Assembly: GCF_900169275.1 (NCBI RefSeq)
Contig: NZ_FXZC01000004.1
Span: 124,001 to 188,000 of the forward strand
Source: Brevibacterium casei CIP 102111
Lineage (GTDB): Bacteria > Actinomycetota > Actinomycetes > Actinomycetales > Brevibacteriaceae
DNA length: 64,000 bases
Direction: 5' to 3'
Part shown: positions 1 to 64,000 of the stretch, one piece after another
Layout: each line of letters begins with the position of its first letter
Position numbering within the stretch: position 1 is the first letter of the stretch
The notes under the pieces: model-generated
What the model saw: only the letters and a program-made list of their open reading frames with translations
Database searches by the model: none
Told to the model about the DNA's origin: nothing
Position numbers and translations under genes: made by a program

Positions 1-296
1 TGTCGATCCCGCAGGCCGAGGCACTCGGTGTGACATTCCCCGACGAGAACCTCAAGTGGAACGAGGAGCGCGGACACTACGACTTCTCGACCCCCGACTG
101 GGACGAGTTCTGGGCCGTCGTCAAGGGCAACGGGCCCTGCAACGAGCAGCGCATCGCCCACCGCAAGCGCGCGTGGGACGAGGGCGCGTGGGTGCGCGAT
201 GCCGCGCTCGCCTTCGCCGAGAAGTCCGCCCACGCCGCGGCTGATGCTCAGTCCGCCGCAACCGCCGACACCACCGCCGAGGAGGCCGCAGAATGA
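1..296 (+). CDS. paaA: Phenylacetyl-CoA epoxidase catalytic subunit PaaA (3' end)
   Basis: This is the C-terminal part, about 97 residues, of the di-iron oxygenase subunit that epoxidises the ring of phenylacetyl-CoA in the cytoplasm. The reading frame is open from the window edge (first full codon at base 3), so the gene begins upstream and the metal-binding part is not visible. The C-terminal PaaA signature is clear: a [10 protein letters not shown] stretch, then GNGPCN and a basic [11 protein letters not shown] segment, followed by an Ala-rich tail. The stop codon overlaps the ATG of paaB (ATGA), as expected for a translationally coupled paaABCDE operon. Confidence 0.93.
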
Positions 297-619
297 CCGA
301 GTCCACCCCGGCCACCGGAGGGACGACCCCGACCGTGCGCGGCGAATGGCCCCTCTACGAGGTCTTCGTCCGCGGCAAGCGCGGCCTCAACCACGTCCAC
401 GTCGGCTCGCTCCACGCCCCCGACGACCAGCTCGCGATCCGCCACGCCCGCGACGTCTACACGCGCCGCAACGAAGGTGTGAGCATCTGGGTCGTGCGCT
501 CATCGGACATCACCGCCTCGAGCCCCGACGAGAAGGACCCGATGTTCGCCCCGAGCGGCGACAAGGTCTACCGTCACCCGACCTTCTACGACATCCCCGA
601 CGATGTCCCGCACATGTGA
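293..619 (+). CDS. paaB: Phenylacetyl-CoA epoxidase subunit PaaB
   Basis: PaaB is a small structural subunit of the PaaABCE multicomponent oxygenase. It bridges PaaAC units and has no known catalytic residues. The 108-residue product has the family's [20 protein letters not shown] core at about residues 19-38, and its length is close to the usual 95-110. The start is fixed by the 4-bp overlap with the paaA stop. The paaC gene follows after 14 bases. Confidence 0.95.
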
Positions 620-633
620 GGGAAGAGCATCAC

Positions 634-1614
634 ATGACGACTCCCAACGCCGCCTCGGCGAACGAATCCAACGCCCCTGAGGTCCACGAGCCCACGGCCG
701 AACACGACGAGCACGAGAACGCCTACTCGGGCCTCCTCGTCAACGACGCCCATTGGGCATTCGGCACGGACTTCGAGGACCCGCTCGCTGGGGTCGACAC
801 GACCGTGCCCGACGGCGTCGACCCGTCTGAGCTCGCCCAGTACTGCCTCATGCTCGGCGACGATGCGCTCGTCTTCTCCCAGCGGATCTCCGAATGGTGC
901 TCCAACGCCCCTGACCTCGAAGAGGACATCGCGCTCGCGAACATCTCCCTCGACCTCCTCGGCCAGGCCCGCCTCCTCCTCGCGCGCGCCGCCGCAGCCG
1001 ACCCCGCCCTCGTCCCGCAGCTGCCGGAGGGATCACCGGTGCCCGACGAGGACCGGCTCGCCTTCTTCCGCGAGGACATGGACTTCCGCAACGTCCGCCT
1101 CGCCGAGGTCCCCAACGGCGACTTCGCCGAGGCGGTCGCGAAGATCCTCATCTACTCCACCTGGCGCCTCGCCCTCTTCGAACGCCTCACCGCCAGCCGC
1201 GACTCCGTGCTCTCGGCGATCGCCGCCAAGGGCGTCAAGGAGATGTCCTACCACCGCGACTTCGCCGGCCGCTGGGTCGTCACCCTGGCCCAGGGCACCG
1301 AGGAGTCCCGTGCTCGCCTGCTCACCGCACTGAGCGGCCTGTGGCCGCTGTGGTCCGAGCTCTTCGAGACCCACCCGATCGAGGCCTCGGTGGCCGAGGC
1401 CGGCATCGGCGTCGACCCCGCCGAGGTGGCCGACGAGGCCGGTGTCATCCTCGACCAGGTCTTCGCCGCCGCCGGCCTCGACCGCCCGGAGGCGGGAGCA
1501 CTCGCCGGGGTCCGTGGCAAGAAGGGCCGCGACGGGCTCCACACCGAGGCGCTCTCCCGCATGCTCGCCGAGATGCAGGTCGTCGCCCGCGCCCACCCGC
1601 AGGGCCAGTGGTGA
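634..1614 (+). CDS. paaC: Phenylacetyl-CoA epoxidase subunit PaaC
   Basis: PaaC is the ferritin-like structural partner of PaaA in the ring-1,2-epoxidase. The ATG at 634 follows a GAGGGAAG ribosome binding site. The helical PaaC core begins near residue 70 (SELAQYCLMLGDDALVFSQR, then LANISLDLLGQARLLL) and ends in ALSRMLAEMQVVARAHPQGQW. The product is 326 residues, whereas classical PaaC is about 250. The excess lies mainly in an acidic, His/Glu-rich N-terminal extension of some 65 residues that looks unstructured. The gene sits between paaB and paaD in one operon. Confidence 0.93.
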   Translation: MTTPNAASANESNAPEVHEPTAEHDEHENAYSGLLVNDAHWAFGTDFEDPLAGVDTTVPDGVDPSELAQYCLMLGDDALVFSQRISEWCSNAPDLEEDIALANISLDLLGQARLLLARAAAADPALVPQLPEGSPVPDEDRLAFFREDMDFRNVRLAEVPNGDFAEAVAKILIYSTWRLALFERLTASRDSVLSAIAAKGVKEMSYHRDFAGRWVVTLAQGTEESRARLLTALSGLWPLWSELFETHPIEASVAEAGIGVDPAEVADEAGVILDQVFAAAGLDRPEAGALAGVRGKKGRDGLHTEALSRMLAEMQVVARAHPQGQW

Positions 1615-2135
1615 TGAACGCGACCCTGGAATCCCCCGCCGAGGCGGTCGACCGGGCCCGTGCCGCCGCCGCCCGGGTCACCGACCCGGAGATGCCGATG
1701 CTCACGCTCGTCGACCTCGGCGTGCTTCGGGACGTCACGCTCGAGGACGACCACGTCGTCGCGACGATCACCCCGACGTATTCGGGCTGCCCGGCGATGG
1801 CGACGATGCGCGATGACCTCCAGCGCGAACTCGAGGACGCAGGATTCCCAGACGCGGAGATCCGCGTCTCCCTCACCCCGGCCTGGTCGAGCGACTGGAT
1901 CACCGCGGAGGGCCGGGAGGCGCTTGCCGAGGCCGGCATCTCCCCGCCCGGCCAGGCGCCGCGCCGGCAGGGGCCCGTCGCGCTCACCCTCATGCCCACC
2001 CGCCGCGCGATCGTGTGCACCCTGTGCGGATCGGGCAACGTGGCGCTCACCTCGGAGTTCGGTCCCACCGCCTGCAAGGCGATGTACCAGTGCCGTGACT
2101 GCCTCGAACCGTTCGAACACGTGAAGGAGATCTGA
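1614..2135 (+). CDS. paaD: Phenylacetate pathway Fe-S assembly protein PaaD
   Basis: PaaD is a MIP18/DUF59-type protein thought to help mature or insert the metal centres of the PaaABCE oxygenase. The 173-residue product has a DUF59 domain over roughly residues 15-95, including TYSGCP with Cys59. The C-terminal zinc-ribbon-like tail has Cys135-x2-Cys138 and Cys160-x2-Cys163. The ATG at 1614 shares one base with the paaC stop codon (TGATG), which indicates coupling. A GTG one codon earlier is possible but less likely. Confidence 0.93.
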   Translation: MNATLESPAEAVDRARAAAARVTDPEMPMLTLVDLGVLRDVTLEDDHVVATITPTYSGCPAMATMRDDLQRELEDAGFPDAEIRVSLTPAWSSDWITAEGREALAEAGISPPGQAPRRQGPVALTLMPTRRAIVCTLCGSGNVALTSEFGPTACKAMYQCRDCLEPFEHVKEI

Positions 2136-2136
2136 G

Positions 2137-3267
2137 ATGACCGAGACGATCGGCCGAGATGCCGAGACTGTCGGCCAGACCGCCCCCGCGGAGTCCACGG
2201 GTCAGGCCGCTGACCGCACCGGCTTCCACCCGCTCACCGTCAGGTCCGTCGAGCACCTCACCGAGGACTCCGCGGCCGTGACCTTCGACGTGCCCGCCGA
2301 GGTGGCCGAGCTCTTCGACTTCGCCGCCGGACAGTCGCTCACCCTGCGTCGGATGATCGACGGCGTCGAGCACCGCCGCACCTACTCCATCTGCGCTCCC
2401 GCGGGAGCTGCCCCACGCATCGGCGTCCGCGAGATCCCCGACGGCCTCTTCTCCCGCTGGCTCGTCCGCGATGTCCGCCCCGGTGAGACGATCGAGGTCC
2501 AGCCGCCCAGCGGCAGCTTCCGGGCCGACGCGAGCCTCGGCGGCAAGCACCTGTGCATCGCCGCCGGCTCCGGGATCACCCCGATGCTCTCGATCGCGAC
2601 GACGGTGCTCACCAACCCCGATGCCTCCGTCACCCTCCTCTACGGCAACCGCTCGACGAACACCGTGATGTTCGCCGAGGAGCTCGCCGACCTCAAGGAC
2701 GCCCGCAACCAGCAGCTCGACCTCGTCCACGTCCTCTCCCGCGAACCCCGCGAGGTCGAACTCTTCTCCGGCCGCCTCGACGAGGAGAAGCTGCGCCAGC
2801 TGCTCACCTACCTCGTGCCCGTCGGCGACATCGACCATGTGTGGCTGTGCGGTCCCTTCGGAATGCTCGGCGACGCCCGTACGGTGCTCGACGAGCTCGG
2901 GGTGCCCAAGGAGAAGGTCCACTTCGAGCTCTTCTACGTCGACGAGCCCCCACCCGAGGTCGTCCACGCCGACAAGGTCCTCGAAGGGGCGACGAGCGAG
3001 GTCACGGTCATCCTCGACGGACGGCGGACCACCTCGGCGATGGCGCAGGGCAAGACCATCCTCGACTCCGCGCAGGAGTCCCGCTCCGATCTGCCGTTCG
3101 CGTGCAAGGGCGGGGTGTGCGGGACGTGCCGGGCGAAGGTGTGCGCGGGCGAGGTCGACATGGTCCGCAACTACGCCCTCGAGGACGCCGAGGTGGAGGC
3201 GAAGTTCGTCCTCACCTGCCAGACGTTCCCAGTCAGCGACGAAGTCACCATCGACTTCGACTCCTGA
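2137..3267 (+). CDS. paaE: Phenylacetyl-CoA epoxidase reductase PaaE
   Basis: PaaE is the NADPH-dependent flavo-iron-sulfur reductase that feeds electrons to PaaA. The 376-residue product shows the class I order: an FAD domain with R81-T-Y-S, an NAD(P)-binding domain with GSGITPMLS near residue 150, and a C-terminal plant-type 2Fe-2S domain with Cys323, Cys328, Cys331 and Cys361. The ATG is one base after the paaD stop. The N-terminal 25 residues are a polar extension. The downstream hairpin at 3277-3296 may end this transcription unit. Confidence 0.95.
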   Translation: MTETIGRDAETVGQTAPAESTGQAADRTGFHPLTVRSVEHLTEDSAAVTFDVPAEVAELFDFAAGQSLTLRRMIDGVEHRRTYSICAPAGAAPRIGVREIPDGLFSRWLVRDVRPGETIEVQPPSGSFRADASLGGKHLCIAAGSGITPMLSIATTVLTNPDASVTLLYGNRSTNTVMFAEELADLKDARNQQLDLVHVLSREPREVELFSGRLDEEKLRQLLTYLVPVGDIDHVWLCGPFGMLGDARTVLDELGVPKEKVHFELFYVDEPPPEVVHADKVLEGATSEVTVILDGRRTTSAMAQGKTILDSAQESRSDLPFACKGGVCGTCRAKVCAGEVDMVRNYALEDAEVEAKFVLTCQTFPVSDEVTIDFDS

Positions 3268-3276
3268 CCCCGGTGT

Positions 3277-3296
3277 GGGTGGCGATACCGCCATCC
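3277..3296 (+). terminator. Hairpin after paaE
   Basis: An 8-bp stem (GGGTGGCG pairing with CGCCATCC, one G-T pair) encloses the 4-base loop ATAC, ten bases after the paaE stop. There is no U-tract, so it may only attenuate transcription into the downstream thiolase gene. Confidence 0.45.
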
Positions 3297-3365
3297 GGCC
3301 CCCTGCCCCGGCCTGATGTGGCAGGCGTTACGATCGACTCGTCTGAACCGACTTGAAGGAGCATC

Positions 3366-4532
3366 ATGCCCGAGGCATTCATCCTTGACGGACTGCGCAC
3401 GCCCATCGGCCGCTACGGAGGCGCACTCGCCGACCAGCGGCCCGACGACCTCCTCGCGACGACCCTGAAGGCCGTCGTCGACCGCACCGGCATCGACCCC
3501 GCCGACATCGACGAGGTGATCATGGGGGCGGCGAACCAGGCCGGGGAGGACAACCGCAACGTCGCTCGCATGGCCGTCCTCCTCGCCGGCCTGCCCGACT
3601 CGATCCCCGGCTTCACCGTCAACCGGCTGTGCGCCTCGGGACTGACCTCGATCATCCAGGGCCGGGCGATGATCGCGGCCGGAGACGCCGACGTCGTCGT
3701 CGCCGGCGGCGTCGAGTCGATGACCCGCGCGCCCTGGGTGGTCGAGAAGCCCTCGAAGGCCTGGGCGAAGCCCGGGAAGTCCTTCGACACGTCGATCGGC
3801 TGGCGCTTCCCCAACCCGCAGTTCGGGGAGAATGTCACCTACTCGATGCCGGAGACAGCCGAGAACGTCGCGAAGCGATGGAACCTCACCCGCGAGGAGC
3901 TCGACGACTTCGCCTTCGCCTCCCACCAGCGGGCGCTCGCCGCGCAGGACGAGGGGAAGTTCGACCCCGAGATCCTTCCCATCGGCGATGTGAGCAAGGA
4001 CGAAGGTCCACGCCCGGACACGACCCCGGAGAAACTCGCGAAGCTGCGCGCCCTCCACGGCGAGGGCAGCGTCATCACCGCCGGCAACTCGTCGTCGCTC
4101 AACGACGGCGCCGCCGTGACGATCCTCGTCTCCGACCGCTACGCCGAGAAGCACGGCCTGGACCCGCGCGCTCGCGTCGTCGCCGGAGCCAGCGCCGGCG
4201 TGCCCCCGGAGATCATGGGCATCGGCCCGGTCCCCGCGTCCGAGAAGGCGCTCGCCCGGGTCGGCTGGAGTGTGAACGACCTCGACGCCGTCGAACTCAA
4301 CGAGGCCTTCGCCTCGCAGTCGCTCGCGTGCATCCGCGATCTCGGGCTCAACCCGGACATCGTCAACCAGTTCGGCGGGGCGATCGCGCTCGGCCATCCT
4401 CTCGGCGCCTCGGGCACCCGCATCACGCTCACCCTGCTCAACCGCATGGAGCAGGGCGAGGATCAGCGGGGGCTCGCGACGATGTGCGTCGGCGTGGGTC
4501 AGGGTTCGGCCGTCCTCCTGGAACGCCCGTGA
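3366..4532 (+). CDS. paaJ: Acyl-CoA thiolase, PaaJ/PcaF-like
   Basis: This thiolase probably cleaves 3-oxoadipyl-CoA (and the pathway's dehydro-suberyl-CoA intermediate) to acetyl-CoA and succinyl-CoA, the last step of the phenylacetate route. The 388-residue product has the catalytic Cys89 in NRLCASG, the GHPLGASGTR His motif near the C-terminus, and the closing CVGVGQGSA motif with the second active-site Cys. AAGGAG lies six bases before the ATG. Its place between paaE and the beta-oxidation genes favours PaaJ. A PcaF role in beta-ketoadipate catabolism cannot be excluded because the two are close homologues. Confidence 0.88.
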   Translation: MPEAFILDGLRTPIGRYGGALADQRPDDLLATTLKAVVDRTGIDPADIDEVIMGAANQAGEDNRNVARMAVLLAGLPDSIPGFTVNRLCASGLTSIIQGRAMIAAGDADVVVAGGVESMTRAPWVVEKPSKAWAKPGKSFDTSIGWRFPNPQFGENVTYSMPETAENVAKRWNLTREELDDFAFASHQRALAAQDEGKFDPEILPIGDVSKDEGPRPDTTPEKLAKLRALHGEGSVITAGNSSSLNDGAAVTILVSDRYAEKHGLDPRARVVAGASAGVPPEIMGIGPVPASEKALARVGWSVNDLDAVELNEAFASQSLACIRDLGLNPDIVNQFGGAIALGHPLGASGTRITLTLLNRMEQGEDQRGLATMCVGVGQGSAVLLERP

Positions 4533-5398
4533 GCACGGCTGCGTCGCAGGGCGACGGAACCGGGAACGCCTCAGCGAGCGGCATCGCCGCGAGCGACGAC
4601 TCCACGGCCGACGACGCCTCCCCACTGCTCGTCGAACGTCGGGACGACCGGATGGTCATCCGGCTCAACCGCCCCGAGGTGCGCAATGCGATCGACCTGA
4701 CGATGGTCGAGGCCCTCCACGAGGTGTGTGCCGAACTCGAGGCGCACCCGCAGGTCGCGATCCTCACCGGCACCGGAGGGACTTTCGCCGCCGGAGCCGA
4801 CATCGGGCAGCTGCGCGAGCGCCGCCGCGACGATGCGCTCGCCGGCATCAACTCGAAGATCTTCAGCCGCATCCTCGACCTGCCGATGCCTGTCATCGGC
4901 CTCATCGACGGCTACGCCCTCGGCGGGGGAGCGGAACTCGCGTTCGCGTGCGACTTCCGCATCGGGACACCGGCGACGAAGATCGGCAACCCCGAACCCG
5001 GTCTCGGCATCCTCGCCGCTGCCGGTGCCGCATGGCGTCTGCGCGAACTCGTCGGAGAGCCCCGGGCCAAGGAGATCCTCCTCGCCGGACGCACGCTCCA
5101 GGCCGATGAGGCCCGCAGCATCGGCCTCCTCAACGACGTCGTCGACCCCGAGGAACTCGAGGCCGCGGGTGAGGCGCTCGCCGACCGGATCGCGAGCTTC
5201 GCGCCCCTGGCCGTGCGGCTGACGAAGTCGGCGTTCCACGCCCCCCGCGAGGCGCACCCCCTCATCGACAACGTCGCCCAGGCGGTGCTCTTCGAGACCG
5301 ACGAGAAGTTCGCCCGGATGGACGCCTTCCTCGCCCGGCGCGAGGAGAAGCGGCGTGAGAAGAAGCAGCAGGAGAAGAGAGAGGCCGGTCACGAGTGA
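4529..5398 (+). CDS. paaF: Enoyl-CoA hydratase, PaaF-like
   Basis: This crotonase-fold enzyme probably hydrates the enoyl-CoA formed after ring opening in phenylacetate breakdown. The GTG start overlaps the thiolase stop (GTGA), giving 289 residues with a low-complexity N-terminal leader of about 30. The oxyanion-hole segment GTFAAGADIGQL and the YALGGGAELA loop are present, and the catalytic Glu of the NPE motif (NPEPGLG) is retained. A charged Lys/Glu tail ends the protein. The next gene again starts by GTGA overlap. Confidence 0.87.
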   Translation: MSTAASQGDGTGNASASGIAASDDSTADDASPLLVERRDDRMVIRLNRPEVRNAIDLTMVEALHEVCAELEAHPQVAILTGTGGTFAAGADIGQLRERRRDDALAGINSKIFSRILDLPMPVIGLIDGYALGGGAELAFACDFRIGTPATKIGNPEPGLGILAAAGAAWRLRELVGEPRAKEILLAGRTLQADEARSIGLLNDVVDPEELEAAGEALADRIASFAPLAVRLTKSAFHAPREAHPLIDNVAQAVLFETDEKFARMDAFLARREEKRREKKQQEKREAGHE

Positions 5399-6291
5399 GC
5401 GAGCAGAACCAGTCACAGGCGGCCCCCGGCGCGACCGACGAGGCGCGTCCGGCGACCGAGGACAGGGCCTACGTGCCTGACACCGTCGGCGTCTACGGCG
5501 GCGGCCGGATGGGGGCGGGCATCGCCCACGCGTTCGCGAGCGCCGGCGCCCGCGTCATCGTCATCGAGAACACCGAGGAGACCGCGGCCGCGGCCCGGGA
5601 GCGCGTCGAGGCCTCGATCGAGAAGTCCCGCGCGAAGGGCCTCGAGGTCCCCGGCCGGGTCGAGGTCGTCCGCGACCCGACCCTGCTCGACCAGGCGCTG
5701 CTCGTCGTCGAAGCCGTCCCCGAGGACGTCGCCCTCAAGCAGCGCGTCCTCGCCGACATCGCGAAGTTCGCCCCGGCGGCGAGCATCGGGACGAACACGA
5801 GTTCACTCTCGATCGACGAGCTCGCCTCCGTCCTGCCCCGTCCCCAGGCCCTCATCGGCCTCCACTTCTTCAACCCCGTCCCGGTCTCCGACCTCGTCGA
5901 GATCGTCGTCGGCTCCCGCACCTCGCCCGACCTCGTCACTGCCGCGACGAACTGGGTCGCCGGTCTCGGCAAGACGCCGATCACGGTCACTGACTCTCCC
6001 GGGTTCGCGTCCTCGCGCCTCGGCGTCGCGCTCGCCCTCGAGGCGGTGCGCATGGTCGAAGAGGGCGTGGCCAGCGCCGAGGACATCGACACCGCGATGA
6101 CGCTCGGCTACCGGCACCCGGCGGGACCGCTGAAGACGACCGACATCGTCGGCCTCGACGTCCGCCTCGGCATCGCCGAGCACCTCGAACGCGAACTCGG
6201 TCCCCGCTTCGCCCCACCCCAGCTGCTCCGTGACAAGGTCGCCGCCGGCGAACTCGGCCGCAAGACGGGCAAGGGGTTCTACGAATGGTGA
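5395..6291 (+). CDS. paaH: 3-hydroxyacyl-CoA dehydrogenase, PaaH-like
   Basis: This NAD-dependent dehydrogenase oxidises the 3-hydroxyacyl-CoA (3-hydroxyadipyl-CoA in this pathway). The N-terminal Rossmann motif GGGRMGAGIAHA spans residues 35-46. The catalytic dyad His157 (LIGLHFFNPV) and Glu169 is present, and a C-terminal helical domain runs from about residue 200. At 298 residues it is a single-function enzyme, not a fused multifunctional one. The GTG start overlaps the paaF stop. The first 28 residues are an acidic, low-complexity extension. Confidence 0.9.
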   Translation: MSEQNQSQAAPGATDEARPATEDRAYVPDTVGVYGGGRMGAGIAHAFASAGARVIVIENTEETAAAARERVEASIEKSRAKGLEVPGRVEVVRDPTLLDQALLVVEAVPEDVALKQRVLADIAKFAPAASIGTNTSSLSIDELASVLPRPQALIGLHFFNPVPVSDLVEIVVGSRTSPDLVTAATNWVAGLGKTPITVTDSPGFASSRLGVALALEAVRMVEEGVASAEDIDTAMTLGYRHPAGPLKTTDIVGLDVRLGIAEHLERELGPRFAPPQLLRDKVAAGELGRKTGKGFYEW

Positions 6292-7064
6292 CCGAGATCC
6301 GACTGACCACCCGGGGGCCGATCGCCGAGATCGTCCTCGATGGGCCCGAGTCCCGCAACGCCCTCGACGCCGACAACCTCCGTGCCCTCGCCGAGGCGGT
6401 GTCGACGGTCGCCGAGTCCGTGCCCGCCGTCCGCGTCCTCCTCATCCGCGGTGAGGGGAAGGTGTTCTGCTCGGGTCGCGACATCTCCGCCGTCGACGTC
6501 GAGACCGACGACGCGTACGCGTTCCTCGCCGAGGTGTTCGCCCCGATCGTCCAGGCCATCCGCGGCCTCTCCATCCCCGTCGTCGCCCAGGTCCAGGGGG
6601 CGGCCCTCGGGCTCGGCTTCGGGGTCGCCGCGGCCGCCGACATCATCTACGCCGCCGAGGACGCGAAGTTCGGCTCGCCGTTCGCCGCGATCGGGGCGAT
6701 GCTCGACTCCGGCGCGCACCACGTCTTCCTCGACCGGGTCGGCTACCACCGGACGATGGACCTCATCGTCACCGGTGACTTCATGTCCGGCGCCGAGGCG
6801 GCGGCGACGGGAATCGTCTCCCGCGCCGTCCCCGCGGCCGAACTCGGGGACTTCGTCGAGGCGAAGCTCGCCCGGATCGTCACCGGCCCCGCCGAGGCGT
6901 ATGCGATGGAGAAGGACTTCGTCCAGAGGCTCGCCGACGAACGGCCCTCGTTCGCCGAGGTCCTCGACGCCGAAGCGCACCTCCAGGAGACGGCCCGACG
7001 CACCCCCGACTACGCGGAGGGCTTCCGCGCCTTCCAGGAGCGCCGCAAGCCGAACTTCGGGTAG
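6285..7064 (+). CDS. paaG: Crotonase, PaaG-like 1,2-epoxyphenylacetyl-CoA isomerase
   Basis: This 259-residue crotonase-fold protein probably converts the ring epoxide to oxepin-CoA or shifts double bonds later in the pathway. It lacks the hydratase Glu (KFGSPFAAIG instead of a PE motif) and has Asp141 (AMLDSGAHH), where PaaG-type isomerases carry their catalytic Asp. The oxyanion segment is VFCSGRDISAV. The ATG at 6285 lies inside the end of paaH, and a GTG at 6288 overlapping that stop is an alternative. The convergent gene follows after 26 bases without a clear terminator. Confidence 0.82.
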   Translation: MVTEIRLTTRGPIAEIVLDGPESRNALDADNLRALAEAVSTVAESVPAVRVLLIRGEGKVFCSGRDISAVDVETDDAYAFLAEVFAPIVQAIRGLSIPVVAQVQGAALGLGFGVAAAADIIYAAEDAKFGSPFAAIGAMLDSGAHHVFLDRVGYHRTMDLIVTGDFMSGAEAAATGIVSRAVPAAELGDFVEAKLARIVTGPAEAYAMEKDFVQRLADERPSFAEVLDAEAHLQETARRTPDYAEGFRAFQERRKPNFG

Positions 7065-7090
7065 GGCGCTGGCCGGGCGTTCTGATACCC

Positions 7091-7855
7091 TCAGCCGTCG
7101 GCCGCCTCGGTGACGGGTCCCGGATTCCCCCGGTTGTCGCGCTCGTCGATGCCGTTCCGGGCCGCAGGTTCCCGGGTCGTCGCTCGCCAGCGACGGAATG
7201 CGAGGATCGTCAGTGTGCCGACGAGGACCCAGGCGACGCCGACGGCGATAGCGTTGGCAATGCTCGGGTCGCCGATGAAGGCCCCGATGCCGACGAGGGC
7301 GAAAAGGCCGGGTAGCGAGGAGATCGTCGTGGCCGTGAGAAACGTGCGATTGTCGATCCCGAAGGCGCCGCTGCCGTAGTTGACCGGCCAGTACGGCAGA
7401 CCCGGCAGGAGGCGGAGTGTGCACACCGCGTAGAAGCCGCCGCCGTGGAGTTGGGTTTCGACCGCCTCGGCGTGGGAGCCGAGCATCTTCCTCGCGGTCG
7501 GACGGCCGAGGCCGCGGGCGATCCAGTACCCGGCATACCCTCCGAGGACGATGCCGATGAGCGTGAGCAGGGTTCCCAGCGGCAGACCGAACGCGAGCCC
7601 ACCGGCGACGGCGACGATCGTCACCGGGATCGGGGTGGCCGCGACCACCGTGGCGAGGGCGACGAAGACGGCGAAGCCCCACGCGCCCGCCTCGGCGATC
7701 TCATCCTGGAGCGCGCGGGGAGTTGGCAGGTGGACGTTGACCACGAGCCAGAGTCCGGCGAGGACGACGACGGCGAGGGCCGCGTTGCGCACGATCGACC
7801 CCCACGCGAGACGTCCGCGTATGCGGGGTGGGGTCTTGGGGTTCGTCGTCGGCAC
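7091..7855 (-). CDS. TVP38/TMEM64 (VTT domain) membrane protein
   Basis: A 254-residue polytopic inner-membrane protein of the VTT/DedA-like family, whose bacterial members are linked to lipid scrambling or transport; the substrate here is unknown. Hydrophobic segments lie near residues 25-45, 60-90, 92-115, 165-190 and 195-220. The family core is visible as an FALPLG-like segment (GLAFGLPLGT), GYWIARGLGR, and RLLPGLPYWPVNYGSG. The C-terminal tail is polar and cytoplasmic. It is convergent with the paa operon and has its own promoter region at 7856-7946. Confidence 0.85.
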   Translation of the reverse strand: MPTTNPKTPPRIRGRLAWGSIVRNAALAVVVLAGLWLVVNVHLPTPRALQDEIAEAGAWGFAVFVALATVVAATPIPVTIVAVAGGLAFGLPLGTLLTLIGIVLGGYAGYWIARGLGRPTARKMLGSHAEAVETQLHGGGFYAVCTLRLLPGLPYWPVNYGSGAFGIDNRTFLTATTISSLPGLFALVGIGAFIGDPSIANAIAVGVAWVLVGTLTILAFRRWRATTREPAARNGIDERDNRGNPGPVTEAADG

Positions 7856-7946
7856 GGATCGAGTGTACGCCTCAAGGACGTCGGAGGGGCCCGGGCGGGC
7901 TCGGGGCGGAAGGTGGACCGGGGTGAGCGGGGCGGAGCTGGCTATC

Positions 7947-8555
7947 TCAGGCGCTGAGCATCATCAGTCCGGCGGCGACGCCGATGTAGAAGAGGCTCAC
8001 CGAGAGGATGAAGATCCGCTCGGAGATGCCGAAGACCTTCGGCCGCAGCCTCGAGACGACGAGGACGAGGACGCTTACGGCCAGCGAGATCGCGGCGATC
8101 CACCCGATGACGGCCAGCGTCGAGGCGAGCCACGCGGGGCCCTCGGCGGTGAAGAGACGGGTGAAGTTGCCCATGCACGCGTAGCTGAGGGCGAACCAGG
8201 CGATCGCGAAGAGGTAGTGGAGCCGGCCGACGAGCGTCGTCTTCTCACCCTCGAGGTCGGTGGGGGCGAAGGGGAGGGCGACGAAGATCCCCGCAAGGAC
8301 GAGCAGGGCGATCGTGATGCCCGTGGCATCCGACCAGTCGGGGACGCCGGTGATCACCGCTCCGGCGAGGAGTGCCCAGAATCCCGCGGTCAGCCAGGTC
8401 ATGACCGAACTCAGCCTTCGCGTCGGTCCGACCGCGTAGTCGCTGACGGCGTGGGAGACGATCGAGTAGTCGCTGGGCACGAGGTGGAGGGCGACGAAGA
8501 CACCGAGCCGGGCGAGTCCGAGGACGAGGGCGAGAAGGGCCAAGGTCATTGCCAT
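7947..8555 (-). CDS. DUF998 family membrane protein
   Basis: A 202-residue integral membrane protein with six to seven hydrophobic segments and the DUF998 hallmark near the first loop (SDYSIVSHAVSDYAVGPTRRL). Its biochemical role is unknown. The ATG at 8555 follows a GGAG site and lies 31 bases after the end of the upstream marR-like gene, so the two form an operon. This suggests the membrane protein is under MarR control. Confidence 0.85.
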   Translation of the reverse strand: MAMTLALLALVLGLARLGVFVALHLVPSDYSIVSHAVSDYAVGPTRRLSSVMTWLTAGFWALLAGAVITGVPDWSDATGITIALLVLAGIFVALPFAPTDLEGEKTTLVGRLHYLFAIAWFALSYACMGNFTRLFTAEGPAWLASTLAVIGWIAAISLAVSVLVLVVSRLRPKVFGISERIFILSVSLFYIGVAAGLMMLSA

Positions 8556-8586
8556 GAGAGCTCCTGGAGGAGAGGTGCGAGAGGGG

Positions 8587-9006
8587 TTACGGGTTGCGGA
8601 CGGTGCGGACTTCGTCGTGGAGGTCGCGGATCGTCTGGGCGAGGGCCTGCGGGTCGAGGCCGATCGTGCGGGCGTTGTCGTCGAGTGAGCTCCCGAGGAG
8701 GCGTCCGCACTGCTCGGCCTTCTCCTCACCCGCCGAGGTGAGGTGGAGTTCGCGTCGGTTCCCCGAACCGGCCGCGGCCCGGTTGTCGACGTACCCCGCG
8801 CTGAGCAGGGCCTTGACGATGCCGCTGCCGGCCGCCTCGGTGACGCCGAGGGACCGGGCCAGGGTGCGTCCGGTGATTCCCGGGTGCTGGCCGAGGATGA
8901 CCAGGGCGACGTACTGGTTGTAGCTCAGGCCCTCCGGCGCGAGGATCCGCTCGGCCCACCGGTCGAGGGTGCGCACGAGGTCGTGGAGTTCGAAGGCGAG
9001 GTCCAT
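8587..9006 (-). CDS. MarR family transcriptional regulator
   Basis: A 139-residue winged-helix regulator. The DNA-binding domain covers about residues 28-95, with the recognition helix near RTLARSLGVTEAAGSGIVKAL and a wing at RAAAGSGNRRELHLTSAG. N- and C-terminal helices would form the dimer interface. It is the first gene of a two-gene unit with the DUF998 protein. An AT-rich repeated TAAGTTAA site sits directly before its start and is a likely auto-operator. Confidence 0.9.
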   Translation of the reverse strand: MDLAFELHDLVRTLDRWAERILAPEGLSYNQYVALVILGQHPGITGRTLARSLGVTEAAGSGIVKALLSAGYVDNRAAAGSGNRRELHLTSAGEEKAEQCGRLLGSSLDDNARTIGLDPQALAQTIRDLHDEVRTVRNP

Positions 9007-9011
9007 GACAC

Positions 9012-9032
9012 TAAGTTAAACACTTAAGTTAA
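9012..9032. promoter_or_regulatory. Candidate MarR operator
   Basis: TAAGTTAA occurs twice as a direct repeat (9012-9019 and 9025-9032), and the second copy overlaps the perfect palindrome ACTTAAGT (9022-9029). This AT-rich island in a very GC-rich region lies six bases before the marR-like start codon, which fits autorepression. Confidence 0.55.
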
Positions 9033-9071
9033 TGGGTGGCAAGAGGATGCCCGGACGGGGTGCGCACATGC

Positions 9072-9114
9072 CGACGGCCCCGGCCCGGACGGAGGGTCCG
9101 GGGCGGGGCCGTCG
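9072..9114 (-). terminator. Strong hairpin after the OFA transporter unit
   Basis: A 10-bp outer stem (CGACGGCCCC with GGGGCCGTCG) and a 7-bp inner stem (CCCGGAC with GTCCGGG) flank a 5-base loop. It lies downstream of the 56-residue gene on the minus strand and upstream of the marR-like gene, so it probably ends the transporter transcript. Confidence 0.65.
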
Positions 9115-9154
9115 TCCGGCCGCCTCGGCGGGGAGGGACCGGTGGGGACGAAGC

Positions 9155-9325
9155 TCAGCCGGTGAAGATCGCCACGGCTTTGATCACGGTCAGGGTGAGG
9201 CCCCACGCGAGGCCGCCGATGACGACGACGGTGAGTGCGGAGCCGACCACCTTGTACATGCCGCCGACGGGCGACTGCGGGGAGCCGGTGGCGGGAACCG
9301 ATGACCAGGTCTCGGAGCTGCTCAT
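9155..9325 (-). CDS. Small membrane protein partner of the OFA-type MFS transporter
   Basis: A 56-residue protein with one hydrophobic helix (about residues 24-52, SALTVVVIGGLAWGLTLTVI), an N-terminal polar Ser/Pro-rich segment and a YKVV boundary. A good AAGGAGGAGAA-type ribosome binding site precedes the ATG. It starts 17 bases after the end of the transporter gene. Small single-helix proteins encoded beside OFA-family transporters are known and annotated as MFS transporter small subunits. I assign it to that group by position and architecture. Confidence 0.72.
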   Translation of the reverse strand: MSSSETWSSVPATGSPQSPVGGMYKVVGSALTVVVIGGLAWGLTLTVIKAVAIFTG

Positions 9326-9342
9326 GACTTCTCCTCCTTCCT

Positions 9343-10716
9343 TCAGTCGGTCTCAGCCGTCGATGCGGACTTCGGGGTCGCCTCGGCGGTCGTGGGTTCG
9401 AGGTACTTGTCCTTGACCGGGGTGACGAGCAGGTTCGCGACGAAGCCGATGGCCAGGGCGCCGACCATGATGAACATGCCCGGGGTGTAGAGCTCGGGTC
9501 CGGTCTTGCCGGCCTTCTCCCCGGCCTCGACGACCGAGTTGACGATGAGCGGACCGGCCACACCCGCGGCCGACCAGGCGGTGAGCAGGCGGCCGTGGAT
9601 CGCGCCGACCTGGAAGACCCCGAAGAGGTCCTTGAGGTAGGCGGGGATCGTCGCGAAGCCGCCGCCGTAGAACGAGATGATGAGGAGCGTCGCTGCGACG
9701 AAGAGGACGATCGACCCGCCGCCGAAGAGTGCGACGACGAGGTAGAGGATGGCTCCGCCGCCGAGGTAGATCATGTAGTTGTTCTTCCGGCCGAGGTAGT
9801 CCGACGTCGTCGACCACACGAAACGGCCGGCCATGTTGCCGATCGAGAGGAGGCCGACGAACCCGGCGGCGGCTGCGGCCGTGATGCCGAAGTAGGCCTG
9901 GATCATCGGGGCGGCGTTCTCGAGGATGCCGATGCCGGCGGTGACGTTGAGGAAGAGGACGATCCACAGCAGCCAGAACTGGCGGGTGCGCACGGCGTTC
10001 TTCGCCGAGACGTTGCCGGTCGTCTGCATCGGCTTGGCCTTGATCGTCGACGGGTCGAAGCCCTCGGGCTTCCAGTCCGGGTGCGGGACGCGGATGACGT
10101 AGGCGCCGGCGGCGATGACGACGGCGTAGATGATGCCGAGGGTGAGGAACGTCGGGGTGAGACCGGCGACGAGGTTCTCCGGTTCGCTGCCGCCGCCGTA
10201 GAAGGACATGAGCTGGTTCGACAGGGGGCTCGCGATGAGCGCTCCGCCGCCGAAGCCCATGATCGCCAGGCCCGTGGCCAGGCCCGGACGGTCGGGGAAC
10301 CACTTCATCAGGGTCGAGACCGGCGAGATGTAGCCGATGCCGAGTCCGATGCCGCCGATGAAGCCGTAGCCGAAGTAGACGAGCCACAGCTGCCCGGTCA
10401 TGATCCCGAGGGCGGAGATGAGGAAGCCTGCGACCCAGCACGTGCCGGCGGCGACCATCGAGGCGCGGGGCCCGGCCTTCTCGACCCATGTGCCGAAGAT
10501 CGCCGAGGAGATGCCGAGCATGAGGATCGAGATCGAGAAGATCCAGCCGATCGAGATCTCACCCGCGTCGAAGTGCGCCATGAAGGGATTCTTGAAGACG
10601 CTGAAGGCGTAGACCTGGCCGATGCACAGGTGGATCGCCAATGCCGCCGGCGGCATCAGCCATCGGTTGAAGTCCTTCGGCGCGACGATCGCTGACCGAG
10701 AGAGTACGGAAGCCAT
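9343..10716 (-). CDS. OFA family MFS transporter (oxalate/formate antiporter type)
   Basis: A 457-residue, 12-helix major facilitator. Family features include the N-terminal FNRWLMPPAALAIHLCIGQ segment, the first helix pair ending in VYAFSVFKNP, GWIFSISILMLG, and the glycine-rich GYGFIGGIGLGIGY helix. OFA proteins exchange small carboxylates such as oxalate and formate; the substrate here is not determined and no oxalate-degrading gene is nearby. The ATG at 10716 follows AAGGG. It forms an operon with the 56-residue gene downstream. Confidence 0.87.
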   Translation of the reverse strand: MASVLSRSAIVAPKDFNRWLMPPAALAIHLCIGQVYAFSVFKNPFMAHFDAGEISIGWIFSISILMLGISSAIFGTWVEKAGPRASMVAAGTCWVAGFLISALGIMTGQLWLVYFGYGFIGGIGLGIGYISPVSTLMKWFPDRPGLATGLAIMGFGGGALIASPLSNQLMSFYGGGSEPENLVAGLTPTFLTLGIIYAVVIAAGAYVIRVPHPDWKPEGFDPSTIKAKPMQTTGNVSAKNAVRTRQFWLLWIVLFLNVTAGIGILENAAPMIQAYFGITAAAAAGFVGLLSIGNMAGRFVWSTTSDYLGRKNNYMIYLGGGAILYLVVALFGGGSIVLFVAATLLIISFYGGGFATIPAYLKDLFGVFQVGAIHGRLLTAWSAAGVAGPLIVNSVVEAGEKAGKTGPELYTPGMFIMVGALAIGFVANLLVTPVKDKYLEPTTAEATPKSASTAETD

Positions 10717-10827
10717 GGGGACCCTTTTCGTCTGTGCTTCCCGGGTCGTCGACGACGGCGAGGGGAAGCGGTGTGCCAATGCGGTCCGGTGGGAACCGCG
10801 TTCATCCCATACAGACTAGAGGCCTCA

Positions 10828-10849
10828 CATGGATATTGCGAGATCCATG
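10828..10849. promoter_or_regulatory. Inverted repeat upstream of the OFA gene
   Basis: CATGGAT and ATCCATG form a 7-bp inverted repeat separated by 8 bases, 112 bases before the transporter start in a 272-base gap. It is AT-rich compared with its surroundings and is a candidate operator. The rest of the gap holds a short CCCGCC/GGCGGG hairpin at 10880-10893 and nothing else I can identify. Confidence 0.35.
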
Positions 10850-10988
10850 GGGAAATTCCTCAGGATCGAGCGTGTCATCCCCGCCGAGGCGGGTGGTTGA
10901 ACGATCCACTACAGGTGCGATCCGCGTGGGAGCGGGCATCGCTGCCCCGAATGAGTTCAGGTGAGCTTGTGGGCACGGAATCCGCAGA

Positions 10989-11738
10989 TCAGAGATTGAT
11001 CGTGACGTCTCCCTTGTCACGCAGTTCGCCCGCGAACTTCTGGGTCGCCTCGGTCGACTTCTCACCCTTGACCTGCTCTTCGAGCTGCGGGCGCATCTCG
11101 TCGAGCGAGGGGACCTGCGCCTCCTGGCCGGACTGGGACGCCATCTGCTCCTGCTGATCCTTCGCCCGCTGATAGGCGGCACCGATCTCCTCGTCGGTGA
11201 CCTCGAACTCGCCGAACTCATCGGCGATGAGGTCCTCGATCTTCAGCTGGGTGCGCAGCTCCTCATGGACCTTCTTCTCGTCCATGCCCTGATCCGCCAT
11301 CGCCGCGAGGAAGTCGTCTTTGCTCATCTGAGAGGCCTGGGCGGTCTCGTCGAGGGCGGTGGAGACGTCGTCGTCGGTGGCTTCGATCCCGCGCTTGTCG
11401 GCTTCCTGGCTGAGCAGCTTCGTGCTCACGAGGTTCTCGGCGGTCTGCTTCTTCAGCCCCTCCTCGTCGACGGGCTGCCCACCCTGCTGGGCCTGCATCA
11501 TCATCTGCTGGTACTGGGTCTCGTAGAGGGGGACGAAGTCGTCCTTCGTGATCGTCTCGCCGTTGACCTCGGCGACGACGTCGGGGATGTCGGCGGTGTT
11601 CGGCGCGCCGTCCTGGCTCGCTTCGGCCGCCGGCGAAGTCACCGCCGGACCGGAGTCCTCGCCGGAGGATCCGCACCCGGCAAGCGCTGCGACGGAGAGG
11701 GACACGGCGAGTCCGACCCACCATTTGGTCTTTGGCAC
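10989..11738 (-). CDS. SurA N-terminal domain lipoprotein
   Basis: An exported lipoprotein of 249 residues with a basic start, a hydrophobic helix and the lipobox LAGC (Cys22). An acidic linker follows, then a SurA-like chaperone domain (VVAEVNGETITKDDFVPLYE onward) rich in Gln, Met and charged residues. No parvulin isomerase domain is visible, so a chaperone or secretion-folding role is more likely than peptidyl-prolyl isomerisation. I chose the GTG at 11738 because AGGAG lies five bases before it. A GTG two codons upstream overlaps that ribosome binding site. Confidence 0.8.
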   Translation of the reverse strand: MPKTKWWVGLAVSLSVAALAGCGSSGEDSGPAVTSPAAEASQDGAPNTADIPDVVAEVNGETITKDDFVPLYETQYQQMMMQAQQGGQPVDEEGLKKQTAENLVSTKLLSQEADKRGIEATDDDVSTALDETAQASQMSKDDFLAAMADQGMDEKKVHEELRTQLKIEDLIADEFGEFEVTDEEIGAAYQRAKDQQEQMASQSGQEAQVPSLDEMRPQLEEQVKGEKSTEATQKFAGELRDKGDVTINL

Positions 11739-11843
11739 AATCACTCCTGTGTCTCGATTCAGCCTGCCAGGCTAACAGGCGCGGATCATTGCGAGCTGTG
11801 CGCCCGGCGGGTGCGCGGCGGGTGGACGGCCCGGGCGCGGCGC

Positions 11844-12410
11844 TCACAGGCTCGTCGGGACCTCGCCGGCGGGAGTGTACGCCGAGTAGACGACGCCATT
11901 GCCGAACGCCTTCGAATCGAGCAGGGTGAGCGGAGGCTGCCGGTGCCCGTCGGGGAAGAAACCGCGACCGCGGCCCTGCCAGACGGGATAGGTGAACATC
12001 CGGTACTCATCGACGAGGCCGGCGGTGATGAGCTCGTGGGCGAGCGTGATGCTGCCGGTGAGGATCGCGTCGAGGCCCGGCTGATCGCGCAGTCCCGCGA
12101 CGACGAGGCGGGGGTCGGTGCTCATCACCCGCGAGTTCTCCCACTGGGGATCGGTCATGGTCGAGGAGAACACCCATTTGTCGACCTTGTCCATCTGCGC
12201 GGAGATGCCCGTCGTGTCATCGGTCTTCCCCGGCCAGTAGCTGCGGAAGTCCTCGAACGTCTGCCGACCGAGCAGGAGGAGCTGCTCGCGGGTGGTCTGG
12301 CTCCTCACCTCGGCGAGGAGCTCATCGTCCTGGGCCTGCGGGTCGAACCAGTCGTCGAGCATCTCGACCCGGCCGTCGAGGGTGACGTTCTGCGTGATGA
12401 TGATGCGCAC
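11844..12410 (-). CDS. Dihydrofolate-reductase-like (RibD C-terminal) protein
   Basis: A 188-residue member of the RibD C-terminal/DHFR-like superfamily, usually NADPH-dependent reductases of unknown substrate in stand-alone form. It has the N-terminal strand RIIITQNVTLDGRVE, the LLLLGRQTFEDFRSYWP motif and a GSITLAHELITAGLVDEYR segment, which is the family's nucleotide-binding and dimer region. The GTG start follows AAGGAG by seven bases. A second family member lies at 37513. It diverges from the M20 gene across a 166-base gap. Confidence 0.82.
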   Translation of the reverse strand: MRIIITQNVTLDGRVEMLDDWFDPQAQDDELLAEVRSQTTREQLLLLGRQTFEDFRSYWPGKTDDTTGISAQMDKVDKWVFSSTMTDPQWENSRVMSTDPRLVVAGLRDQPGLDAILTGSITLAHELITAGLVDEYRMFTYPVWQGRGRGFFPDGHRQPPLTLLDSKAFGNGVVYSAYTPAGEVPTSL

Positions 12411-12576
12411 TGCTGACTCCTTCGTCGGGGCCCGCCCGTGGGCGCTGCGTCGTCGGTCCCGCCACAGGCCCGGTTGCCGACAACGCTACGCCCAAGCGCC
12501 GACGAGCGCGAGAGGTCGATCGCTCGGGAGGTGGACCGGGCGGGGAATACCGGCGCATCGAACTAGGATCGGAGGC

Positions 12577-13785
12577 ATGTCGATCCCTGATCTCCGCAGC
12601 GCTGCGCAGTCCATCCTCCCCGACCTCGTCACCCTCCGCCGCACCCTCCACGCGAACCCCGAACTCGGCACCGATCTGCCCTTCACGCAGGCTCAGGTGC
12701 TCGAGGCCCTCGCGGGGCTGGGACTCGAGGTGAGCACGGGGGATTCGCTCACCTCGGTGGTGGCGGTCCTCAGGGGAGGACGCCCGGGACCCGCGGTGCT
12801 GCTGCGTGGGGACATGGATGCGCTGCCGGTGACCGAGGAGACCGGGCTCGACTTCGCGTCGACGAATGGGAACATGCACGCGTGCGGGCACGACCTCCAC
12901 ACGGCCGGCCTCGTCGGGGCGGCCCGACTGCTCGCCGTACACCGCGATGAGCTGCCCGGCTCGGTGATCTTCATGTTCCAGCCCGCGGAGGAGAGCGACG
13001 GCGGCGCCGAGCCGATGATCGCCGAGGGCGTCCTCGAGGCGGCGGGAGTGCCGGTCGTCGCCGCCTACGGCATCCACGTCGAGGCCGATGTGCGCGGCCG
13101 GTTCACGACGAGGGGTGGGCCGCTCATGGCCGGATTCGCCGACCTCCACGTCACCATCCACGGGGCCGGCGGACACAGTTCGCAGCCGCAGGCGACGCGG
13201 GACCCGGTGCCCGCGGTCGCCGAGCTCGCGCTCGCGCTCAACACGATGACGACCCGGTCGTTCGACATCTTCGATCCCGTCGTCGTCACCGTCACTCAGC
13301 TGCAGGGCGCGCAGGCGACGAACGTCATCCCCGACGATGCGTCGCTCGCCGCCTCGATCCGCTTCCTCTCCGCCGAATCGCTGGCCCTGCTTCAGGAGCG
13401 GGTCGGAGAGATCGCCGAGGGAATCGCGCGGGCCCACCGGTGCACCGCCTCGGTGGACTTCGAGGTCGGGTTCCCGGTCACGGTCAACGACCCCGCCGAG
13501 GCGGCCCTGGTCACCCAGCGTCTGCGCGGACTCTTCGGGGAGGAGAACGTCGCCACCCTCGAGCATCCGCGGATGGGGTCCGAGGACTTCTCCTTCGTGC
13601 TCGAGAGGGTGCCCGGTGCCTTCGTCTTCCTCGGTGCCACACCCGTGGGCATCGACCCGGACGCGGAGACGAACCACTCCCCGCGCGTGCAGTTCGACGA
13701 CGGTCTCCTCGGCGACCAGGCGGCAGCGCTCGCCCACCTCGCGTACGCACGACTCCTCGACGAGGCGGGGGAGACGACCGACTGA
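12577..13785 (+). CDS. M20 family metallo-amidohydrolase
   Basis: A 402-residue M20D-type peptidase/amidohydrolase, a group that hydrolyses N-acyl amino acids, indole-acetyl amides or similar amides. Metal-site residues are visible: GDMDALPV, Cys103 and His105 in HACGHDLHTAG, the Glu pair at 138-139 (PAEES), and a late His in NHSPR. The dimerisation domain (FADLHVTIHGAGGHSSQPQ) sits in the middle. GGAGG lies six bases before the ATG. The exact substrate cannot be read from sequence. Confidence 0.88.
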   Translation: MSIPDLRSAAQSILPDLVTLRRTLHANPELGTDLPFTQAQVLEALAGLGLEVSTGDSLTSVVAVLRGGRPGPAVLLRGDMDALPVTEETGLDFASTNGNMHACGHDLHTAGLVGAARLLAVHRDELPGSVIFMFQPAEESDGGAEPMIAEGVLEAAGVPVVAAYGIHVEADVRGRFTTRGGPLMAGFADLHVTIHGAGGHSSQPQATRDPVPAVAELALALNTMTTRSFDIFDPVVVTVTQLQGAQATNVIPDDASLAASIRFLSAESLALLQERVGEIAEGIARAHRCTASVDFEVGFPVTVNDPAEAALVTQRLRGLFGEENVATLEHPRMGSEDFSFVLERVPGAFVFLGATPVGIDPDAETNHSPRVQFDDGLLGDQAAALAHLAYARLLDEAGETTD

Positions 13786-13788
13786 GCA

Positions 13789-13839
13789 CCGAGACCGACA
13801 CTTCGCACCGAGACCGACGGGTGGAAGTGTCGGTCTCGG
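13789..13839. terminator. Bidirectional hairpin between convergent genes
   Basis: A perfect 16-bp inverted repeat (CCGAGACCGACACTTC with GAAGTGTCGGTCTCGG) surrounds a 19-base loop. The loop contains another copy of the CACCGAGACCG arm, and a further GGTCTCGGTG follows at about 13851. It fills the gap between the convergent M20 and formaldehyde dehydrogenase genes and can act on both strands. Confidence 0.7.
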
Positions 13840-13869
13840 CGTTGAGCGGCGGTCTCGGTGGCCGGGGAC

Positions 13870-15084
13870 TCAGGCGCGGATGAGCCCGTGGGGGTCGAGG
13901 ACGAACTTCTTCGCCACTCCGGAGTCGAAGTCCGCATAGCCCTGGGGCGCCTCGTCGAGGCCGATCGCGGTCGCGTTGACGTTCTTCGCGATCGAGACCT
14001 TGTCGTGGAGGATCGCCTGCATGAGGCCGCGGTTGTACTTCATCACCGGGCACTGGCCGGTGACGAAGACGTGGGACTTCGCGAAGCCGAGGCCGAAGCG
14101 CATCGACAGCGACCCTTCCTTCGCCGCCTCGTCGACGGCACCCGGATCGCCGGTGACGTAGAGCCCGGGGATGCCGAGGCTGCCGCCGGCGCGCGTGATC
14201 TCCATGAGCGAGTTGAGCACGGTCGCCGGAGCCTCATGGCTCGCGTCCTTGCCGTGCCCGCGGGCCTCGAAGCCGACGGCGTCGATGCCGCAGTCGACCT
14301 CCGGGGTGCCGAGGATCTGCTCGATCTGATCCTTCGGGTCGCCCTTCGAGACATCGACCGTCTCGCAGCCGAAGCTGCGCGCCTGCGCGAGCCGGTCCTC
14401 GTTGAGGTCGCCGACGATGACGACGGCGGCACCGAGGAGCAGCGCCGAGGTGGCTGCGGCGAGTCCGACGGGACCGGCACCGGCGACGTAGACCGTCGAC
14501 CCCACCTGCACGCCGGCGCCGACGGCACCGTGGAACCCGGTGGGGAAGATGTCCGAGAGCATCGTGAGGTCGAGGATCTTCTCCATCGCCTGGTCTTTGT
14601 CGGGGAACTTGAGGACGTTCCAGTCGGCGTAGGGCACGAGCACGTACTCGGCCTGGCCGCCGACCCAGCCGCCCATGTCGACGTAGCCGTACGCCGAGCC
14701 CGGGCGGTCGGGATTGACGTTGAGGCAGATGCCCGTCTTGCCCTCCTTGCAGTTGCGGCACCGACCGCACGAGATGTTGAACGGCACCGAGACGAGGTCC
14801 CCGACTTTGACGAACTCGACGTCCCTGCCGACCTCGACGACCTCGCCGGTGATCTCGTGCCCGAGGACGAGCCCCTCGGGAGCGGTCGTGCGACCGCGGA
14901 CCATGTGCTGGTCAGAGCCGCAGATGTTCGTCGCGACCGTCTTGAGGATGACGCCGTGATCGACCTTCCGGCCGACGTTGGCGGGGTTGACGCCCGGACC
15001 GTCCTTGAGGACGAACTCGGGGTATTCGGTGTCGATGACCTCGACCTTGCCGGGACCTGCGTAGCTGACTGCCTTGTTGCTCAT
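13870..15084 (-). CDS. fdhA: Glutathione-independent formaldehyde dehydrogenase
   Basis: A zinc-dependent medium-chain dehydrogenase of 404 residues, close to the Pseudomonas-type enzyme that oxidises formaldehyde to formate with bound NAD. The catalytic zinc ligands are Cys55 (NICGSDQH) and His76 (GHE). The structural zinc lobe has Cys106, 109, 112 and 120. The NAD-binding GAGPVGL motif follows, and the long insert (YVDMGGWVGGQAEY) is typical of the family. The ATG is preceded by GGAGG. Its position next to the betaine cluster suggests it consumes formaldehyde released by demethylation. Confidence 0.88.
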   Translation of the reverse strand: MSNKAVSYAGPGKVEVIDTEYPEFVLKDGPGVNPANVGRKVDHGVILKTVATNICGSDQHMVRGRTTAPEGLVLGHEITGEVVEVGRDVEFVKVGDLVSVPFNISCGRCRNCKEGKTGICLNVNPDRPGSAYGYVDMGGWVGGQAEYVLVPYADWNVLKFPDKDQAMEKILDLTMLSDIFPTGFHGAVGAGVQVGSTVYVAGAGPVGLAAATSALLLGAAVVIVGDLNEDRLAQARSFGCETVDVSKGDPKDQIEQILGTPEVDCGIDAVGFEARGHGKDASHEAPATVLNSLMEITRAGGSLGIPGLYVTGDPGAVDEAAKEGSLSMRFGLGFAKSHVFVTGQCPVMKYNRGLMQAILHDKVSIAKNVNATAIGLDEAPQGYADFDSGVAKKFVLDPHGLIRA

Positions 15085-15331
15085 CCTTGAGCCTCCGTTC
15101 GGACGGAATCGCTGAGGCGATCGGCGGGAGAGCCGATCGGCCTCCTGAAATATCAGTCTTGTATCAGACGTGGTGTCAGTCTCGTTGCGCGGGGAAGAGT
15201 TTGTCAACACCCCATCGCTTGCCACGTTAATCGAACCCGTGGAGGTCCGGAAGGGCATACCGAGGGCGGAGACCCGGCGTCTCAGCCCGCCTCGCGGTGC
15301 CGCTTCAGCGTGCCGCCACAGCCATCGACGC
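15085..15331. promoter_or_regulatory. Upstream region of fdhA with triple direct repeat
   Basis: Part of a 540-base gene-free stretch (15085-15623). Three near-identical octamers, TATCAGTC (15151), TATCAGAC (15162) and TGTCAGTC (15174), are spaced 11 and 12 bases apart, about one helical turn, 67-97 bases before the fdhA start. Closer to the gene, CGATCGGC/GCCGATCG forms an 8-bp hairpin (15118-15139). This looks like a regulator binding array plus a structured leader. Confidence 0.5.
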
Positions 15332-15388
15332 GGTCAACCGACAAAAACGCGGTCTGCTAACCGCGTATATGTCGGTTGACCGAGTCGA
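15306..15388. repeat. Two-tier hairpin repeat, copy 1
   Basis: An 83-base unit whose core forms a nested hairpin. The outer stem pairs GGTCAACCGACA (15332-15343) with TGTCGGTTGACC (15370-15381). The inner stem pairs ACGCGGT (15347-15353) with ACCGCGT (15360-15366) around a 6-base loop. The same unit recurs 164 bases downstream. It encodes no convincing protein. Confidence 0.75.
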
Positions 15389-15469
15389 GGCGCCGAGGCG
15401 GTCGCCCGAGTCGAAGCGTCGAGGTGGTTCCCCGCCATGCTGCCGGCCCGCGCTGCCGCCGTGCCGCCT

Positions 15470-15552
15470 CAGCGTGCCGCCACAGCCACCGACGCGGTCA
15501 ACCGACAAAAACGCGGTCTGCTTACCGCGTATTTGTCGGTTCACCGCGTCGA
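15470..15552. repeat. Two-tier hairpin repeat, copy 2
   Basis: A direct copy of the unit at 15306-15388 with about five differences. The inner stem is unchanged. The outer stem has one mismatch (TGTCGGTTCACC at 15534-15545), so the structure is kept. The DNA between the two copies and up to 15623 is C-rich and shows nothing else recognisable. Confidence 0.75.
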
Positions 15553-15623
15553 AGTGCCAGAGCCGCCCGCGCCGCCCGCGCCGCCGTCGCGCCGCCGGCC
15601 CGCGCCGCCGCGTCCCCGGCGTC

Positions 15624-16556
15624 TCAGTCCGCCTCGCCGAGGCGGGTGGCGAGAATCCGCTGCGACGTCGCCTTGAGGTGGCGCAGGGACTCCCGGATGA
15701 GCGGCGATCCGCGGCTGCCGGTGCGCACCGCGGCGATGATCTTCCTGCTCAGACGCCCGGTACCGGTCAGCCTCACCCGTCGCACATTGGCTTCGCCGGC
15801 GAGGCTCGCGAGCCGGGGCACGAGGCTGACCCCCACGCCGGCGCCGACGAGTGCCGCCGAGGTCTCCCACTCGACGGACTCATGGGCGATCGTCGGGGTC
15901 ACGCCGGCGGCGGTGAACGCGGCGATGAAGAGCGCGTGATAGGGCGAGCCGGGCATCGCCGTGATCCAGTCCTCGCCGGCGAGTTCGGACAGCGTCACCG
16001 AATCGCGTCCGGCGACAGGATGGTCGGAGGGGACCATGACGTCGAGCGGGTCGTCGAGGAGGTCGACCTTCTCGAAGCGTGCATCGTTCTCGGCCCGGGA
16101 GTCCCCCTGCGGGGAGACGACGACGGCGAGGTCGATGCGCTCGGCGACGAGGAGGTCGAAGCACCGGCTCGGACTCGCCTCGACGATGTGGACGCGGACG
16201 TCGGGGTGGGTGCTGCGCAGATGCGCGGCGAGCGGAGCGAGGAGGTTCGCCGAGGCGGTGGAGAACCCGCCGATGCCGAAATGGGAAGGTGCCTGGTCGC
16301 CGGCGGTGAACGACGAGGCGCGGATCTCCTCCCACACGGAGATGAGCCGGTCGGAGCGGCGGACGAGATAGCGGCCGGTCGCCGTCAGCCGCAGGCCGCG
16401 TCCGTCCTTGGTCAGAAGCGTCATCCCCAGCGAATTCTGGAGGTCGCGCAGCTGCGCGGACACCGCCGAGGGGGAGTATCCGGTGAGCTCCGCGGTGGCA
16501 GCGATCGTGCCGGTCTCGGCGAAGGTCCGCAGCGTGATGAGACGCGGATCGATCAT
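15624..16556 (-). CDS. LysR family transcriptional regulator
   Basis: A 310-residue LysR-type regulator. The N-terminal helix-turn-helix is at about residues 5-60 (LRTFAETGTIAATAELTGYS, then SAVSAQLRDLQNSLGMTLL), followed by the effector-binding domain. The ATG at 16556 is preferred over an in-frame codon five residues upstream because it gives the standard N-terminus. It is transcribed divergently from the betaine oxygenase genes. By the usual LysR layout it probably controls them. Confidence 0.9.
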   Translation of the reverse strand: MIDPRLITLRTFAETGTIAATAELTGYSPSAVSAQLRDLQNSLGMTLLTKDGRGLRLTATGRYLVRRSDRLISVWEEIRASSFTAGDQAPSHFGIGGFSTASANLLAPLAAHLRSTHPDVRVHIVEASPSRCFDLLVAERIDLAVVVSPQGDSRAENDARFEKVDLLDDPLDVMVPSDHPVAGRDSVTLSELAGEDWITAMPGSPYHALFIAAFTAAGVTPTIAHESVEWETSAALVGAGVGVSLVPRLASLAGEANVRRVRLTGTGRLSRKIIAAVRTGSRGSPLIRESLRHLKATSQRILATRLGEAD

Positions 16557-16615
16557 GGAGACATTATGCACTCATTCCGCACATTGTCCCGCAGGATCTC
16601 GCGCTTTTCGTGCAG

Positions 16616-16638
16616 TGTCAGGCTGTTCTATCGTGACA
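16616..16638. promoter_or_regulatory. Candidate LysR site in the divergent promoter
   Basis: TGTCA and TGACA form an inverted repeat 13 bases apart in the 151-base gap between the LysR gene and gbcA. Their size and position are reasonable for a LysR recognition site, but the match is short and could be chance. Confidence 0.3.
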
Positions 16639-16707
16639 GCAGCGACACGGCTGCAGGGCGATGGCGCCGCTGATCGCACACTCACCGGCATCGAGGGGGA
16701 TGGGAAT

Positions 16708-18006
16708 TTGACCGCGACCAATCTGGCACCGACGAAGAAGGGCTTTCCGGCCGGCATCAGCGAGGAGAGACTCGACGAGATCCGCCTCCTCCTCGACACC
16801 AGACGTCAGGGATTCTCACTCGAGGCCCCGTTCTACACCGACGACCACCTCTTCAACCTCGACATGCAGGCGATCTTCGGCCGCCACTGGGTCTTCGCGT
16901 GCAGCGTCGCCGAGATCCCCGAACCCGGGGACTACATCACCCTCGACTACGGTCCCTACTCGCTCATCGTGCTCCGCACCGACGACGGCGGCGTCAACGT
17001 CCTCCACAACGTCTGCCGCCACCGCGGCGCCCGCGTGCTCACCGCTGAGTCGGGGACGACGGGCAACCTCGTGTGCGGCTACCACTCGTGGACCTATTCG
17101 CCCGACGGGGACCTCATCCACGCCTCGGCGCCGGGGGAGATGACCTTCGACAAGGCCTGCTACGCGCTCAAGCGTGCCCATGCCACGGTCGTCGCCGGCC
17201 TCGTCTTCCTCTGCCTCGCCGACGAACCGCCTGCGGACTTCGCCGAGGTGGCAGAGCTCTTCGCCCCCTACATCGCCCCGCACGAGCTGGCGAAGACGAA
17301 GGTCGCCTACCAGCAGACCATCGTCGAGGAGGGCAACTGGAAGCTCGTCATGGAGAACAACCGCGAGTGCTACCACTGCGACGGCCACCCCGAACTCGCC
17401 TGCTCGCTCTTCCCCACGTGGGGGCTCACCGATGAGACGGTGCCCCCGCACCTGGCTGACGTGTGGGAGCGCAACCAGCAGGCGCAGGCCTCTCTCGAGT
17501 ACCGGTGCCGCCGCTACGGTCTGCCCTACGAGGTCATCGAGGAGCTCGACACTCGGGTCGCCGGCATCCGCATCTCCCGGGAATCCCTCGACGGGGAGGG
17601 GGAGTCGTTCTCCGCCGACGGGCGCCGGCTGTCGAAGAAGCTGCTCGGCGACCTGCCCGACTTCCGCCTCGGCCGGTGCTCGATGCACCTGCAGCCCAAC
17701 AGCTGGTTCCACCTCCTCGGCGATCATGTCATCACCTTCGGGGCGTACCCGATCAACGCGCACCAGACGCTCGTGCGCACGACGTGGCTCGTCGCCGACG
17801 ACGCCGTCGAAGGCGTCGACTACGACCTCGAGACGCTCACGCACACGTGGAAGCAGACGAACCTCCAGGACAAGGCCTTCGTCGAGCTCTGCCAGCAGGG
17901 CGCGGGCAGCCCCTTCTACGAGCAGGGTCCGTACATGAAGAGCGAATATCAGGTCGAGGCCTTCATCAACTGGTACGTGATGAGGATGCGGGAGCACGTG
18001 GAATGA
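16708..18006 (+). CDS. gbcA: Rieske oxygenase, glycine betaine monooxygenase GbcA-like
   Basis: The 432-residue terminal oxygenase probably demethylates glycine betaine to dimethylglycine, releasing formaldehyde. The Rieske ligands are Cys103/His105 and Cys123/His126. The mononuclear iron site is marked by NWKLVMENNRECYHCDGH with His223 and His227. That motif is typical of GbcA and related quaternary-ammonium oxygenases. A TTG start at 16708 is chosen because GAGGGGGA lies seven bases before it; a GTG at 16633 in frame lacks a ribosome site. The reductase gene overlaps its stop (ATGA). A stachydrine or carnitine substrate is a lesser alternative. Confidence 0.83.
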   Translation: MTATNLAPTKKGFPAGISEERLDEIRLLLDTRRQGFSLEAPFYTDDHLFNLDMQAIFGRHWVFACSVAEIPEPGDYITLDYGPYSLIVLRTDDGGVNVLHNVCRHRGARVLTAESGTTGNLVCGYHSWTYSPDGDLIHASAPGEMTFDKACYALKRAHATVVAGLVFLCLADEPPADFAEVAELFAPYIAPHELAKTKVAYQQTIVEEGNWKLVMENNRECYHCDGHPELACSLFPTWGLTDETVPPHLADVWERNQQAQASLEYRCRRYGLPYEVIEELDTRVAGIRISRESLDGEGESFSADGRRLSKKLLGDLPDFRLGRCSMHLQPNSWFHLLGDHVITFGAYPINAHQTLVRTTWLVADDAVEGVDYDLETLTHTWKQTNLQDKAFVELCQQGAGSPFYEQGPYMKSEYQVEAFINWYVMRMREHVE

Positions 18007-19439
18007 GGACGATCGATGACCCCACGATCCCGCTCGCGCAGCGGATCCGGGGCCTCGAGATGCCGTGGAACCGGGTGCTCGGTTCGACCGCGGGTCCGGC
18101 CGGGGCGGCGACGGCGCTCGGTCCGTGGCATCCGCAGGAGTTCACCGCCGAATGCGTCGAGACGATCCCCGAGGCCGGGGACATGATGACCTTCGTCTTC
18201 CGCCGCACCGACGGTGCCCCGCTCGCGTTCCGGTCGGGTCAGTACGTCAACATCGACTTCCCCATCTACGGCGCCGAGGCGGAGCCGGAGTCCCGCAGCT
18301 ACTCGCTCTCGTCCGCGCCCACCGAACCGTGGACGTTCTCCGTGACGATCAAACTCGACCCGTCCGGCCTTGTCTCCCCGTGGGCGCACGAGTCGATCCG
18401 GCCGGGCACGGTGCTCGAGATGCTCGGACCCGTCGGGGCCTTCCACCTCGCCGACTGGGACCGACGCGCGCGCTATCTCTTCCTCGCCGCCGGCGCCGGG
18501 ATCACCCCGCTCATGTCGATGATCCGCACCATCCACTCGCTGCCCGGGCAGGCCGACGTCATCCTCGTCTATCACGGCTCGGCCCCCGACCGCTTCGCGT
18601 TCACCGACGAACTCGACTTCCTCGAGAAGGCCGACTTCCGGATTCAGGTCGTCTACTGCCTCGGCGATCGGGCGCAGACGGACCCGCAGTCATCGGAGTG
18701 GACGGGGCGGACAGGACGACTCTCGGCCGAGCTCCTCGACGAGGTCGTCCCCGACGCCAACGGCCGTCAGGTCTTCGCGTGCGGGCCCGAGGGCTACCTC
18801 AACACCGCGACGGACTGCCTGGCCCGGGTCGGGGTCGACGACACGTCGATCTTCATGGAGTTCTTCTCCGGCGACCGCGCCACCCGCCTCGAATACGCCG
18901 AGGAGGTCGCCCTGGCCGGTGAGATCGCCGGCGAGATCGCGTCCTCGGCCGAGGAGTACTACGAACAGCAGCCGGCGGCCTTCGACCTCTACGAACCCGA
19001 GTACGGCGCCGAGGGTCCCGTCGAGGCGGTCGGCGCACCCCTCGAGGCCGTGCCCGCCGACGCTCCCGTCCCCGTCGACGCCCCTGCTGCCCTCGCCGAG
19101 GCGGCAGCCGGGGTGGCCGAAGTCGATGGCGAATCGAGACCCCAGGAGACCTCCGGCTTCGCTACCGTGGGAGAAGGCGAGCACACGATGGCCTTCCTGC
19201 GCTCGGGCATCAACGTCCGCGTCGCCTCCGACGTCGTCATCCTCGACGCCGCGAGGAAGGCCGGGGTGCGCATCGGGGCGAACTGCCAGGAGGGCATGTG
19301 CGGTTCGTGCAAGGTCGTCAAACTCGACGGGGAGGTCGACATGAACCATCAGGGCGGCATCCGCTCACGCGAGATCGAAGCGGGGAAGTTCCTTCCCTGC
19401 TGCTCGACGGCGAAGTCCGATCTCGTCATCGACGCCTGA
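18003..19439 (+). CDS. gbcB: Ferredoxin-NAD(P) reductase, GbcB-like
   Basis: The electron-transfer partner of the preceding oxygenase, 478 residues. An FAD domain with SRSYSLSSAP and an NAD-binding domain with GAGITPLMSM are followed by a long acidic, Ala/Pro/Glu-rich linker of some 90 residues (about 300-395). A C-terminal 2Fe-2S domain then shows NCQEGMCGSCKVV and a later Cys in FLPCCST. GbcB proteins are usually about 370 residues, so the linker explains the extra length. The ATG overlaps the gbcA stop. Confidence 0.85.
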   Translation: MRTIDDPTIPLAQRIRGLEMPWNRVLGSTAGPAGAATALGPWHPQEFTAECVETIPEAGDMMTFVFRRTDGAPLAFRSGQYVNIDFPIYGAEAEPESRSYSLSSAPTEPWTFSVTIKLDPSGLVSPWAHESIRPGTVLEMLGPVGAFHLADWDRRARYLFLAAGAGITPLMSMIRTIHSLPGQADVILVYHGSAPDRFAFTDELDFLEKADFRIQVVYCLGDRAQTDPQSSEWTGRTGRLSAELLDEVVPDANGRQVFACGPEGYLNTATDCLARVGVDDTSIFMEFFSGDRATRLEYAEEVALAGEIAGEIASSAEEYYEQQPAAFDLYEPEYGAEGPVEAVGAPLEAVPADAPVPVDAPAALAEAAAGVAEVDGESRPQETSGFATVGEGEHTMAFLRSGINVRVASDVVILDAARKAGVRIGANCQEGMCGSCKVVKLDGEVDMNHQGGIRSREIEAGKFLPCCSTAKSDLVIDA

Positions 19440-22043
<2,604 letters not shown>

Positions 22044-22125
22044 GACCCGAGTGCTGAGGCGGCGCAGGTGGTGCGCAGCGCACCGCCCGCGCCGTCCCCG
22101 CCGCCGCGCCGCCGAACGGGCCTAA

Positions 22126-22172
22126 GGACGCGCAGTGTCGATCCGCGAGCTCAGAATCGACACTCAGCGTCC
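22126..22172. terminator. Hairpin downstream of dmg
   Basis: GGACGC pairs with GCGTCC and AGTGTCGAT pairs with ATCGACACT, with a 2x2 internal mismatch and a 13-base loop. It lies 83 bases after the dmg stop in the convergent gap. Confidence 0.55.
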
Positions 22173-22211
22173 TCGAAACGTGTTGGAGTCGGGCGGCTGC
22201 CGAGCCGGGTC

Positions 22212-22339
22212 CCCCGCTCGATCCACGCGGGGCCCGAAAATCGACGTGCTCGCGACGCGGCCGGCTGCCGATCCACGCGGGGCCCGAATTCCGCGTCCCG
22301 GGCGACGCGGATTTCACCCGCGGCGTGGATCGAGCGGGG
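22212..22339. repeat. Cluster of inverted and direct repeats
   Basis: A 17-bp perfect inverted repeat (CCCCGCTCGATCCACGC at 22212-22228 and its complement at 22323-22339) encloses two direct copies of a 19-base unit, GATCCACGCGGGGCCCGAA (22220 and 22270). The copies are exactly 50 bases apart. Inside is a further hairpin, TCCGCGTC/GACGCGGA, around CCGGGC. This makes up most of the 335-base gap 22044-22378 between convergent genes. No coding potential is evident. Confidence 0.7.
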
Positions 22340-22378
22340 AGGCCCTGGGCGGGGGCCCTGACCGGGGAGCGGCGCTGG

Positions 22379-23080
22379 TCAGGTTCGGGCCTCGGCGGGA
22401 GTGGTGGCCGCCTCGGCGCGGGTGCGGCGATGCATCCCGCGGTGACCGATGAATGCGGCGACGGCGATGATGACGGCGACGATCGCGATGCCGATCCACT
22501 GATTGATGAGCAGGGATGCGGCACCGGCGAGGGCACCGGCGAGGATGAGGACGACGGCGAGGACGCGACGCACCCAGTTCGTGCTGTCCCCGCCGGCCAG
22601 CCGCGAGTCCGAGGCGAGGCCGACGATCGTCGAGGTGACGACGACGGTGGTGATGTCGGCGATCTTCATCCGCCTCGCCGCTGCTGCCTGGACGCCCATG
22701 AGGGTGGAGAGCGCCGAGGTGAAGACCGTTCCCGCGAGCCCGATCTCCGGGTTCGGGACGAGGCCGACGTAGACCGCGAGGCCCGCGCAGCCGAGCGCGA
22801 CGAGGGCGAAGATCACCGTCGTGCGGTGGTGCCAGTCCGCTCCGCGCTGACCGAGGACGCGACCGCCGATCGCTGCGCCGACCATGAAGAAGACGAGCGC
22901 AAGCGCGGGCCGCAGCACCGGCAGGTCGTCCGCGCCGGTGAGCGCCATGCCGAGGATGACGACGTTGCCCGTCATGTTAGCGGTGAAGATCTTGTCGAAG
23001 CCGAGGTAGCCGATCGCGTCGACCATCCCGGTGGAGAAGGTGAGCACGAGGAGCATGGCCAGGTCGAGACGGCGATCCAT
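22379..23080 (-). CDS. DUF1275 (YoaK-like) membrane protein
   Basis: A 233-residue polytopic membrane protein of the DUF1275 family, recognised by the start FSTGMVDAIGYLGF, the FTANMTGNVV segment that is nearly invariant in the family, and six to seven helices. Its function is unknown. The ATG at 23080 is preceded by AAAGGGGG seven bases upstream, which rules out a start 21 codons earlier. It is divergent from the gamma-glutamyltransferase gene and shares a region with GntR-like palindromes. Confidence 0.87.
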   Translation of the reverse strand: MDRRLDLAMLLVLTFSTGMVDAIGYLGFDKIFTANMTGNVVILGMALTGADDLPVLRPALALVFFMVGAAIGGRVLGQRGADWHHRTTVIFALVALGCAGLAVYVGLVPNPEIGLAGTVFTSALSTLMGVQAAAARRMKIADITTVVVTSTIVGLASDSRLAGGDSTNWVRRVLAVVLILAGALAGAASLLINQWIGIAIVAVIIAVAAFIGHRGMHRRTRAEAATTPAEART

Positions 23081-23133
23081 CGCGGCCCCCTTTCGCAGCG
23101 GCCCGACCGTCCGACTCGGACAGCGGGGTCCGG

Positions 23134-23173
23134 TTGTATACAAAACAGTGAGTCCACGTTAGATTGTATGCAA
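23134..23173. promoter_or_regulatory. Candidate GntR operators in the divergent region
   Basis: A perfect palindrome TTGTATACAA (23134-23143) and a near copy TTGTATGCAA (23164-23173) lie 30 bases apart between the DUF1275 and gamma-glutamyltransferase genes. Palindromes of this TTGTATACAA type are typical targets of FCD-class GntR regulators. A GntR gene of that class is the second gene of the plus-strand operon. Confidence 0.6.
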
Positions 23174-23217
23174 TATCTGCAACGCCCTCGACCCCAACTC
23201 GATGAAGGGACACTGAC

Positions 23218-25086
23218 ATGGCGTACACGCCGCCGGCCGCTTTCACCACCCGCCCCACCCTGGAGGGCCACTTCGGGATGTCGGCATCGACGCACTGGCT
23301 CGCGACCGCCTCGGCGCAGTCCGTCCTCGAACGCGGCGGGAACGCCTTCGACGCCGCCGTCGCCGGCGCCTTCGTCCTCCACGTCGTCGAACCCCACCTC
23401 AACGGCCCCGGCGGGGACATGACCGGGGTTTTTGCGACCGCCGAGGATCCCTCCCACCCCCAGATCCTCATGGGTCAGGGTCCCGCCCCGGCCGGGGCGA
23501 CGATCGAGCACTACCGCAGCGAGGGCCTCGACATGGTCCCCGGCGCCGGAGCGCTCGCCGCAGCCGTCCCCGGCTCCGTCGACGCGTGGCTTCTCCTCCT
23601 TCAGGAGCACGGGACCTGGGAGCTCGCCGATGTCCTCGCCTACGCCATCGACTACGCGGAGAACGGCCACCCCGTCCTCGCCCGCGTGGTCGGCACGATC
23701 GAACGCGTGCAGGAGCTCTTCACCGAGCACTGGCCGACCTCGGCGCAGCTGTGGATGCCCGGCGGCCGCATCCCCGCGGCGGGGGAGATCATCGTCAACC
23801 GCCCCTACGCCGAGGTGCTCCGCCGCCTCATCGCCGCCGGTGACGGCGTGGCCAGTGCTGGTGCTGCAGAGACTGACGCCGCCGACAGCGGCAGCGAAAC
23901 GCAGGGTTCCGGGGATGCTCGGGTCGAGAGGATCCGGGCCGCACGGACGGCGTGGAAGTCCGGGTTCGTCGCCGAGGCGATCGCGGAGTTCGTCACGAGC
24001 CCGCACCGGCACTCGACCGGAGGGGACCACGCCGGGGTCATCACCGTGGACGACATGTCAGGCTTCGACGCCGAGTTCGAGACCCCGGTGACGATCACCT
24101 TCCGCGGGTACGAGATCGCGAAGATCGGCCCGTGGGGACAGGGACCGGCGCTGCTCCAGACCCTGCGCATCCTCGAGGGCTTCGACGACGAGCGCCTTGA
24201 CCCCTCGACCGAGATCGGTGCCCACACGATTCTCGAGGCACTCAAACTCGCGATGGCCGACCGCGACGCCTACTACGGCGACGCCGACGTCGACCTCGAC
24301 TGGCTGCTCAGCGAGGACTACGCGGCGAGTCGGCGAGCGCTCATCGCCGACACCGCGTCGGACGAGTTCCGGCCCGGGTCCGGTCGGGACGGCAGTGCTC
24401 CGACCTTCACCCCTCCGCTCGTTCCCGAAGGCGCGGACAAGGAGGAGCTCATCAAGGCGGGCATCGGCGAACCGACCGTGCAGAAGAACGGCACGAACAA
24501 CGGCGACACCTGCCACATCGACGTCGTCGACCGGTGGGGCAACATCATCTCGGCGACGCCCTCGGGAGGATGGCTGCAGTCCTCGCCCGTCGTGCCCGAT
24601 CTCGGCTTCTGCCTCGGCACCCGCCTGCAGATGATGTGGCTCGACGAGACCTCCCCGTCGGCACTGCGACCGGGCAGGCGGCCACGCACCACCCTGACGC
24701 CGACGCTCATCTCGAAGAACGGGCAGCCGGTCATCGCCCTCGGCTCGCCAGGCGGTGACCAGCAGGAGCAGTGGCAGCTGCTCATGATCCTCCGCATGCT
24801 CGTCGGCGGCTATGCTCCGCAACAGGCGATCGACGCCCCGGCCCTGCACACGACCGCGCTCGCCGGTTCGTTCTGGCCCCGCACCTGGGTGTCGGCCGGA
24901 GCCGTCGTCGAGGACCGCCTCGGCGATGAGGTCATCCAGGGGCTGAGCCGACGCGGTCACGAGGTGACGCGGGCGGGTGACTGGGAGCTCGGACGACTCT
25001 CGTGCGTGACACGCGAACCGGAGACCGGGACGCTGGCCGCCGCGGCCAACCCGCGCGGTGCCCAGGGCTACGCGGCGGGTCGATGA
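23218..25086 (+). CDS. Gamma-glutamyltransferase family protein
   Basis: A 622-residue Ntn-hydrolase of the GGT family. The precursor would self-cleave before Thr431 in NNGDTCHIDVVD, leaving the Thr as nucleophile. The small-subunit region continues with NIISATPSGGW and GSPGGDQQEQW. Family members hydrolyse gamma-glutamyl amides or act as acylases in catabolic clusters, so glutathione may not be the substrate. No signal peptide is visible, so it is probably cytoplasmic, unlike classical periplasmic GGT. It is coupled to the GntR gene by an ATGA overlap. Confidence 0.85.
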   Translation: MAYTPPAAFTTRPTLEGHFGMSASTHWLATASAQSVLERGGNAFDAAVAGAFVLHVVEPHLNGPGGDMTGVFATAEDPSHPQILMGQGPAPAGATIEHYRSEGLDMVPGAGALAAAVPGSVDAWLLLLQEHGTWELADVLAYAIDYAENGHPVLARVVGTIERVQELFTEHWPTSAQLWMPGGRIPAAGEIIVNRPYAEVLRRLIAAGDGVASAGAAETDAADSGSETQGSGDARVERIRAARTAWKSGFVAEAIAEFVTSPHRHSTGGDHAGVITVDDMSGFDAEFETPVTITFRGYEIAKIGPWGQGPALLQTLRILEGFDDERLDPSTEIGAHTILEALKLAMADRDAYYGDADVDLDWLLSEDYAASRRALIADTASDEFRPGSGRDGSAPTFTPPLVPEGADKEELIKAGIGEPTVQKNGTNNGDTCHIDVVDRWGNIISATPSGGWLQSSPVVPDLGFCLGTRLQMMWLDETSPSALRPGRRPRTTLTPTLISKNGQPVIALGSPGGDQQEQWQLLMILRMLVGGYAPQQAIDAPALHTTALAGSFWPRTWVSAGAVVEDRLGDEVIQGLSRRGHEVTRAGDWELGRLSCVTREPETGTLAAAANPRGAQGYAAGR

Positions 25087-25754
25087 TGCCGACGCACGTC
25101 GTCGGGGCCCGCATCCGCTCCGACATCATCTCCGGCGTCCTCGCCCCCGGGACGAAGCTGCGGGAGACGGCGCTGGCGAAGCAGTACGCGGTCTCACGGA
25201 TCCCCGTCCGAGAGGCGCTGCGCTCGCTCGAAGCCGAGGGGCTCGTCGAATCCCGACCCTACGTCGGCAGCGTCGTCGCGCCGTCGCCGATCGAGGACGC
25301 CGAGGACCTCTTCGAGATCCGCATCGTCCTCGAATCCGCGACCGCCAGACGGGCGGCGAAGCGCGCGGCCGCCCTCGCCGACGGTGAGGAGCCCGATCCG
25401 CGCTGGCGAGCGGTGCGCAAGGAGATCAACGACATCCTCGAGGCCGGTGAGGTCGTCATCGCCGATGGGCGGTTCGAGGACCTCGCCGTGCTCAACATGC
25501 GTTTCCACTTCGCCATCGCCGAGCTCAGCGGCAGCCTCTCGCTCATCAGCCTGCTGCGGCAGATCTCGGGGAAGATCGAATGGCTCTACTCGCTCAACGT
25601 CAGCCGCCGCGGCTCACGCGCCTGGCCCGAGCACCGCGCGATCCTCGCCGCCATCGACGCCGGTCAGGAGGCGACAGCCGCCGAGCACATGGGTGAGCAC
25701 GTCGGCCGCAGCCGCGACGCGTACTTCGCGATGATGGCCGAGACCGCCGACTAG
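25083..25754 (+). CDS. GntR family regulator (FCD domain)
   Basis: A 223-residue regulator with an N-terminal winged helix (LRETALAKQYAVSRIPVREA at about residues 29-48) and a C-terminal FCD ligand-binding domain containing the FHFAIAELSG and WPEHRAILAAI metal-site segments. The start codon overlaps the gamma-glutamyltransferase stop (ATGA). The first two codons are both ATG, so either may be used. It probably responds to a pathway acid and acts at the TTGTATACAA sites upstream of the operon. Confidence 0.9.
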   Translation: MMPTHVVGARIRSDIISGVLAPGTKLRETALAKQYAVSRIPVREALRSLEAEGLVESRPYVGSVVAPSPIEDAEDLFEIRIVLESATARRAAKRAAALADGEEPDPRWRAVRKEINDILEAGEVVIADGRFEDLAVLNMRFHFAIAELSGSLSLISLLRQISGKIEWLYSLNVSRRGSRAWPEHRAILAAIDAGQEATAAEHMGEHVGRSRDAYFAMMAETAD

Positions 25755-25763
25755 GCGCGCACA

Positions 25764-25800
25764 GCTGGGGACAGCCGGCTGGGTGCGGGCGGTCCCCAGC
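25764..25800. terminator. Hairpin between convergent GntR and SRPBCC genes
   Basis: GCTGGGGAC pairs perfectly with GTCCCCAGC across a 19-base loop. A third copy of the GGTCCCCAGC arm follows at about 25809, so alternative folds are possible. Confidence 0.55.
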
Positions 25801-25818
25801 CAAGGCCGGTCCCCAGCC

Positions 25819-26310
25819 TCAGGCCCCTTCGGCGAGGAGGGCGTCGAGCTTGTTGTAGCCCTCGACGATGCCGGACTCCATGCCCGCGGCAACCATGCCG
25901 TCCCGGGACTCGACCGAGTCGAAGATCGCCGTCGAGGACAGCCGTGTCCGTCCGTCGCCGAGGTCGGTCAGCGTCATGATCTCGAGGTTGACCGCGTCGG
26001 GAAAGCCTTCGAAGGTGAAGGTCTGGACGATGCGCTCGTTCTCGCGGACCTCGTGGAAGGAGCCGAAGAAGCCGTACTCGCCGTTGTCGTCGCGGGAGAC
26101 GTAGCTCCAGTTCCCGCCGGTCTTCGGGTCCCATTCGCGGATCGTGTTCGTGATCTCCTCGGGCCCGTTCCACTTGACGAAGAGCTCGGGATCCATATGC
26201 GCGCGGAACACTCTGTCAGGGCTCGCGTTGAAATCGCGGGTGATCTCGAGCGACTGGGTTCCCTCCGGAACGTCGAGCTTCACCTGGCTGTGATCGGTGT
26301 CGGTGGTCAT
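25819..26310 (-). CDS. SRPBCC (AHSA1-like) domain protein
   Basis: A 163-residue START-like/AHSA1 domain protein with the typical opening ITRDFNASPDRVFRAHMDPELFVKWNGPEE and the TGGNWSYVSRD and FTFEGFPD strands. Such proteins bind hydrophobic ligands; the ligand here is unknown. AAAGGAG precedes the ATG. It begins one base after the end of the ArsR-like gene, so the two are co-transcribed. This pairing of an ArsR regulator with an SRPBCC protein is common in actinobacteria. Confidence 0.87.
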   Translation of the reverse strand: MTTDTDHSQVKLDVPEGTQSLEITRDFNASPDRVFRAHMDPELFVKWNGPEEITNTIREWDPKTGGNWSYVSRDDNGEYGFFGSFHEVRENERIVQTFTFEGFPDAVNLEIMTLTDLGDGRTRLSSTAIFDSVESRDGMVAAGMESGIVEGYNKLDALLAEGA

Positions 26311-26311
26311 G

Positions 26312-26737
26312 TCATGCTCCTTTGCGTGATTGCCCTGTGATGGGTGGTGTGGGTTGTGCCGAAGTGCCGACTTCCCTCGCCGAGGCGGCCCCTGAGTCGG
26401 GTGCCGCACCGTCCTCGTCCGCGTCCATCGCTTCGAGGACGGCATCGAGGCGCTGATAGCGGGATTCCGCCTGGCGTCGGTACCGTTCGATCCATTTCGT
26501 CATAAGGTCGAAGACGTTGTCCTCGAGGTGCACCGGTCGGCGCTGGGCGTCCCGGCTGCGGGTGACGAGTCCCGCGTCCTCGAGGACCTTGAGGTGCTTC
26601 GACACGGCCTGCAGGCTGACCTCGTAGGGTTCGGCGAGGTCGCCGACGGTCGCGTCGGCGACGCTCAGTCGGGCGACGATGTCCCTGCGGGTCGGGTCCG
26701 CGAGTGCCGCGAACACCTTCGAGAGCTGATCGTCCAC
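26312..26737 (-). CDS. ArsR family regulator (metal-independent type)
   Basis: A 141-residue winged-helix repressor: FAALADPTRRDIVARL, then VGDLAEPYEVSLQAVSKHLKVLEDAGLV. No metal-binding cysteines are present in the DNA-binding domain, so it is not a metal sensor. The C-terminal half is a helix plus a low-complexity Ala/Ser tail. The GTG at 26737 is chosen because GAGGGGGG lies four bases before it. An ATG six codons upstream would place that site inside the gene. Two TCAACC-n4-GGTTGA operators lie just upstream. Confidence 0.87.
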   Translation of the reverse strand: MDDQLSKVFAALADPTRRDIVARLSVADATVGDLAEPYEVSLQAVSKHLKVLEDAGLVTRSRDAQRRPVHLEDNVFDLMTKWIERYRRQAESRYQRLDAVLEAMDADEDGAAPDSGAASAREVGTSAQPTPPITGQSRKGA

Positions 26738-26755
26738 TGAGCCCCCCTCTCTCAT

Positions 26756-26817
26756 TCAACCTGTTGGTTGATTACGACGGTAGACCCGTCGAGTCACCTA
26801 GTCAACCGTTTGGTTGA
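26756..26817. promoter_or_regulatory. Paired palindromic operators of the ArsR/SRPBCC unit
   Basis: TCAACC-TGTT-GGTTGA (26756-26771) and TCAACC-GTTT-GGTTGA (26802-26817) are two identical-armed palindromes 46 bases apart, bracketing the promoter of the ArsR gene. Their symmetry, AT content and position make them strong candidates for binding by the adjacent ArsR protein, possibly with looping or cooperative binding. Confidence 0.75.
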
Positions 26818-26827
26818 ATAAAAGTCC

Positions 26828-28063
26828 CTAGCCGTTCCCGTCGGCCTCGCTGGCGGCGGCGTTGATGAGGGGCGCGGTCATCGGCAGACGCGCAGCGAAC
26901 CACAGGGAGACGGCGACGGCGACACCGCTGGCGATCCACAGGACGGGCTGCATGCCGAGAGTGGTCACGCCGGCGGCAGCCAGGCTCGCACCGAGCGGCA
27001 GCGCTCCCCAGCTGATGACGCGCGACGCCGAGTAGACGCGCCCGAGGAGATCAGGCGGCGTCGCCTGCTGGCGGACGACGGCGACGATGATCCGCCAGAC
27101 CGTCGCCCCTGATCCCGCGAGAATGATGCCGACTGCGATGACGGGCACCGGGGCACCGAGGGCCGCGGGGAGGACGAGACCCACCGTCCCGACCGTGTCG
27201 ACGAAGAGCAGCGCGGCGGGGGAGAGCAGGCGCTCGAGGCGGAAGGTGAGCATCGAGGCGGCGATCCCGCCGACGGCCATGCCCGTGAGGAGCAGGCCGT
27301 ATGCTTCCGGCGACAGACCCAGTGGGCCGGGCGCCACGGCGTAGAGGACGAACGTCGACGTCCAAGCTCCCCAGACCACACTCATGGCTGCGGTGAGCAG
27401 CGTGAGTTCGCGCTGCGGCCGATGGTTCCAGAGGAAGCGCATGCCCTCGCGAACTCGAAGTGGGAGTGCTGCGCCGGATTCCCGACCGGGGTTCCCGCCG
27501 CGCTGGTGTGTGAGTGCGAGCCCGACTGCGGCCAGCGCCGACATGGCGTAGAGCCCCGCTCCGGAGGCGGCGGCCGCAAGACTCGAGAGTCCGATGAGGA
27601 GGCCGGCCAGCGGAGGCCCGGCGAGCTGGTTGGCGACATTGATCGTCGCCTCCAGTCTGCTGTTGGCTGCAGTGAGCCGCCCGGGGTCGACCGTTCGAGG
27701 AACCGTGGCGATGAGGGCGGTGTCGACGAGGGTCTCCGCGAGCCCGTAGGCGAACGCGGCGGCGATGGTGAACGCGTAGACCGCGAAGTCGGCGGCGATG
27801 GCGATGAGAAGAGCGGTGAGCGCGAGGACCCGCATGGCGTTGACGGCGATGAGCAGCTTCGCCGGGGAGACCGTGTCGACAATCCAGCCTGCGTGCAGGC
27901 CGAAGATCGGCCACGCAATCGTCGCAGCCACGGTGACGAGGGCGACGTGCCCCGGGGGCGCATCCGCGGCGAGGGCGATGAGGGGGAGCGCGATGACGGT
28001 GATTCCGTCGCCGAGGTTGGCGGTGCCTGCGCTGGTCCAGAGCCAGCGGAACGATGCACGCAT
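26828..28063 (-). CDS. MFS exporter
   Basis: A 411-residue, 12-helix major facilitator of the MFS_3/drug-exporter type (opening FRWLWTSAGTANLGDGITVIALPLIAL; central VVRQQATPPDLLGRVYSASR motif). These usually expel drugs or siderophores. The ATG at 28063 has AGGTGG seven bases before it, so it is preferred to a GTG three codons earlier that overlaps this site. It diverges from the CGNR regulator, which probably controls it. The end of the gene is ten bases from an ArsR operator. Confidence 0.82.
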   Translation of the reverse strand: MRASFRWLWTSAGTANLGDGITVIALPLIALAADAPPGHVALVTVAATIAWPIFGLHAGWIVDTVSPAKLLIAVNAMRVLALTALLIAIAADFAVYAFTIAAAFAYGLAETLVDTALIATVPRTVDPGRLTAANSRLEATINVANQLAGPPLAGLLIGLSSLAAAASGAGLYAMSALAAVGLALTHQRGGNPGRESGAALPLRVREGMRFLWNHRPQRELTLLTAAMSVVWGAWTSTFVLYAVAPGPLGLSPEAYGLLLTGMAVGGIAASMLTFRLERLLSPAALLFVDTVGTVGLVLPAALGAPVPVIAVGIILAGSGATVWRIIVAVVRQQATPPDLLGRVYSASRVISWGALPLGASLAAAGVTTLGMQPVLWIASGVAVAVSLWFAARLPMTAPLINAAASEADGNG

Positions 28064-28067
28064 TCTA

Positions 28068-28137
28068 ACCACCTAAAACTTGTTTGTAGGTTAAGTCTTC
28101 ATCGTCGAACATCACCAGTCAAGAGTCGATAGGTGGT
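28068..28137. promoter_or_regulatory. Divergent control region with mirrored ribosome sites
   Basis: ACCACCTA (28068-28075) and TAGGTGGT (28130-28137) form an 8-bp inverted repeat. Each arm includes the AGGTGG ribosome binding site of one of the two divergent genes. The AT-rich centre also holds ACCTA/TAGGT arms around 28071-28090 that could be an operator for the CGNR regulator. Confidence 0.4.
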
Positions 28138-28148
28138 AAAGTCGGTGT

Positions 28149-28703
28149 ATGGACTTCGAGCATGTCGGCAATGCCCAGTGCTTCGAGCTGGTGAACTCGG
28201 TGCCCGACCGCATCGAGGGTGGGGATCGGGACTGGCTCGGTGACGAAGACACTGCCCGCGCGTGGGCACAGTCTCTCGGGCTGGGGCCGGTGCGAGAGTT
28301 GACGGGCGAGGAGCTCGCCGACCTGCGATCGTTCCGAGAGTCGGTGTTCGCCGTCTTCGCCGCCGTCGCAGAAGGCAACGCGGTTCCCGCAGAGGGTCTC
28401 CAGGTGGTCACCGACGCCCATGCATCTGGGCTGTCGCGATATGGCTACGGTCCCACCACGACCGGGGTCGCGCGGGAGTGGCCCGATGTCTGGGATGCGG
28501 ATTCGCTCACGGCGCTCTTCGCCGAATCGGCGATTGACGAGCTCACCGGCTCTCGCCTCGACCGGGTCAAATCGTGCCCCGGCTGCCGGTGGCTCTTCAT
28601 CGACACCACCCGCAACCGGAGCCGGCGCTGGTGTTCGATGAGCATGTGCGGGGGACGCGACAAGGCGTTGCGGCACTATCGCAATACCCGGGCCCAGCAC
28701 TGA
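28149..28703 (+). CDS. CGNR zinc-finger regulator
   Basis: A 184-residue protein with an ABATE-like N-terminal ligand domain and a C-terminal CGNR zinc finger, a group of stress- or antibiotic-responsive regulators. The zinc ligands are Cys143, Cys146, Cys162 and Cys167 in SCPGCRWLF and RRWCSMSMCGGR. The motif reads CGGR here, with Gly169 in place of the family's Asn. It is divergent from the MFS exporter. A hairpin at 28724-28764 follows. Confidence 0.87.
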   Translation: MDFEHVGNAQCFELVNSVPDRIEGGDRDWLGDEDTARAWAQSLGLGPVRELTGEELADLRSFRESVFAVFAAVAEGNAVPAEGLQVVTDAHASGLSRYGYGPTTTGVAREWPDVWDADSLTALFAESAIDELTGSRLDRVKSCPGCRWLFIDTTRNRSRRWCSMSMCGGRDKALRHYRNTRAQH

Positions 28704-28723
28704 CCCACCCGCGACACACGGAG

Positions 28724-28764
28724 AGCGAGACACAATCCGGGGAATTTCGCCGTCCCGTCTCGCT
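28724..28764 (+). terminator. Hairpin after the CGNR gene
   Basis: AGCGAGAC pairs with GTCTCGCT over a 25-base loop, followed by TTGTT. It is 20 bases after the stop codon and is a probable terminator with a weak U-tract. Confidence 0.55.
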
Positions 28765-28800
28765 TGTTGAACCATGGTGCAGTAGGGTCACCGTAGACGA

Positions 28801-28860
28801 CGTGCAGGGTGCGGCGAATTGAATCCCCGATTCGGCCGCTTGCACGGTCTGGCCGAAGAC
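28801..28860 (+). promoter_or_regulatory. Structured leader upstream of the APC permease
   Basis: A three-part stem (CGTGCA with TGCACG, GCGG with CCGC, CGAAT with ATTCG; 28801-28846) is followed immediately by a small GTCT/AGAC hairpin (28847-28860). The ribosome binding site starts ten bases later. This could be a regulatory RNA. It does not match the guanidine, ydaO or other riboswitch consensus sequences I know. Confidence 0.4.
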
Positions 28861-28882
28861 GATGATGTCGGGAAGGACAGTC

Positions 28883-30328
28883 ATGGCAACCCTCAGACAG
28901 CAGCTCTTCCGGGTCAAACCGGTGCCTCGTGACAGCGAGGAGGCGGCAAGCGACCTCAAGCGCACGATCGGTCTCTTCTCCCTGACGATGATCGGCGTCG
29001 GATCGACCATCGGCACCGGCATCTTCTTCATCCTCTCCGAATCGGTGCCCGTCGCCGGGCCAGCGGTCATCTGGTCGTTCGTCATCGCCGGCGTCGTCGC
29101 CGGTCTCGCGGTCATCTGCTATGCCGAACTCGCCGGCAGCGTCCCCGTCTCCGGCTCGTCCTACTCATACGCCTACGCCACCCTCGGCGAACTCCCCGCG
29201 ATGGGCGTGGCCGCCTGCCTCCTCCTCGAATACGGCGTCGCCGGAGCGGCCGTCGCCGTCGGCTGGTCTCAGTACGTCAACCAGCTCCTCTTCAACCTCT
29301 TCGGCTTCCAGATCCCCGACGCCCTCGCCTATGCCCCCGAGGAGGGCGGCATCGTCAACCTCCCGGCGATCCTCCTCCTCGCGATGTGCTGCTTCCTCCT
29401 CGTCCGCGGCACCGGGGAATCGGTCGTCGTCAACACCATCATGGTGTGCATCAAGGTCGGCGTCCTCGTCTTCTTCATCGTCGTCGGCCTCACCGGCTGG
29501 AACTCCGACAACTTCGCGAACTTCGCCCCCTTCGGATTCTCCGGGGTCGTCGCCGGTGCCGGCCTCATCTTCTTCAGCTACGTCGGCATGGACGCCGTCG
29601 CGACCGCAGGCGATGAGACGAAGAACCCGAAGAAGACGATGCCCAAGGCCCTGATCTTCGCGCTCCTCATCATCACCTCCGTCTACGTCCTCGTCGCCGT
29701 CGCCGCGCTCGGCGCTCAGCCGTGGGAGGAGTTCGAAGGGCAGGACGCCGGCCTCTCGGCGATCCTCGAGAACATCGTCGGCTCGACCTGGCCGGGCACC
29801 GTCGTCGCCGCGGGCGCCGTGATCTCGATCTTCAGCGTCACCCTCGTCTCGATCTACGGTCAGAGCCGCATCCTCTTCACGATGTCGCGCGACGGGATGA
29901 TGCCCAAGCTCTTCCAGGACGTCAACCCCCGCACGCTCACCCCCGTCAAGGGCACGATCGTCGTCACGGTCGTCATCGCGATCCTCGCCGGGTTCATCCC
30001 GCTCAACTTCCTCGCCGAGATGACGAGCATCGGCACCCTCGTCGCCTTCGTCGTCGTCTCGCTCGCCGTCATCATCCTCCGCGTGCGCGAACCGAACCTC
30101 GAGCGCGGCTTCAAGGTCCCGTTCTACCCGGTCCTGCCGATCCTCTCGATCCTCGGCTGCCTGTGGATCATCAGCAGCCTGCGGCCGATCACGATCGTCG
30201 TCTTCGTCATCTGGACTGCGGCCATCATCGGCCTCTACCTCGTCTTCGGCCGAAGGAACTCGGTCCTCGGCAAGCAGCAGGCCGCAGCCGAACGCGGCAC
30301 CACCGACCCCACGGGAGGACGGTCATGA
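28883..30328 (+). CDS. APC superfamily amino acid permease
   Basis: A 481-residue, 12-helix amino acid/polyamine permease of the cationic-amino-acid-transporter-like group. The first helix carries the family's unwound glycine motif GVGSTIGTGIFFI, and the conserved FFSYVGMDAVATAGDETKNPKKTMP loop follows helix 6. The ATG at 28883 has GGAAGGA five bases before it, which excludes the upstream in-frame codon. Its stop overlaps the start of a UspA-like gene, a pairing seen for stress-regulated permeases. The substrate is not determinable. Confidence 0.88.
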   Translation: MATLRQQLFRVKPVPRDSEEAASDLKRTIGLFSLTMIGVGSTIGTGIFFILSESVPVAGPAVIWSFVIAGVVAGLAVICYAELAGSVPVSGSSYSYAYATLGELPAMGVAACLLLEYGVAGAAVAVGWSQYVNQLLFNLFGFQIPDALAYAPEEGGIVNLPAILLLAMCCFLLVRGTGESVVVNTIMVCIKVGVLVFFIVVGLTGWNSDNFANFAPFGFSGVVAGAGLIFFSYVGMDAVATAGDETKNPKKTMPKALIFALLIITSVYVLVAVAALGAQPWEEFEGQDAGLSAILENIVGSTWPGTVVAAGAVISIFSVTLVSIYGQSRILFTMSRDGMMPKLFQDVNPRTLTPVKGTIVVTVVIAILAGFIPLNFLAEMTSIGTLVAFVVVSLAVIILRVREPNLERGFKVPFYPVLPILSILGCLWIISSLRPITIVVFVIWTAAIIGLYLVFGRRNSVLGKQQAAAERGTTDPTGGRS

Positions 30329-31254
30329 CCATCGTCGTCGGCGTCGCCCCCGGTCAGGACGACACCTCAGCCGTCGAGCTCGGAGTCGTCCTCGCCCGCT
30401 CGTACGCGAAGACGCTCACTCTCGTGTCCGTGAGTTCGACGGCGTGGCCGCCGAACCGGGACAAGATCGACGCGGAATTCCAGTCGTATGTCCACACCGT
30501 CGCCGAGGCGTCGCTTGAGCAGGTGCGGGCGCTCGTTCCCGATGACATCGAGGCGACCTACATCGTCCACCCGGCCCGCTCGTCGCGGCGGGGGCTGCTC
30601 GAGGTCAGCCGACGCGTCGACGCGTACCGCCTCGTCGTCGGCTCCGCCGACGACGGTCGGGACGGCCGGATCACCCTGGGATCGGTCTCGACCGGACTCC
30701 TCCACAGCGCCGAACTCCCCGTCGTCCTCGCGCCCGAGGGATTCACCGCCTCGGCGGGGGCGAAGCTCAAACGGATCACCGCCGCCTACAGCGGGTCGTC
30801 CACCTCGGCGGACCTCATCCTCGGGGCCGCGATGGTCTCCGCGGAGTCCGGAATCCCCTTCCGCATCGCCTCCTTCGCCCCCCGGTCCCGGGTGCTCTCG
30901 GCGGCGAGCATCGGACGCGACGTCGAGGCGGGCATCGTCGACGAATGGACGCGGGTCGTGCGCCGCGACACCGACCGGATCCTCTGCTCGATCGACGAAC
31001 TCGACATCCGCCCCGGGGAGACCGAGGTGGCGATCGGCACGGGACCCAGCTGGGCGGCAGCGCTGACGAGCATCGGGTGGGAGGACCCCGAGGTGATGAT
31101 GCTCGGGTCCTCCGGTCTCGGCACGCTCAAGCGGGTGTCGCTCGGCAGCCATGCGACGAGGATCCTCCAGAACTCGCCGGTCCCCGTCGTCGTCGTTCCC
31201 CGACGCGCGAAAGCGCGGTACACGTCCCGGGCACGGGAGGACGCGGAGGCGTAG
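30325..31254 (+). CDS. Tandem universal stress protein (UspA)
   Basis: A 309-residue protein with two Usp-like alpha/beta domains, at about residues 1-145 and 150-300. Each opens with a beta strand (MTIVVGVAPGQDD; LKRITAAYSGSSTS) and ends in a P-V-V-V/L strand. The ATP-binding GxxG...GS/T motif is partly visible in the second half (GSSGLGTLKRVSLGSHATRIL). The ATG overlaps the permease stop, so it may modulate the transporter, as C-terminal Usp domains of some permeases do. Confidence 0.83.
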   Translation: MTIVVGVAPGQDDTSAVELGVVLARSYAKTLTLVSVSSTAWPPNRDKIDAEFQSYVHTVAEASLEQVRALVPDDIEATYIVHPARSSRRGLLEVSRRVDAYRLVVGSADDGRDGRITLGSVSTGLLHSAELPVVLAPEGFTASAGAKLKRITAAYSGSSTSADLILGAAMVSAESGIPFRIASFAPRSRVLSAASIGRDVEAGIVDEWTRVVRRDTDRILCSIDELDIRPGETEVAIGTGPSWAAALTSIGWEDPEVMMLGSSGLGTLKRVSLGSHATRILQNSPVPVVVVPRRAKARYTSRAREDAEA

Positions 31255-31273
31255 ACGGAGGAGACCGCCGCGA

Positions 31274-31298
31274 CTTAACGTTGCTTAACGAACCGTTC
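31274..31298. promoter_or_regulatory. Candidate LacI-family operator region
   Basis: CTTAACG is repeated directly at 31274 and 31284 (one helical turn), followed by the palindrome GAACCGTTC at 31290-31298. This AT-rich block lies 71-95 bases upstream of the LacI start and is the only such block in the gap. Confidence 0.45.
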
Positions 31299-31368
31299 CA
31301 GTCGTCCAATGGCAGTGTTCGGACTGCGCAATGAGTTCGAACTCCACAAGGACGTGAAGGACGCGACG

Positions 31369-32439
31369 ATGCATCAGGAACAGTCGACGGGCAAGCCCAG
31401 ACCGCGGGTCTCAGCGGCACAGGTGGCACGCGCCTGCGGAGTCTCCACAGCGACCGTCAGCTACGTCTTCAACGGCAAGCCCGGCGTCTCGCCGGTCGTG
31501 CGCCGCCATGTCATCGAAACCGCCAACGAGCTCGGATACCGGTCGCCGCTGACGGCGGCGAAGCACAACCGCTCCCTCACCCGCGTCGTCGGACTCATCG
31601 TTCCCTCGATGCTCAACTACATGCACATGCACTGGGCGCAGGCGATCATCGACGCCGCCGCCGAAGAGGGGTTCGACGTCTTCGTCTCGACGACCGGCGA
31701 CGACCCCGAACGCCTCGCCCACGTCGCCGCGTCGATGGCCGCCCGCAACGTCGACGGGGTGATCTCGACCGGCGGGATGCGCCTCGACGCGCGGATCCAC
31801 GGCACTCTCGGCGCGGCCCGGATCCCCGTCGTCAACCTCTCCCGCACCGTCGAACATGCCGATGCGAGCTTCATCGGCATCGACGACGCCCAGGCCGCCA
31901 GCGAACTCATGGGCCACGTCCTCGGGCACGGAGTCACGAAGGTCGCCACCGTCATCGGGCCGCGCTTCTCCACCGCCTCGGCGACGAGGGAAGCCGCGTT
32001 CATCGACACCGCGGTCGCACACGACGTCCCCATCCCCGGGCGATGGCGCGTGAGCACCCGCCTGCACCGGGGCGGCGGGCGGATCGCCGCCGTAGAGCTC
32101 CTCGCCGATCCCGACGACCGACCCGAGGCCATCGTCTGCGGCTCCGACGAGGTCGCGCTCGGCGTCATCGAGCACGCGGTCGTCAACGGCATCGACATCC
32201 CGGGCGAGCTCATCGTCGTCGGCAGCGACGGTCTCGCCCGCTCGCGCTCACCGCTGCTCGGGCTCACCACGATCGTCCAACCCGTCGTCGAGATGGCGAC
32301 GACCGCCTTCCGCGTCCTCCTCGAACGCATCACGGAACCGGGCACCCCCGCCCGCACGGTCATCTGTCCCCACCAGCTCCACATCGGCACCAGCTGCGGC
32401 TGCCACCCCGAGGACTTCAACGCCCTCGCCGCCCGCTGA
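31369..32439 (+). CDS. LacI family transcriptional regulator
   Basis: A 356-residue regulator with an N-terminal LacI helix-turn-helix (SAAQVARACGVSTATVSYVFNGKPGVS) and hinge, then a periplasmic-binding-protein-like effector domain. The C-terminus is unusual in ending with a CGCH motif. The ATG at 31369 is preceded by GAAGGA. An earlier in-frame ATG at 31309 has no ribosome site. It heads the cassette of transporter, SDR and BKACE genes and probably represses it. Confidence 0.88.
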   Translation: MHQEQSTGKPRPRVSAAQVARACGVSTATVSYVFNGKPGVSPVVRRHVIETANELGYRSPLTAAKHNRSLTRVVGLIVPSMLNYMHMHWAQAIIDAAAEEGFDVFVSTTGDDPERLAHVAASMAARNVDGVISTGGMRLDARIHGTLGAARIPVVNLSRTVEHADASFIGIDDAQAASELMGHVLGHGVTKVATVIGPRFSTASATREAAFIDTAVAHDVPIPGRWRVSTRLHRGGGRIAAVELLADPDDRPEAIVCGSDEVALGVIEHAVVNGIDIPGELIVVGSDGLARSRSPLLGLTTIVQPVVEMATTAFRVLLERITEPGTPARTVICPHQLHIGTSCGCHPEDFNALAAR

Positions 32440-32515
32440 GCCGCCCCCGCACGTTCCTCCCAGTCCGGCACCGCCGCCGCGACCACACCGTTCGATCCGA
32501 CCCCGAAGGAGAACC

Positions 32516-33859
32516 ATGTCCGACACCGCTTCCGCGAGGACGGGCCTGAGGCCGCCCGCCGTCCTCAACCGGGTGATCTTCGCCCGCCTCATGCCCCTGC
32601 TCATCGCCGCCTACATCCTCGCGTTCCTCGACCGGACCAACATCGGCATGGCCAAGGACCGTCTCGAGATCGACCTCGGGATCTCCGCAACGGCCTACGG
32701 CATCGGTGCCGGGCTCTTCTTCCTCACGTACGCGCTCTTCGAGGTGCCCTCGAACATGATCATGCACAAGGTCGGTGCCCGCTGGTGGATCATGCGGATC
32801 ATGATCACGTGGGGCCTCATCTCCGCTGCGATGATGTTCGTCCAGGGCGAATGGTCCTTCTACATCCTCCGCATGCTCCTCGGCATCGCCGAAGCCGGAC
32901 TCTTCCCCGGCGTCATGTACTACCTCACGCAGTGGTTCACCGTGAAGGACCGGGCGAAGGCCAACGGCATGTTCCTCCTCGGAGTCTCCATCGCCAACAT
33001 CATCGGCGCCCCCATCGGCGGTCTGCTGCTGACGATGGACGGGTTCCTCGGCCTCCACGGCTGGCAGTGGATGTTCCTCATCGAAGGCCTGCCCGCCTGC
33101 TTCCTCGCACTCGTCGTCTGGAAGTACCTGCCCGACGGGCCGCGGAAGGCGAAGTTCCTCTCGCCCGAGGAAGCCGAATGGCTCGAGCAGACCATCGCCG
33201 CCGAGGAACGCGCGGGTGCCTCGGGAGCCTCGAACCACCGACTCCTCGACATCGTCCGCGACCCGCAGATCATCCTCGTCATCTGTGTGTACTTCGGACA
33301 CCAGCTCGCCGTCTACGCCCTCAACTTCTTCCTCCCCACGATCGTCGGCAGCTGGGGCGAGATGAACACCGTCGAGATCGGCCTGCTCACCGCCGTCCCG
33401 TGGGTCTTCTCCGCAATCGGCGCGCTCCTGCTCCCGCGCTTCGCGACGTCGGCGTCGATGTCGAAGAAGATCGCCCTGGCCGCGATGATCGGCATCATCG
33501 CCGGCTACATCATCGGCGCGGTCGGCGGACCCGTCCTCGGCCTCATCGGCTTCTCTCTGGCTACCTTCAACTTCTTCGTCCTCCAGCCGATCCTCTTCAC
33601 CTTCCCCGCGACCCGCCTGACCGGAGTGAGCCTTGCCGCAGGCCTCGCCCTCGTCAATACGATCGGCCTCCTCGGCGGATTCCTCGGGCCCTACATCATG
33701 GGCTACATGGAGGACCTCACCGGGTCGGCGACCTCGGGACTGTGGTTCATCATCGCCGTCTGCGTCGTCGGCGCGTGCCTCATCCCGTTCCTCAGGCGCG
33801 GACACGAAGCCGACCCGGCGACGGTGCCGACCACCTCGGCGGATCCCGATCACAAGTGA
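32516..33859 (+). CDS. MFS transporter, anion:cation symporter family
   Basis: A 447-residue, 12-helix member of the ACS group, which imports organic anions such as phthalate, tartrate, hexuronates or hydroxyphenylacetate. Typical landmarks are AYILAFLDRTNIGMAK in helix 1, FFLTYALFEVPSN, and RMLLGIAEAGLFPGVMYYLTQWF. AAGGAG is six bases before the ATG. It lies between the LacI regulator and two catabolic enzymes and presumably imports their substrate. Confidence 0.88.
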   Translation: MSDTASARTGLRPPAVLNRVIFARLMPLLIAAYILAFLDRTNIGMAKDRLEIDLGISATAYGIGAGLFFLTYALFEVPSNMIMHKVGARWWIMRIMITWGLISAAMMFVQGEWSFYILRMLLGIAEAGLFPGVMYYLTQWFTVKDRAKANGMFLLGVSIANIIGAPIGGLLLTMDGFLGLHGWQWMFLIEGLPACFLALVVWKYLPDGPRKAKFLSPEEAEWLEQTIAAEERAGASGASNHRLLDIVRDPQIILVICVYFGHQLAVYALNFFLPTIVGSWGEMNTVEIGLLTAVPWVFSAIGALLLPRFATSASMSKKIALAAMIGIIAGYIIGAVGGPVLGLIGFSLATFNFFVLQPILFTFPATRLTGVSLAAGLALVNTIGLLGGFLGPYIMGYMEDLTGSATSGLWFIIAVCVVGACLIPFLRRGHEADPATVPTTSADPDHK

Positions 33860-33885
33860 CCTCGACGACGACGACAGGAGAGACC

Positions 33886-34659
33886 ATGGACATGCTCGGA
33901 CTGACCGGAGCACGAGTGCTCATCACGGCGGGAGCCGCGGGGATCGGGCGGGAGATCGCCCAGCGGTTCCGCGACGCCGGCGCCGAGGTGTGGGTGACCG
34001 ACATCGCCGAGACCGCCGTCGCCGACGCCGCCGAGACCGGCCTGCGGGCGACCGTGTCGAACGCCGCCTCGGAGGACGAGGTCAGGGCGCTCGCCGCCGA
34101 GGTGGCGGGGCTGTGGGGAGGACTCGACGTCCTCGTCAACAATGCCGGAATCGCCGGTCCCACGGGACCGATCGAGACGCTGGAGACCGCAGCGTGGCTC
34201 ACGACGTTCGACGTCAACATCCACAGCCAGTTCTACTGCGTCAAGCACTTCCTGCCGCTCCTGCGCACGAGCGGCAGCGCCTCGATCGTCAACCTCTCCT
34301 CGGCCGCCGGGCGTCTCGGCATGGCCGGACGCAGTCCGTACTCGGCGTCGAAGTGGGCGGTCGTGGGACTGACGAAGACGCTTGCCATCGAACTCGGTCC
34401 CGAAGGCATCCGCTGCAATGCGATCTGTCCGGGTGCGGTCGACGGTCCCCGCATCGAGGCGGTCATCGCCTCGAAGGCGCAGATGCTCGGAGTCTCCGTC
34501 GACGAGGTCACCGCGCTCTACACCGGGCAGGCGTCCCTCGGGAAGCTCGCCGCGGCCGCCGACATCGGCAACATGGCCGTCTTCCTCGCCTCGACGATGG
34601 CCTCCCATGTCACGGGCCAGGCTATGGCCGTCGACGGCAACACCGAGAAGCTCTACTGA
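33886..34659 (+). CDS. Short-chain dehydrogenase/reductase
   Basis: A 257-residue classical SDR: cofactor motif TAGAAGIGRE, NNAGIAG, catalytic Ser in NLSSAAGRLG and Tyr/Lys in YSASKWAVVG. Asp38 after the second strand suggests preference for NAD. The AGGAGAG ribosome site lies upstream of the ATG. Placed between an organic-anion importer and a beta-keto-acid cleavage enzyme, it probably oxidises an imported beta-hydroxy acid to the beta-keto acid, but the substrate is inferred. Confidence 0.87.
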   Translation: MDMLGLTGARVLITAGAAGIGREIAQRFRDAGAEVWVTDIAETAVADAAETGLRATVSNAASEDEVRALAAEVAGLWGGLDVLVNNAGIAGPTGPIETLETAAWLTTFDVNIHSQFYCVKHFLPLLRTSGSASIVNLSSAAGRLGMAGRSPYSASKWAVVGLTKTLAIELGPEGIRCNAICPGAVDGPRIEAVIASKAQMLGVSVDEVTALYTGQASLGKLAAAADIGNMAVFLASTMASHVTGQAMAVDGNTEKLY

Positions 34660-34697
34660 CCCCCACTTGCCCACCGATCCCAGAGGACCACGAACCC

Positions 34698-35627
34698 ATG
34701 GCACAGCCACGCAAAGTCATCATCACCTCGGCGGTGACCGGCGCCATCCACACGCCGACGATGTCGCCCCACCTTCCCGTCACCCAGGATGAGATCGCCG
34801 ATGCCGCGATCGGGGCCGCCGAGGCGGGGGCGGCGATTCTCCATCTCCACACCCGTGATCCCGAGGACGGCAGACCCTCGCAGGACCCCGAGCATTTCGC
34901 ACCGGTGCTCGAGAAGGTCGCCGCGAACTCCGACGCGGTCGTCAACATCACCACGGGCGGGTCACCGCACATGAGCGTCGAGGAGCGGATGCGTCCGGTC
35001 GCCGAGTTCAAACCGGAGCTTGCGAGCCTGAATATGGGGTCGATGAACTTCGGTCTCTTCCCCATGCTCGAGAAGTACGAGGACTTCGAGCACGAGTGGG
35101 AGCGAGAGCACCTCGAGAACTCCCGTGACCTCGTCTTCAAGAACACGTTCGCCGACATCGAGCGCATCCTCGAGATCGGAAATGCCAACGGCACCCGGTT
35201 CGAGTTCGAGTGCTACGACATCTCACACCTCTACAGCCTCGCCCACTTCCAGTCGCGGGGGCTCGCCACCGGGCCCCTGTTCGTCCAGTCGGTGTTCGGT
35301 CTCCTCGGCGGCATCGGCGGCCACCCCGAGGACCTCATGCACATGCGGCGGACCGCAGATCGACTCCTCGAGGACTACCAGTGGTCGATCCTCGGCGCGG
35401 GACGCAACCAGCAGCCGCTCGCGACGATGGGGGTGACGATGGGCTCCCACATCCGCGTCGGCCTCGAGGACTCGCTGTGGATCGGGCCCGGCCGACTCGC
35501 CGAGTCGAATGCCGAGCAGGTGGAGAAGATGCGCCGCATCGTCGAAGAGCTCGGGATGGAGGTCGCGACCCCAGACGAGGCGCGGGCCATGCTCGGCCTC
35601 AAGGGAGCCGACCGGGTCGAGTTCTGA
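34698..35627 (+). CDS. Beta-keto acid cleavage enzyme (BKACE, DUF849)
   Basis: A 309-residue BKACE enzyme, which condenses a beta-keto acid with acetyl-CoA and splits it to acetoacetate and a new acyl-CoA. It is a TIM barrel with zinc ligands His49 and His51 in AILHLHTRDPEDG. Further conserved segments are NITTGGSPHMSVEERM, the glycine-rich QSVFGLLGGIGG, and ILGAGRNQQPL. Substrate type (for example 3-keto-5-aminohexanoate or dehydrocarnitine) cannot be told by eye. It is the last gene of the LacI cassette. Confidence 0.88.
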   Translation: MAQPRKVIITSAVTGAIHTPTMSPHLPVTQDEIADAAIGAAEAGAAILHLHTRDPEDGRPSQDPEHFAPVLEKVAANSDAVVNITTGGSPHMSVEERMRPVAEFKPELASLNMGSMNFGLFPMLEKYEDFEHEWEREHLENSRDLVFKNTFADIERILEIGNANGTRFEFECYDISHLYSLAHFQSRGLATGPLFVQSVFGLLGGIGGHPEDLMHMRRTADRLLEDYQWSILGAGRNQQPLATMGVTMGSHIRVGLEDSLWIGPGRLAESNAEQVEKMRRIVEELGMEVATPDEARAMLGLKGADRVEF

Positions 35628-35641
35628 CCCGGTCGCGCTCC

Positions 35642-35672
35642 GAGAGACCGCACGCTCGGCATGCGGTCCCTC
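35642..35672. terminator. Hairpin after the BKACE gene
   Basis: GACCGCA pairs with TGCGGTC around a 9-base loop, extended by GAG/CTC beyond one mismatch. It separates the convergent BKACE gene and the small disordered protein gene. Confidence 0.6.
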
Positions 35673-35693
35673 AGAACTCGGGGTGGGGTCGCC

Positions 35694-35993
35694 TCAGGCG
35701 GGTGCGTCGCGCTCCGGCTGGGTGCCGCCGAAGCCCTCGTCCTCGCTCTCCTCGATCCGCTGGCGATCGCGCCCGTCGCCGCCCGGGCGACCGGCCTGCT
35801 GATCGTCGAGGCCGCCGACACCGCCGCGGTCACCCTGCGGCTGACCGCCGGTCTGCTGGCTGTCCGTGCCCGGGTGGCCCTGCTGGCCTTCCGTACCGTC
35901 CTGGCTTCCGGGACCGGGATGACCCTGCTGACTCTCCTGGCCGAGGCCCGCCTCGGCGCTCGGGTCGTTGCTTCCGAAGTTCTCCGATGTCAT
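35694..35993 (-). CDS. Small disordered Gly/Gln/Asp-rich protein
   Basis: A 99-residue hypothetical protein that is almost entirely low complexity. It contains repeated QQGHPG units (about residues 18-23 and 33-38), then Gly/Gln/Asp-rich sequence and an acidic EESEDEGFGG end. There is no signal peptide, membrane segment or known domain. The ATG has AAGGAG nine bases before it, which supports a real gene. It resembles desiccation or stress-related hydrophilic proteins only in composition. A function cannot be assigned. Confidence 0.7.
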   Translation of the reverse strand: MTSENFGSNDPSAEAGLGQESQQGHPGPGSQDGTEGQQGHPGTDSQQTGGQPQGDRGGVGGLDDQQAGRPGGDGRDRQRIEESEDEGFGGTQPERDAPA

Positions 35994-36233
35994 GATCTGC
36001 TCCTTGGGAATCGATCTCGCACTGACACTGCGCCGCGCATCGCGGCGTGTCTGCCAGTCTTCGACACTCCGCGCGATAAGGCAAGGGGGGTTGCTCGACA
36101 TTCATCGAACTCTCCGGCGACGGCACGTTCATGGTCAGGGACGAGTCCGCCTCGGCGGGTTCGACCTGGCACCATGGAAGGACCGTGTCCGGGCCGCCGA
36201 CGCGGACGCCCGACAGGAGAACAGGAGCCTCCC

Positions 36234-37508
36234 ATGACAACGCGCCGCCTCCCGCTGACCGGTGTGCGGGTCCTCGAACTCGGCAACTACATCGCGGCCC
36301 CCACCGCCGGCCGGATGCTCGCCGACTTCGGAGCCGAGGTCATCAAGGTCGAACGTCCCGACACCGGCGACGAGCTGCGCAACTGGCGGCTCAAGGCCGG
36401 CACGACGTCGATGCTCTACCGCACGATCAACCGCAACAAGAAGTCCGTGACCCTCGACCTGCGCTCCGAGGACGGACGCGAAGCCGTCCTCGAGCTCGTC
36501 CGCCGCTCCGACATCGTCCTTGAGAACTTCCGGCCGGGCACCCTGGAGAAGTGGGGGATCGGCCCCGACGTCCTCGAGGAGGTCAACCCCGAGATCATCC
36601 TCGTCCGGATCTCCGCGTTCGGTCAGACCGGACCGATGTCGGCCCGACCCGGTTTCGCCGCCGTCGCCGAGGGGTATTCGGGATTCCGCGAACTCGTCGG
36701 CGATCCCGACCGCCCACCCGTACGCGTGGGCATCTCGATCGGCGACTCGATCGCCGGCATGCAGGCGGCCTTCGGGGCCGTGATGATGCTCTTCGACCGG
36801 CAGCGGCAGCGCATCCACGGAGCCGCCGAGGCGGTCACAGGCAAGGAGGTCGGCTTCGAGGGCGAGGGACCGCTCGCCGACCGCACCGTCGACGTCGCCC
36901 TCAACGAAGCGATGTTCTCCGTCATGGAGTCCCTCGTCCCCGACTACTCGGCCTTCGGCGAGGTCCGCACGCGCACCGGTGGTCGGATGGAGGGCATCGC
37001 GCCCTCGAACGGCTACCTCTGCGCCGGTGGGAAGTCCGTCGTCATCGCCGGCAACGGCGACGGCATCTTCGCCCGCCTGATGACGGCGATCGACCGACCC
37101 GACCTCGGTGATGATCCCGACCTGCAGACGAACGCCGGCCGATGGGACCGCCGGGACGAACTCGACGAGGCGATCGGAGCGTGGTGCGCCGAGCGCGACG
37201 TCGACGAGGTCGTCGCGGTCCTCGACGAGGCGGGAGTGCCTGCGGGGCCGATCTACACGGCCGAGGACCTCGTCGCCGATGAGCAGCTGCGCGCCCGGAA
37301 CATGATCCAGGAGATCGACGTCTCCACCGGCGAGGAGGTCCTCGACGACGTCGCCTTCCCCGGCATCACCCCGGTCATCGGCGGTGCCTCGATCCCCATC
37401 GATCACCTCGGCCCCGACCTCGGTGAACACACCGCCGAGGTGCTCGCCTGGCTGGGAATGGGCGAACCCGAGGACCCTTCCGAACCGGGAGGCCCGGCAG
37501 TACCCTGA
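36234..37508 (+). CDS. Family III CoA transferase (CaiB/BaiF)
   Basis: A 424-residue family III CoA transferase that moves CoA between carboxylic acids. The N-terminal Rossmann-like domain opens with LTGVRVLELGNYIAAPTAGRML. The catalytic Asp171 is present in VGISIGDSIAG. An insertion of about 30 residues (about 193-222, Gln/Arg/Glu-rich) replaces the short RTGRGQ loop of relatives. The RBS is AGGAG before the ATG at 36234. The 240-base gap upstream holds a copy of the 11-mer CGCCGAGGCGG and no other clear signal. Confidence 0.85.
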   Translation: MTTRRLPLTGVRVLELGNYIAAPTAGRMLADFGAEVIKVERPDTGDELRNWRLKAGTTSMLYRTINRNKKSVTLDLRSEDGREAVLELVRRSDIVLENFRPGTLEKWGIGPDVLEEVNPEIILVRISAFGQTGPMSARPGFAAVAEGYSGFRELVGDPDRPPVRVGISIGDSIAGMQAAFGAVMMLFDRQRQRIHGAAEAVTGKEVGFEGEGPLADRTVDVALNEAMFSVMESLVPDYSAFGEVRTRTGGRMEGIAPSNGYLCAGGKSVVIAGNGDGIFARLMTAIDRPDLGDDPDLQTNAGRWDRRDELDEAIGAWCAERDVDEVVAVLDEAGVPAGPIYTAEDLVADEQLRARNMIQEIDVSTGEEVLDDVAFPGITPVIGGASIPIDHLGPDLGEHTAEVLAWLGMGEPEDPSEPGGPAVP

Positions 37509-37512
37509 GCCC

Positions 37513-38082
37513 ATGGCAGAGCTGCGGTATTCGATCAACATCACCGTCGACGGGTGCTGCGACCACCTCGCGATCGACCCCGACGAGGATCTCCACGCCC
37601 ACCACGCCGAGAACCTCCGACAGGCCGACGGCCTCCTCTTCGGCCGCAGGACCTACCAGCTCATGGAATCCGCGTGGCGCCAGCCCGCAGTGACTCCCGA
37701 GACCGACGCCGCCGACGCGGAGACGCAGACCGACATCGACGTCTTCGCCGAGGTCATCGACAAGGCGAAGAAGTACGTCGTCTCGAGCACGCTCACCGAG
37801 GTCGACTGGAACGCCGAACTCCTCGGCAGCGACCTCAGATCGGAGATCGAACGGATCAAGGACGACTCCGTCCGCGGACTCTTCGTCGGGGGAGTGACGC
37901 TGCCCCGGGCGCTCGCCGAACTCGGACTCATCGACGAATACGAGTTCGTCGTCCACCCGCGCATCGCCGGCTATGGGCCGTACGTGTTCAACGGTCTCGC
38001 CGAGGTCGTCGACCTCGTCCCCACGGACCGTCGCGAACTCGAGTCGGGCGCTGCCGTGCTCCACTATCGTCCGCGCCACTGA
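37513..38082 (+). CDS. Dihydrofolate-reductase-like (RibD C-terminal) protein
   Basis: A 189-residue RibD-C/DHFR-like protein with LRYSINITVDGCCDH at the start, the GLLFGRRTYQLME motif and the RGLFVGGVTLPRALAELGLIDEYEF segment. It starts four bases after the CoA transferase stop and so may be co-transcribed, but it has no evident place in that pathway. It is a distant paralogue of the protein encoded at 11844-12410. Confidence 0.82.
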   Translation: MAELRYSINITVDGCCDHLAIDPDEDLHAHHAENLRQADGLLFGRRTYQLMESAWRQPAVTPETDAADAETQTDIDVFAEVIDKAKKYVVSSTLTEVDWNAELLGSDLRSEIERIKDDSVRGLFVGGVTLPRALAELGLIDEYEFVVHPRIAGYGPYVFNGLAEVVDLVPTDRRELESGAAVLHYRPRH

Positions 38083-38130
38083 AGAAGCAGGCTGAGCCGC
38101 ACACGACCGGATCCCGCCGCGACCGCGAGT

Positions 38131-38147
38131 GTCCCGTTTGCCGGGAC
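38131..38147 (+). terminator. Short GC hairpin after the RibD-C gene
   Basis: GTCCCG pairs with CGGGAC around TTTGC, 48 bases after the stop codon. The stem is short and lacks a U-tract. Confidence 0.4.
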
Positions 38148-38210
38148 AACGGACGCCGACTTCCCACTCCGCTCTCACATAGCGACCCGCAGCCATTCCC
38201 TGCAACGGCG

Positions 38211-38278
38211 TGCTTATGCTATCTCTGAAGTAAGCATGCGAGGGCGCATGCCGGAAGCATCCTCCCGCTGAGCGGGAG
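38211..38278 (+). promoter_or_regulatory. Leader with competing hairpins before the HMG-CoA-lyase-like gene
   Basis: TGCTTA (38211-38216) can pair with TAAGCA (38231-38236), while GCATGCG (38234-38240) can pair with CGCATGC (38245-38251). The two stems share bases 38234-38236 and exclude each other. A stable CTCCCGC/GCGGGAG hairpin (38262-38278) follows. The arrangement resembles a switching leader or attenuator in the 249-base gap before the lyase gene. Confidence 0.4.
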
Positions 38279-38331
38279 ACGATATCGCCATCATCGTTCC
38301 GCTCATGCGGAGATGACGCAGAGGGAGACAC

Positions 38332-39252
38332 ATGGTCCGGCCGAACACGGTGCACATCCTCGACACGACCCTGCGCGACGGGCTGCAGATCGAGGCGGCC
38401 ATCGTGCCCACGGACGTCAAGGTCGAACTCGCAGAGCGCCTCATCGCCGCCGGGCTCACCGAGATCGAAGTCGGATCCTTCGTCAACCCGAAGAAGGTCC
38501 CGCAGATGGCCGACACCGGGGAGGTTCTCGAACGCCTTCGGCCGCACGAGGACCAGGGGGTCGACTTCTTCACGCTCGTCTTCAACCTCAAGGGTGCCGA
38601 ACGCGCCGTCGATGCGGGAGCGAAGAACATCAAACTCGTCGTCTCCGCCTCCGAAGGCCACTCGCAGGCGAACTCGGACGCACCGATCGCCCAGGCCACC
38701 GAACGCCTGCTGGCCGCCGCCGACTACGCCCGCGACCACGGCGTGCGCTTCGACATCACGACGGCCGTGAGCTTCATCTGCCCCTTCGACGGGATCACCG
38801 ATCCCGACCGCCTCGTCGAGGTCATCCGCCCCTTCGTCGAGGCGGGCGCCTACGGCATCGGCGTCGCCGACACCATCGGCAACGCCAACCCCTCACTGGT
38901 GCGCCGGAACACCTCGGCGGTCATGGAGGCTTTCCCGGGGAAGTCGGTCGGCCTCCACCTCCATGACACGTACAACTTCGGGATGGCCAACGTCATCGCC
39001 GCCCTCGACCTCGGCGTCGAACACTTCGACGCCGCGATGGGCGGCCTCGGCGGCTGCCCGTTCGCTCCGGGCGCGGCCGGGAACATCGGCACCGACGACC
39101 TCGTCCACCTCCTCCACCGCGAAGGGGTCGCGACCGGCGTCGACGTCGATGCGCTCGCCGAGGTGCGGGCACCGCTCACCGCCGCCGTCGGCCACGAGCT
39201 GAGCTCGAGCCTCTCCCAGATCCCCGCCGTCCCCGCACCCTACCGCGGCTGA
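38332..39252 (+). CDS. HMG-CoA lyase family protein
   Basis: A 306-residue TIM-barrel lyase of the HMGL-like family, probably cleaving a 3-hydroxy-3-methylglutaryl-CoA-type thioester to acetyl-CoA or pyruvate plus a keto acid. Metal and catalytic residues are visible: Arg15 and Asp16 in DTTLRDGLQ, His209 and His211 in LHLHDTYNFG, and Cys242 in the HMGL loop GGLGGCPFAPGAAGN. The neighbouring CoA transferase starts two bases after its stop. That suggests the acid is first activated to a CoA ester and then split. Confidence 0.87.
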   Translation: MVRPNTVHILDTTLRDGLQIEAAIVPTDVKVELAERLIAAGLTEIEVGSFVNPKKVPQMADTGEVLERLRPHEDQGVDFFTLVFNLKGAERAVDAGAKNIKLVVSASEGHSQANSDAPIAQATERLLAAADYARDHGVRFDITTAVSFICPFDGITDPDRLVEVIRPFVEAGAYGIGVADTIGNANPSLVRRNTSAVMEAFPGKSVGLHLHDTYNFGMANVIAALDLGVEHFDAAMGGLGGCPFAPGAAGNIGTDDLVHLLHREGVATGVDVDALAEVRAPLTAAVGHELSSSLSQIPAVPAPYRG

Positions 39253-39254
39253 TC

Positions 39255-40499
39255 ATGATCGACGAGGACCCGCACACCAGCACCGAGGCGGCGGCCGTCG
39301 ACGCCGGACCGAGCGAGCCCCTGCCCCTGGCCGGCGTCCGCGTCGTCGAGTTCTCCCATATGGTCATGGGCCCGAGCTGCGGGATGATCCTCGCCGACCT
39401 CGGCGCCGAGGTGATCAAGGTCGAGCCCCGCGGGGCCGGCGACAAGACCCGCTACCTGCCCGGCTCGGGCTCCGGACTCTTCCCCGCCTTCAACCGCAAC
39501 AAACTCAGCGTCCAGCTCGACATCGCCGAGGCGGCCGACCGGGAGGTCGCCCTCACCCTCATCGACTCCGCCGACGTCCTCCTCGAGAACTTCCGGGTCG
39601 GGAAGATGGAGTCGATGGGCTACGGGTACGACGAGCTCGCCGCCCGCAACCCGCGCCTCATCTACGCCTCCCTCAAGGGATTCCTTCCCGGTCCCTACGG
39701 GCAGCGCACCGCCCTCGACGAGGTCGTCCAGATGCTCGGCGGGCTCGCCTTCATGACCGGTCCTCCCGGTCAGCCCCTGCGGGCGGGCGCAAGCGTCAAC
39801 GACATCATGGGCGGGATGTTCGGGGTCATCGGCATCCTCTCCGCCCTGCGGGTGCGCGAGCAGACCGGCCGCGGGCAACTCGTCAACTCCGCCCTGTTCG
39901 AGAACAACGCGTTCCTCGTCGGCACCCACATGGCGCAGGCCCAGCTGAGCGAGGAGCCGCTGCGGCCGATGCCCACCCGGCGGGCGACGTGGGCCGTCTA
40001 CGACATCTTCCTCGACCGGGACGGCAGCCAGGTCTTCGTCGCCGCCGTCAGCGACGGGCAGTGGCGCGACCTCTGCGACGAGTTCGGGCTCACCGACCTC
40101 GCCCGGGATCCCGCGCTCGAGCACAACCAGGGCCGCGTCGACCAACGCGAGCGCATCCACGCCGAACTCCAGGCCGCCCTCTCCCGACTCAGCCTCGCCG
40201 AGATCGAGGGGAAGTGCACACGCAGGGGCCTGCCCGTCGCCCCCGTCAACACCCCCGCCGACCTCACGAGCGACCCCCACCTCGTGGCCTCGGGAGCATT
40301 GGCGGCCACGGGCCTGCCCGACGGGGAGAGCGTCGACATCCCGCTGCTGCCGCTCACCTTCGACGGACAGCGACTGGGCCTGCGCCGCAACGTCCCCGCC
40401 CCCGGTGAGCACAATGCGGTCTACCGGGACGGGAACTCGGGCACCCCTCCCGACCTCCCGGACGTCGACCTCGGCGAGGAGAGGACGCAGTCGCAATGA
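39255..40499 (+). CDS. Family III CoA transferase (CaiB/BaiF)
   Basis: A 414-residue CoA transferase. The fold starts at LAGVRVVEFSHMVMGPSCGM and the catalytic Asp183 is present in RAGASVNDIMGG. The later segment reads LVNSALFENNAFLVGTHMAQ, typical of a subgroup different from the paralogue at 36234. It is almost contiguous with the HMG-CoA-lyase-like gene and precedes the TctCBA transporter. It is therefore the likely activating enzyme of an imported di- or tricarboxylate. Confidence 0.86.
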   Translation: MIDEDPHTSTEAAAVDAGPSEPLPLAGVRVVEFSHMVMGPSCGMILADLGAEVIKVEPRGAGDKTRYLPGSGSGLFPAFNRNKLSVQLDIAEAADREVALTLIDSADVLLENFRVGKMESMGYGYDELAARNPRLIYASLKGFLPGPYGQRTALDEVVQMLGGLAFMTGPPGQPLRAGASVNDIMGGMFGVIGILSALRVREQTGRGQLVNSALFENNAFLVGTHMAQAQLSEEPLRPMPTRRATWAVYDIFLDRDGSQVFVAAVSDGQWRDLCDEFGLTDLARDPALEHNQGRVDQRERIHAELQAALSRLSLAEIEGKCTRRGLPVAPVNTPADLTSDPHLVASGALAATGLPDGESVDIPLLPLTFDGQRLGLRRNVPAPGEHNAVYRDGNSGTPPDLPDVDLGEERTQSQ

Positions 40500-40613
40500 C
40501 GGGAACACCGCGAGCACCGCAGGCGCGAGTACCACGGACACGAGCACCGCAGTTATACGACAACACACGATGACAGGGATCTGCAGGCAGCTGCAGCTGA
40601 TCAAGGAGTGGCA

Positions 40614-41672
40614 ATGCGATCAACGACGATCACAGGCACAGGTCGGACCACCTCGGCGAGGGAAGGTGCGCAGAGGAGACGGTGGGCAGGCGTGGGGGCC
40701 GCGCTCGCCGCGACGGCGCTCGTCCTCTCCGGATGCCAGGGCCGAGCCCAGCCGCCGGGGGAGGGCGGGGACTACCCGTCGGGACCGGTGACGGTGACGG
40801 CCCCTGCCGAACCCGGCTCGGGCTGGGACACGACGGCGCGCGCCGTCACCGAGGCCCTGCAGCGCGACGAACTCGTCACCACGCCCCTGCCGGTGCAGAA
40901 CCGGCCGGGCGGCACGGGCTGCACGTGGCTGACGACGATGATGCAGCAGGACAAGGGCAAGGACGACCAGATCGCGATCACCTCGCTGGCGAGCCAGACG
41001 ATGAAGGCGCGGGGTCTGTGCGAGTACGGGCCGCAGGACGCCACCCTCATCGCCACGCTCTACGTCGAGGACTTCATCGTCGTCGCTCCCAAGGACAGTG
41101 ACATCGCCGACCTCGACGGCCTCGTCTCCGCGCTCAAGGACGACCCGCAGGCGGTGACCGTGGCCGCCGCCGGCGACGACACGCTGCCGTTCGCGCTCTT
41201 CGCGAAGGCCGCAGGGGTCGAACCCGCCGACGTCAACTTCGTCAACTACGACGGCGGCGGCGAGCAGACGACGGCGATGCTCAACGGGGATGCGAAGGTC
41301 GCGATCGCCGGACTGAGTGAATTCCGGTCCGTCCTCGAATCCGGGGACATCGTCCCCCTCGTCACGTTCGCCCAGAAGCCGCTGCTCGCCCCGTTCGAAT
41401 CGGTGCCCACCGCGATGGACTCCGGCTACGACGTCACGCTCGGCAACTGGCGCGGGGTCTACGGTCCCGCGGACATGCCGCAGGAGGCCGTCGACTACTG
41501 GGCGACGACGCTGGAGAAGATGAGCACGTCGACCACGTGGGAGGACACGGTGAAGAAGAACCAGTGGGCGCCGGAGTTCCGGACCGGTGAGGACGCGCAG
41601 AGCTACGTCGACGAAGCGGCGAAGACGGTCGAGGAGGGTGTCAAGGAGACCGAACTGGGCACGGACAAATGA
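40614..41672 (+). CDS. tctC: Tripartite tricarboxylate transporter binding protein TctC
   Basis: The extracytoplasmic solute receptor of a TTT transporter, 352 residues. An Arg-rich start and hydrophobic helix end in the lipobox LSGC, so it is a membrane-anchored lipoprotein. TctC features are present: VTAPAEPGSGWDTTARAVTEAL, NRPGGTGC, and the GGGEQTTAMLNGDAKVAIAGL pocket segment. AAGGAG lies five bases before the ATG at 40614; a GTG two codons earlier overlaps it. The stop overlaps tctB (ATGA). Confidence 0.9.
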   Translation: MRSTTITGTGRTTSAREGAQRRRWAGVGAALAATALVLSGCQGRAQPPGEGGDYPSGPVTVTAPAEPGSGWDTTARAVTEALQRDELVTTPLPVQNRPGGTGCTWLTTMMQQDKGKDDQIAITSLASQTMKARGLCEYGPQDATLIATLYVEDFIVVAPKDSDIADLDGLVSALKDDPQAVTVAAAGDDTLPFALFAKAAGVEPADVNFVNYDGGGEQTTAMLNGDAKVAIAGLSEFRSVLESGDIVPLVTFAQKPLLAPFESVPTAMDSGYDVTLGNWRGVYGPADMPQEAVDYWATTLEKMSTSTTWEDTVKKNQWAPEFRTGEDAQSYVDEAAKTVEEGVKETELGTDK

Positions 41673-42196
41673 CCGCGACCCGGCGCGATCTCGTCACCGG
41701 GATCGTCATCACGGTCATCGGGGTCGTCTACCTCTCGGCGACCTTCTCGATCCGGGAGACGGCCGACATCGTCACCCCGCGGACCTTCCCCCAGATCGTC
41801 GGCGCCGGGCTCATCGTCCTCGGCCTCTTCCTCGCCGGACAGTCCGTGTGGAGTGCTCGGACCGGGCAGGGTCGGACCCACCCCGCCGAGGCGGAGGCCG
41901 GGTCCCTGGGTGACGGCACCACCGAACCCACCGGCGGTGTCGTCATCGAGGCGCCGCCGGAGCCGGCGGGGCGCAGGGTCCTGGTCCAGTTCGCGCTCTT
42001 CTTCGCCTACCTCGCGATCGTCATCCCGGTCGGCTTCGTCCTCTCGACCGCGGCGTTCCTCATGGCGGTGACGAGTCTCTACGCCCCGGAGAAGTGGATC
42101 CGCAACCTCGTCTTCTCCGTCCTCTTCTCCGTCGCGGTCTACGTCGCCTTCGTCTTCGGGCTCGCGGTCTACCTGCCCGTGGGAATCCTGGGATAG
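41669..42196 (+). CDS. tctB: Tripartite tricarboxylate transporter small subunit TctB
   Basis: The small membrane subunit of the TTT transporter, 175 residues with about four hydrophobic helices and a polar loop of about 45 residues between the second and third. The N-terminal VTGIVITVIGVVYLSATFSIRE and the PRTFPQIVGAGLIVLG segment are typical. Its start overlaps the tctC stop, and tctA follows after nine bases. Confidence 0.87.
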   Translation: MTATRRDLVTGIVITVIGVVYLSATFSIRETADIVTPRTFPQIVGAGLIVLGLFLAGQSVWSARTGQGRTHPAEAEAGSLGDGTTEPTGGVVIEAPPEPAGRRVLVQFALFFAYLAIVIPVGFVLSTAAFLMAVTSLYAPEKWIRNLVFSVLFSVAVYVAFVFGLAVYLPVGILG

Positions 42197-42205
42197 GGGG
42201 AGGGC

Positions 42206-43720
42206 ATGGACACACTCGTCGATCTGGGAGGCGGCTTCGCCTCGGCGCTGCAGCCGGCCAGTCTCGCCTTCGCCCTCCTCGGCGTCCTGCTCGGCACCGT
42301 CGTCGGCGTCCTGCCGGGGATCGGTCCGATCTCGGCGATCGCGATCCTCATCCCCGTCTCCTTCGGGATGGAGCCCGTGCACGGCCTCATCCTCCTCTGC
42401 GGGATCTACTACGGCTCGATGTACGGCGGATCGATCACCGCGACCCTGATCAAGACCCCCGGCGAGGTCTCGAGTGCGGTGACGGCGATCGAGGGCTACG
42501 AGATGGCCCGGCGCGGCCGGGCGAAGGCGGCGCTGGCGACCGCGGCGATCGGGTCGTTCCTCGCCGGCACGCTCGCGATCATCGGGCTGACGTTCCTCTC
42601 CCCGGTCCTCGTCCGCCTCGCCAACGTCTTCGGGGCCACCGAGTACTTCCTCCTCATGGCCGCAGCCCTCCTGCTCGCCTCGACGATGTCGACCGGGTCC
42701 CGAGCGAAGGCCCTCATCTCGATCTTCATCGGCCTCGCCGTCGGCCTCATCGGCCTCGACTTCCAGACGGGCCTGCCACGGCAGACGTTCGGCATCACGC
42801 TGCTCTCCGACGGCATCGACTTCACGATCTTCGCCATGGCCCTCTTCGCGATCCCCGAGGCGATCCGCAACCTCGCGCTCGGTCAGGGGGCGAAGGAGGA
42901 GATCCAGAGCTTCGGCTCCGAGCGGTGGATGACGAAGCAGGACTGGCAGCGCTCGGCCGGCCCGTGGGCGCGGGGCTCGGTCCTCGGGTTCATCATCGGC
43001 GTCCTCCCCGGTGTCGGACCGTCGCTGGCCTCCTTCATGTCCTACATCATGGAGAAGCGGATCTCGAAGCGCAAAGACGAGTTCGGCAAAGGAGCGATCG
43101 AAGGAGTGGCCGGTCCCGAGGCGGCGAACAACGCCGGCGTCGGCGGTGCGATGGTCCCCCTCTTCAGCCTCGGCATCCCCGGATCGGCGACGACGGCGCT
43201 GCTCCTCTTCGTCTTCACGATGTACGGACTCCAGCCCGGTCCGCTGATCTTCCGCGACGAATCGGGACTGATCTGGACGATCATCGCGAGCATGTACGTC
43301 GGCAACGTCGCCCTCATCATCCTCAACCTCCCGCTCGTCGGCGTCTTCGTCAAACTCCTCAAGATGCCCAAGGAGATCCTCTTCTCCGCGATCCTCGTCC
43401 TCGTCGTCATCGGCGCCTACGCGATCGAGTTCAGCCTCTTCGGCCTCATCATGCTCGGCATCTTCGGGGTCGTCGGCTACCTCATGGACCGAGGCGGCAT
43501 CCCGCTCGCCCCGTCGATCCTCGCGCTCGTCCTCGTTCCGCTCCTCGAGGACAACTTCCGCCGCATGCTCCAGATCTCCGGGGGATCGCTCGCACCCCTG
43601 GTCACCCGGCCGGTGTCCCTGGCGATCATCATCCTCATGATCGCCGGCATCGTCGGTCCGTTCGTCTTCCGCTGGTGGGTGCGCCGACGGAAGCTGTTGG
43701 CAGATGTGAGCGTCGGATGA
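42206..43720 (+). CDS. tctA: Tripartite tricarboxylate transporter large subunit TctA
   Basis: The 504-residue main permease with about 12 helices. Family motifs are clear: GTVVGVLPGIGPISAIAILIP, YYGSMYGGSITATLIKTPGE, the repeat-related GVLPGVGPSLASFMSY, and GPEAANNAGVGGAMVPLFSLGIPGSATT. With TctC and TctB it imports a carboxylate using an ion gradient. The linked lyase and CoA transferase suggest a branched or hydroxylated di- or tricarboxylate. Confidence 0.92.
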   Translation: MDTLVDLGGGFASALQPASLAFALLGVLLGTVVGVLPGIGPISAIAILIPVSFGMEPVHGLILLCGIYYGSMYGGSITATLIKTPGEVSSAVTAIEGYEMARRGRAKAALATAAIGSFLAGTLAIIGLTFLSPVLVRLANVFGATEYFLLMAAALLLASTMSTGSRAKALISIFIGLAVGLIGLDFQTGLPRQTFGITLLSDGIDFTIFAMALFAIPEAIRNLALGQGAKEEIQSFGSERWMTKQDWQRSAGPWARGSVLGFIIGVLPGVGPSLASFMSYIMEKRISKRKDEFGKGAIEGVAGPEAANNAGVGGAMVPLFSLGIPGSATTALLLFVFTMYGLQPGPLIFRDESGLIWTIIASMYVGNVALIILNLPLVGVFVKLLKMPKEILFSAILVLVVIGAYAIEFSLFGLIMLGIFGVVGYLMDRGGIPLAPSILALVLVPLLEDNFRRMLQISGGSLAPLVTRPVSLAIIILMIAGIVGPFVFRWWVRRRKLLADVSVG

Positions 43721-43734
43721 GGGAGAGGACACCG

Positions 43735-44514
43735 ATGACCGACAGAACGTCCACCGCAGGGAGGTCGACGACCACGGAGGGGCGGGGCGATCCCACCCCC
43801 GCCGAGGCGCTCGCCCCGTCCGATTTCGACCGACCCCAGGAGGTCGGAGTCATCGACCGGAGTGCGGCGATCCTCACCGCGCTCCAGGACACCCCGATGA
43901 CCGCCGCCGAGGTGTGCCGCCGCCTCGGCTACTCGAAGTCGACGACGTACCGCCTCCTCGCCGACCTGCGGACCCACCGCTTCATCGTCCGCGACTCCGG
44001 GGGCCTGCTCCGCCTCGGGCCGTTCCCGGGACGGCGGAGCATCGCGACGACGAATTCCGTCCTCGAGCACCTGCGCACGCTCACGAGCGAATCCGTGCAG
44101 CTGTGGGTCCGTGTCGGCGAGGACCGGGTGTGCGTGCGCAACGTCGAAGCCGACCACGAGCTGCGGGTCACCCGCGGCGTCGGCACGATCCTCCCGCTCG
44201 TCGACGGCGGGTCGGCGGCGCTCGCCCTGTGCGGGCCGGGGAATCCGGGGGAGTTCTACGCGACGAAGCAGGCGCGGGTGAAGGGGACCGCCTCGGCGAG
44301 CGTGGCCTTCACGGTCGGGGCCACGGTGTTCGCGCTCTGTGTGTCCTACCCCCTGACCAGGGAGCCGGACAATGTCGCCGGTGCCTACCGCGGGCCGGTG
44401 ACGACGGCGGCGATCGAACTCAAGTCCCTCCTCGAGGACAGTGAGGAGCTCGCGGTGCTCAGGGACATCGCCCGCCTCGCGCTCGGGGCCGGCGGTCAGT
44501 CCTCGCCGAGGTAG
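43735..44514 (+). CDS. IclR family transcriptional regulator
   Basis: A 259-residue IclR-type regulator with an N-terminal helix-turn-helix (SAAILTALQDTPMTAAEVCRRLGYSKSTTYRLLADL) and an effector domain ending with SVAFTVGATVFALCVSYPLTRE. About 40 disordered residues precede the DNA-binding domain. The ATG at 43735 has AGAGGA upstream and is preferred to one at 43717 that overlaps the tctA stop. As the last gene of the lyase/transporter cassette it probably senses that substrate. Its end overlaps the convergent SRPBCC gene by 19 bases. Confidence 0.87.
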   Translation: MTDRTSTAGRSTTTEGRGDPTPAEALAPSDFDRPQEVGVIDRSAAILTALQDTPMTAAEVCRRLGYSKSTTYRLLADLRTHRFIVRDSGGLLRLGPFPGRRSIATTNSVLEHLRTLTSESVQLWVRVGEDRVCVRNVEADHELRVTRGVGTILPLVDGGSAALALCGPGNPGEFYATKQARVKGTASASVAFTVGATVFALCVSYPLTREPDNVAGAYRGPVTTAAIELKSLLEDSEELAVLRDIARLALGAGGQSSPR

Positions 44515-45149
44515 AACGCCGTCGTCCGCTCCGCCGCGGCCCGGGCCTCGGGTTCGGGGGTGCCTGCCGCCGCCGAGGCCTCACCCCACGCCGCACTGGA
44601 CGCGCGGATGAACCGCTGGACGGCCGGCGTCTGAGCGAAGGCCTCCTCGTCCTCGGGGCGACCCGTTCCGGCCTTGAGGTGGAGGGCGAGTCCGAGGAGC
44701 GAGAGGTCCCACCCGACGCCGGTCGCCCCGGGCCCGTACTGGGTCCAGAACTCCGACCCCGCCTCGGCGGTGGCCGCATGCTCGAGGGTGAGTCGGGCAC
44801 CATCGCCGTCGGGGTCGACGCGCACGGACACCTGGCTCGTTCCGCCGCCGAACTCCCACGTGATCGCGAAGGTCCGCGGTGCTTCGCAGGCCTCGACCGT
44901 GCCCGAGGCGTTGCCCTCGATCGCGTACCGGCCGCCTGGCCGCAGGTCGCCGCTGACCGGGGCGAACCAGCGGGCGAGGCGCTCGGGGTCGGTGCACGCC
45001 TCCCAGAGGTCGTCGACGGAGGTCGGGTAGGTCTGGCTGAGTGATTGGACGGCATGCTGGGTGCCGCCGTCGATGTCGACGCTGAGGCCGCGGGTGACGT
45101 CGTCGGCCTGGGCGGCGATGACGGCGTCGTCGGTGGGTCGCTCGCTCAC
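44496..45149 (-). CDS. SRPBCC (AHSA1-like) domain protein
   Basis: A 217-residue START-like protein. The domain covers about residues 30-165, with TYPTSVDDLWEACTDPERLARWFAPVSGDLRPGG and FGGGTSQVSVRVDPDGDG. A helical C-terminal extension may form dimers (FIRASSAAWGEASAAAG). A GTG start follows GAGGAGG. It overlaps the IclR gene tail to tail. Ligand and partner are unknown; no ArsR gene accompanies this copy. Confidence 0.83.
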   Translation of the reverse strand: MSERPTDDAVIAAQADDVTRGLSVDIDGGTQHAVQSLSQTYPTSVDDLWEACTDPERLARWFAPVSGDLRPGGRYAIEGNASGTVEACEAPRTFAITWEFGGGTSQVSVRVDPDGDGARLTLEHAATAEAGSEFWTQYGPGATGVGWDLSLLGLALHLKAGTGRPEDEEAFAQTPAVQRFIRASSAAWGEASAAAGTPEPEARAAAERTTAFYLGED

Positions 45150-45308
45150 TGGTCCTCCTCGGTGTGGGTGGGCATGGTTCGAGTATGGGCGCTCGGTCGC
45201 CCACGTCAAGGGCACTGACTCCTCAGTGCGGCGGGCAGGGCCCTGCCGGGCTCGCCCGGATCCTGAACGTCGGCGACCGCACCCGGGCCGGTGTGGTTCG
45301 ATGCCCCC

Positions 45309-46067
45309 ATGACTGCTGCATTCGAGACGCACCGCGCCCGGCTCGCCGAGGGTGCGGTCTACAACGGGCTGTGGATGATGACGGCGAGCCCGGAGCTCGC
45401 GACGATCGGAGCGGCGACGGGGTACGACTTCGTCTGCCTCGACCTCCAGCACGGGCTCACCCGCCCCTCCGACGTCGTTCGGCTCAGCGACGCGATCCGC
45501 GCGCACGGTTCGGCGCTCGTCACCGCCCGGGTCGCGGTCAACCGGTTCACGGAGATCGGGATGCTCGCCGACGCGGGCATCGAGGCGATCATCGTGCCCC
45601 TTGTCTCCGCGGTCGCCGACGCCGAGACGGCCGTCCGGGCGCTGGACTACCCGAGTCGCGGCGGCGACCGGTCGTGGGGCCCCACGGTCGAGTTCCTCAC
45701 CCGGGACATCAGGGACACCCGCGCCGAGCGCCCCCTCCTCTTCGTCATGATCGAGACCGCTGAGGGCCTCGAGACCGTCGAGGACATCTGCCGGGTCCCC
45801 GGAGTCGACGGGGTCTACGTCGGTCCGGCCGACCTCGCGTTCGCCGTCGGTGCCGTTCCCGGTCAGCCCAACGACGCCCACGCCGAGGCGCTCCTGCGCA
45901 TCCGGTCCGCCGCCGATGCCGCGGGCATCGTCCCGGGCATCCACTGCGGTGACGGGGCGGAGGCGAACCTCCGCCGGGATGAGGGGTACCGGTTCATCAC
46001 CTCGGCGCTCGACATAGGGGCGGCCGCCCGCGCGCTGCGGGCGGACCTCGACACCGCCCGCGCCTGA
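45309..46067 (+). CDS. HpcH/HpaI-type aldolase/citrate lyase family protein
   Basis: A 252-residue class II (metal-dependent) aldolase of the HpaI group, which cleaves 4-hydroxy-2-oxo acids to pyruvate or another keto acid plus an aldehyde. Seen motifs include GYDFVCLDLQHGLT (base and phosphate-like loop), ARVAVN, the metal ligand Glu in LLFVMIETAEGLE, and GVYVGPADLAFAVG. No strong ribosome site is visible before the ATG. A GTG six codons upstream is an alternative. The convergent alcohol dehydrogenase ends two bases away. Confidence 0.85.
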   Translation: MTAAFETHRARLAEGAVYNGLWMMTASPELATIGAATGYDFVCLDLQHGLTRPSDVVRLSDAIRAHGSALVTARVAVNRFTEIGMLADAGIEAIIVPLVSAVADAETAVRALDYPSRGGDRSWGPTVEFLTRDIRDTRAERPLLFVMIETAEGLETVEDICRVPGVDGVYVGPADLAFAVGAVPGQPNDAHAEALLRIRSAADAAGIVPGIHCGDGAEANLRRDEGYRFITSALDIGAAARALRADLDTARA

Positions 46068-46068
46068 C

Positions 46069-47178
46069 TCAGCCGTCGAGGTCGACGACGGTGCGCAGTC
46101 CCGGGGTGGGGTGCGCGAATTCGTCCGGGAGGTCGGCCGGGCGGATCGGGCCGCCGAGGATGTCGTCCCAGGGCATGGCCGCGCCGTCCCCGGCGAGGAA
46201 GTCGACCGCCTGCCTCAGGTGCCGCGGTTCGTAGTTGTGGACCCCGGTGATCGTGCGCCAGCCGCGGACGATGTGCTCGGGGTCGAGGGTCACATGCGGG
46301 CCGGGGGAGACGCTGCCGGCGAGGACGGCCGTGCCGCCGATGCCGATCGCATCGAGGCAGGCGCGCACCCCGGCTTCGGCACCGGAGAGTTCGAGGGAGA
46401 CGTCGACGTCGGCGGGCAGGTCGGCGGCCGCGGCGACGAGGGTGTCGGCACCGCTCGCCTCGGCGAGGCGGCGGCGTTCGGGTGCGGGGTCGAAGGCGAT
46501 GACCTCGGCGGCACCGCGGGACTTCGCGGCGGCGATGGCGATGAGCCCGAGCATCCCGATGCCGTTGACGAACACCCGGCGCCCGGACAGGTCGCCGGCG
46601 GCCTCGATCATCGCCATCACGGTGGCGACGGCGCAGCCGGCGGTCGCGGCGACGGCGTCGGGCACCGTGTCGGGGACCGCGGCGATCGCGACGCCTGCGG
46701 GCAGGACGATGTGGGAGGCGTACGTGCCCGAGAGCGCCCATCCGGTCTCGGTCGATTCGTGGCCGACCTTGGCGACCGACACGCATTTCGCGCTCAGGCC
46801 GCGACGGCAGTTGCGGCAGTCCCCGCACACCGCGGTGACGGCGAAGACGATGCGCTGCCCGACCGTGCGGTCGGCGGTCGTCGCCGCGATGACCCCGATG
46901 CCTTCGTGCCCGAGCACCGAGGGGCTCGGGGCGGGCCGGTGACCGGCGACGGTGTGCCGGTCGGAGCCGCAGACCGTCGCCGTGGTCAGGCGGACGAGCG
47001 TCTCTCCGGGAGCCAGGGGCGGAATCGGAAGCGATCGCGGTTCGAACCGGTCGCCACCGAGCCAGACGAGCGCCTCGGCGGTCGACGAGACTGCAGGGTC
47101 GCTGTCGGCGGTGCGGGTCGCGGTGCCGGTCGCACCGGAACCGGCAGGGTGGAGTTCGGGGCTGGAGAGGTCACTCAT
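46069..47178 (-). CDS. Zinc-dependent alcohol dehydrogenase
   Basis: A 369-residue medium-chain zinc dehydrogenase: Cys in ATVCGSDRHTVAGH, the GHEGIGV motif, a structural zinc lobe CGDCRNCRRGLSAKC, and the nucleotide-binding segment VNGIGMLGLIAIAAAKSRGA. The first 35 residues are a disordered extension. It resembles dehydrogenases found with phosphonate catabolism, but no phosphonate gene is near, so the substrate is open. A palindrome ACTTGT-ctac-ACAAGT lies 30 bases upstream. Confidence 0.83.
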   Translation of the reverse strand: MSDLSSPELHPAGSGATGTATRTADSDPAVSSTAEALVWLGGDRFEPRSLPIPPLAPGETLVRLTTATVCGSDRHTVAGHRPAPSPSVLGHEGIGVIAATTADRTVGQRIVFAVTAVCGDCRNCRRGLSAKCVSVAKVGHESTETGWALSGTYASHIVLPAGVAIAAVPDTVPDAVAATAGCAVATVMAMIEAAGDLSGRRVFVNGIGMLGLIAIAAAKSRGAAEVIAFDPAPERRRLAEASGADTLVAAAADLPADVDVSLELSGAEAGVRACLDAIGIGGTAVLAGSVSPGPHVTLDPEHIVRGWRTITGVHNYEPRHLRQAVDFLAGDGAAMPWDDILGGPIRPADLPDEFAHPTPGLRTVVDLDG

Positions 47179-47207
47179 AGGGGTCCAGTTGACCAGCCTC
47201 GGCGGGG

Positions 47208-47223
47208 ACTTGTCTACACAAGT
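47208..47223. promoter_or_regulatory. Palindromic operator upstream of the alcohol dehydrogenase
   Basis: ACTTGT and ACAAGT form a 6-bp inverted repeat around CTAC, 30 bases before the dehydrogenase start. The layout is GntR-like (TTGT-n6-ACAA class). Confidence 0.4.
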
Positions 47224-47274
47224 GGGGCGAGTTCACTCTCACGCCACGACGATTTCACTCGGACACCTGCGGGC

Positions 47275-47799
47275 TCATTCGGGAGAGAGCTCGGTGCGCC
47301 TCTCGATGAGGACCGTGTCTCGCCAGCGTCCCGCCAGCGGTCCGTAGGACATGCGGGCGATGCGTTCGCGGCGACCGACCGCGCGGAAGCCCGCGCGCTC
47401 ATGCAGGCGCAGGCTCGCCTCGTTCTCGGGGAAGACCGATGCCTGGATCGTCCAGATGCCCGACCGGTCGGCGAGGCTGACGAACGCGGCGAGCAGGCGG
47501 GTGCCGACCCCGCGGCCCTCGGAGTCGGGACGGACGTAGATCGAATGCTCGACGACGCCGCGGTAGACCGCTCGGGAGGAGACCGACGCGGCGGCGGCCC
47601 ACCCGAGGAGCGTCCCGTCAGCGTCGGCCGCGCCGAGCATGAGGTGCGGGTGCTTGGCGGCTGCGAAGGCGTCCCAGGTCTGCGGCGGCTCGGCTTCGAA
47701 CGTCGCGTGTCCGGTCGCGATTCCCTGCCGGTAGATGGCGTCGACGACAGGCCAGTCCGTGGCCGTCAGCGGCCGAAACGAGAGTGCGTCAGCGTTCAT
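47275..47799 (-). CDS. arsN1: GNAT acetyltransferase, ArsN1/phosphinothricin type
   Basis: A 174-residue GNAT enzyme of the phosphinothricin/arsinothricin acetyltransferase group: ATGHATFEAEPP, GWAAAASVSSRAVYRGVVEHSIYV, the acetyl-CoA loop RPDSEGRGVGTRLL, IWTIQASVFPENEASLRLHERAGF and the closing GRWRDTVLIERR. ArsN1 enzymes detoxify the organoarsenical antibiotic arsinothricin by N-acetylation. The ATG lies inside the end of the upstream arsenic-type ArsR gene (11-base overlap), which strongly supports an arsenic-linked role over plain herbicide resistance. Confidence 0.82.
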   Translation of the reverse strand: MNADALSFRPLTATDWPVVDAIYRQGIATGHATFEAEPPQTWDAFAAAKHPHLMLGAADADGTLLGWAAAASVSSRAVYRGVVEHSIYVRPDSEGRGVGTRLLAAFVSLADRSGIWTIQASVFPENEASLRLHERAGFRAVGRRERIARMSYGPLAGRWRDTVLIERRTELSPE

Positions 47800-48157
47800 G
47801 GTCTGGCTCTCGTCGGAAGAGAGCTTTCGCCGCCTCATCGAGGATGTCCGGAACGGGGCGATAGTAGGCCCAGCGCCCGCGCTGTTCGCGGGTGGCGAGC
47901 CCGGCGTCGACGAGGAGCTTCATGTGATGGGACACCGTCGGCTGGGACAGGCCGACGGGTTCGGTGAGGTCGCATGCGCACATCTCACCGGCGGGACTCG
48001 CAGTGATCATCGACAGGAGCTTCAGCCGTGTGGGGTCGCCGAGAGCCTTGAAGACCTTCGCGATCCGCTCGGCGTCGGCACCGTCGATCGGTGCGCACTC
48101 GGCGCAGCCGCGATCTGCTGGCGATTGGGTCTCGACATTAGCGGGCGTGGAGGACAT
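47789..48157 (-). CDS. arsR: Arsenic-responsive ArsR repressor
   Basis: A 122-residue ArsR/SmtB repressor. The DNA-binding helix region reads GEMCACDLTEPVGLSQPTVSHHMK. Cys60 and Cys62 form the CxC arsenite site, and two more cysteines (Cys18, Cys21) near the N-terminus may supply the third ligand. The ATG at 48157 is chosen; a GTG five codons upstream is possible. It overlaps the acetyltransferase gene and diverges from the flavoprotein gene across a region with the GACATATGTC palindrome. Confidence 0.87.
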   Translation of the reverse strand: MSSTPANVETQSPADRGCAECAPIDGADAERIAKVFKALGDPTRLKLLSMITASPAGEMCACDLTEPVGLSQPTVSHHMKLLVDAGLATREQRGRWAYYRPVPDILDEAAKALFRREPDHER

Positions 48158-48180
48158 GACCCCATTCTCCACAGCAGATT

Positions 48181-48202
48181 GACATATGTCGATATGTCGA
48201 TG
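48181..48202. promoter_or_regulatory. Candidate ArsR operator
   Basis: GACATATGTC (48181-48190) is a perfect 10-bp palindrome followed by a second ATATGTCGAT half (48192-48201). This AT-rich block sits between the divergent arsR and flavoprotein genes and fits an ArsR binding site. Confidence 0.6.
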
Positions 48203-48243
48203 AGGATCAAAACATCGAAGATCATCAATATGTGGAGATCGAA

Positions 48244-49515
48244 ATGAATCCTGTCGTCGTCATCGGTGCCGGCCCTCAGGGCCTCGCGGCTGCCGCCCAT
48301 CTGCTCGAGCGAGGAACGGAACTGCGGGTCCTCGAAGCGGGGGACTCTCCGGCGGCGGCGGTCGCCGAATGGGGGCACGTTCGGCTGTTCTCACCGTGGT
48401 CAGAGCTCACGGATGCAGCGGCCCGCCGCCTGCTCGCCCCCACGGGATGGAGCGTTCCCAAGCGGGGTTACCCGACCGGCGCCCAGTGGATCGAGACGTA
48501 CCTCCGCCCGCTCGCCGCCGTCATCGGGGATCGGATCGAGTACGGTGCGCGAGTGGTGGGTGTCGGCCGAAGGGGCCGGGATCTCTCCGTCGACGACAGA
48601 CGTGACGAGGCGCCGTTCGTCGTCCACGTTCGTCGAGGAGACGGCACCGAGGAGCGCATCGACGCAAGCGCGGTCATCGATGCATCGGGAACGTGGGGGC
48701 ACCCGAACCCCGCGGGCGCTGACGGTCTGCCCGCGCTCGGCGAGTCGGCGGCAGTCGCCTCCGGTCTCGTCGAGCATCGGATCCCGAGCATCGACGACGC
48801 GCGGCGGTGGGCCGGTGGCCGTGTCGTCGTGGTCGGCAACGGTCATTCGGCGGCCACGACGATCGGTCTGCTGGCCCGGATCGTGAAACGGGCACCTGAG
48901 ACGCGGGTGAGCTGGGTTCTGCGCAGGGGCGCGGTGGGGAACACCTTCGGCGGAGGAGACGCAGACGAGCTGCCGGAGCGGGGAGCATTGGGCCAACGCG
49001 CCAAGCGCGCCGTCGACGACGGGCTCGTCGACCTCGTCACCGGCTTCCGCACCGAGCGCATCGTCGTCTCCGGCGAGCGGGCGACGCTCATCGCTGAGGA
49101 CGGCCGGAGCCTCGCGCCTGCCGATCGCGTCATCGTACTCACGGGTTTCCGTCCCGATCTGTCCTTCCTCTCCGAGATCCGCCTTGATCTCGACATGCGG
49201 CTGCAGGCACCGGCGAAGGTCGCCGCTGAGGTCGATCCCAACGTGCACTCGTGCGGTTCGGTGCGTGCGACCGGAGCCGCCGACCTCGCCCATCCTGAAC
49301 CCGGTTTCTACATCGTCGGCGCGAAGTCGTACGGCCGAGCACCGACATTCCTCGCTCTCACCGGCTTCGAACAGGTGCGCAGCGTCGTCGCAGACATCGC
49401 CGGCGACCGGGAAGGCGCGGCCAGGGTCGATCTCATTCTGCCGGATACGGGGGTCTGCGGTGGTGCCGGGCTCTTCGACGTGCCCGAGGAGGCGAACACA
49501 GGCGGATCGTGCTGA
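48244..49515 (+). CDS. FAD-dependent oxidoreductase, ArsO-like
   Basis: A 423-residue flavoprotein monooxygenase/oxidoreductase: FAD motif VVIGAGPQGLAAAAHLL, a FSPWSELTD segment, the second nucleotide motif VVVVGNGHSAATTIGLLA, and VIVLTGFRPDLSFLSE. The C-terminus has cysteines in GVCGGAGLF and the final GGSC. Flavoproteins of this kind (ArsO) occur in actinobacterial ars clusters; their reaction is poorly known. GGAG lies before the ATG at 48244. Divergence from arsR supports arsenic control. Confidence 0.8.
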   Translation: MNPVVVIGAGPQGLAAAAHLLERGTELRVLEAGDSPAAAVAEWGHVRLFSPWSELTDAAARRLLAPTGWSVPKRGYPTGAQWIETYLRPLAAVIGDRIEYGARVVGVGRRGRDLSVDDRRDEAPFVVHVRRGDGTEERIDASAVIDASGTWGHPNPAGADGLPALGESAAVASGLVEHRIPSIDDARRWAGGRVVVVGNGHSAATTIGLLARIVKRAPETRVSWVLRRGAVGNTFGGGDADELPERGALGQRAKRAVDDGLVDLVTGFRTERIVVSGERATLIAEDGRSLAPADRVIVLTGFRPDLSFLSEIRLDLDMRLQAPAKVAAEVDPNVHSCGSVRATGAADLAHPEPGFYIVGAKSYGRAPTFLALTGFEQVRSVVADIAGDREGAARVDLILPDTGVCGGAGLFDVPEEANTGGSC

Positions 49516-49611
49516 ACGGGCAGCCCGCAGACCGTTCGTCTGGGGACGGTCGGCAACGCCTCCCGCTGACGCGACGGCTGTCCGCGTCGATGAGCTGAGT
49601 CGTGGTCGTCC

Positions 49612-50016
49612 TCAGCCGATCAGATCGTCGACGAGGGCCGCGACGCGACTTCTGATGGCGTCGCGGATCGGGCGGACGGCACCGATGTCCTGTCCGGCGG
49701 GGTCGTCGAGCTGCCAGTCCTCGTAGCGCTTGCCGGGGAAGATCGGGCATGCGTCTCCGCAGCCCATCGTGATGACCACATCGGAGGAACGCACATCGTC
49801 GGCGGCGAGAACGGTCGGTTCTTCGGCCGTGATGTCGATGCCCTCTTCGGCCATGGCCTCGACGGCGACGGGATTGAGGTGATCGGCAGGCATCGAGCCG
49901 GCAGAGCGGACCTCGATGCGGCCATCGGCCAGCTCGCGCAGGTATCCGGCGGCCATCTGGGAGCGACCGGCATTGTGGACGCAGACGAACAGGACGGACG
50001 GCTTCTCTTCGCTCAT
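49612..50016 (-). CDS. arsC: Arsenate reductase ArsC (low-molecular-weight phosphatase fold)
   Basis: A 134-residue arsenate reductase. The phosphate loop is Cys12-VHNAG-Arg18-S, and Cys86 and Cys90 lie in MGCGDACP. Actinobacterial enzymes of this sequence type use mycothiol and mycoredoxin as reductant, but a thioredoxin-coupled mechanism is possible given the extra cysteines. It is convergent with the flavoprotein gene. No arsenite efflux pump (ArsB or Acr3) is present in the window. Confidence 0.9.
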   Translation of the reverse strand: MSEEKPSVLFVCVHNAGRSQMAAGYLRELADGRIEVRSAGSMPADHLNPVAVEAMAEEGIDITAEEPTVLAADDVRSSDVVITMGCGDACPIFPGKRYEDWQLDDPAGQDIGAVRPIRDAIRSRVAALVDDLIG

Positions 50017-50062
50017 GGTCGAATTCTCTCAGAGACGAGCGGAGTCGGCGTATCGTGGCCCC

Positions 50063-50476
50063 ATGGCCCACCCGCAGATGTTCGATGCCGATGATTCCGT
50101 GCTCGCGTGGTTCCGGACGGTCGCGCTGAGCTTCCCCGAAGCGCAGGAGAAGGTCTCGCACGGTCGCCCGGCGTTCTTCACGACGAAGGTCTTCGCCTAC
50201 TTCGGCGCCGCGGAGAAGCACGTCACCGGGGAGATCGAACAGCATCCCCACGCCGTCCTCCTCCTGCTCGATCCGCTCGACGCCGAGGTGATGCTCGAGC
50301 GCGAGGACACGTTCGTCCCCATGTACCTCGGCCCCACCGGCTGGATCGGTCTCGACCTCGCCGACGTCGCCGAGGACGAGCTGCGCGATCTCCTCGCCGA
50401 CTCCTATCGCAGCACAGCCCCGGCCAGGCTCGCCCGGCTCATCGACGATGTCGCCGCGGACGAGGCCGAGTCGTAA
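50063..50476 (+). CDS. MmcQ/YjbR family protein
   Basis: A 137-residue YjbR/MmcQ-like protein (double-wing CyaY-like fold). Seen features are VLAWFRTVALSFPEAQEKVSHGRPAFFTTKVFAYFG, and WIGLDLADVAEDELRDLLADSYR near the end. Its molecular function is unknown; some members have been proposed to bind DNA. It diverges from arsC across a 46-base gap, and no clear ribosome site is visible before the ATG. Confidence 0.82.
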   Translation: MAHPQMFDADDSVLAWFRTVALSFPEAQEKVSHGRPAFFTTKVFAYFGAAEKHVTGEIEQHPHAVLLLLDPLDAEVMLEREDTFVPMYLGPTGWIGLDLADVAEDELRDLLADSYRSTAPARLARLIDDVAADEAES

Positions 50477-50488
50477 CCCGAGGACGCG

Positions 50489-50527
50489 GTCGGCGTCGAG
50501 TCCGTCGGCGCGTCGGCGTCGAGTCCG
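50489..50527. repeat. Short tandem repeat downstream of yjbR-like gene
   Basis: GTCGGCGTCGAGTCCG occurs at 50489-50504 and again at 50512-50527 (period 23). The rest of this 141-base gap holds one copy of the CCGCCTCGGCG motif at 50591. Confidence 0.5.
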
Positions 50528-50617
50528 AGGACTGAGGCCCGACCGACAGCACCCCACGGCAAGCCGACTTGGCCGCACCCCTGGTCCTCACCGCCTCGGC
50601 GGTCTTAGGGTGGAGTC

Positions 50618-51451
50618 ATGACTGCGATTCCCACTCTCGAACTCAACGACGGACGTCCGATCCCCGAGATCGGACTCGGCACGTATGCGATGACCGGCCC
50701 TGAGGGCGTCGAATCGGTCGCCGCCGGCATCGAGAGCGGCTACCGCCTCCTTGACACGGCCGTCAACTACGAGAACGAAAGGGAAGTCGGCCAGGCGATC
50801 GCGGAGAGCCCCGTCGACCGCGCCGACCTCTTCGTCACGAGCAAGATCCCCGGCCGCCACCACGGATTCGATGACGCGATCGCGAGCACCGAGGAATCGC
50901 TCGCCCGCCTCGGCCTCGACTACCTCGACCTCCACCTCATCCACTGGCCCAACCCGAGCGTCGGGAAGTACGTCGACACGTGGCGCGGACTCATCGAACT
51001 GCGCGACCGCGGGCTCGTCAAGTCCATCGGCGTCTCGAACTTCACCGCCGAGATGCTCACCGAACTCATCGAGAAGACCGGAGTCACCCCCGCGGTCAAC
51101 CAGGTCGAACTCCACCCCTACTTCCCGCAGACCGCGCTCGTCGACTTCCACAAATCGATCGGCGTCCAGACCGAATCGTGGTCCCCGCTCTACCGCGACG
51201 GCGGCCTCTTCGCCGAAGACCCCATCACCGAGGCAGCCCGGGCCCACGGCGTCGAACCGGCCCAGGTCGTCCTCCGCTGGCACACCCAGATCGGCAGCAT
51301 CCCGATCCCGAAGTCGGCGAATCCCGAACGGCAGCGGCAGAACGCCGACATCTTCGGCTTCGACCTCACCCCCGCCGAGGTGGCCGCGATCTCCGGTCTC
51401 GAGCGCGGCCGGATGAAGGACCGGGATCCGCTCTCCCACGAGGAGATGTGA
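50618..51451 (+). CDS. Aldo/keto reductase
   Basis: A 277-residue NADPH-dependent aldo-keto reductase with the full catalytic tetrad: Asp46 and Tyr51 (GYRLLDTAVNYENE), Lys76 (VTSKIPG) and His109 (DLHLIHWPNP). The cofactor region IPIPKSANPERQRQN near the C-terminus is canonical. It resembles 2,5-diketo-D-gluconate-reductase-type enzymes with broad carbonyl substrates. It stands alone and ends at a strong bidirectional hairpin. Confidence 0.9.
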   Translation: MTAIPTLELNDGRPIPEIGLGTYAMTGPEGVESVAAGIESGYRLLDTAVNYENEREVGQAIAESPVDRADLFVTSKIPGRHHGFDDAIASTEESLARLGLDYLDLHLIHWPNPSVGKYVDTWRGLIELRDRGLVKSIGVSNFTAEMLTELIEKTGVTPAVNQVELHPYFPQTALVDFHKSIGVQTESWSPLYRDGGLFAEDPITEAARAHGVEPAQVVLRWHTQIGSIPIPKSANPERQRQNADIFGFDLTPAEVAAISGLERGRMKDRDPLSHEEM

Positions 51452-51476
51452 GGCCCCGGGCCTCACTCAAGGCGCA

Positions 51477-51534
51477 GCGCGGATAGCCGGTGGTGCATCG
51501 TCGGCCATCCGCGCTACGCCTTGACCGAGCACCC
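51477..51534. terminator. Strong bidirectional terminator hairpin
   Basis: A 22-base arm (TCAAGGCG-C-AGCGCGGAT-A-GCC) pairs with its complement at 51513-51534 with only two mismatches, around a 14-base loop. It lies between the convergent aldo-keto reductase and tctA genes. Confidence 0.75.
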
Positions 51535-51554
51535 GGGCAGCTGGTGCAGCGGCC

Positions 51555-53072
51555 TCAGTGCGACACGGTCTCCCGGCGGCGGGCGTCCGCTCTCCGAGTC
51601 CGGAGGTTCCGGACCACCGCTCCGATGAGCGGGTAGGCGAGTGCGAAGAGTGCGGCCAGGGTGAGGATGAGCGAAAGCGGCTGCTGGAACATGATGAAGA
51701 GGTTCCCGTTGCCCAGCGCCGAGGTCTGCACGAGGTACTTCTCGAGCAGCGGACCGAGGACGAGTCCGAGGACGAACGGGGCGGCCGGGAAGTCGAAGCG
51801 CTTCATGAAGAAGCCGAGGAGCCCGGAGAAGAACACCACCCAGAGGGTGAACATGTTGTTGCCCAGGGCGAAGGCGCCGACGAAGCTCATCATGAGCACA
51901 ATCGGGTAGAGGAAGACGTAGGGGATCCGCAGGATCTGCGCGAACACCGGTGCCAGCGGCAGGTTGAGCACGAGCAGGATGAGGTTGCCGAAGAAGAAGC
52001 TCACGAGCAGACCCCAGACGATGTCGGGCTCCTGCTGGAAGAGCAGCGGTCCCGGCTGCAGTCCGAAGATGACGAAGGCACCGAGGAGGACGGCCGTCGT
52101 CCCGCTGCCGGGGATGCCGAGCGCGAGCGTCGGGATGAAGCTCGCGTTCGCGGCCGCGTTGTTCGCCGCCTCGGGTGCGGCGACCGCCTCCGGCGCGCCC
52201 TTGCCGATGAGGTGCTTGAACCGGCTCACCTGCTTCTCGACACCGTAGGCGAGGAACGTCGCGAGCGTCGCCCCGGCACCGGGCAGGACCCCGACGGTGA
52301 AGCCGAGACCGGTCCCGCGCACCGTCGACGGTGCCGCACGTCGCAGCTCCTCCTTCGTCACGAGCAGATCCCGGAAACGGGCGCGGATGGGCTTCTCCCC
52401 GCCTCGGCGGATCTGGTGGAGGACCTCACCGACGGCGAAGATGCCGATCATCACCGCGACGAAGTCGAGCCCCGAGAGGAGGTTGACGCTGCCGAAGGTG
52501 AAGCGGGCCGTGGAGAAGCCGGAGGCGACCCCGACCATCGACACGAGGAGCCCGGCGGCGGCCATGGTGATGCCGCGGAGGATGTTCTCCCCGGCGAACG
52601 AGACGATCGTCGCCATCCCGAGGAGGATGATCGCGAGGTTCTCGGCGGGGCCGAAGTTGAGTGCGAACCGTGCGATCGGCTGGGCCAAGGCGATGAGGGC
52701 GATGAGTGAGACGATGGCGGCGAAGAACGACGCGAGGGCGGAGATCGCGAGCGCCGCGCCGGCTCTGCCCTTCCGCGCCATCTGATAGCCGTCGATGGTG
52801 AGCACCACACTCGAGGAGTCCCCGGGTGTGGAGATGAGGATCGAGCTGATCGAGGACCCGTACTGGGATCCGTAGTAGATGCCGGCGAGCATGATGAGCG
52901 CGGTGACGGGATCGAAGGCGAGGGTGACCGGCAGGAGGATCGCGACACCCGTCGTCGATCCCAGCCCCGGCAGCAGGCCGATGACGGTGCCGAGCAGGAC
53001 GCCGACGAAGCACCAGAGCAGGTTCTCGGGGGTGACTGCGGTCTCCAGCCCGATCATGAGGTTGTCGAACAT
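51555..53072 (-). CDS. tctA: Tripartite tricarboxylate transporter large subunit TctA (second system)
   Basis: A 505-residue TctA permease with about 12 helices: GTVIGLLPGLGSTTGVAILLP, YYGSQYGSSISSILISTPGDSSSV, GVLPGAGATLATFLAY and APEAANNAAANASFIPTLALGIPGSGTTA. It differs clearly from the TctA at 42206, so the two transporters have different substrates. It is the last gene of a minus-strand unit tctC-pdxA-tctB-tctA, nine bases after tctB. Confidence 0.92.
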   Translation of the reverse strand: MFDNLMIGLETAVTPENLLWCFVGVLLGTVIGLLPGLGSTTGVAILLPVTLAFDPVTALIMLAGIYYGSQYGSSISSILISTPGDSSSVVLTIDGYQMARKGRAGAALAISALASFFAAIVSLIALIALAQPIARFALNFGPAENLAIILLGMATIVSFAGENILRGITMAAAGLLVSMVGVASGFSTARFTFGSVNLLSGLDFVAVMIGIFAVGEVLHQIRRGGEKPIRARFRDLLVTKEELRRAAPSTVRGTGLGFTVGVLPGAGATLATFLAYGVEKQVSRFKHLIGKGAPEAVAAPEAANNAAANASFIPTLALGIPGSGTTAVLLGAFVIFGLQPGPLLFQQEPDIVWGLLVSFFFGNLILLVLNLPLAPVFAQILRIPYVFLYPIVLMMSFVGAFALGNNMFTLWVVFFSGLLGFFMKRFDFPAAPFVLGLVLGPLLEKYLVQTSALGNGNLFIMFQQPLSLILTLAALFALAYPLIGAVVRNLRTRRADARRRETVSH

Positions 53073-53081
53073 GGGAACTCC

Positions 53082-53684
53082 TCAGACGAGGCCGAGCATC
53101 CCGGTCGGCAGGGGGACCGAGAGGACGAGGCCGAAGACGATGTAGACGAAGACTGCCGCACCGATCGTCGCCAGGGCGGAGACCCACCACTTCTGCTTCT
53201 CCACGACGAGGAGGAGGAAGAGGATGGCCCCCGAGAGCGCGATGATGAGCCCGAGGACGGGCACGAGCGCGAGCGCAATGCCGAAGGTGAGGAAGATGAC
53301 GAAGGGCGCGCGGTTGCGCTGCCTCTCCGTGCGGCCGAAGGTGTCTACGGCCTCCCCGTCGGCGGAGACGGCATCGGAGGCGGCGTCGATCGACTCCGCG
53401 GCGGTGGCCTCGATGTCCTCGACCGCTGACATGATCCGTCCGCCCGAGGTGCCGACACTGGCGAAGAAGAGACGGAAGATCTCCGCCACCGAGGCGAGGA
53501 AGATGAACCCACCGGTGAGGAAGGGAAGCATGCCCGGACCGACCTGGCCGCCCTCGACGGTGAGCCCGTACCCGAGCCCCATGATCGCGGCCACCGCGCC
53601 GACGATGCCGAGGATCGCCGTGCCGATGACGTCGGAGACCTCGGGTCGGTTCCGCGGAGGGGTCCGCTCCGCCACCGTGCTCAT
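53082..53684 (-). CDS. tctB: Tripartite tricarboxylate transporter small subunit TctB (second system)
   Basis: A 200-residue TctB subunit with four predicted helices. It is recognised by GTAILGIVGAVAAIMGLGYGL, then GGQVGPGMLPFLTGGFIFLASVAEI, and by a long acidic loop between the helix pairs (about residues 85-120). The start overlaps the pdxA-like stop (ATGA), tying its translation to that enzyme. Confidence 0.85.
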   Translation of the reverse strand: MSTVAERTPPRNRPEVSDVIGTAILGIVGAVAAIMGLGYGLTVEGGQVGPGMLPFLTGGFIFLASVAEIFRLFFASVGTSGGRIMSAVEDIEATAAESIDAASDAVSADGEAVDTFGRTERQRNRAPFVIFLTFGIALALVPVLGLIIALSGAILFLLLVVEKQKWWVSALATIGAAVFVYIVFGLVLSVPLPTGMLGLV

Positions 53685-54712
53685 CGGACGCCCACCTCCG
53701 CGGGGGCCGCACTCTCCGGTGCGGCGGTCCTCGCCCGCTCCGCCGCGCGGTGGGCGGACATGCGCACCGCGAGATCGAAGGCATGGCTGCTCGGGCTCAG
53801 CTCCGCCGTGCGCGTGCCGACGATCCCGTGCGCGGTGCCGTGGGCGGGGGTGGCGATGGGGATCGGGATGCCGCCGTGGACCGTGACGCCCTGGTCGAAG
53901 CCGAGCAGCTTCATCGCGATCTGCCCCTGATCGTGGTACATCGTCACGACACCGTCGAAGTCGCCGCCGGCGGCCCGGGAGAAGAGAGTGTCACAGGGGA
54001 AGGGGCCTGCGACGTCGATCCCGCGGGAGCGGGCGAGGGCGATCGCCGGGGCGATGTCGTCGATCTCCTCGCGCCCGAACTTCCCGCCCTCACCCGCGTG
54101 CGGGTTGAGCGCGCACACCGCCAGTCGCGGGGTCGGCGTCCTCGTCTCCCGGACGACGCGGTCGAGGAGCTCGATCGTCTCGAGCACCCTGCCGGCGCGG
54201 ATGCCCGCAGCGACCTCGGAGATCGGAATGTGCGAGGTCACCCGGGCGGTGACGAGCGCATCGATGAAATTGAGCTCGGAGGTGAAGCCCCGGTAGCCGA
54301 GCCGCTCGGCGAACCACCGCAGCTCGTCCTCCTGAGTCATGCCCGCCTGCGACATCGCCCCTTTGTTGAGGGGGAAGAAGAGGACTCCGTCGGCGTCCTC
54401 GGCCGCGCACAGGTCGAGCGCGGCGCCGAGGTCGATCAGCGCCCGCCTGCCCGCGTCGGCACTCACCTCGCCGACGGGGATGGCGGGACCGTCGTAGGCG
54501 GTGCCGACGAACTCGATCTCCTCGAGGTCGGGCAGGTCGACGCCGGCGGTGTCGGCGAACGAGCGCAGCTCGTCCGGCGTCGCGGTGACGGTGAGGTCGG
54601 CGCGCGCCCGATTGCCCTCGTCAACGAGGATGCGGGCGAGGAGTTCGGGGCCGACCCCGGAGAGGTCGCCGGGGACGAGGACGATGCGCGGCTTGGGCGT
54701 CGAGGCGGTCAC
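53681..54712 (-). CDS. PdxA family dehydrogenase (PdxA2-like)
   Basis: A 343-residue member of the 4-hydroxythreonine-4-phosphate dehydrogenase family. Metal-site motifs are intact: the His in TSHIPISEV, LNPHAGEGGKFGREE, and MYHDQGQIAMKLLGF. PdxA2 paralogues oxidise and decarboxylate four-carbon sugar-acid phosphates; others (TphB) act on terephthalate dihydrodiol. Because the gene lies between transporter subunit genes (GTG overlapping the tctC stop, TGA overlapping tctB), a catabolic role is far more likely than vitamin B6 synthesis. No sugar-acid kinase is seen beside it. Confidence 0.85.
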   Translation of the reverse strand: MTASTPKPRIVLVPGDLSGVGPELLARILVDEGNRARADLTVTATPDELRSFADTAGVDLPDLEEIEFVGTAYDGPAIPVGEVSADAGRRALIDLGAALDLCAAEDADGVLFFPLNKGAMSQAGMTQEDELRWFAERLGYRGFTSELNFIDALVTARVTSHIPISEVAAGIRAGRVLETIELLDRVVRETRTPTPRLAVCALNPHAGEGGKFGREEIDDIAPAIALARSRGIDVAGPFPCDTLFSRAAGGDFDGVVTMYHDQGQIAMKLLGFDQGVTVHGGIPIPIATPAHGTAHGIVGTRTAELSPSSHAFDLAVRMSAHRAAERARTAAPESAAPAEVGVR

Positions 54713-55680
54713 TTTCCGATCGCCTCCCGCAGCTCCTTGTCGTTCTCGGCGAGGTACTTCGAGAAGTCGTCGCCGTAGGCCGTGTTCGGCTGCATCATGT
54801 TGTCCTCGATGTACTTCGTGTAGGCATCGGTCTCGGCGAACGCCTTCGCCTGGTCGATCCAGTACTGCTTCGCCTCGTCGGGGATGTTGCCGGGTGCGAT
54901 GACGCCGCGGAACTGGGCGAAGGCGACATCGATGCCCTGTTCCTTCGCGGTCGGGATGTCCTTGAGCTCGGGGTACTCGTAGCGTTCCTCCGAGGCGGCG
55001 CACAGGGGCTTGAGATCGCCCGATTCGAGCTGACCGAGGACCTCACCCGGGTTGACCGAGATCGCCTCGACCTGTCCGCCGAGGGCTGCGGTGATGACCT
55101 CGGACCCCGATTCGAAGGGCACGCGATCGAACTTCGCCCCCGTGGCCTTCTCCATGAGCGTGAAGGTGATGTTGTCGAGTCCCGTCGCTCCGGAGATCGC
55201 GACGACGGTGCGCTCCTTCTTCGCCTTCTCGACGAGGTCGGAGCAGGTATTGAGCGGCGAATCGGCCTTGGCGACGATGAGCGTGTAGTCGTCGCCGAGC
55301 TTCATGATCGGGGTGAAGCTCTCATACGTGAATTCGACGTCCTGGGTCGCCGGCAGGGCGAGCATCGCCGTCTCGGTGGCGAGCAGGTAGTTCGGATCGC
55401 CGCTGCGGCCGAGGAACTCGGAGTAGCCGACGGCCCCGGAGCCGCCTTCGATGTTCTGCACGGTGATCGTCTTGCCGGTCGTCTCCTCGAGTCCGGAGGC
55501 CGTCGCGCGGCCCGCGATGTCGCTGCCGCCGCCGGCGGCGAAGGGGACGATCATGGTGACGTTGCCCTTGGGTTCGAAGCCGCCGTCGGACGAGGCGGTC
55601 GACCCCTGCCCGCAGGCGCTCAGCCCGAGGGCGAGGACGCCGGCTGCGGCCGTGGCGGTGAGCAGTCTCTTCAGGTGCAT
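54709..55680 (-). CDS. tctC: Tripartite tricarboxylate transporter binding protein TctC (second system)
   Basis: A 323-residue solute-binding lipoprotein: basic start, hydrophobic helix, lipobox LSAC, then VTMIVPFAAGGGSDIAGRATASGLEE, VQNIEGGSGAVGYSEFLGR and the C-terminal QFRGVIAPGNIPDEAKQYW segment. The ATG at 55680 is chosen because AAGGAG is six bases upstream, whereas another ATG two codons earlier abuts it. It is the first gene of the unit and is followed directly by the overlapping pdxA-like gene. Confidence 0.9.
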   Translation of the reverse strand: MHLKRLLTATAAAGVLALGLSACGQGSTASSDGGFEPKGNVTMIVPFAAGGGSDIAGRATASGLEETTGKTITVQNIEGGSGAVGYSEFLGRSGDPNYLLATETAMLALPATQDVEFTYESFTPIMKLGDDYTLIVAKADSPLNTCSDLVEKAKKERTVVAISGATGLDNITFTLMEKATGAKFDRVPFESGSEVITAALGGQVEAISVNPGEVLGQLESGDLKPLCAASEERYEYPELKDIPTAKEQGIDVAFAQFRGVIAPGNIPDEAKQYWIDQAKAFAETDAYTKYIEDNMMQPNTAYGDDFSKYLAENDKELREAIGK

Positions 55681-55742
55681 TTCCATCTCCTTTGACAGAA
55701 GTGTGAGGTGGTGTCGGTGTGGGACGCGGGGGTCCGCGGCGG

Positions 55743-56471
55743 TCACGTCGCCGGGGGCAGGGCGGAGCGCACCTCCTCGAGCCAGCGGTCCGATTCGGGC
55801 GTGGCCCCGTCGAGGCGGTCGACGACGTCGACGAGGAACGAGAGGTTCCCGTGGTCGTCGAACTCCGCTTCGATGGCCTCGGGGTCGCCGGTGAGGATGA
55901 CGTCGAGCATCCGGGCGTGGCGCGCGACGTTGCCGTCGAGGTCCTCGATCTCCCGCCGGGCCTGGTTGTTCAGTGCCATGCACATCTGCAGCTGCATCGC
56001 CATCGCCCGGTACGTCGATTCGATGCGGCCGTGACCGGCCAGCCCGACCACGGCGAAGTGGAATTCGAACCCGGCGGAGACCATGTCCCCTTCGGTCCCG
56101 GACTCGGCGATCCTCTCCATCTCCCGCAGGGCGGCCCGGCATCGTTCGACCCGCTCGGGGGCGAGGTCGGGCAGGGCCAGACGCAGCGCCATCCGTTCGA
56201 GATCGCGGCGCAGAGTGGCGATCTCGAAGACGTCGTGCTGGGTGATCGACATGATCCTCACCCCCTTGCGCGGGATGTGCTCGACGAGACCGGTGTGCGC
56301 GAGCTCCTTGAGCGCCTCGCGCAGAGGGGGACGGGAGATCCCGAGCTCTGCGCACAGGCGCTCCTCGACGAGCCGCTCGCCGGGGAGATAGTCGCCGGCG
56401 AGGATCGTGCGCTCGAGAGCGTGCCTCGCCTGCATCGCGAGACTCGGCTGAGCCGGGAGGAGAGTGGACAC
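55743..56471 (-). CDS. GntR family regulator (FCD domain)
   Basis: A 242-residue FCD-type GntR regulator: LVEERLCAELGISRPPLREALKELAHTGLVEHIPRKGVRI in the winged helix, then an FCD domain with FEFHFAVVGLAG and RHARMLDVIL. The GTG at 56471 gives the longest consistent N-terminus. It lies 62 bases upstream of tctC on the same strand and diverges from a CoA transferase, so it could control both. A TGTATACA palindrome is just upstream. Confidence 0.88.
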   Translation of the reverse strand: MSTLLPAQPSLAMQARHALERTILAGDYLPGERLVEERLCAELGISRPPLREALKELAHTGLVEHIPRKGVRIMSITQHDVFEIATLRRDLERMALRLALPDLAPERVERCRAALREMERIAESGTEGDMVSAGFEFHFAVVGLAGHGRIESTYRAMAMQLQMCMALNNQARREIEDLDGNVARHARMLDVILTGDPEAIEAEFDDHGNLSFLVDVVDRLDGATPESDRWLEEVRSALPPAT

Positions 56472-56489
56472 TTTTCGATAGATCCTCTT

Positions 56490-56499
56490 TTGTATACAG
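56490..56499. promoter_or_regulatory. Candidate GntR operator
   Basis: TTGTATACAG contains the perfect palindrome TGTATACA (56491-56498), 19 bases before the GntR start and in the divergent region with the CoA transferase. It closely resembles the TTGTATACAA site at 23134. Confidence 0.55.
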
Positions 56500-56622
56500 T
56501 AGTGTGAAGACTGTAACCCGCATCACACTGCAATTTCAATGGGTCGGCTCGGTCTGTCGTCGAAGATCGACGACGTCGAGTGAGCTGTTCCTAGAGGATC
56601 GATGAAGATCAGAGGAGTTCTC

Positions 56623-57837
56623 ATGAGCGCAGACACACCTCCCGACGAGTCCGCGGGACCGCGCGCGCCGGGCGCTCTCAGCGGCGTCACGGTGCTCGAA
56701 CTCGGCGTGTTCATGGCCGGACCGTTCGCGACGATGCAGCTCGCCGACCTCGGCGCCCGGGTGATCAAGATCGAGAATCCCGATGGCGGCGACCAGACGC
56801 GCAGCACCGGGCCGTACGTCGACGGCGAGAGCGTGCCCCATATGCTCCTCAATCGGAACAAGGAGTCCGTCACCCTCGACCTCAAGGACTCGATCGGCAG
56901 GGAGGCGTTCATGCGCCTGGCTGAGACCGCCGACGTCGTCGTCGAGAACATGAGGCCCGGCGTCATGGCCCGTCTGGGAACCTCGTACGAGAGCGTGCGC
57001 GAGCGCAATCCCGGGATCATCTACGCCTCAGCCTCCGGGTGGGGCCAGGACGGTCCTCTCGCGGATCTCGCGGGACTCGACATCATGGCGCAGGCGCGCA
57101 GCGGGCTGATGAGCATCACCGGCTTCCCCGATTCGCCCCCGGCCAAGGTCGGGGTCCCGATCTGCGACCTCACCTCGGCGCTCTACGTCGCTCTCGCCGT
57201 CACCGCCGCCCTCGTCGAACGGGACCGTTCGGGGCAGGGGCAGTACATCGACGTCTCCCTCTTCGAGAGCGGCGTCTCCTACGCCGTGTGGGAGGCGGCC
57301 GCCTACTTCACCGAGGGCAGGGTCGGACGTCCGAACGGATCCGCTCACCAGAATCAGGCCCCCTACCAGGCCGTGCACTCCGCCGACGGGTTCGTCACGG
57401 TCGGGGCGAACACGCCGCGCAACTGGGAGCGGTTCTGTCGGGCGCTCGGACTCGACGACCTCCTCGAGGACCCGCGGTTCACCCGGTCCTATGACCGGCT
57501 CACGCACAGGGAGGCGCTCATCGCCCTCATCGAGGACAAGACCGGGCAGCTGACGACCGACGAGGTCGTCGGACTGCTCAACGAGGCCGGAGTCCCGTGC
57601 GCACCGATCAGCGACTACGGGGAGGTCTTCACCGACGACCATCTCCTCGCGCGCGACTTCTACTGGGACTCCGCGCACCCGGTCGCCGGCACGGTCCGGC
57701 AGATCGGCTCACCGATGCGGATGTCGCGCACGCCGGCGCGACGCGGCCCGGCCGGGCCCTCGCTCGGCGCCGACAACGCAGTGCTCGACGACCTCGGGTT
57801 CACCGCGGAGGAACTCGCCGCACTCAAAGGGCGCTGA
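56623..57837 (+). CDS. Family III CoA transferase (CaiB/BaiF)
   Basis: The third family III CoA transferase in the window, 404 residues. It has GVTVLELGVFMAGPFATMQLADLGARVIKIE at the start, the catalytic Asp182 in VGVPICDLTSA, and GQGQYIDVSLFESGVSYAVWEAAAYF. AGAGGAG is six bases before the ATG. It precedes a crotonase gene and diverges from the GntR/tctC-pdxA unit, suggesting that a CoA ester is made and then hydrated or isomerised. Confidence 0.87.
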   Translation: MSADTPPDESAGPRAPGALSGVTVLELGVFMAGPFATMQLADLGARVIKIENPDGGDQTRSTGPYVDGESVPHMLLNRNKESVTLDLKDSIGREAFMRLAETADVVVENMRPGVMARLGTSYESVRERNPGIIYASASGWGQDGPLADLAGLDIMAQARSGLMSITGFPDSPPAKVGVPICDLTSALYVALAVTAALVERDRSGQGQYIDVSLFESGVSYAVWEAAAYFTEGRVGRPNGSAHQNQAPYQAVHSADGFVTVGANTPRNWERFCRALGLDDLLEDPRFTRSYDRLTHREALIALIEDKTGQLTTDEVVGLLNEAGVPCAPISDYGEVFTDDHLLARDFYWDSAHPVAGTVRQIGSPMRMSRTPARRGPAGPSLGADNAVLDDLGFTAEELAALKGR

Positions 57838-57947
57838 GATGCACCTCGGCGGAAGGACGGCAGCGGAATGATCACGCACGGCGGCGGCACGATCACGGAC
57901 ACCTGCAGGATGATGGGGAGAGCGACGATGAGCGAAGGAGCACGACC

Positions 57948-58739
57948 ATGAGCGACGAGCACGCAGCAGTCGGGACGGAGGACCTCCTCGTCGAGCGGGA
58001 CGACGGCGTCCTCACCGTGACCTTCAACCGGCCCGAGGCGAGGAATGCGATGACCTGGGAGATGTACCAGGGCCTCGCCGAGGCGTGCGACGCCGTCGAT
58101 GCCGACCTCGCGGTGCGCGTCATGGTCCTCCGCGGGGCGGGCGGACGAGCCTTCGTCGCCGGCACCGACATCGCCCAGTTCACCGAGTTCGACGGCCCCG
58201 CCGGCGTCGCCTACGAACGCCGGATCTCCGAGGTGCTCGCCCGTCTCCGGGCGGTCGACGTCCCCGTCATCGCGGCCATCGACGGGTACTGCGTGGGCGG
58301 GGGTCTGGGGATCGCCGCGTGCGCAGACCTGCGTCTGGCCTCCCCGGGGTCGCGCTTCGGCGTGCCGATCGCGCGGACGCTCGGCAACTGCCTGTCGGGG
58401 GACACCCTCGGTCTCCTCATCGCCCTCCTCGGACGCGGCCGCGTCGTCGACATGCTCCTGCGCGCCCGCTTCATCGACGCCGACGAAGCCCTCACCGCGG
58501 GCTTCCTCGGCACCGTCACCGACGACGTCGACGCGACGGCGGCGGAGTGGGCGGCGACACTCAAGGGCCATGCCCCGCTGACGATGTGGTCGGTCAAGGA
58601 GATCGTGCGACGGCTCTCCGACCTCGGCGGGGGCATCGACGATGCCGATGTCGTCGAGCGGATCTACGGGTCGGAGGACTTCCACGAGGCGGTGCGGGCA
58701 TTCATCGCCAAGGAGGACTACGAGTGGACGGGACGCTGA
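57948..58739 (+). CDS. Enoyl-CoA hydratase/isomerase family protein
   Basis: A 263-residue crotonase-fold protein with oxyanion segments GRAFVAGTDIAQF and DGYCVGGGLGIAACADLRLA. The position of the catalytic Glu in hydratases (PE) reads FGVPIARTLGNCLS, so this is probably not a standard enoyl-CoA hydratase. Dehydratase-, carnityl- or decarboxylase-like activity is possible. AAGGAG precedes the ATG. It ends six bases from the convergent dehydrogenase gene. Confidence 0.83.
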   Translation: MSDEHAAVGTEDLLVERDDGVLTVTFNRPEARNAMTWEMYQGLAEACDAVDADLAVRVMVLRGAGGRAFVAGTDIAQFTEFDGPAGVAYERRISEVLARLRAVDVPVIAAIDGYCVGGGLGIAACADLRLASPGSRFGVPIARTLGNCLSGDTLGLLIALLGRGRVVDMLLRARFIDADEALTAGFLGTVTDDVDATAAEWAATLKGHAPLTMWSVKEIVRRLSDLGGGIDDADVVERIYGSEDFHEAVRAFIAKEDYEWTGR

Positions 58740-58745
58740 TCCCGC

Positions 58746-59627
58746 TCACGCATCGTAGGTGCGGATGACCTGGGAGTCGTCACGGCGGGCGAGCCCGAGT
58801 TCGGCTGCGGCGGCGAACCGCTGCGCGGCGACGGGGAGCAGGGCGAGGTCGATGTCGAGGTCGGCGGCCAGATCGGCGACGAGGGTGGTGTCCTTGACGA
58901 AGATTCCCACAGCGCTCGCCACCGGGGCGTCGAGTCCGGCGAGCATGCGCGGCCCCCGGTCGGCGAGCATCCACGACTGTCCGGCGCCTGCGGTCATCGC
59001 CGCGAGCACGGACTCCTCGTCGAGGCCGAGCCGTCCGGCTAAGGACAGGGCCTCGGCGGCGGCGACGATGTGGACCGAGCAGAGCAGCTGGTTGACCGCC
59101 TTGTACGCCTGGCCGTCGCCGAGGCGCTCACCGCAGTCGATGATCGTCCCGAGGGCCTGAAGCACGGGCCGGCGGGAGTCGAGGACCTCGGACGGACCGG
59201 AGGCGAGCATGCGCAGAGTCCCTGCCTGCACGCCGGCGATGCCGCCGGTGACGGGGACGTCGAGGGTGCTGATCCCGCGCTCCGCCGCACGTGCTCCGGC
59301 CGCTCTCACCGCTTCGGGGCCGACCGTGCTCATGACGATGAGCACCGCTCCGGGCGCCATGAGGTCGAGGAGCCCGGGAACGCCCGCATCGGGGTCCCCG
59401 TTGAGGGCGGCGTCGAGCTGCTCGCCGGTGGCGACCATGACGATGACCGTGCCCGCGGACGCCGCGGACCGGGGTTCCGCCTCGGTGGGCAGGCCGGCCG
59501 CAGCCGCGCGCCCCCGCGGTTCGGGGAACAGGTCGACGCCCGTGACCGCGGCTCCGGAGGCGTGGAGGCGCAGCGCCATCGGCAGCCCGATCGCGCCGAG
59601 CCCGAGGAAGGTGATCTGGTCGGTCAT
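58746..59627 (-). CDS. 3-hydroxyisobutyrate/L-threonate-type dehydrogenase
   Basis: A 293-residue beta-hydroxyacid dehydrogenase: NAD motif FLGLGAIGLPMALRL, substrate loop DVPVTGGIAGVQAGTL (residues 123-138), catalytic Lys176 and Asn179 in GQAYKAVNQLL. LtnD, which oxidises L-threonate or D-erythronate, belongs to this family. The gene's place at the end of an operon of four-carbon-sugar-type enzymes makes an acid-sugar substrate plausible, though hydroxyisobutyrate or tartronate semialdehyde cannot be excluded. Confidence 0.85.
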   Translation of the reverse strand: MTDQITFLGLGAIGLPMALRLHASGAAVTGVDLFPEPRGRAAAAGLPTEAEPRSAASAGTVIVMVATGEQLDAALNGDPDAGVPGLLDLMAPGAVLIVMSTVGPEAVRAAGARAAERGISTLDVPVTGGIAGVQAGTLRMLASGPSEVLDSRRPVLQALGTIIDCGERLGDGQAYKAVNQLLCSVHIVAAAEALSLAGRLGLDEESVLAAMTAGAGQSWMLADRGPRMLAGLDAPVASAVGIFVKDTTLVADLAADLDIDLALLPVAAQRFAAAAELGLARRDDSQVIRTYDA

Positions 59628-59642
59628 CGATCCTCCTGCGGA

Positions 59643-60431
59643 TCAGTGGAAGTAGAGTCCGCCGTTGATGCTCAGCGTCTGCCCGGTGATGTGGCCGGCA
59701 CCTTCGCTGATGAGGAAGGCGACGGTGGCGGAGACGTCCTCGGGGACGGAGATCCGGCCCAGCGGCGTCGCCGATCCCATCGCCTCGCGTCTCTCGTCGT
59801 CGAGCGGCCCGCCCATGATGTCGGTGTCGACGGGGCCCGGGGAGATCGAGTTCGCGGTCACCCCGAAGGGGCCGAGTTCGAGGGCGACACCGCGCATGAG
59901 GCCGACGATGCCGGCCTTGGCGGCCGCGTACGCGGTCTTCGAGTACGTTCCGCCGCCCTTCTGCGCCGTGACCGAGGAGAGACCGACGATGCGCCCCACT
60001 CCGTTGGCGGCCATGATCCGCCCGAACGCCTGCGTGACGAGGTGGGTGGCGGTGAGATTGTTCGCGATGACCCGGGTCCACTCCGCCTCGGAGATCTCGA
60101 AGTACGTCACCGAGGAGGAGACGCCGGCGAAGTTCGCGAGCGCGACGATCTGCGGAAGTCCCGACTCGAAGGCGGCTGCCGCCTCGGCGATGGCCGTGGA
60201 GTCGGTGACGTCGACGCCCGCACCGAGGGCCTGGATCCCGTGGGTGGCGGTGAGTTCCTCGGCGAGAGTGTGGGCCTCATCTGCGCGGCGGGCGATGAGT
60301 CCGAGGTTCCAGCCGTGCTCGGCGAGCCGGTGCGCGGTGTGCCGACCGATGCCGTGGGCGCTGCCGACCCCGGTGAGCACGGCGGTGCGCGAGTCGGGGA
60401 ACGCGGGGCCGGGTGTCGTCGGTGCGCTCAT
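59643..60431 (-). CDS. Short-chain dehydrogenase/reductase
   Basis: A 262-residue SDR: cofactor motif TGVGSAHGIGRHTAHRLAEHG, NFAGVSSS in place of NNAG, catalytic Ser in VGLSSVTAQKGGG and Tyr/Lys in YAAAKAGIVGLMRG, and the closing GQTLSINGGLYFH. Its start overlaps the TIM-barrel gene (ATGA). In polyol operons such enzymes interconvert sugar alcohols and ketoses. Substrate is inferred from context only. Confidence 0.86.
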   Translation of the reverse strand: MSAPTTPGPAFPDSRTAVLTGVGSAHGIGRHTAHRLAEHGWNLGLIARRADEAHTLAEELTATHGIQALGAGVDVTDSTAIAEAAAAFESGLPQIVALANFAGVSSSVTYFEISEAEWTRVIANNLTATHLVTQAFGRIMAANGVGRIVGLSSVTAQKGGGTYSKTAYAAAKAGIVGLMRGVALELGPFGVTANSISPGPVDTDIMGGPLDDERREAMGSATPLGRISVPEDVSATVAFLISEGAGHITGQTLSINGGLYFH

Positions 60432-61369
60432 GCTGCGGAGTCCTTCCGGGGCGAGGGGCCCTGGAGCAGCCCGAGGAGATACGTGCGGTTCTCCGCGCAC
60501 ACGCCGAGGCTGTCGCCGCCGTACTGCTCCATGAGGAACGGGCCGGAGAACCCGAGATCAAGGGCGCGGGCGACCATCGCGCGGTAGTCGATGAGGCCGT
60601 CGCGCAGGGTCGTCGGGTGGGTCGTCACCCACGAGCCGTCGCCGGCTTCGTCGCGCTGGTAGTTCTTCATATGCCAGTAGTTCGCGAAGGGCAGGGTGGC
60701 CTCGTGCATCTCCCGCCAGTCCTCGATCGGGCGGTGGAGGCGGATGAGGTTGCCGATGTCGGGGTTGAGCCCGACCGTGTCGAGCCCGATCTCCTCGATG
60801 AGGCGCACGGCGGAGTCGGCGGTGCCGAGGTAGGTGTCCTCGTACATCTCCAACGACATCGGCAGACCCACCTCGGCGGCATGGCGTCCGAGCTCCCGGA
60901 GGCGGCGGACGGCGAGCGCCCGGACCTCGGGGTCCGGTGGATCCTGCCAGCCCGGGGCGGTCCAGAACCACAGGGCCCGGCGCTGCGCCTCGGTGAAGGG
61001 CTGGTGGAGCCCGGTGGAGAAGACCCGGCAGCCGAGTTCGGCGGCGGCGTCGATGGTGCGGTGGGCGTAGTCGAGGTTGTCCTCGCCGTGGTCGGGGTCG
61101 ATGACCGAGCGCCGTTGGACGTGGACGGCGGAGAAGTCGATCCCCGCCGAGGCGGCCGCCCGGGCGAGCTCGGACCGACCGTCCGCGGTGAGGTCGGCCG
61201 GCCGGATGTGGCTGTCGGCGATCTCGAGGGCGGTGAAGCCGAGGCCCGCCACGGTTGCGAGCATGTCCGACCACTCCTCGGGGCCTGCCTCGTGGAGGGC
61301 GGTGCCGTCACGGTCGACGGTAGGGAAGCCGTGCATGCAGCAGGCGATCATCGGCTCGGTGGGGATCAT
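60428..61369 (-). CDS. Sugar phosphate isomerase/epimerase (xylose-isomerase-like TIM barrel)
   Basis: A 313-residue AP-endonuclease-2/xylose-isomerase-like barrel. Likely metal ligands are Glu in MSLEMYED, Asp in GLNPDIGNLIR, His in YWHMKNYQ and Glu in FLMEQYGGD. Relatives isomerise or epimerise free or phosphorylated ketoses, including erythrulose phosphate (LerI type) and hydroxypyruvate. Its overlap with the SDR gene and position among RpiB and isomerase genes support a role in ketose isomerisation. Confidence 0.82.
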   Translation of the reverse strand: MIPTEPMIACCMHGFPTVDRDGTALHEAGPEEWSDMLATVAGLGFTALEIADSHIRPADLTADGRSELARAAASAGIDFSAVHVQRRSVIDPDHGEDNLDYAHRTIDAAAELGCRVFSTGLHQPFTEAQRRALWFWTAPGWQDPPDPEVRALAVRRLRELGRHAAEVGLPMSLEMYEDTYLGTADSAVRLIEEIGLDTVGLNPDIGNLIRLHRPIEDWREMHEATLPFANYWHMKNYQRDEAGDGSWVTTHPTTLRDGLIDYRAMVARALDLGFSGPFLMEQYGGDSLGVCAENRTYLLGLLQGPSPRKDSAA

Positions 61370-61388
61370 GGGTCCTCGCAGTTCACGA

Positions 61389-62144
61389 TCAGGTGGTCGG
61401 TGGCTGGGGGTCTTCGACGAGGGCGCGGTGGGCGACCATGCGGACGTGGTGGCGCATCGCCGCCTCGGGGGCGGTCGGATCCGGGGAGGCGAAGGCCTCG
61501 AGGATGGCCCGGTGCTCGCTCACCGCTTCGTCGACGTCGGTGATGCCGTGGGGCAGGGCCTGCCGGAGGCGGTGGACCTGCGCGCCGAGGTCGTCGGACA
61601 TCCGGACCAGGTAGCGGTTGTCGCAGTGGTCGAAGATGACGCCGTGGAAGGCGCGGTCGCGCGCGTAGTAGTCCTGGGCGGCGGCGACGAGCCGGTGCTG
61701 GGCCTCCTCGTCGTCGGCCGCTGCGCTCTCCGCGGCCGCCGTCGCCTCCCGGACGCGGGCACCGGCCCGCTCGTGTTCGGCGTGGGCGGCTCGCAGGTCC
61801 TCGAGGAAGGCGTCGTCGGCGGGGGTGGCGAGGCGCGTGGCGGTGGTCTCGAGGGTCTCCCGGGCGACGAAGAGCTCTTCGAGCTGCCCGCGGTCGAGTG
61901 GGGGAGCGACCCGGTAGCCGCGCAGCGCCTCCCTGACGACCAGGCCCGTGCGTTCGAGGTCGACGAGGGCTTCGCGGACCGGGGTCGGGGAGACGTCGAG
62001 GCGACGCGCGAGACCGTCGATGGACACGCGTTCGCCGGGAGAGATCTCGCCGGTGAGGAGGATCTCGAGGATGTGGTCGTAGACGAGGTCGCGCAGACCT
62101 CGCCGTTCGATGTCGGGGCGGGGGACGGCGGGGAGCGAATTCAT
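61389..62144 (-). CDS. GntR family regulator (FCD domain)
   Basis: A 251-residue FCD-type GntR regulator. The winged helix spans about residues 18-75 (SIDGLARRLDVSPTPVREALVDLERTGLV). The FCD domain includes DRAFHGVIFDHCDN and EHRAILEAF, with an Ala/Glu-rich insert near residues 130-150. Its ATG overlaps the stop of the triose-phosphate-isomerase-like gene, so it is made as part of the operon it probably controls. Confidence 0.88.
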   Translation of the reverse strand: MNSLPAVPRPDIERRGLRDLVYDHILEILLTGEISPGERVSIDGLARRLDVSPTPVREALVDLERTGLVVREALRGYRVAPPLDRGQLEELFVARETLETTATRLATPADDAFLEDLRAAHAEHERAGARVREATAAAESAAADDEEAQHRLVAAAQDYYARDRAFHGVIFDHCDNRYLVRMSDDLGAQVHRLRQALPHGITDVDEAVSEHRAILEAFASPDPTAPEAAMRHHVRMVAHRALVEDPQPPTT

Positions 62145-62992
62145 GGTGACAGCTTAATGACGTCGGCGACCTCATCGAGGATCTCCCGCACGGAATCGGT
62201 CTCGTGGGCGAACCGGCCGAGGAAGAGTCCGTCGACGGCGGGGCCGAGCCGGGTGAGGAGTCCCGGGCGGGCGCTGCCGCCGTAGATGAGGCGGAAGTCG
62301 AGGGCGGGGAAGTGGGTGCGGGTGCGTGAGCGCACGAGCCTGCACACCTCGGTGATGTGCTCGGGGTCGGCGGGAGCAGGTGCCCCGATCGCCCACACCG
62401 GTTCGTAGGCGAGGACGACGGACATCGGGCGGGGAAGCTCAGCGCTCGCCGGGGGCAGGGCGGAGCGGATCTGGACCATCACCTCGGCGGCGGCCTGCTC
62501 GGGGGAGACCGAGGATTCTTCGCCGACGCAGAGGACGGGGACGAGTCCGTGGCGCAGCGCCGTGGCGGTCTTGGCGCTGACGACGTCGTCGGTCTCGTGG
62601 AAGTGCCGACGGCGCTCCGCGTGCCCGACCTCGGCGAACCGGCAGCCGAGTTCGGCGAGCACCGAGGCCGAGACCTCACCCGTCCACGCCCCGGAGTCGG
62701 CCGCGGCGACGTCCTGGGCACCGATGAGCAGGGGGCCGCCGAGCGCGACGCATTCGGGGATCGAGGGGAACTGGGGGAGGAGGAAGAGTCCGGCGGCGCC
62801 CGAGGTCACGGCGGGATGCGTGCGGCCGAGCTCGCTCACCTCGGCGGCCCACTCCAGGGTCCGGGCGTGCGAGAAGTACATCTTCAGGCTCGTCCCGATG
62901 ATCCGGTCGGGCAGCGTCGCAGCGGTGGAGTCGCCTGCGGGGCCGGTGAGCGCTCCTGCGGCGCGGGTGGCAGCGGTGGTCGCGGCGGCCAT
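62141..62992 (-). CDS. Triose-phosphate isomerase family protein (EryH/TipH-like)
   Basis: A 283-residue TIM homologue. Lys37 in GTSLKMY, His124 in EVGHAERRRHF and the catalytic Glu197 in AYEPVWAIG are kept. The residue two before the Lys, which is Asn in housekeeping enzymes, is Ser35. Together with a 27-residue N-terminal extension and its place beside rpiB, this suggests a catabolic tetrulose-phosphate isomerase (EryH/TipH type) and not the glycolytic enzyme. Confidence 0.83.
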   Translation of the reverse strand: MAAATTAATRAAGALTGPAGDSTAATLPDRIIGTSLKMYFSHARTLEWAAEVSELGRTHPAVTSGAAGLFLLPQFPSIPECVALGGPLLIGAQDVAAADSGAWTGEVSASVLAELGCRFAEVGHAERRRHFHETDDVVSAKTATALRHGLVPVLCVGEESSVSPEQAAAEVMVQIRSALPPASAELPRPMSVVLAYEPVWAIGAPAPADPEHITEVCRLVRSRTRTHFPALDFRLIYGGSARPGLLTRLGPAVDGLFLGRFAHETDSVREILDEVADVIKLSP

Positions 62993-62995
62993 CGC

Positions 62996-63451
62996 TCAGC
63001 GGGACTCGTATTCGCTGATCTGGGCGACCTTGTCGTTCGAGGCGCTCGTCGGGTCGAAGGTGTAGCCGAGCCATTCGCGGGCGAGCCGGCGGGCGAGTTC
63101 GAGGCCGATGACGCGTTGGCCCATGCAGAGGACCTGGGCGTCGTTGGAGAGGACGGAGCGTTCGACGCTGAAGGAGTCGTGCGCCGTGGCCGCCCGGATG
63201 CCCTTGACCTTGTTCGCCGAGATCGCCACCCCGAGGCCGGTGCCGCAGATGAGGATCGCCCTGTCCGCGTCGCCGCGGGCGACGATCTCAGCGGCGGTCG
63301 TCGCGATCGACGGGTAGAAGGTGTGGGAGTCGGCGTCGACGCCGACGTCGGTGACCGAGGAGATCCGCTCGTCGGCGGCGAGGTCGGCCTTGATGGCCTC
63401 CTTGTAGTCGAAGCCGGCGTCGTCGGATCCGATGACGAGTCGCAGTGTCAT
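62996..63451 (-). CDS. RpiB/LacAB family sugar-phosphate isomerase (EryI-like)
   Basis: A 151-residue RpiB-family isomerase with catalytic Cys69 in [16 protein letters not shown] and His91 in TAHDSF. The usual SDHAG motif reads SDDAG (Asp11 for His). RpiB homologues in erythritol/threitol operons (EryI) convert 3-tetrulose-4-phosphate to erythrose-4-phosphate. The start overlaps the kinase stop and the next gene follows after three bases. Confidence 0.86.
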
Positions 63452-64000
63452 GATCGGGCTGCCTTCCGTTCGCGGTGTGAGGGTGGGGTGGGAGCCGGTT
63501 CGAGACCGGTGCGGGCGGTGAGTTCGTCTGCCACCGCCGAGGCGATGCGGGCGAGCGAGATCGCGCCGGGGTCGGGGGTGCCCACGCTCTTCTCGCCATG
63601 TGCCCGGGCGCGACCGCGGCGGGCGGCGAGGTCGGCGGTGCCCTCGGCCCCGCGTGTCGCCGCTTCGGCGGCGCGCTCCGCCGCGGAGGCACAGACCGTG
63701 AGCGCTCCCTCGTCGGGGTCGGTGGCGTCGCCGACGGCACGGGTGAACTCCGCGGCGAGCGGGGCGAGGGCGTCGAGGAGGGTCTTGTCGCCGACGTCGA
63801 CGCCTCCGAAGGCCCGCACCTCGGCGACGGTGGCCTCGAGTGCCCGGGAGATGTCGGATGGAGTCGGGGCATCGGGGCCGTCGAAGCCGGTGGCGAGGCT
63901 TGCGAGGATGCGCCCCCAGATCGCGCCGGACGTGCCGCCGCCGACGTCGGCCCAGGCCTCCCCGGCGGTGCGGAGGATCACCGCCGGTCCCTGGTCGTGG
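63448..64000 (-). CDS. Dihydroxyacetone/erythrulose-type kinase, DhaL domain (5' part outside window)
   Basis: The C-terminal 183 or so codons of a Dak-family kinase. The ATP-binding DhaL domain shows the [10 protein letters not shown] loop, [14 protein letters not shown], and [18 protein letters not shown] with its nucleotide-loop Gly/Ser. The frame is open to the window edge, so the start is upstream, and the protein is probably a fused DhaK-DhaL, ATP-dependent kinase. In actinobacterial polyol operons such kinases (DerK/LerK) phosphorylate erythrulose. The stop overlaps the RpiB start (ATGA). Confidence 0.85.

Follow-up and report, generated by a model that had tools for sequence, protein, structure and literature searches.

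Two neighbouring operons of Brevibacterium casei CIP 102111 may together serve the catabolism of an unphosphorylated sugar acid down to erythrose 4-phosphate, a reading to which we give about an even chance. One consists of seven coupled minus-strand genes (58746 to about 65295), the other of PdxA-TctABC genes (51555-56471), positions being those of the 64,000-nucleotide stretch of DNA analysed here (the window). The most likely substrate would be a five-carbon acid with the L configuration at C4. TctABC would import this C5 acid, and the PdxA paralogue, whose place a 3HCDH-type dehydrogenase takes in other bacteria, would oxidize its C3 hydroxyl. The xylose-isomerase-like barrel (AP_endonuc_2; XI for short) would then remove CO2, or isomerize a keto acid or ketose, with erythrulose as net product. 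From there the Dak kinase would form L-erythrulose 1-phosphate, the TIM homologue would convert this to D-erythrulose 4-phosphate, and the RpiB homologue would yield D-erythrose 4-phosphate for the pentose phosphate pathway. At the level of sequence, what points to this scheme is the apparent C4 type of the kinase and isomerases, the linkage of XI to PdxA-TctABC or 3HCDH, a loss of residues in PdxA and a shared palindrome. The last steps resemble known pathways; the first steps and the exact food molecule look undescribed, and we found no paper on this cluster, nor any activity of its proteins, among the open-licence papers that our searches listed.

The original prediction described seven tightly coupled genes, and this description is borne out: all are present, their Pfam matches agree (Dak1+Dak2, LacAB_rpiB, TIM, GntR+FCD, AP_endonuc_2, short-chain dehydrogenase and NAD_binding_2+NAD_binding_11, in order of transcription), and their spacing is close. 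Kinase and RpiB overlap by 4 bp, as do TIM and GntR, with 3 bp between RpiB and TIM, 19 bp between GntR and XI, and 15 bp between the SDR and LtnD-like genes; the XI-SDR overlap is 4 bp with the ATG at 60431 as the SDR start and 73 bp with the longest ORF. The kinase frame crosses the window end by about 1.3 kb on the same contig and starts at window-equivalent position 65295 (GTG) or 65328 (TTG). A comparison of genome neighbourhoods, as had been proposed, recovered the order DAK-RpiB-TIM-GntR-XI in other Brevibacterium, in Microbacterium and in Agrococcus, so that the arrangement is more than chance. The adjoining operon and the palindrome did not figure in the original prediction. In pieces, the cluster is common to many soil and plant bacteria.

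Features of the two operons and of the genes between them
Feature	Position	Strand	Basis
Dak-type kinase (DhaK-DhaL fusion), predicted to act on erythrulose	63448..64000, on to about 65295	-	Pfam, tree clade, conserved His
RpiB homologue, predicted D-erythrulose-4-phosphate isomerase	62996..63451	-	Pfam, tree, His10/His99 absent
TIM homologue, predicted L-erythrulose-1-phosphate isomerase	62141..62992	-	Pfam, tree, Asn to Ser signature
GntR/FCD regulator, presumed palindrome reader	61389..62144	-	Pfam, locus linkage; binding predicted
XI, predicted 3-oxo-acid decarboxylase or isomerase/epimerase	60428..61369	-	Pfam AP_endonuc_2
SDR dehydrogenase, probably accessory	59643..60431	-	Pfam
LtnD-like (HIBADH family) dehydrogenase, probably accessory	58746..59627	-	Pfam
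Enoyl-CoA hydratase family protein, between both operons	57948..58739	+	profile match
Family III CoA-transferase	56623..57837 (longest ORF from 56602)	+	profile match
Near-palindrome TTCCTAGAGGAT, between divergent operons	56588..56599	.	one mismatch vs WTCCTATAGGAW
Second GntR/FCD regulator	55743..56471	-	Pfam
TctC, binding protein of tripartite tricarboxylate-type transporter	54709..55686	-	PF03401; start codon taken from sequence
PdxA paralogue, predicted C3 dehydrogenase for unphosphorylated sugar acid	53681..54712	-	PF04166, residues
TctB	53082..53684	-	PF07331
TctA	51555..53072	-	PF01970

The lower half of the scheme, which leads from erythrulose to D-erythrose 4-phosphate, has good support as a prediction, since trees and residue signatures alike group its three enzymes with those acting on erythrulose phosphates. 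In trees built on few yardsticks, for which the program warned of long branches, the window's TIM falls with the TIMs of apiose-type loci of Pantoea and Erwinia and of an Arthrobacter polyol-type locus (100/100), away from TpiA; the kinase falls with those of apiose-type and polyol-type loci (100/100), away from DhaK; and the RpiB clade (100/97) joins DerI/EryI at 98/91. One locus TIM (L071, 187 aa) and one kinase (L079, 15 aa as extended) were left out. Four of the 24 locus TIMs (L059, L076, L078 and L079) group on the TpiA/EryH side, outside the clade that holds the window's TIM; a Pasteurella “tpiA” yardstick occupies a long branch on the EryH/LerI side, apart from the other TpiA rows. In tallies that omitted locus proteins if they contained stops, were too short or duplicated another, an Asn to Ser signature marks all 81 TIMs that are not gapped at this site, out of 83 distinct ones, His10 and His99 (E. 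coli RpiB numbering) are missing from 81 of 81 RpiB homologues, and the substrate-binding His is present in 97 of 97 distinct kinases; the roles of the TIM and RpiB residues are presumed ones. The same signatures occur in the EryH/LerI and EryI/DerI yardsticks, and this genome's second TIM and second RpiB lack them. The RpiB homologue scores 146.8 bits against the DerI model NF051858, which is of the Rhizobium type and has a cut-off of 240, and exceeds the cut-off of two ribose-5-phosphate isomerase models. The tree check thus came out as the original prediction had it, the trio leaving the DhaK, TpiA and RpiB yardsticks for a probable role on a four-carbon keto-sugar phosphate. The accompanying guess of a four-carbon substrate survives in part: the trio would handle a four-carbon stage, but the compound taken up is more probably a C5 acid that yields erythrulose.

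The nature of that acid is suggested by the operon next door, which is found with the same barrel and kinase in other bacteria too. Among 117 distinct actinobacterial XI proteins, 90 have only a 3HCDH-type dehydrogenase as partner, 14 only PdxA and TctC, one both and 12 neither (Fisher p = 2.8e-10, in a test that ignores phylogeny), and PdxA, TctC, TctA and DAK stand beside XI in all seven alphaproteobacterial loci viewed. Two XI loci (L049 and L071) have sugar ABC importers in place of acid transporters. All 27 XI-linked PdxA copies retain H166, H211, H266, D247, D267 and K274, which we take to be metal and catalytic residues, and all 27 have replaced H136, T137, N283 and R292, presumably on the phosphate and substrate side; this pattern implies an unphosphorylated acid. 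Against TIGR00557 (cut-off 290.35) the window's PdxA scores 216.3 bits and this genome's other PdxA 300.6. As to XI itself, we found no characterized member of its subfamily, which has one uncharacterized structure (5tnv). It belongs to the same Pfam family as OiaC, yet shows no significant sequence similarity to OiaC, to OtnI or to EryC, the last represented by a fragment because the reading frame in R. ruizarguesonis is broken, and on this ground XI was rejected as an EryC-like or OtnI-like protein and is improbable as an OiaC-like one. Its assignment as a 3-oxo-acid decarboxylase, or else an isomerase or epimerase, is therefore a prediction from position and fold. The SDR and LtnD-like proteins probably perform accessory steps.

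Foremost among the alternatives, and in our view improbable, is that threonate or erythronate is oxidized to 3-oxo-tetronate and decarboxylated to dihydroxyacetone, which the Dak kinase and the TIM homologue would then process. Both enzyme families suit such a route, 14 of 80 named loci have OtnK-like genes and 21 have LtnD-like ones, and neither TIM nor RpiB was found in the seven alphaproteobacterial stretches, where dihydroxyacetone is consequently a possible product. The route leaves RpiB unexplained, however, and the groups and signatures of all three enzymes are those of C4 enzymes. Zhang et al. (2016) reportedly described a D-threonate/D-erythronate route with a DUF1537 kinase and PdxA2; the cluster shares with it a PdxA-family dehydrogenase in acid-sugar catabolism, but the GHTE and RTS motifs are missing from the window's PdxA, and a genome profile search found no OtnK-type DUF1537 kinase in the cluster. 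The sole genomic match lies on another contig (C13) beside an ordinary PdxA, in what looks like a separate tetronate-type locus, and the genome has another TIM as well. Threonate, one of the substrates first proposed, loses further ground with the LtnD-like protein, which at 211.1 bits falls under the cut-off (350) of the LtnD model NF043037 and was rejected as a true threonate dehydrogenase.

Ranking just below it, and likewise improbable, is a route for tetritols or a tetrulose (erythritol, threitol or erythrulose), with the SDR as polyol dehydrogenase and XI, which folds like ketose 3-epimerases, as erythrulose 3-epimerase. A pathway for erythritol and threitol of the Mycolicibacterium smegmatis type is said to have been described by Huang et al. 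(2015), and PMC12780249 summarizes it. An Arthrobacter plasmid locus of the polyol type (L185) carries the DAK-RpiB-TIM trio in the same order, but has a sugar ABC importer and alcohol dehydrogenases and lacks XI, PdxA and TctABC; the two operons here contain neither such an importer nor a zinc alcohol dehydrogenase. Against the GolD/DthD model the SDR reaches 149 bits, under the cut-off of 286, and no such SDR stands beside XI-DAK in the alphaproteobacterial loci. PdxA and the carboxylate-type transporter would also be left unexplained, all of which speaks against erythritol and threitol as originally suggested. The erythritol operon of Brucella and Rhizobium (EryH, EryI) resembles the cluster in its TIM-like and RpiB-like isomerases and their residue signatures, but its TIM lies elsewhere in the tree, and it uses a polyol-phosphate dehydrogenase and, by the annotation of such a locus (L095), an FGGY-family kinase, not the Dak kinase that had been ascribed to Brucella. 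PMC12542623 gives the Brucella erythritol kinase as 520 aa, with xylulose and glycerol kinases as BLAST matches. In favour of a tetrulose, one of the isolates of PMC12780249 is Curtobacterium citreum, obtained on L-erythrulose, and the module is carried by further genomes of this genus.

Least probable is an apionate-like branched C5 acid, with XI acting like OiaC on 3-oxo-isoapionate made by an unrelated enzyme: kinase, TIM and RpiB are 49.9%, 49.8% and 45.6% identical to those of a Pantoea apiose-type locus that itself includes an XI-family protein in its run of genes, but, besides the lack of significant similarity between XI and OiaC, the tertiary C3 of apionate cannot serve C3 oxidation of the PdxA or 3HCDH type. 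Carter et al. (2018) are said to have described a D-apionate pathway whose decarboxylase, OiaC, is of the xylose-isomerase family and which includes LerK, LerI and DerI. That route likewise gathers a Dak kinase, TIM-like, RpiB-like and XI-family proteins in one locus; here, XI is of another subfamily, a PdxA or 3HCDH dehydrogenase and other transporters occur instead, and the classical pathway is rejected for this genome by the absence of the PF16896 oxidoisomerase, the Pantoea plasmid control being positive. In Microbacterium hydrocarbonoxydans a PF16896 gene is present on a different contig from the XI locus.

The palindrome WTCCTATAGGAW is a mark of these operons: it counts 168 sites over 121 loci, 166 of them lying no more than 250 bp ahead of a cluster gene, and exact copies are confined to the locus in seven of nine other genomes. 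A Glycomyces genome has four exact copies beyond its locus and none inside, one genome (G303) has no exact copy, and none was found in the six alphaproteobacterial loci scanned. Of 19 permuted cores used as controls, 17 lacked any site ahead of a cluster gene; the other cores were CTCTATAGAG, with 2 of 2 sites so placed, and TCATCGATGA, with 14 of 35, perhaps because the latter contains ATGA, a start-codon context. Presumably a linked GntR protein reads WTCCTATAGGAW ahead of the transcription units, though which protein binds is our surmise. In this genome a third palindrome place (C14:550613) precedes a gene with no evident link.

Returning to the C5 acid reading, it is tempting to propose an undescribed linear route, shared by Actinomycetota and Alphaproteobacteria, in which C3 oxidation by a PdxA without phosphate site or, interchangeably, by a 3HCDH enzyme precedes decarboxylation by XI to erythrulose and entry as erythrose 4-phosphate, possibly for L-lyxonate and L-xylonate derived from ascorbate. 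We advance this full version tentatively, at somewhat less than an even chance. Because the palindrome is bound to the locus, it lends itself to a simple test of which substrate acts as inducer. Annotations name PdxA homologues as vitamin B6 enzymes, and with a group lacking the presumed phosphate site in apparent sugar-acid operons, many such annotations would be wrong; the barrel subfamily of 5tnv would gain a function if the reading is true. In the use of L-erythrulose by soil bacteria, according to PMC12780249, transporters and kinases remain enigmatic, and the cluster supplies candidate genes for this use.

The original prediction described seven tightly coupled minus-strand genes, an observation borne out by our reading of the genes and their spacing. 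From the promoter end the unit encodes a Dak-type kinase (DAK), homologues of RpiB and TIM, a GntR/FCD regulator, a xylose-isomerase-like barrel protein (XI), an SDR and an LtnD-like dehydrogenase; with the SDR start placed at 60431, adjacent genes overlap by 4 bp or lie 3–19 bp apart. Its plus-strand neighbours encode an enoyl-CoA hydratase and a family III CoA-transferase, and beyond the latter, on the minus strand, come a second GntR/FCD regulator, TctC, a PdxA paralogue, TctB and TctA.

Coordinates of the features discussed (window positions unless a contig or locus is named)
Feature	Location	Strand	Remark
Seven-gene unit	58746 to about 65295	-	
XI	60428-61369	-	
CoA-transferase and enoyl-CoA hydratase	56588-58739	+	Between both operons in Brevibacterium loci; in none of the other loci viewed
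Palindrome, one mismatch	56588-56599		Between the PdxA-TctABC and CoA-transferase-hydratase operons
Palindrome TGTATACA	56491-56499		Directly upstream of the second GntR gene
PdxA paralogue	53681-54712	-	
HpcH/HpaI-type aldolase; zinc alcohol dehydrogenase-like and aldo-keto reductase-like ORFs (these two judged by eye)	45291-51451		Beyond TctA; no tie to the cluster seen
Second Dak kinase of the genome	G000:C19:575364-577022		One in-frame TGA within the match
GntP-like transporter, DUF1537 kinase and ordinary PdxA, adjoining	L193:6282-10242		On contig C13 of this genome; resembles a D-threonate/D-erythronate locus
Likely eryC of the Rhizobium ruizarguesonis erythritol locus	L095:6100-7250		Frame-broken

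The window covers G000:C9:124001-188000 of a 3.84-Mb genome, which holds a second TIM, RpiB and Dak kinase (39%, 34% and 37% identical to the operon copies, respectively), so the operon copies are extra. Comparison loci were drawn from a plasmid collection. Those of Pantoea At-9b and Erwinia E602, with a kinase, a TIM, an XI-family protein and a PF16896 oxidoreductase, are read as D-apionate loci; Rhizobium loci bearing an OiaX annotation were included, one Rhizobium locus is read as an erythritol operon, and an Arthrobacter plasmid locus (sugar ABC importer, alcohol dehydrogenases, DAK, RpiB, TIM) is read as a polyol locus. In the trees all three operon enzymes group with C4-type rows, apart from DhaK and TpiA rows, as a four-carbon route would have it. 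The window TIM joins the Pantoea, Erwinia and Arthrobacter TIMs in a 23-row clade (100/100), separate from TpiA and from rhizobial EryH/LerI. Of the 24 locus TIMs in the tree, 20 belong to this clade, the exceptions, L059, L076, L078 and L079, being placed on the TpiA/EryH side. Among the kinases, 35 of 40 rows form one clade (100/100) that leaves out the five DhaK-type ones; within it, the window enzyme falls in a sub-clade (100/99) with those of Pantoea, Erwinia and Arthrobacter. The RpiB clade (100/97) joins DerI/EryI at 98/91, with the bootstrap of this tree still unsettled; long branches were flagged in both the kinase and RpiB trees.

Residue signatures point the same way. In TpiA an Asn precedes the catalytic Lys by two residues; of 83 distinct locus TIMs, the group of the four tree outliers counted in, two are gapped at this position and the other 81 all have Ser. 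Likewise, none of the 81 distinct locus RpiBs has the His10 or His99 of the E. coli enzyme. The same changes are found in EryH/LerI and EryI/DerI; the other TIM of the genome retains the Asn and its other RpiB both His. Erythrulose 4-phosphate cannot form a furanose ring, so the RpiB homologue would not need His99, whose role we take to be ring opening. Against a four-carbon reading, the window RpiB scores above the cut-offs of two models for ribose-5-phosphate isomerase (TIGR02133, 203.6 against 168.2; NF004051, 148.2 against 135); with the Rhizobium DerI model it scores 146.8, below the cut-off of 240. On balance, the lower pathway, from erythrulose to D-erythrose 4-phosphate, is very probably a C4 route of known kind.

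Of 297 genomes from the order, 77 contain an XI match with an E-value of 1e-60 or lower. We read 40 further neighbourhoods selected from these, the best 80 of at least 561 confirmed matches in named genomes, and seven alphaproteobacterial regions (two from Sinorhizobium meliloti) out of 95 matching plasmid records: 128 loci with the window, and 124 distinct XI. Within the stretches read, which extend roughly 10 kb from XI or as far as the contig end, a Dak kinase occurs in 105 loci, TIM in 85, RpiB in 83 and all three in 69. Of the 117 XI from Actinobacteria, 90 are accompanied by a 3HCDH-type dehydrogenase (3HCDH) without PdxA plus TctC, 14 show the reverse, one has both (L118) and 12 have neither; of these last, L151 and L159 have PdxA without a TctC match, and the Brevibacterium stretches L042/L104 and L102 stop short of a PdxA operon. 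All seven alphaproteobacterial loci carry PdxA and TctC and none 3HCDH, with the compact order PdxA-TctC-TctB-TctA-XI-DAK in S. meliloti, Pararhizobium and Shinella. Since XI loci mostly carry one or the other, PdxA and 3HCDH look interchangeable. With each of the acyl-CoA dehydrogenase models listed, the two 3HCDH-type proteins tested scored too low to pass. Many XI-3HCDH loci encode an MFS transporter (54 of the best 80 named loci) that is D-galactonate transporter-like, scoring under that model's cut-off; L049 and L071–L073 have sugar ABC-type components in its place. In L071, L072 and L073 the XI-3HCDH-DAK-RpiB-TIM genes follow those for a GH39 glycosidase and for components of a sugar ABC importer, hinting at a sugar freed from a polymer ahead of oxidation.

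The annotation of PdxA2 paralogues is described as very difficult in PMC9997740. All 27 XI-linked copies, among which some genomes are represented twice, retain the E. coli PdxA residues H166, H211, H266, D247, D267 and K274 and have others in place of H136, T137, N283 and R292; in the two remaining PdxA rows, which are the same gene entered twice, H136, T137 and R292 are present and N283 is Ser. The replaced residues presumably hold the substrate phosphate. The second PdxA of the genome has GHTE and RTS motifs and passes TIGR00557 (300.6, cut-off 290.35); the window and S. meliloti copies fall below it (216.3 and 255.0). Because of these replacements and the missed cut-off, the substrate of the window PdxA is most likely, judging from sequence, an unphosphorylated acid.

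The closest solved structure to XI is 5tnv, an uncharacterised Mycobacterium smegmatis protein (TM 0.86 to the predicted model, pLDDT 83.9), followed among the 50 matches listed mostly by ketose 3-epimerases and UlaE (query TM 0.57–0.71). Across 20 aligned members, E174, D204 and E281 never vary and H233 hardly does; we take the four to resemble metal ligands of that fold. No significant similarity was found between XI and OiaC, OtnI or an EryC fragment. By analogy, a 3-oxo-acid decarboxylase role would fit the place of the XI-family protein in apionate-type loci; it may instead act as an epimerase or 2-oxo/3-oxo isomerase, and the net reaction would be the same.

A shared palindrome ties these genes together. 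ATCCTATAGGAT lies upstream of the window kinase. The 121 actinobacterial loci scanned, which total 2.34 Mb and include some genomes twice, hold 168 sites that match WTCCTATAGGAW with at most one mismatch; 166, spread over 97 loci, lie at most 250 bp upstream of cluster genes (XI 84, DAK 59, GntR 8, CoA-transferase 7, 3HCDH 3, PdxA 2, MFS 2, TctC 1). With an almost identical pattern, 127 loci yielded 132 sites and shuffled sequence 2. Our genome has three such places: an exact one upstream of the kinase, the mismatched one between operons and one elsewhere. Eight of nine other genomes hold 15 exact places. Of these, 11 lie inside the locus (seven genomes) and the other four, outside it, are all in Glycomyces, so that the palindrome marks the genes of the locus in most of the genomes scanned. 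We infer that the linked GntR protein binds the palindrome. TTCCTA(C/G)AGGAT precedes the CoA-transferase gene in 7 of 10 loci with checkable upstream sequence. TGTATACA, also found in L043, L114 and L115, is a likely operator of the second GntR regulator.

Oxidation of any L-pentonate at C3 with loss of CO2 gives L-erythrulose. The cluster may perform these steps, C3 oxidation followed by decarboxylation, after which L-erythrulose 1-phosphate would be formed and taken by the TIM homologue; an L configuration at C4 is proposed because this homologue is required only where that phosphate arises. The original prediction was half right: its C4 lower pathway stands on trees and residue signatures, and an L-pentonate may take the place of its C4 sugar or acid substrate. 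We give the full scheme, upper pathway included, about an even chance. L-erythrulose was used for isolating Curtobacterium citreum, the genes there being given as not known in PMC12780249. Ascorbate gives rise to L-lyxonate and L-xylonate, according to PMC11066805, and several carriers of the cluster belong to plant-associated genera; our guess is that these ascorbate-derived acids may be the substrate.
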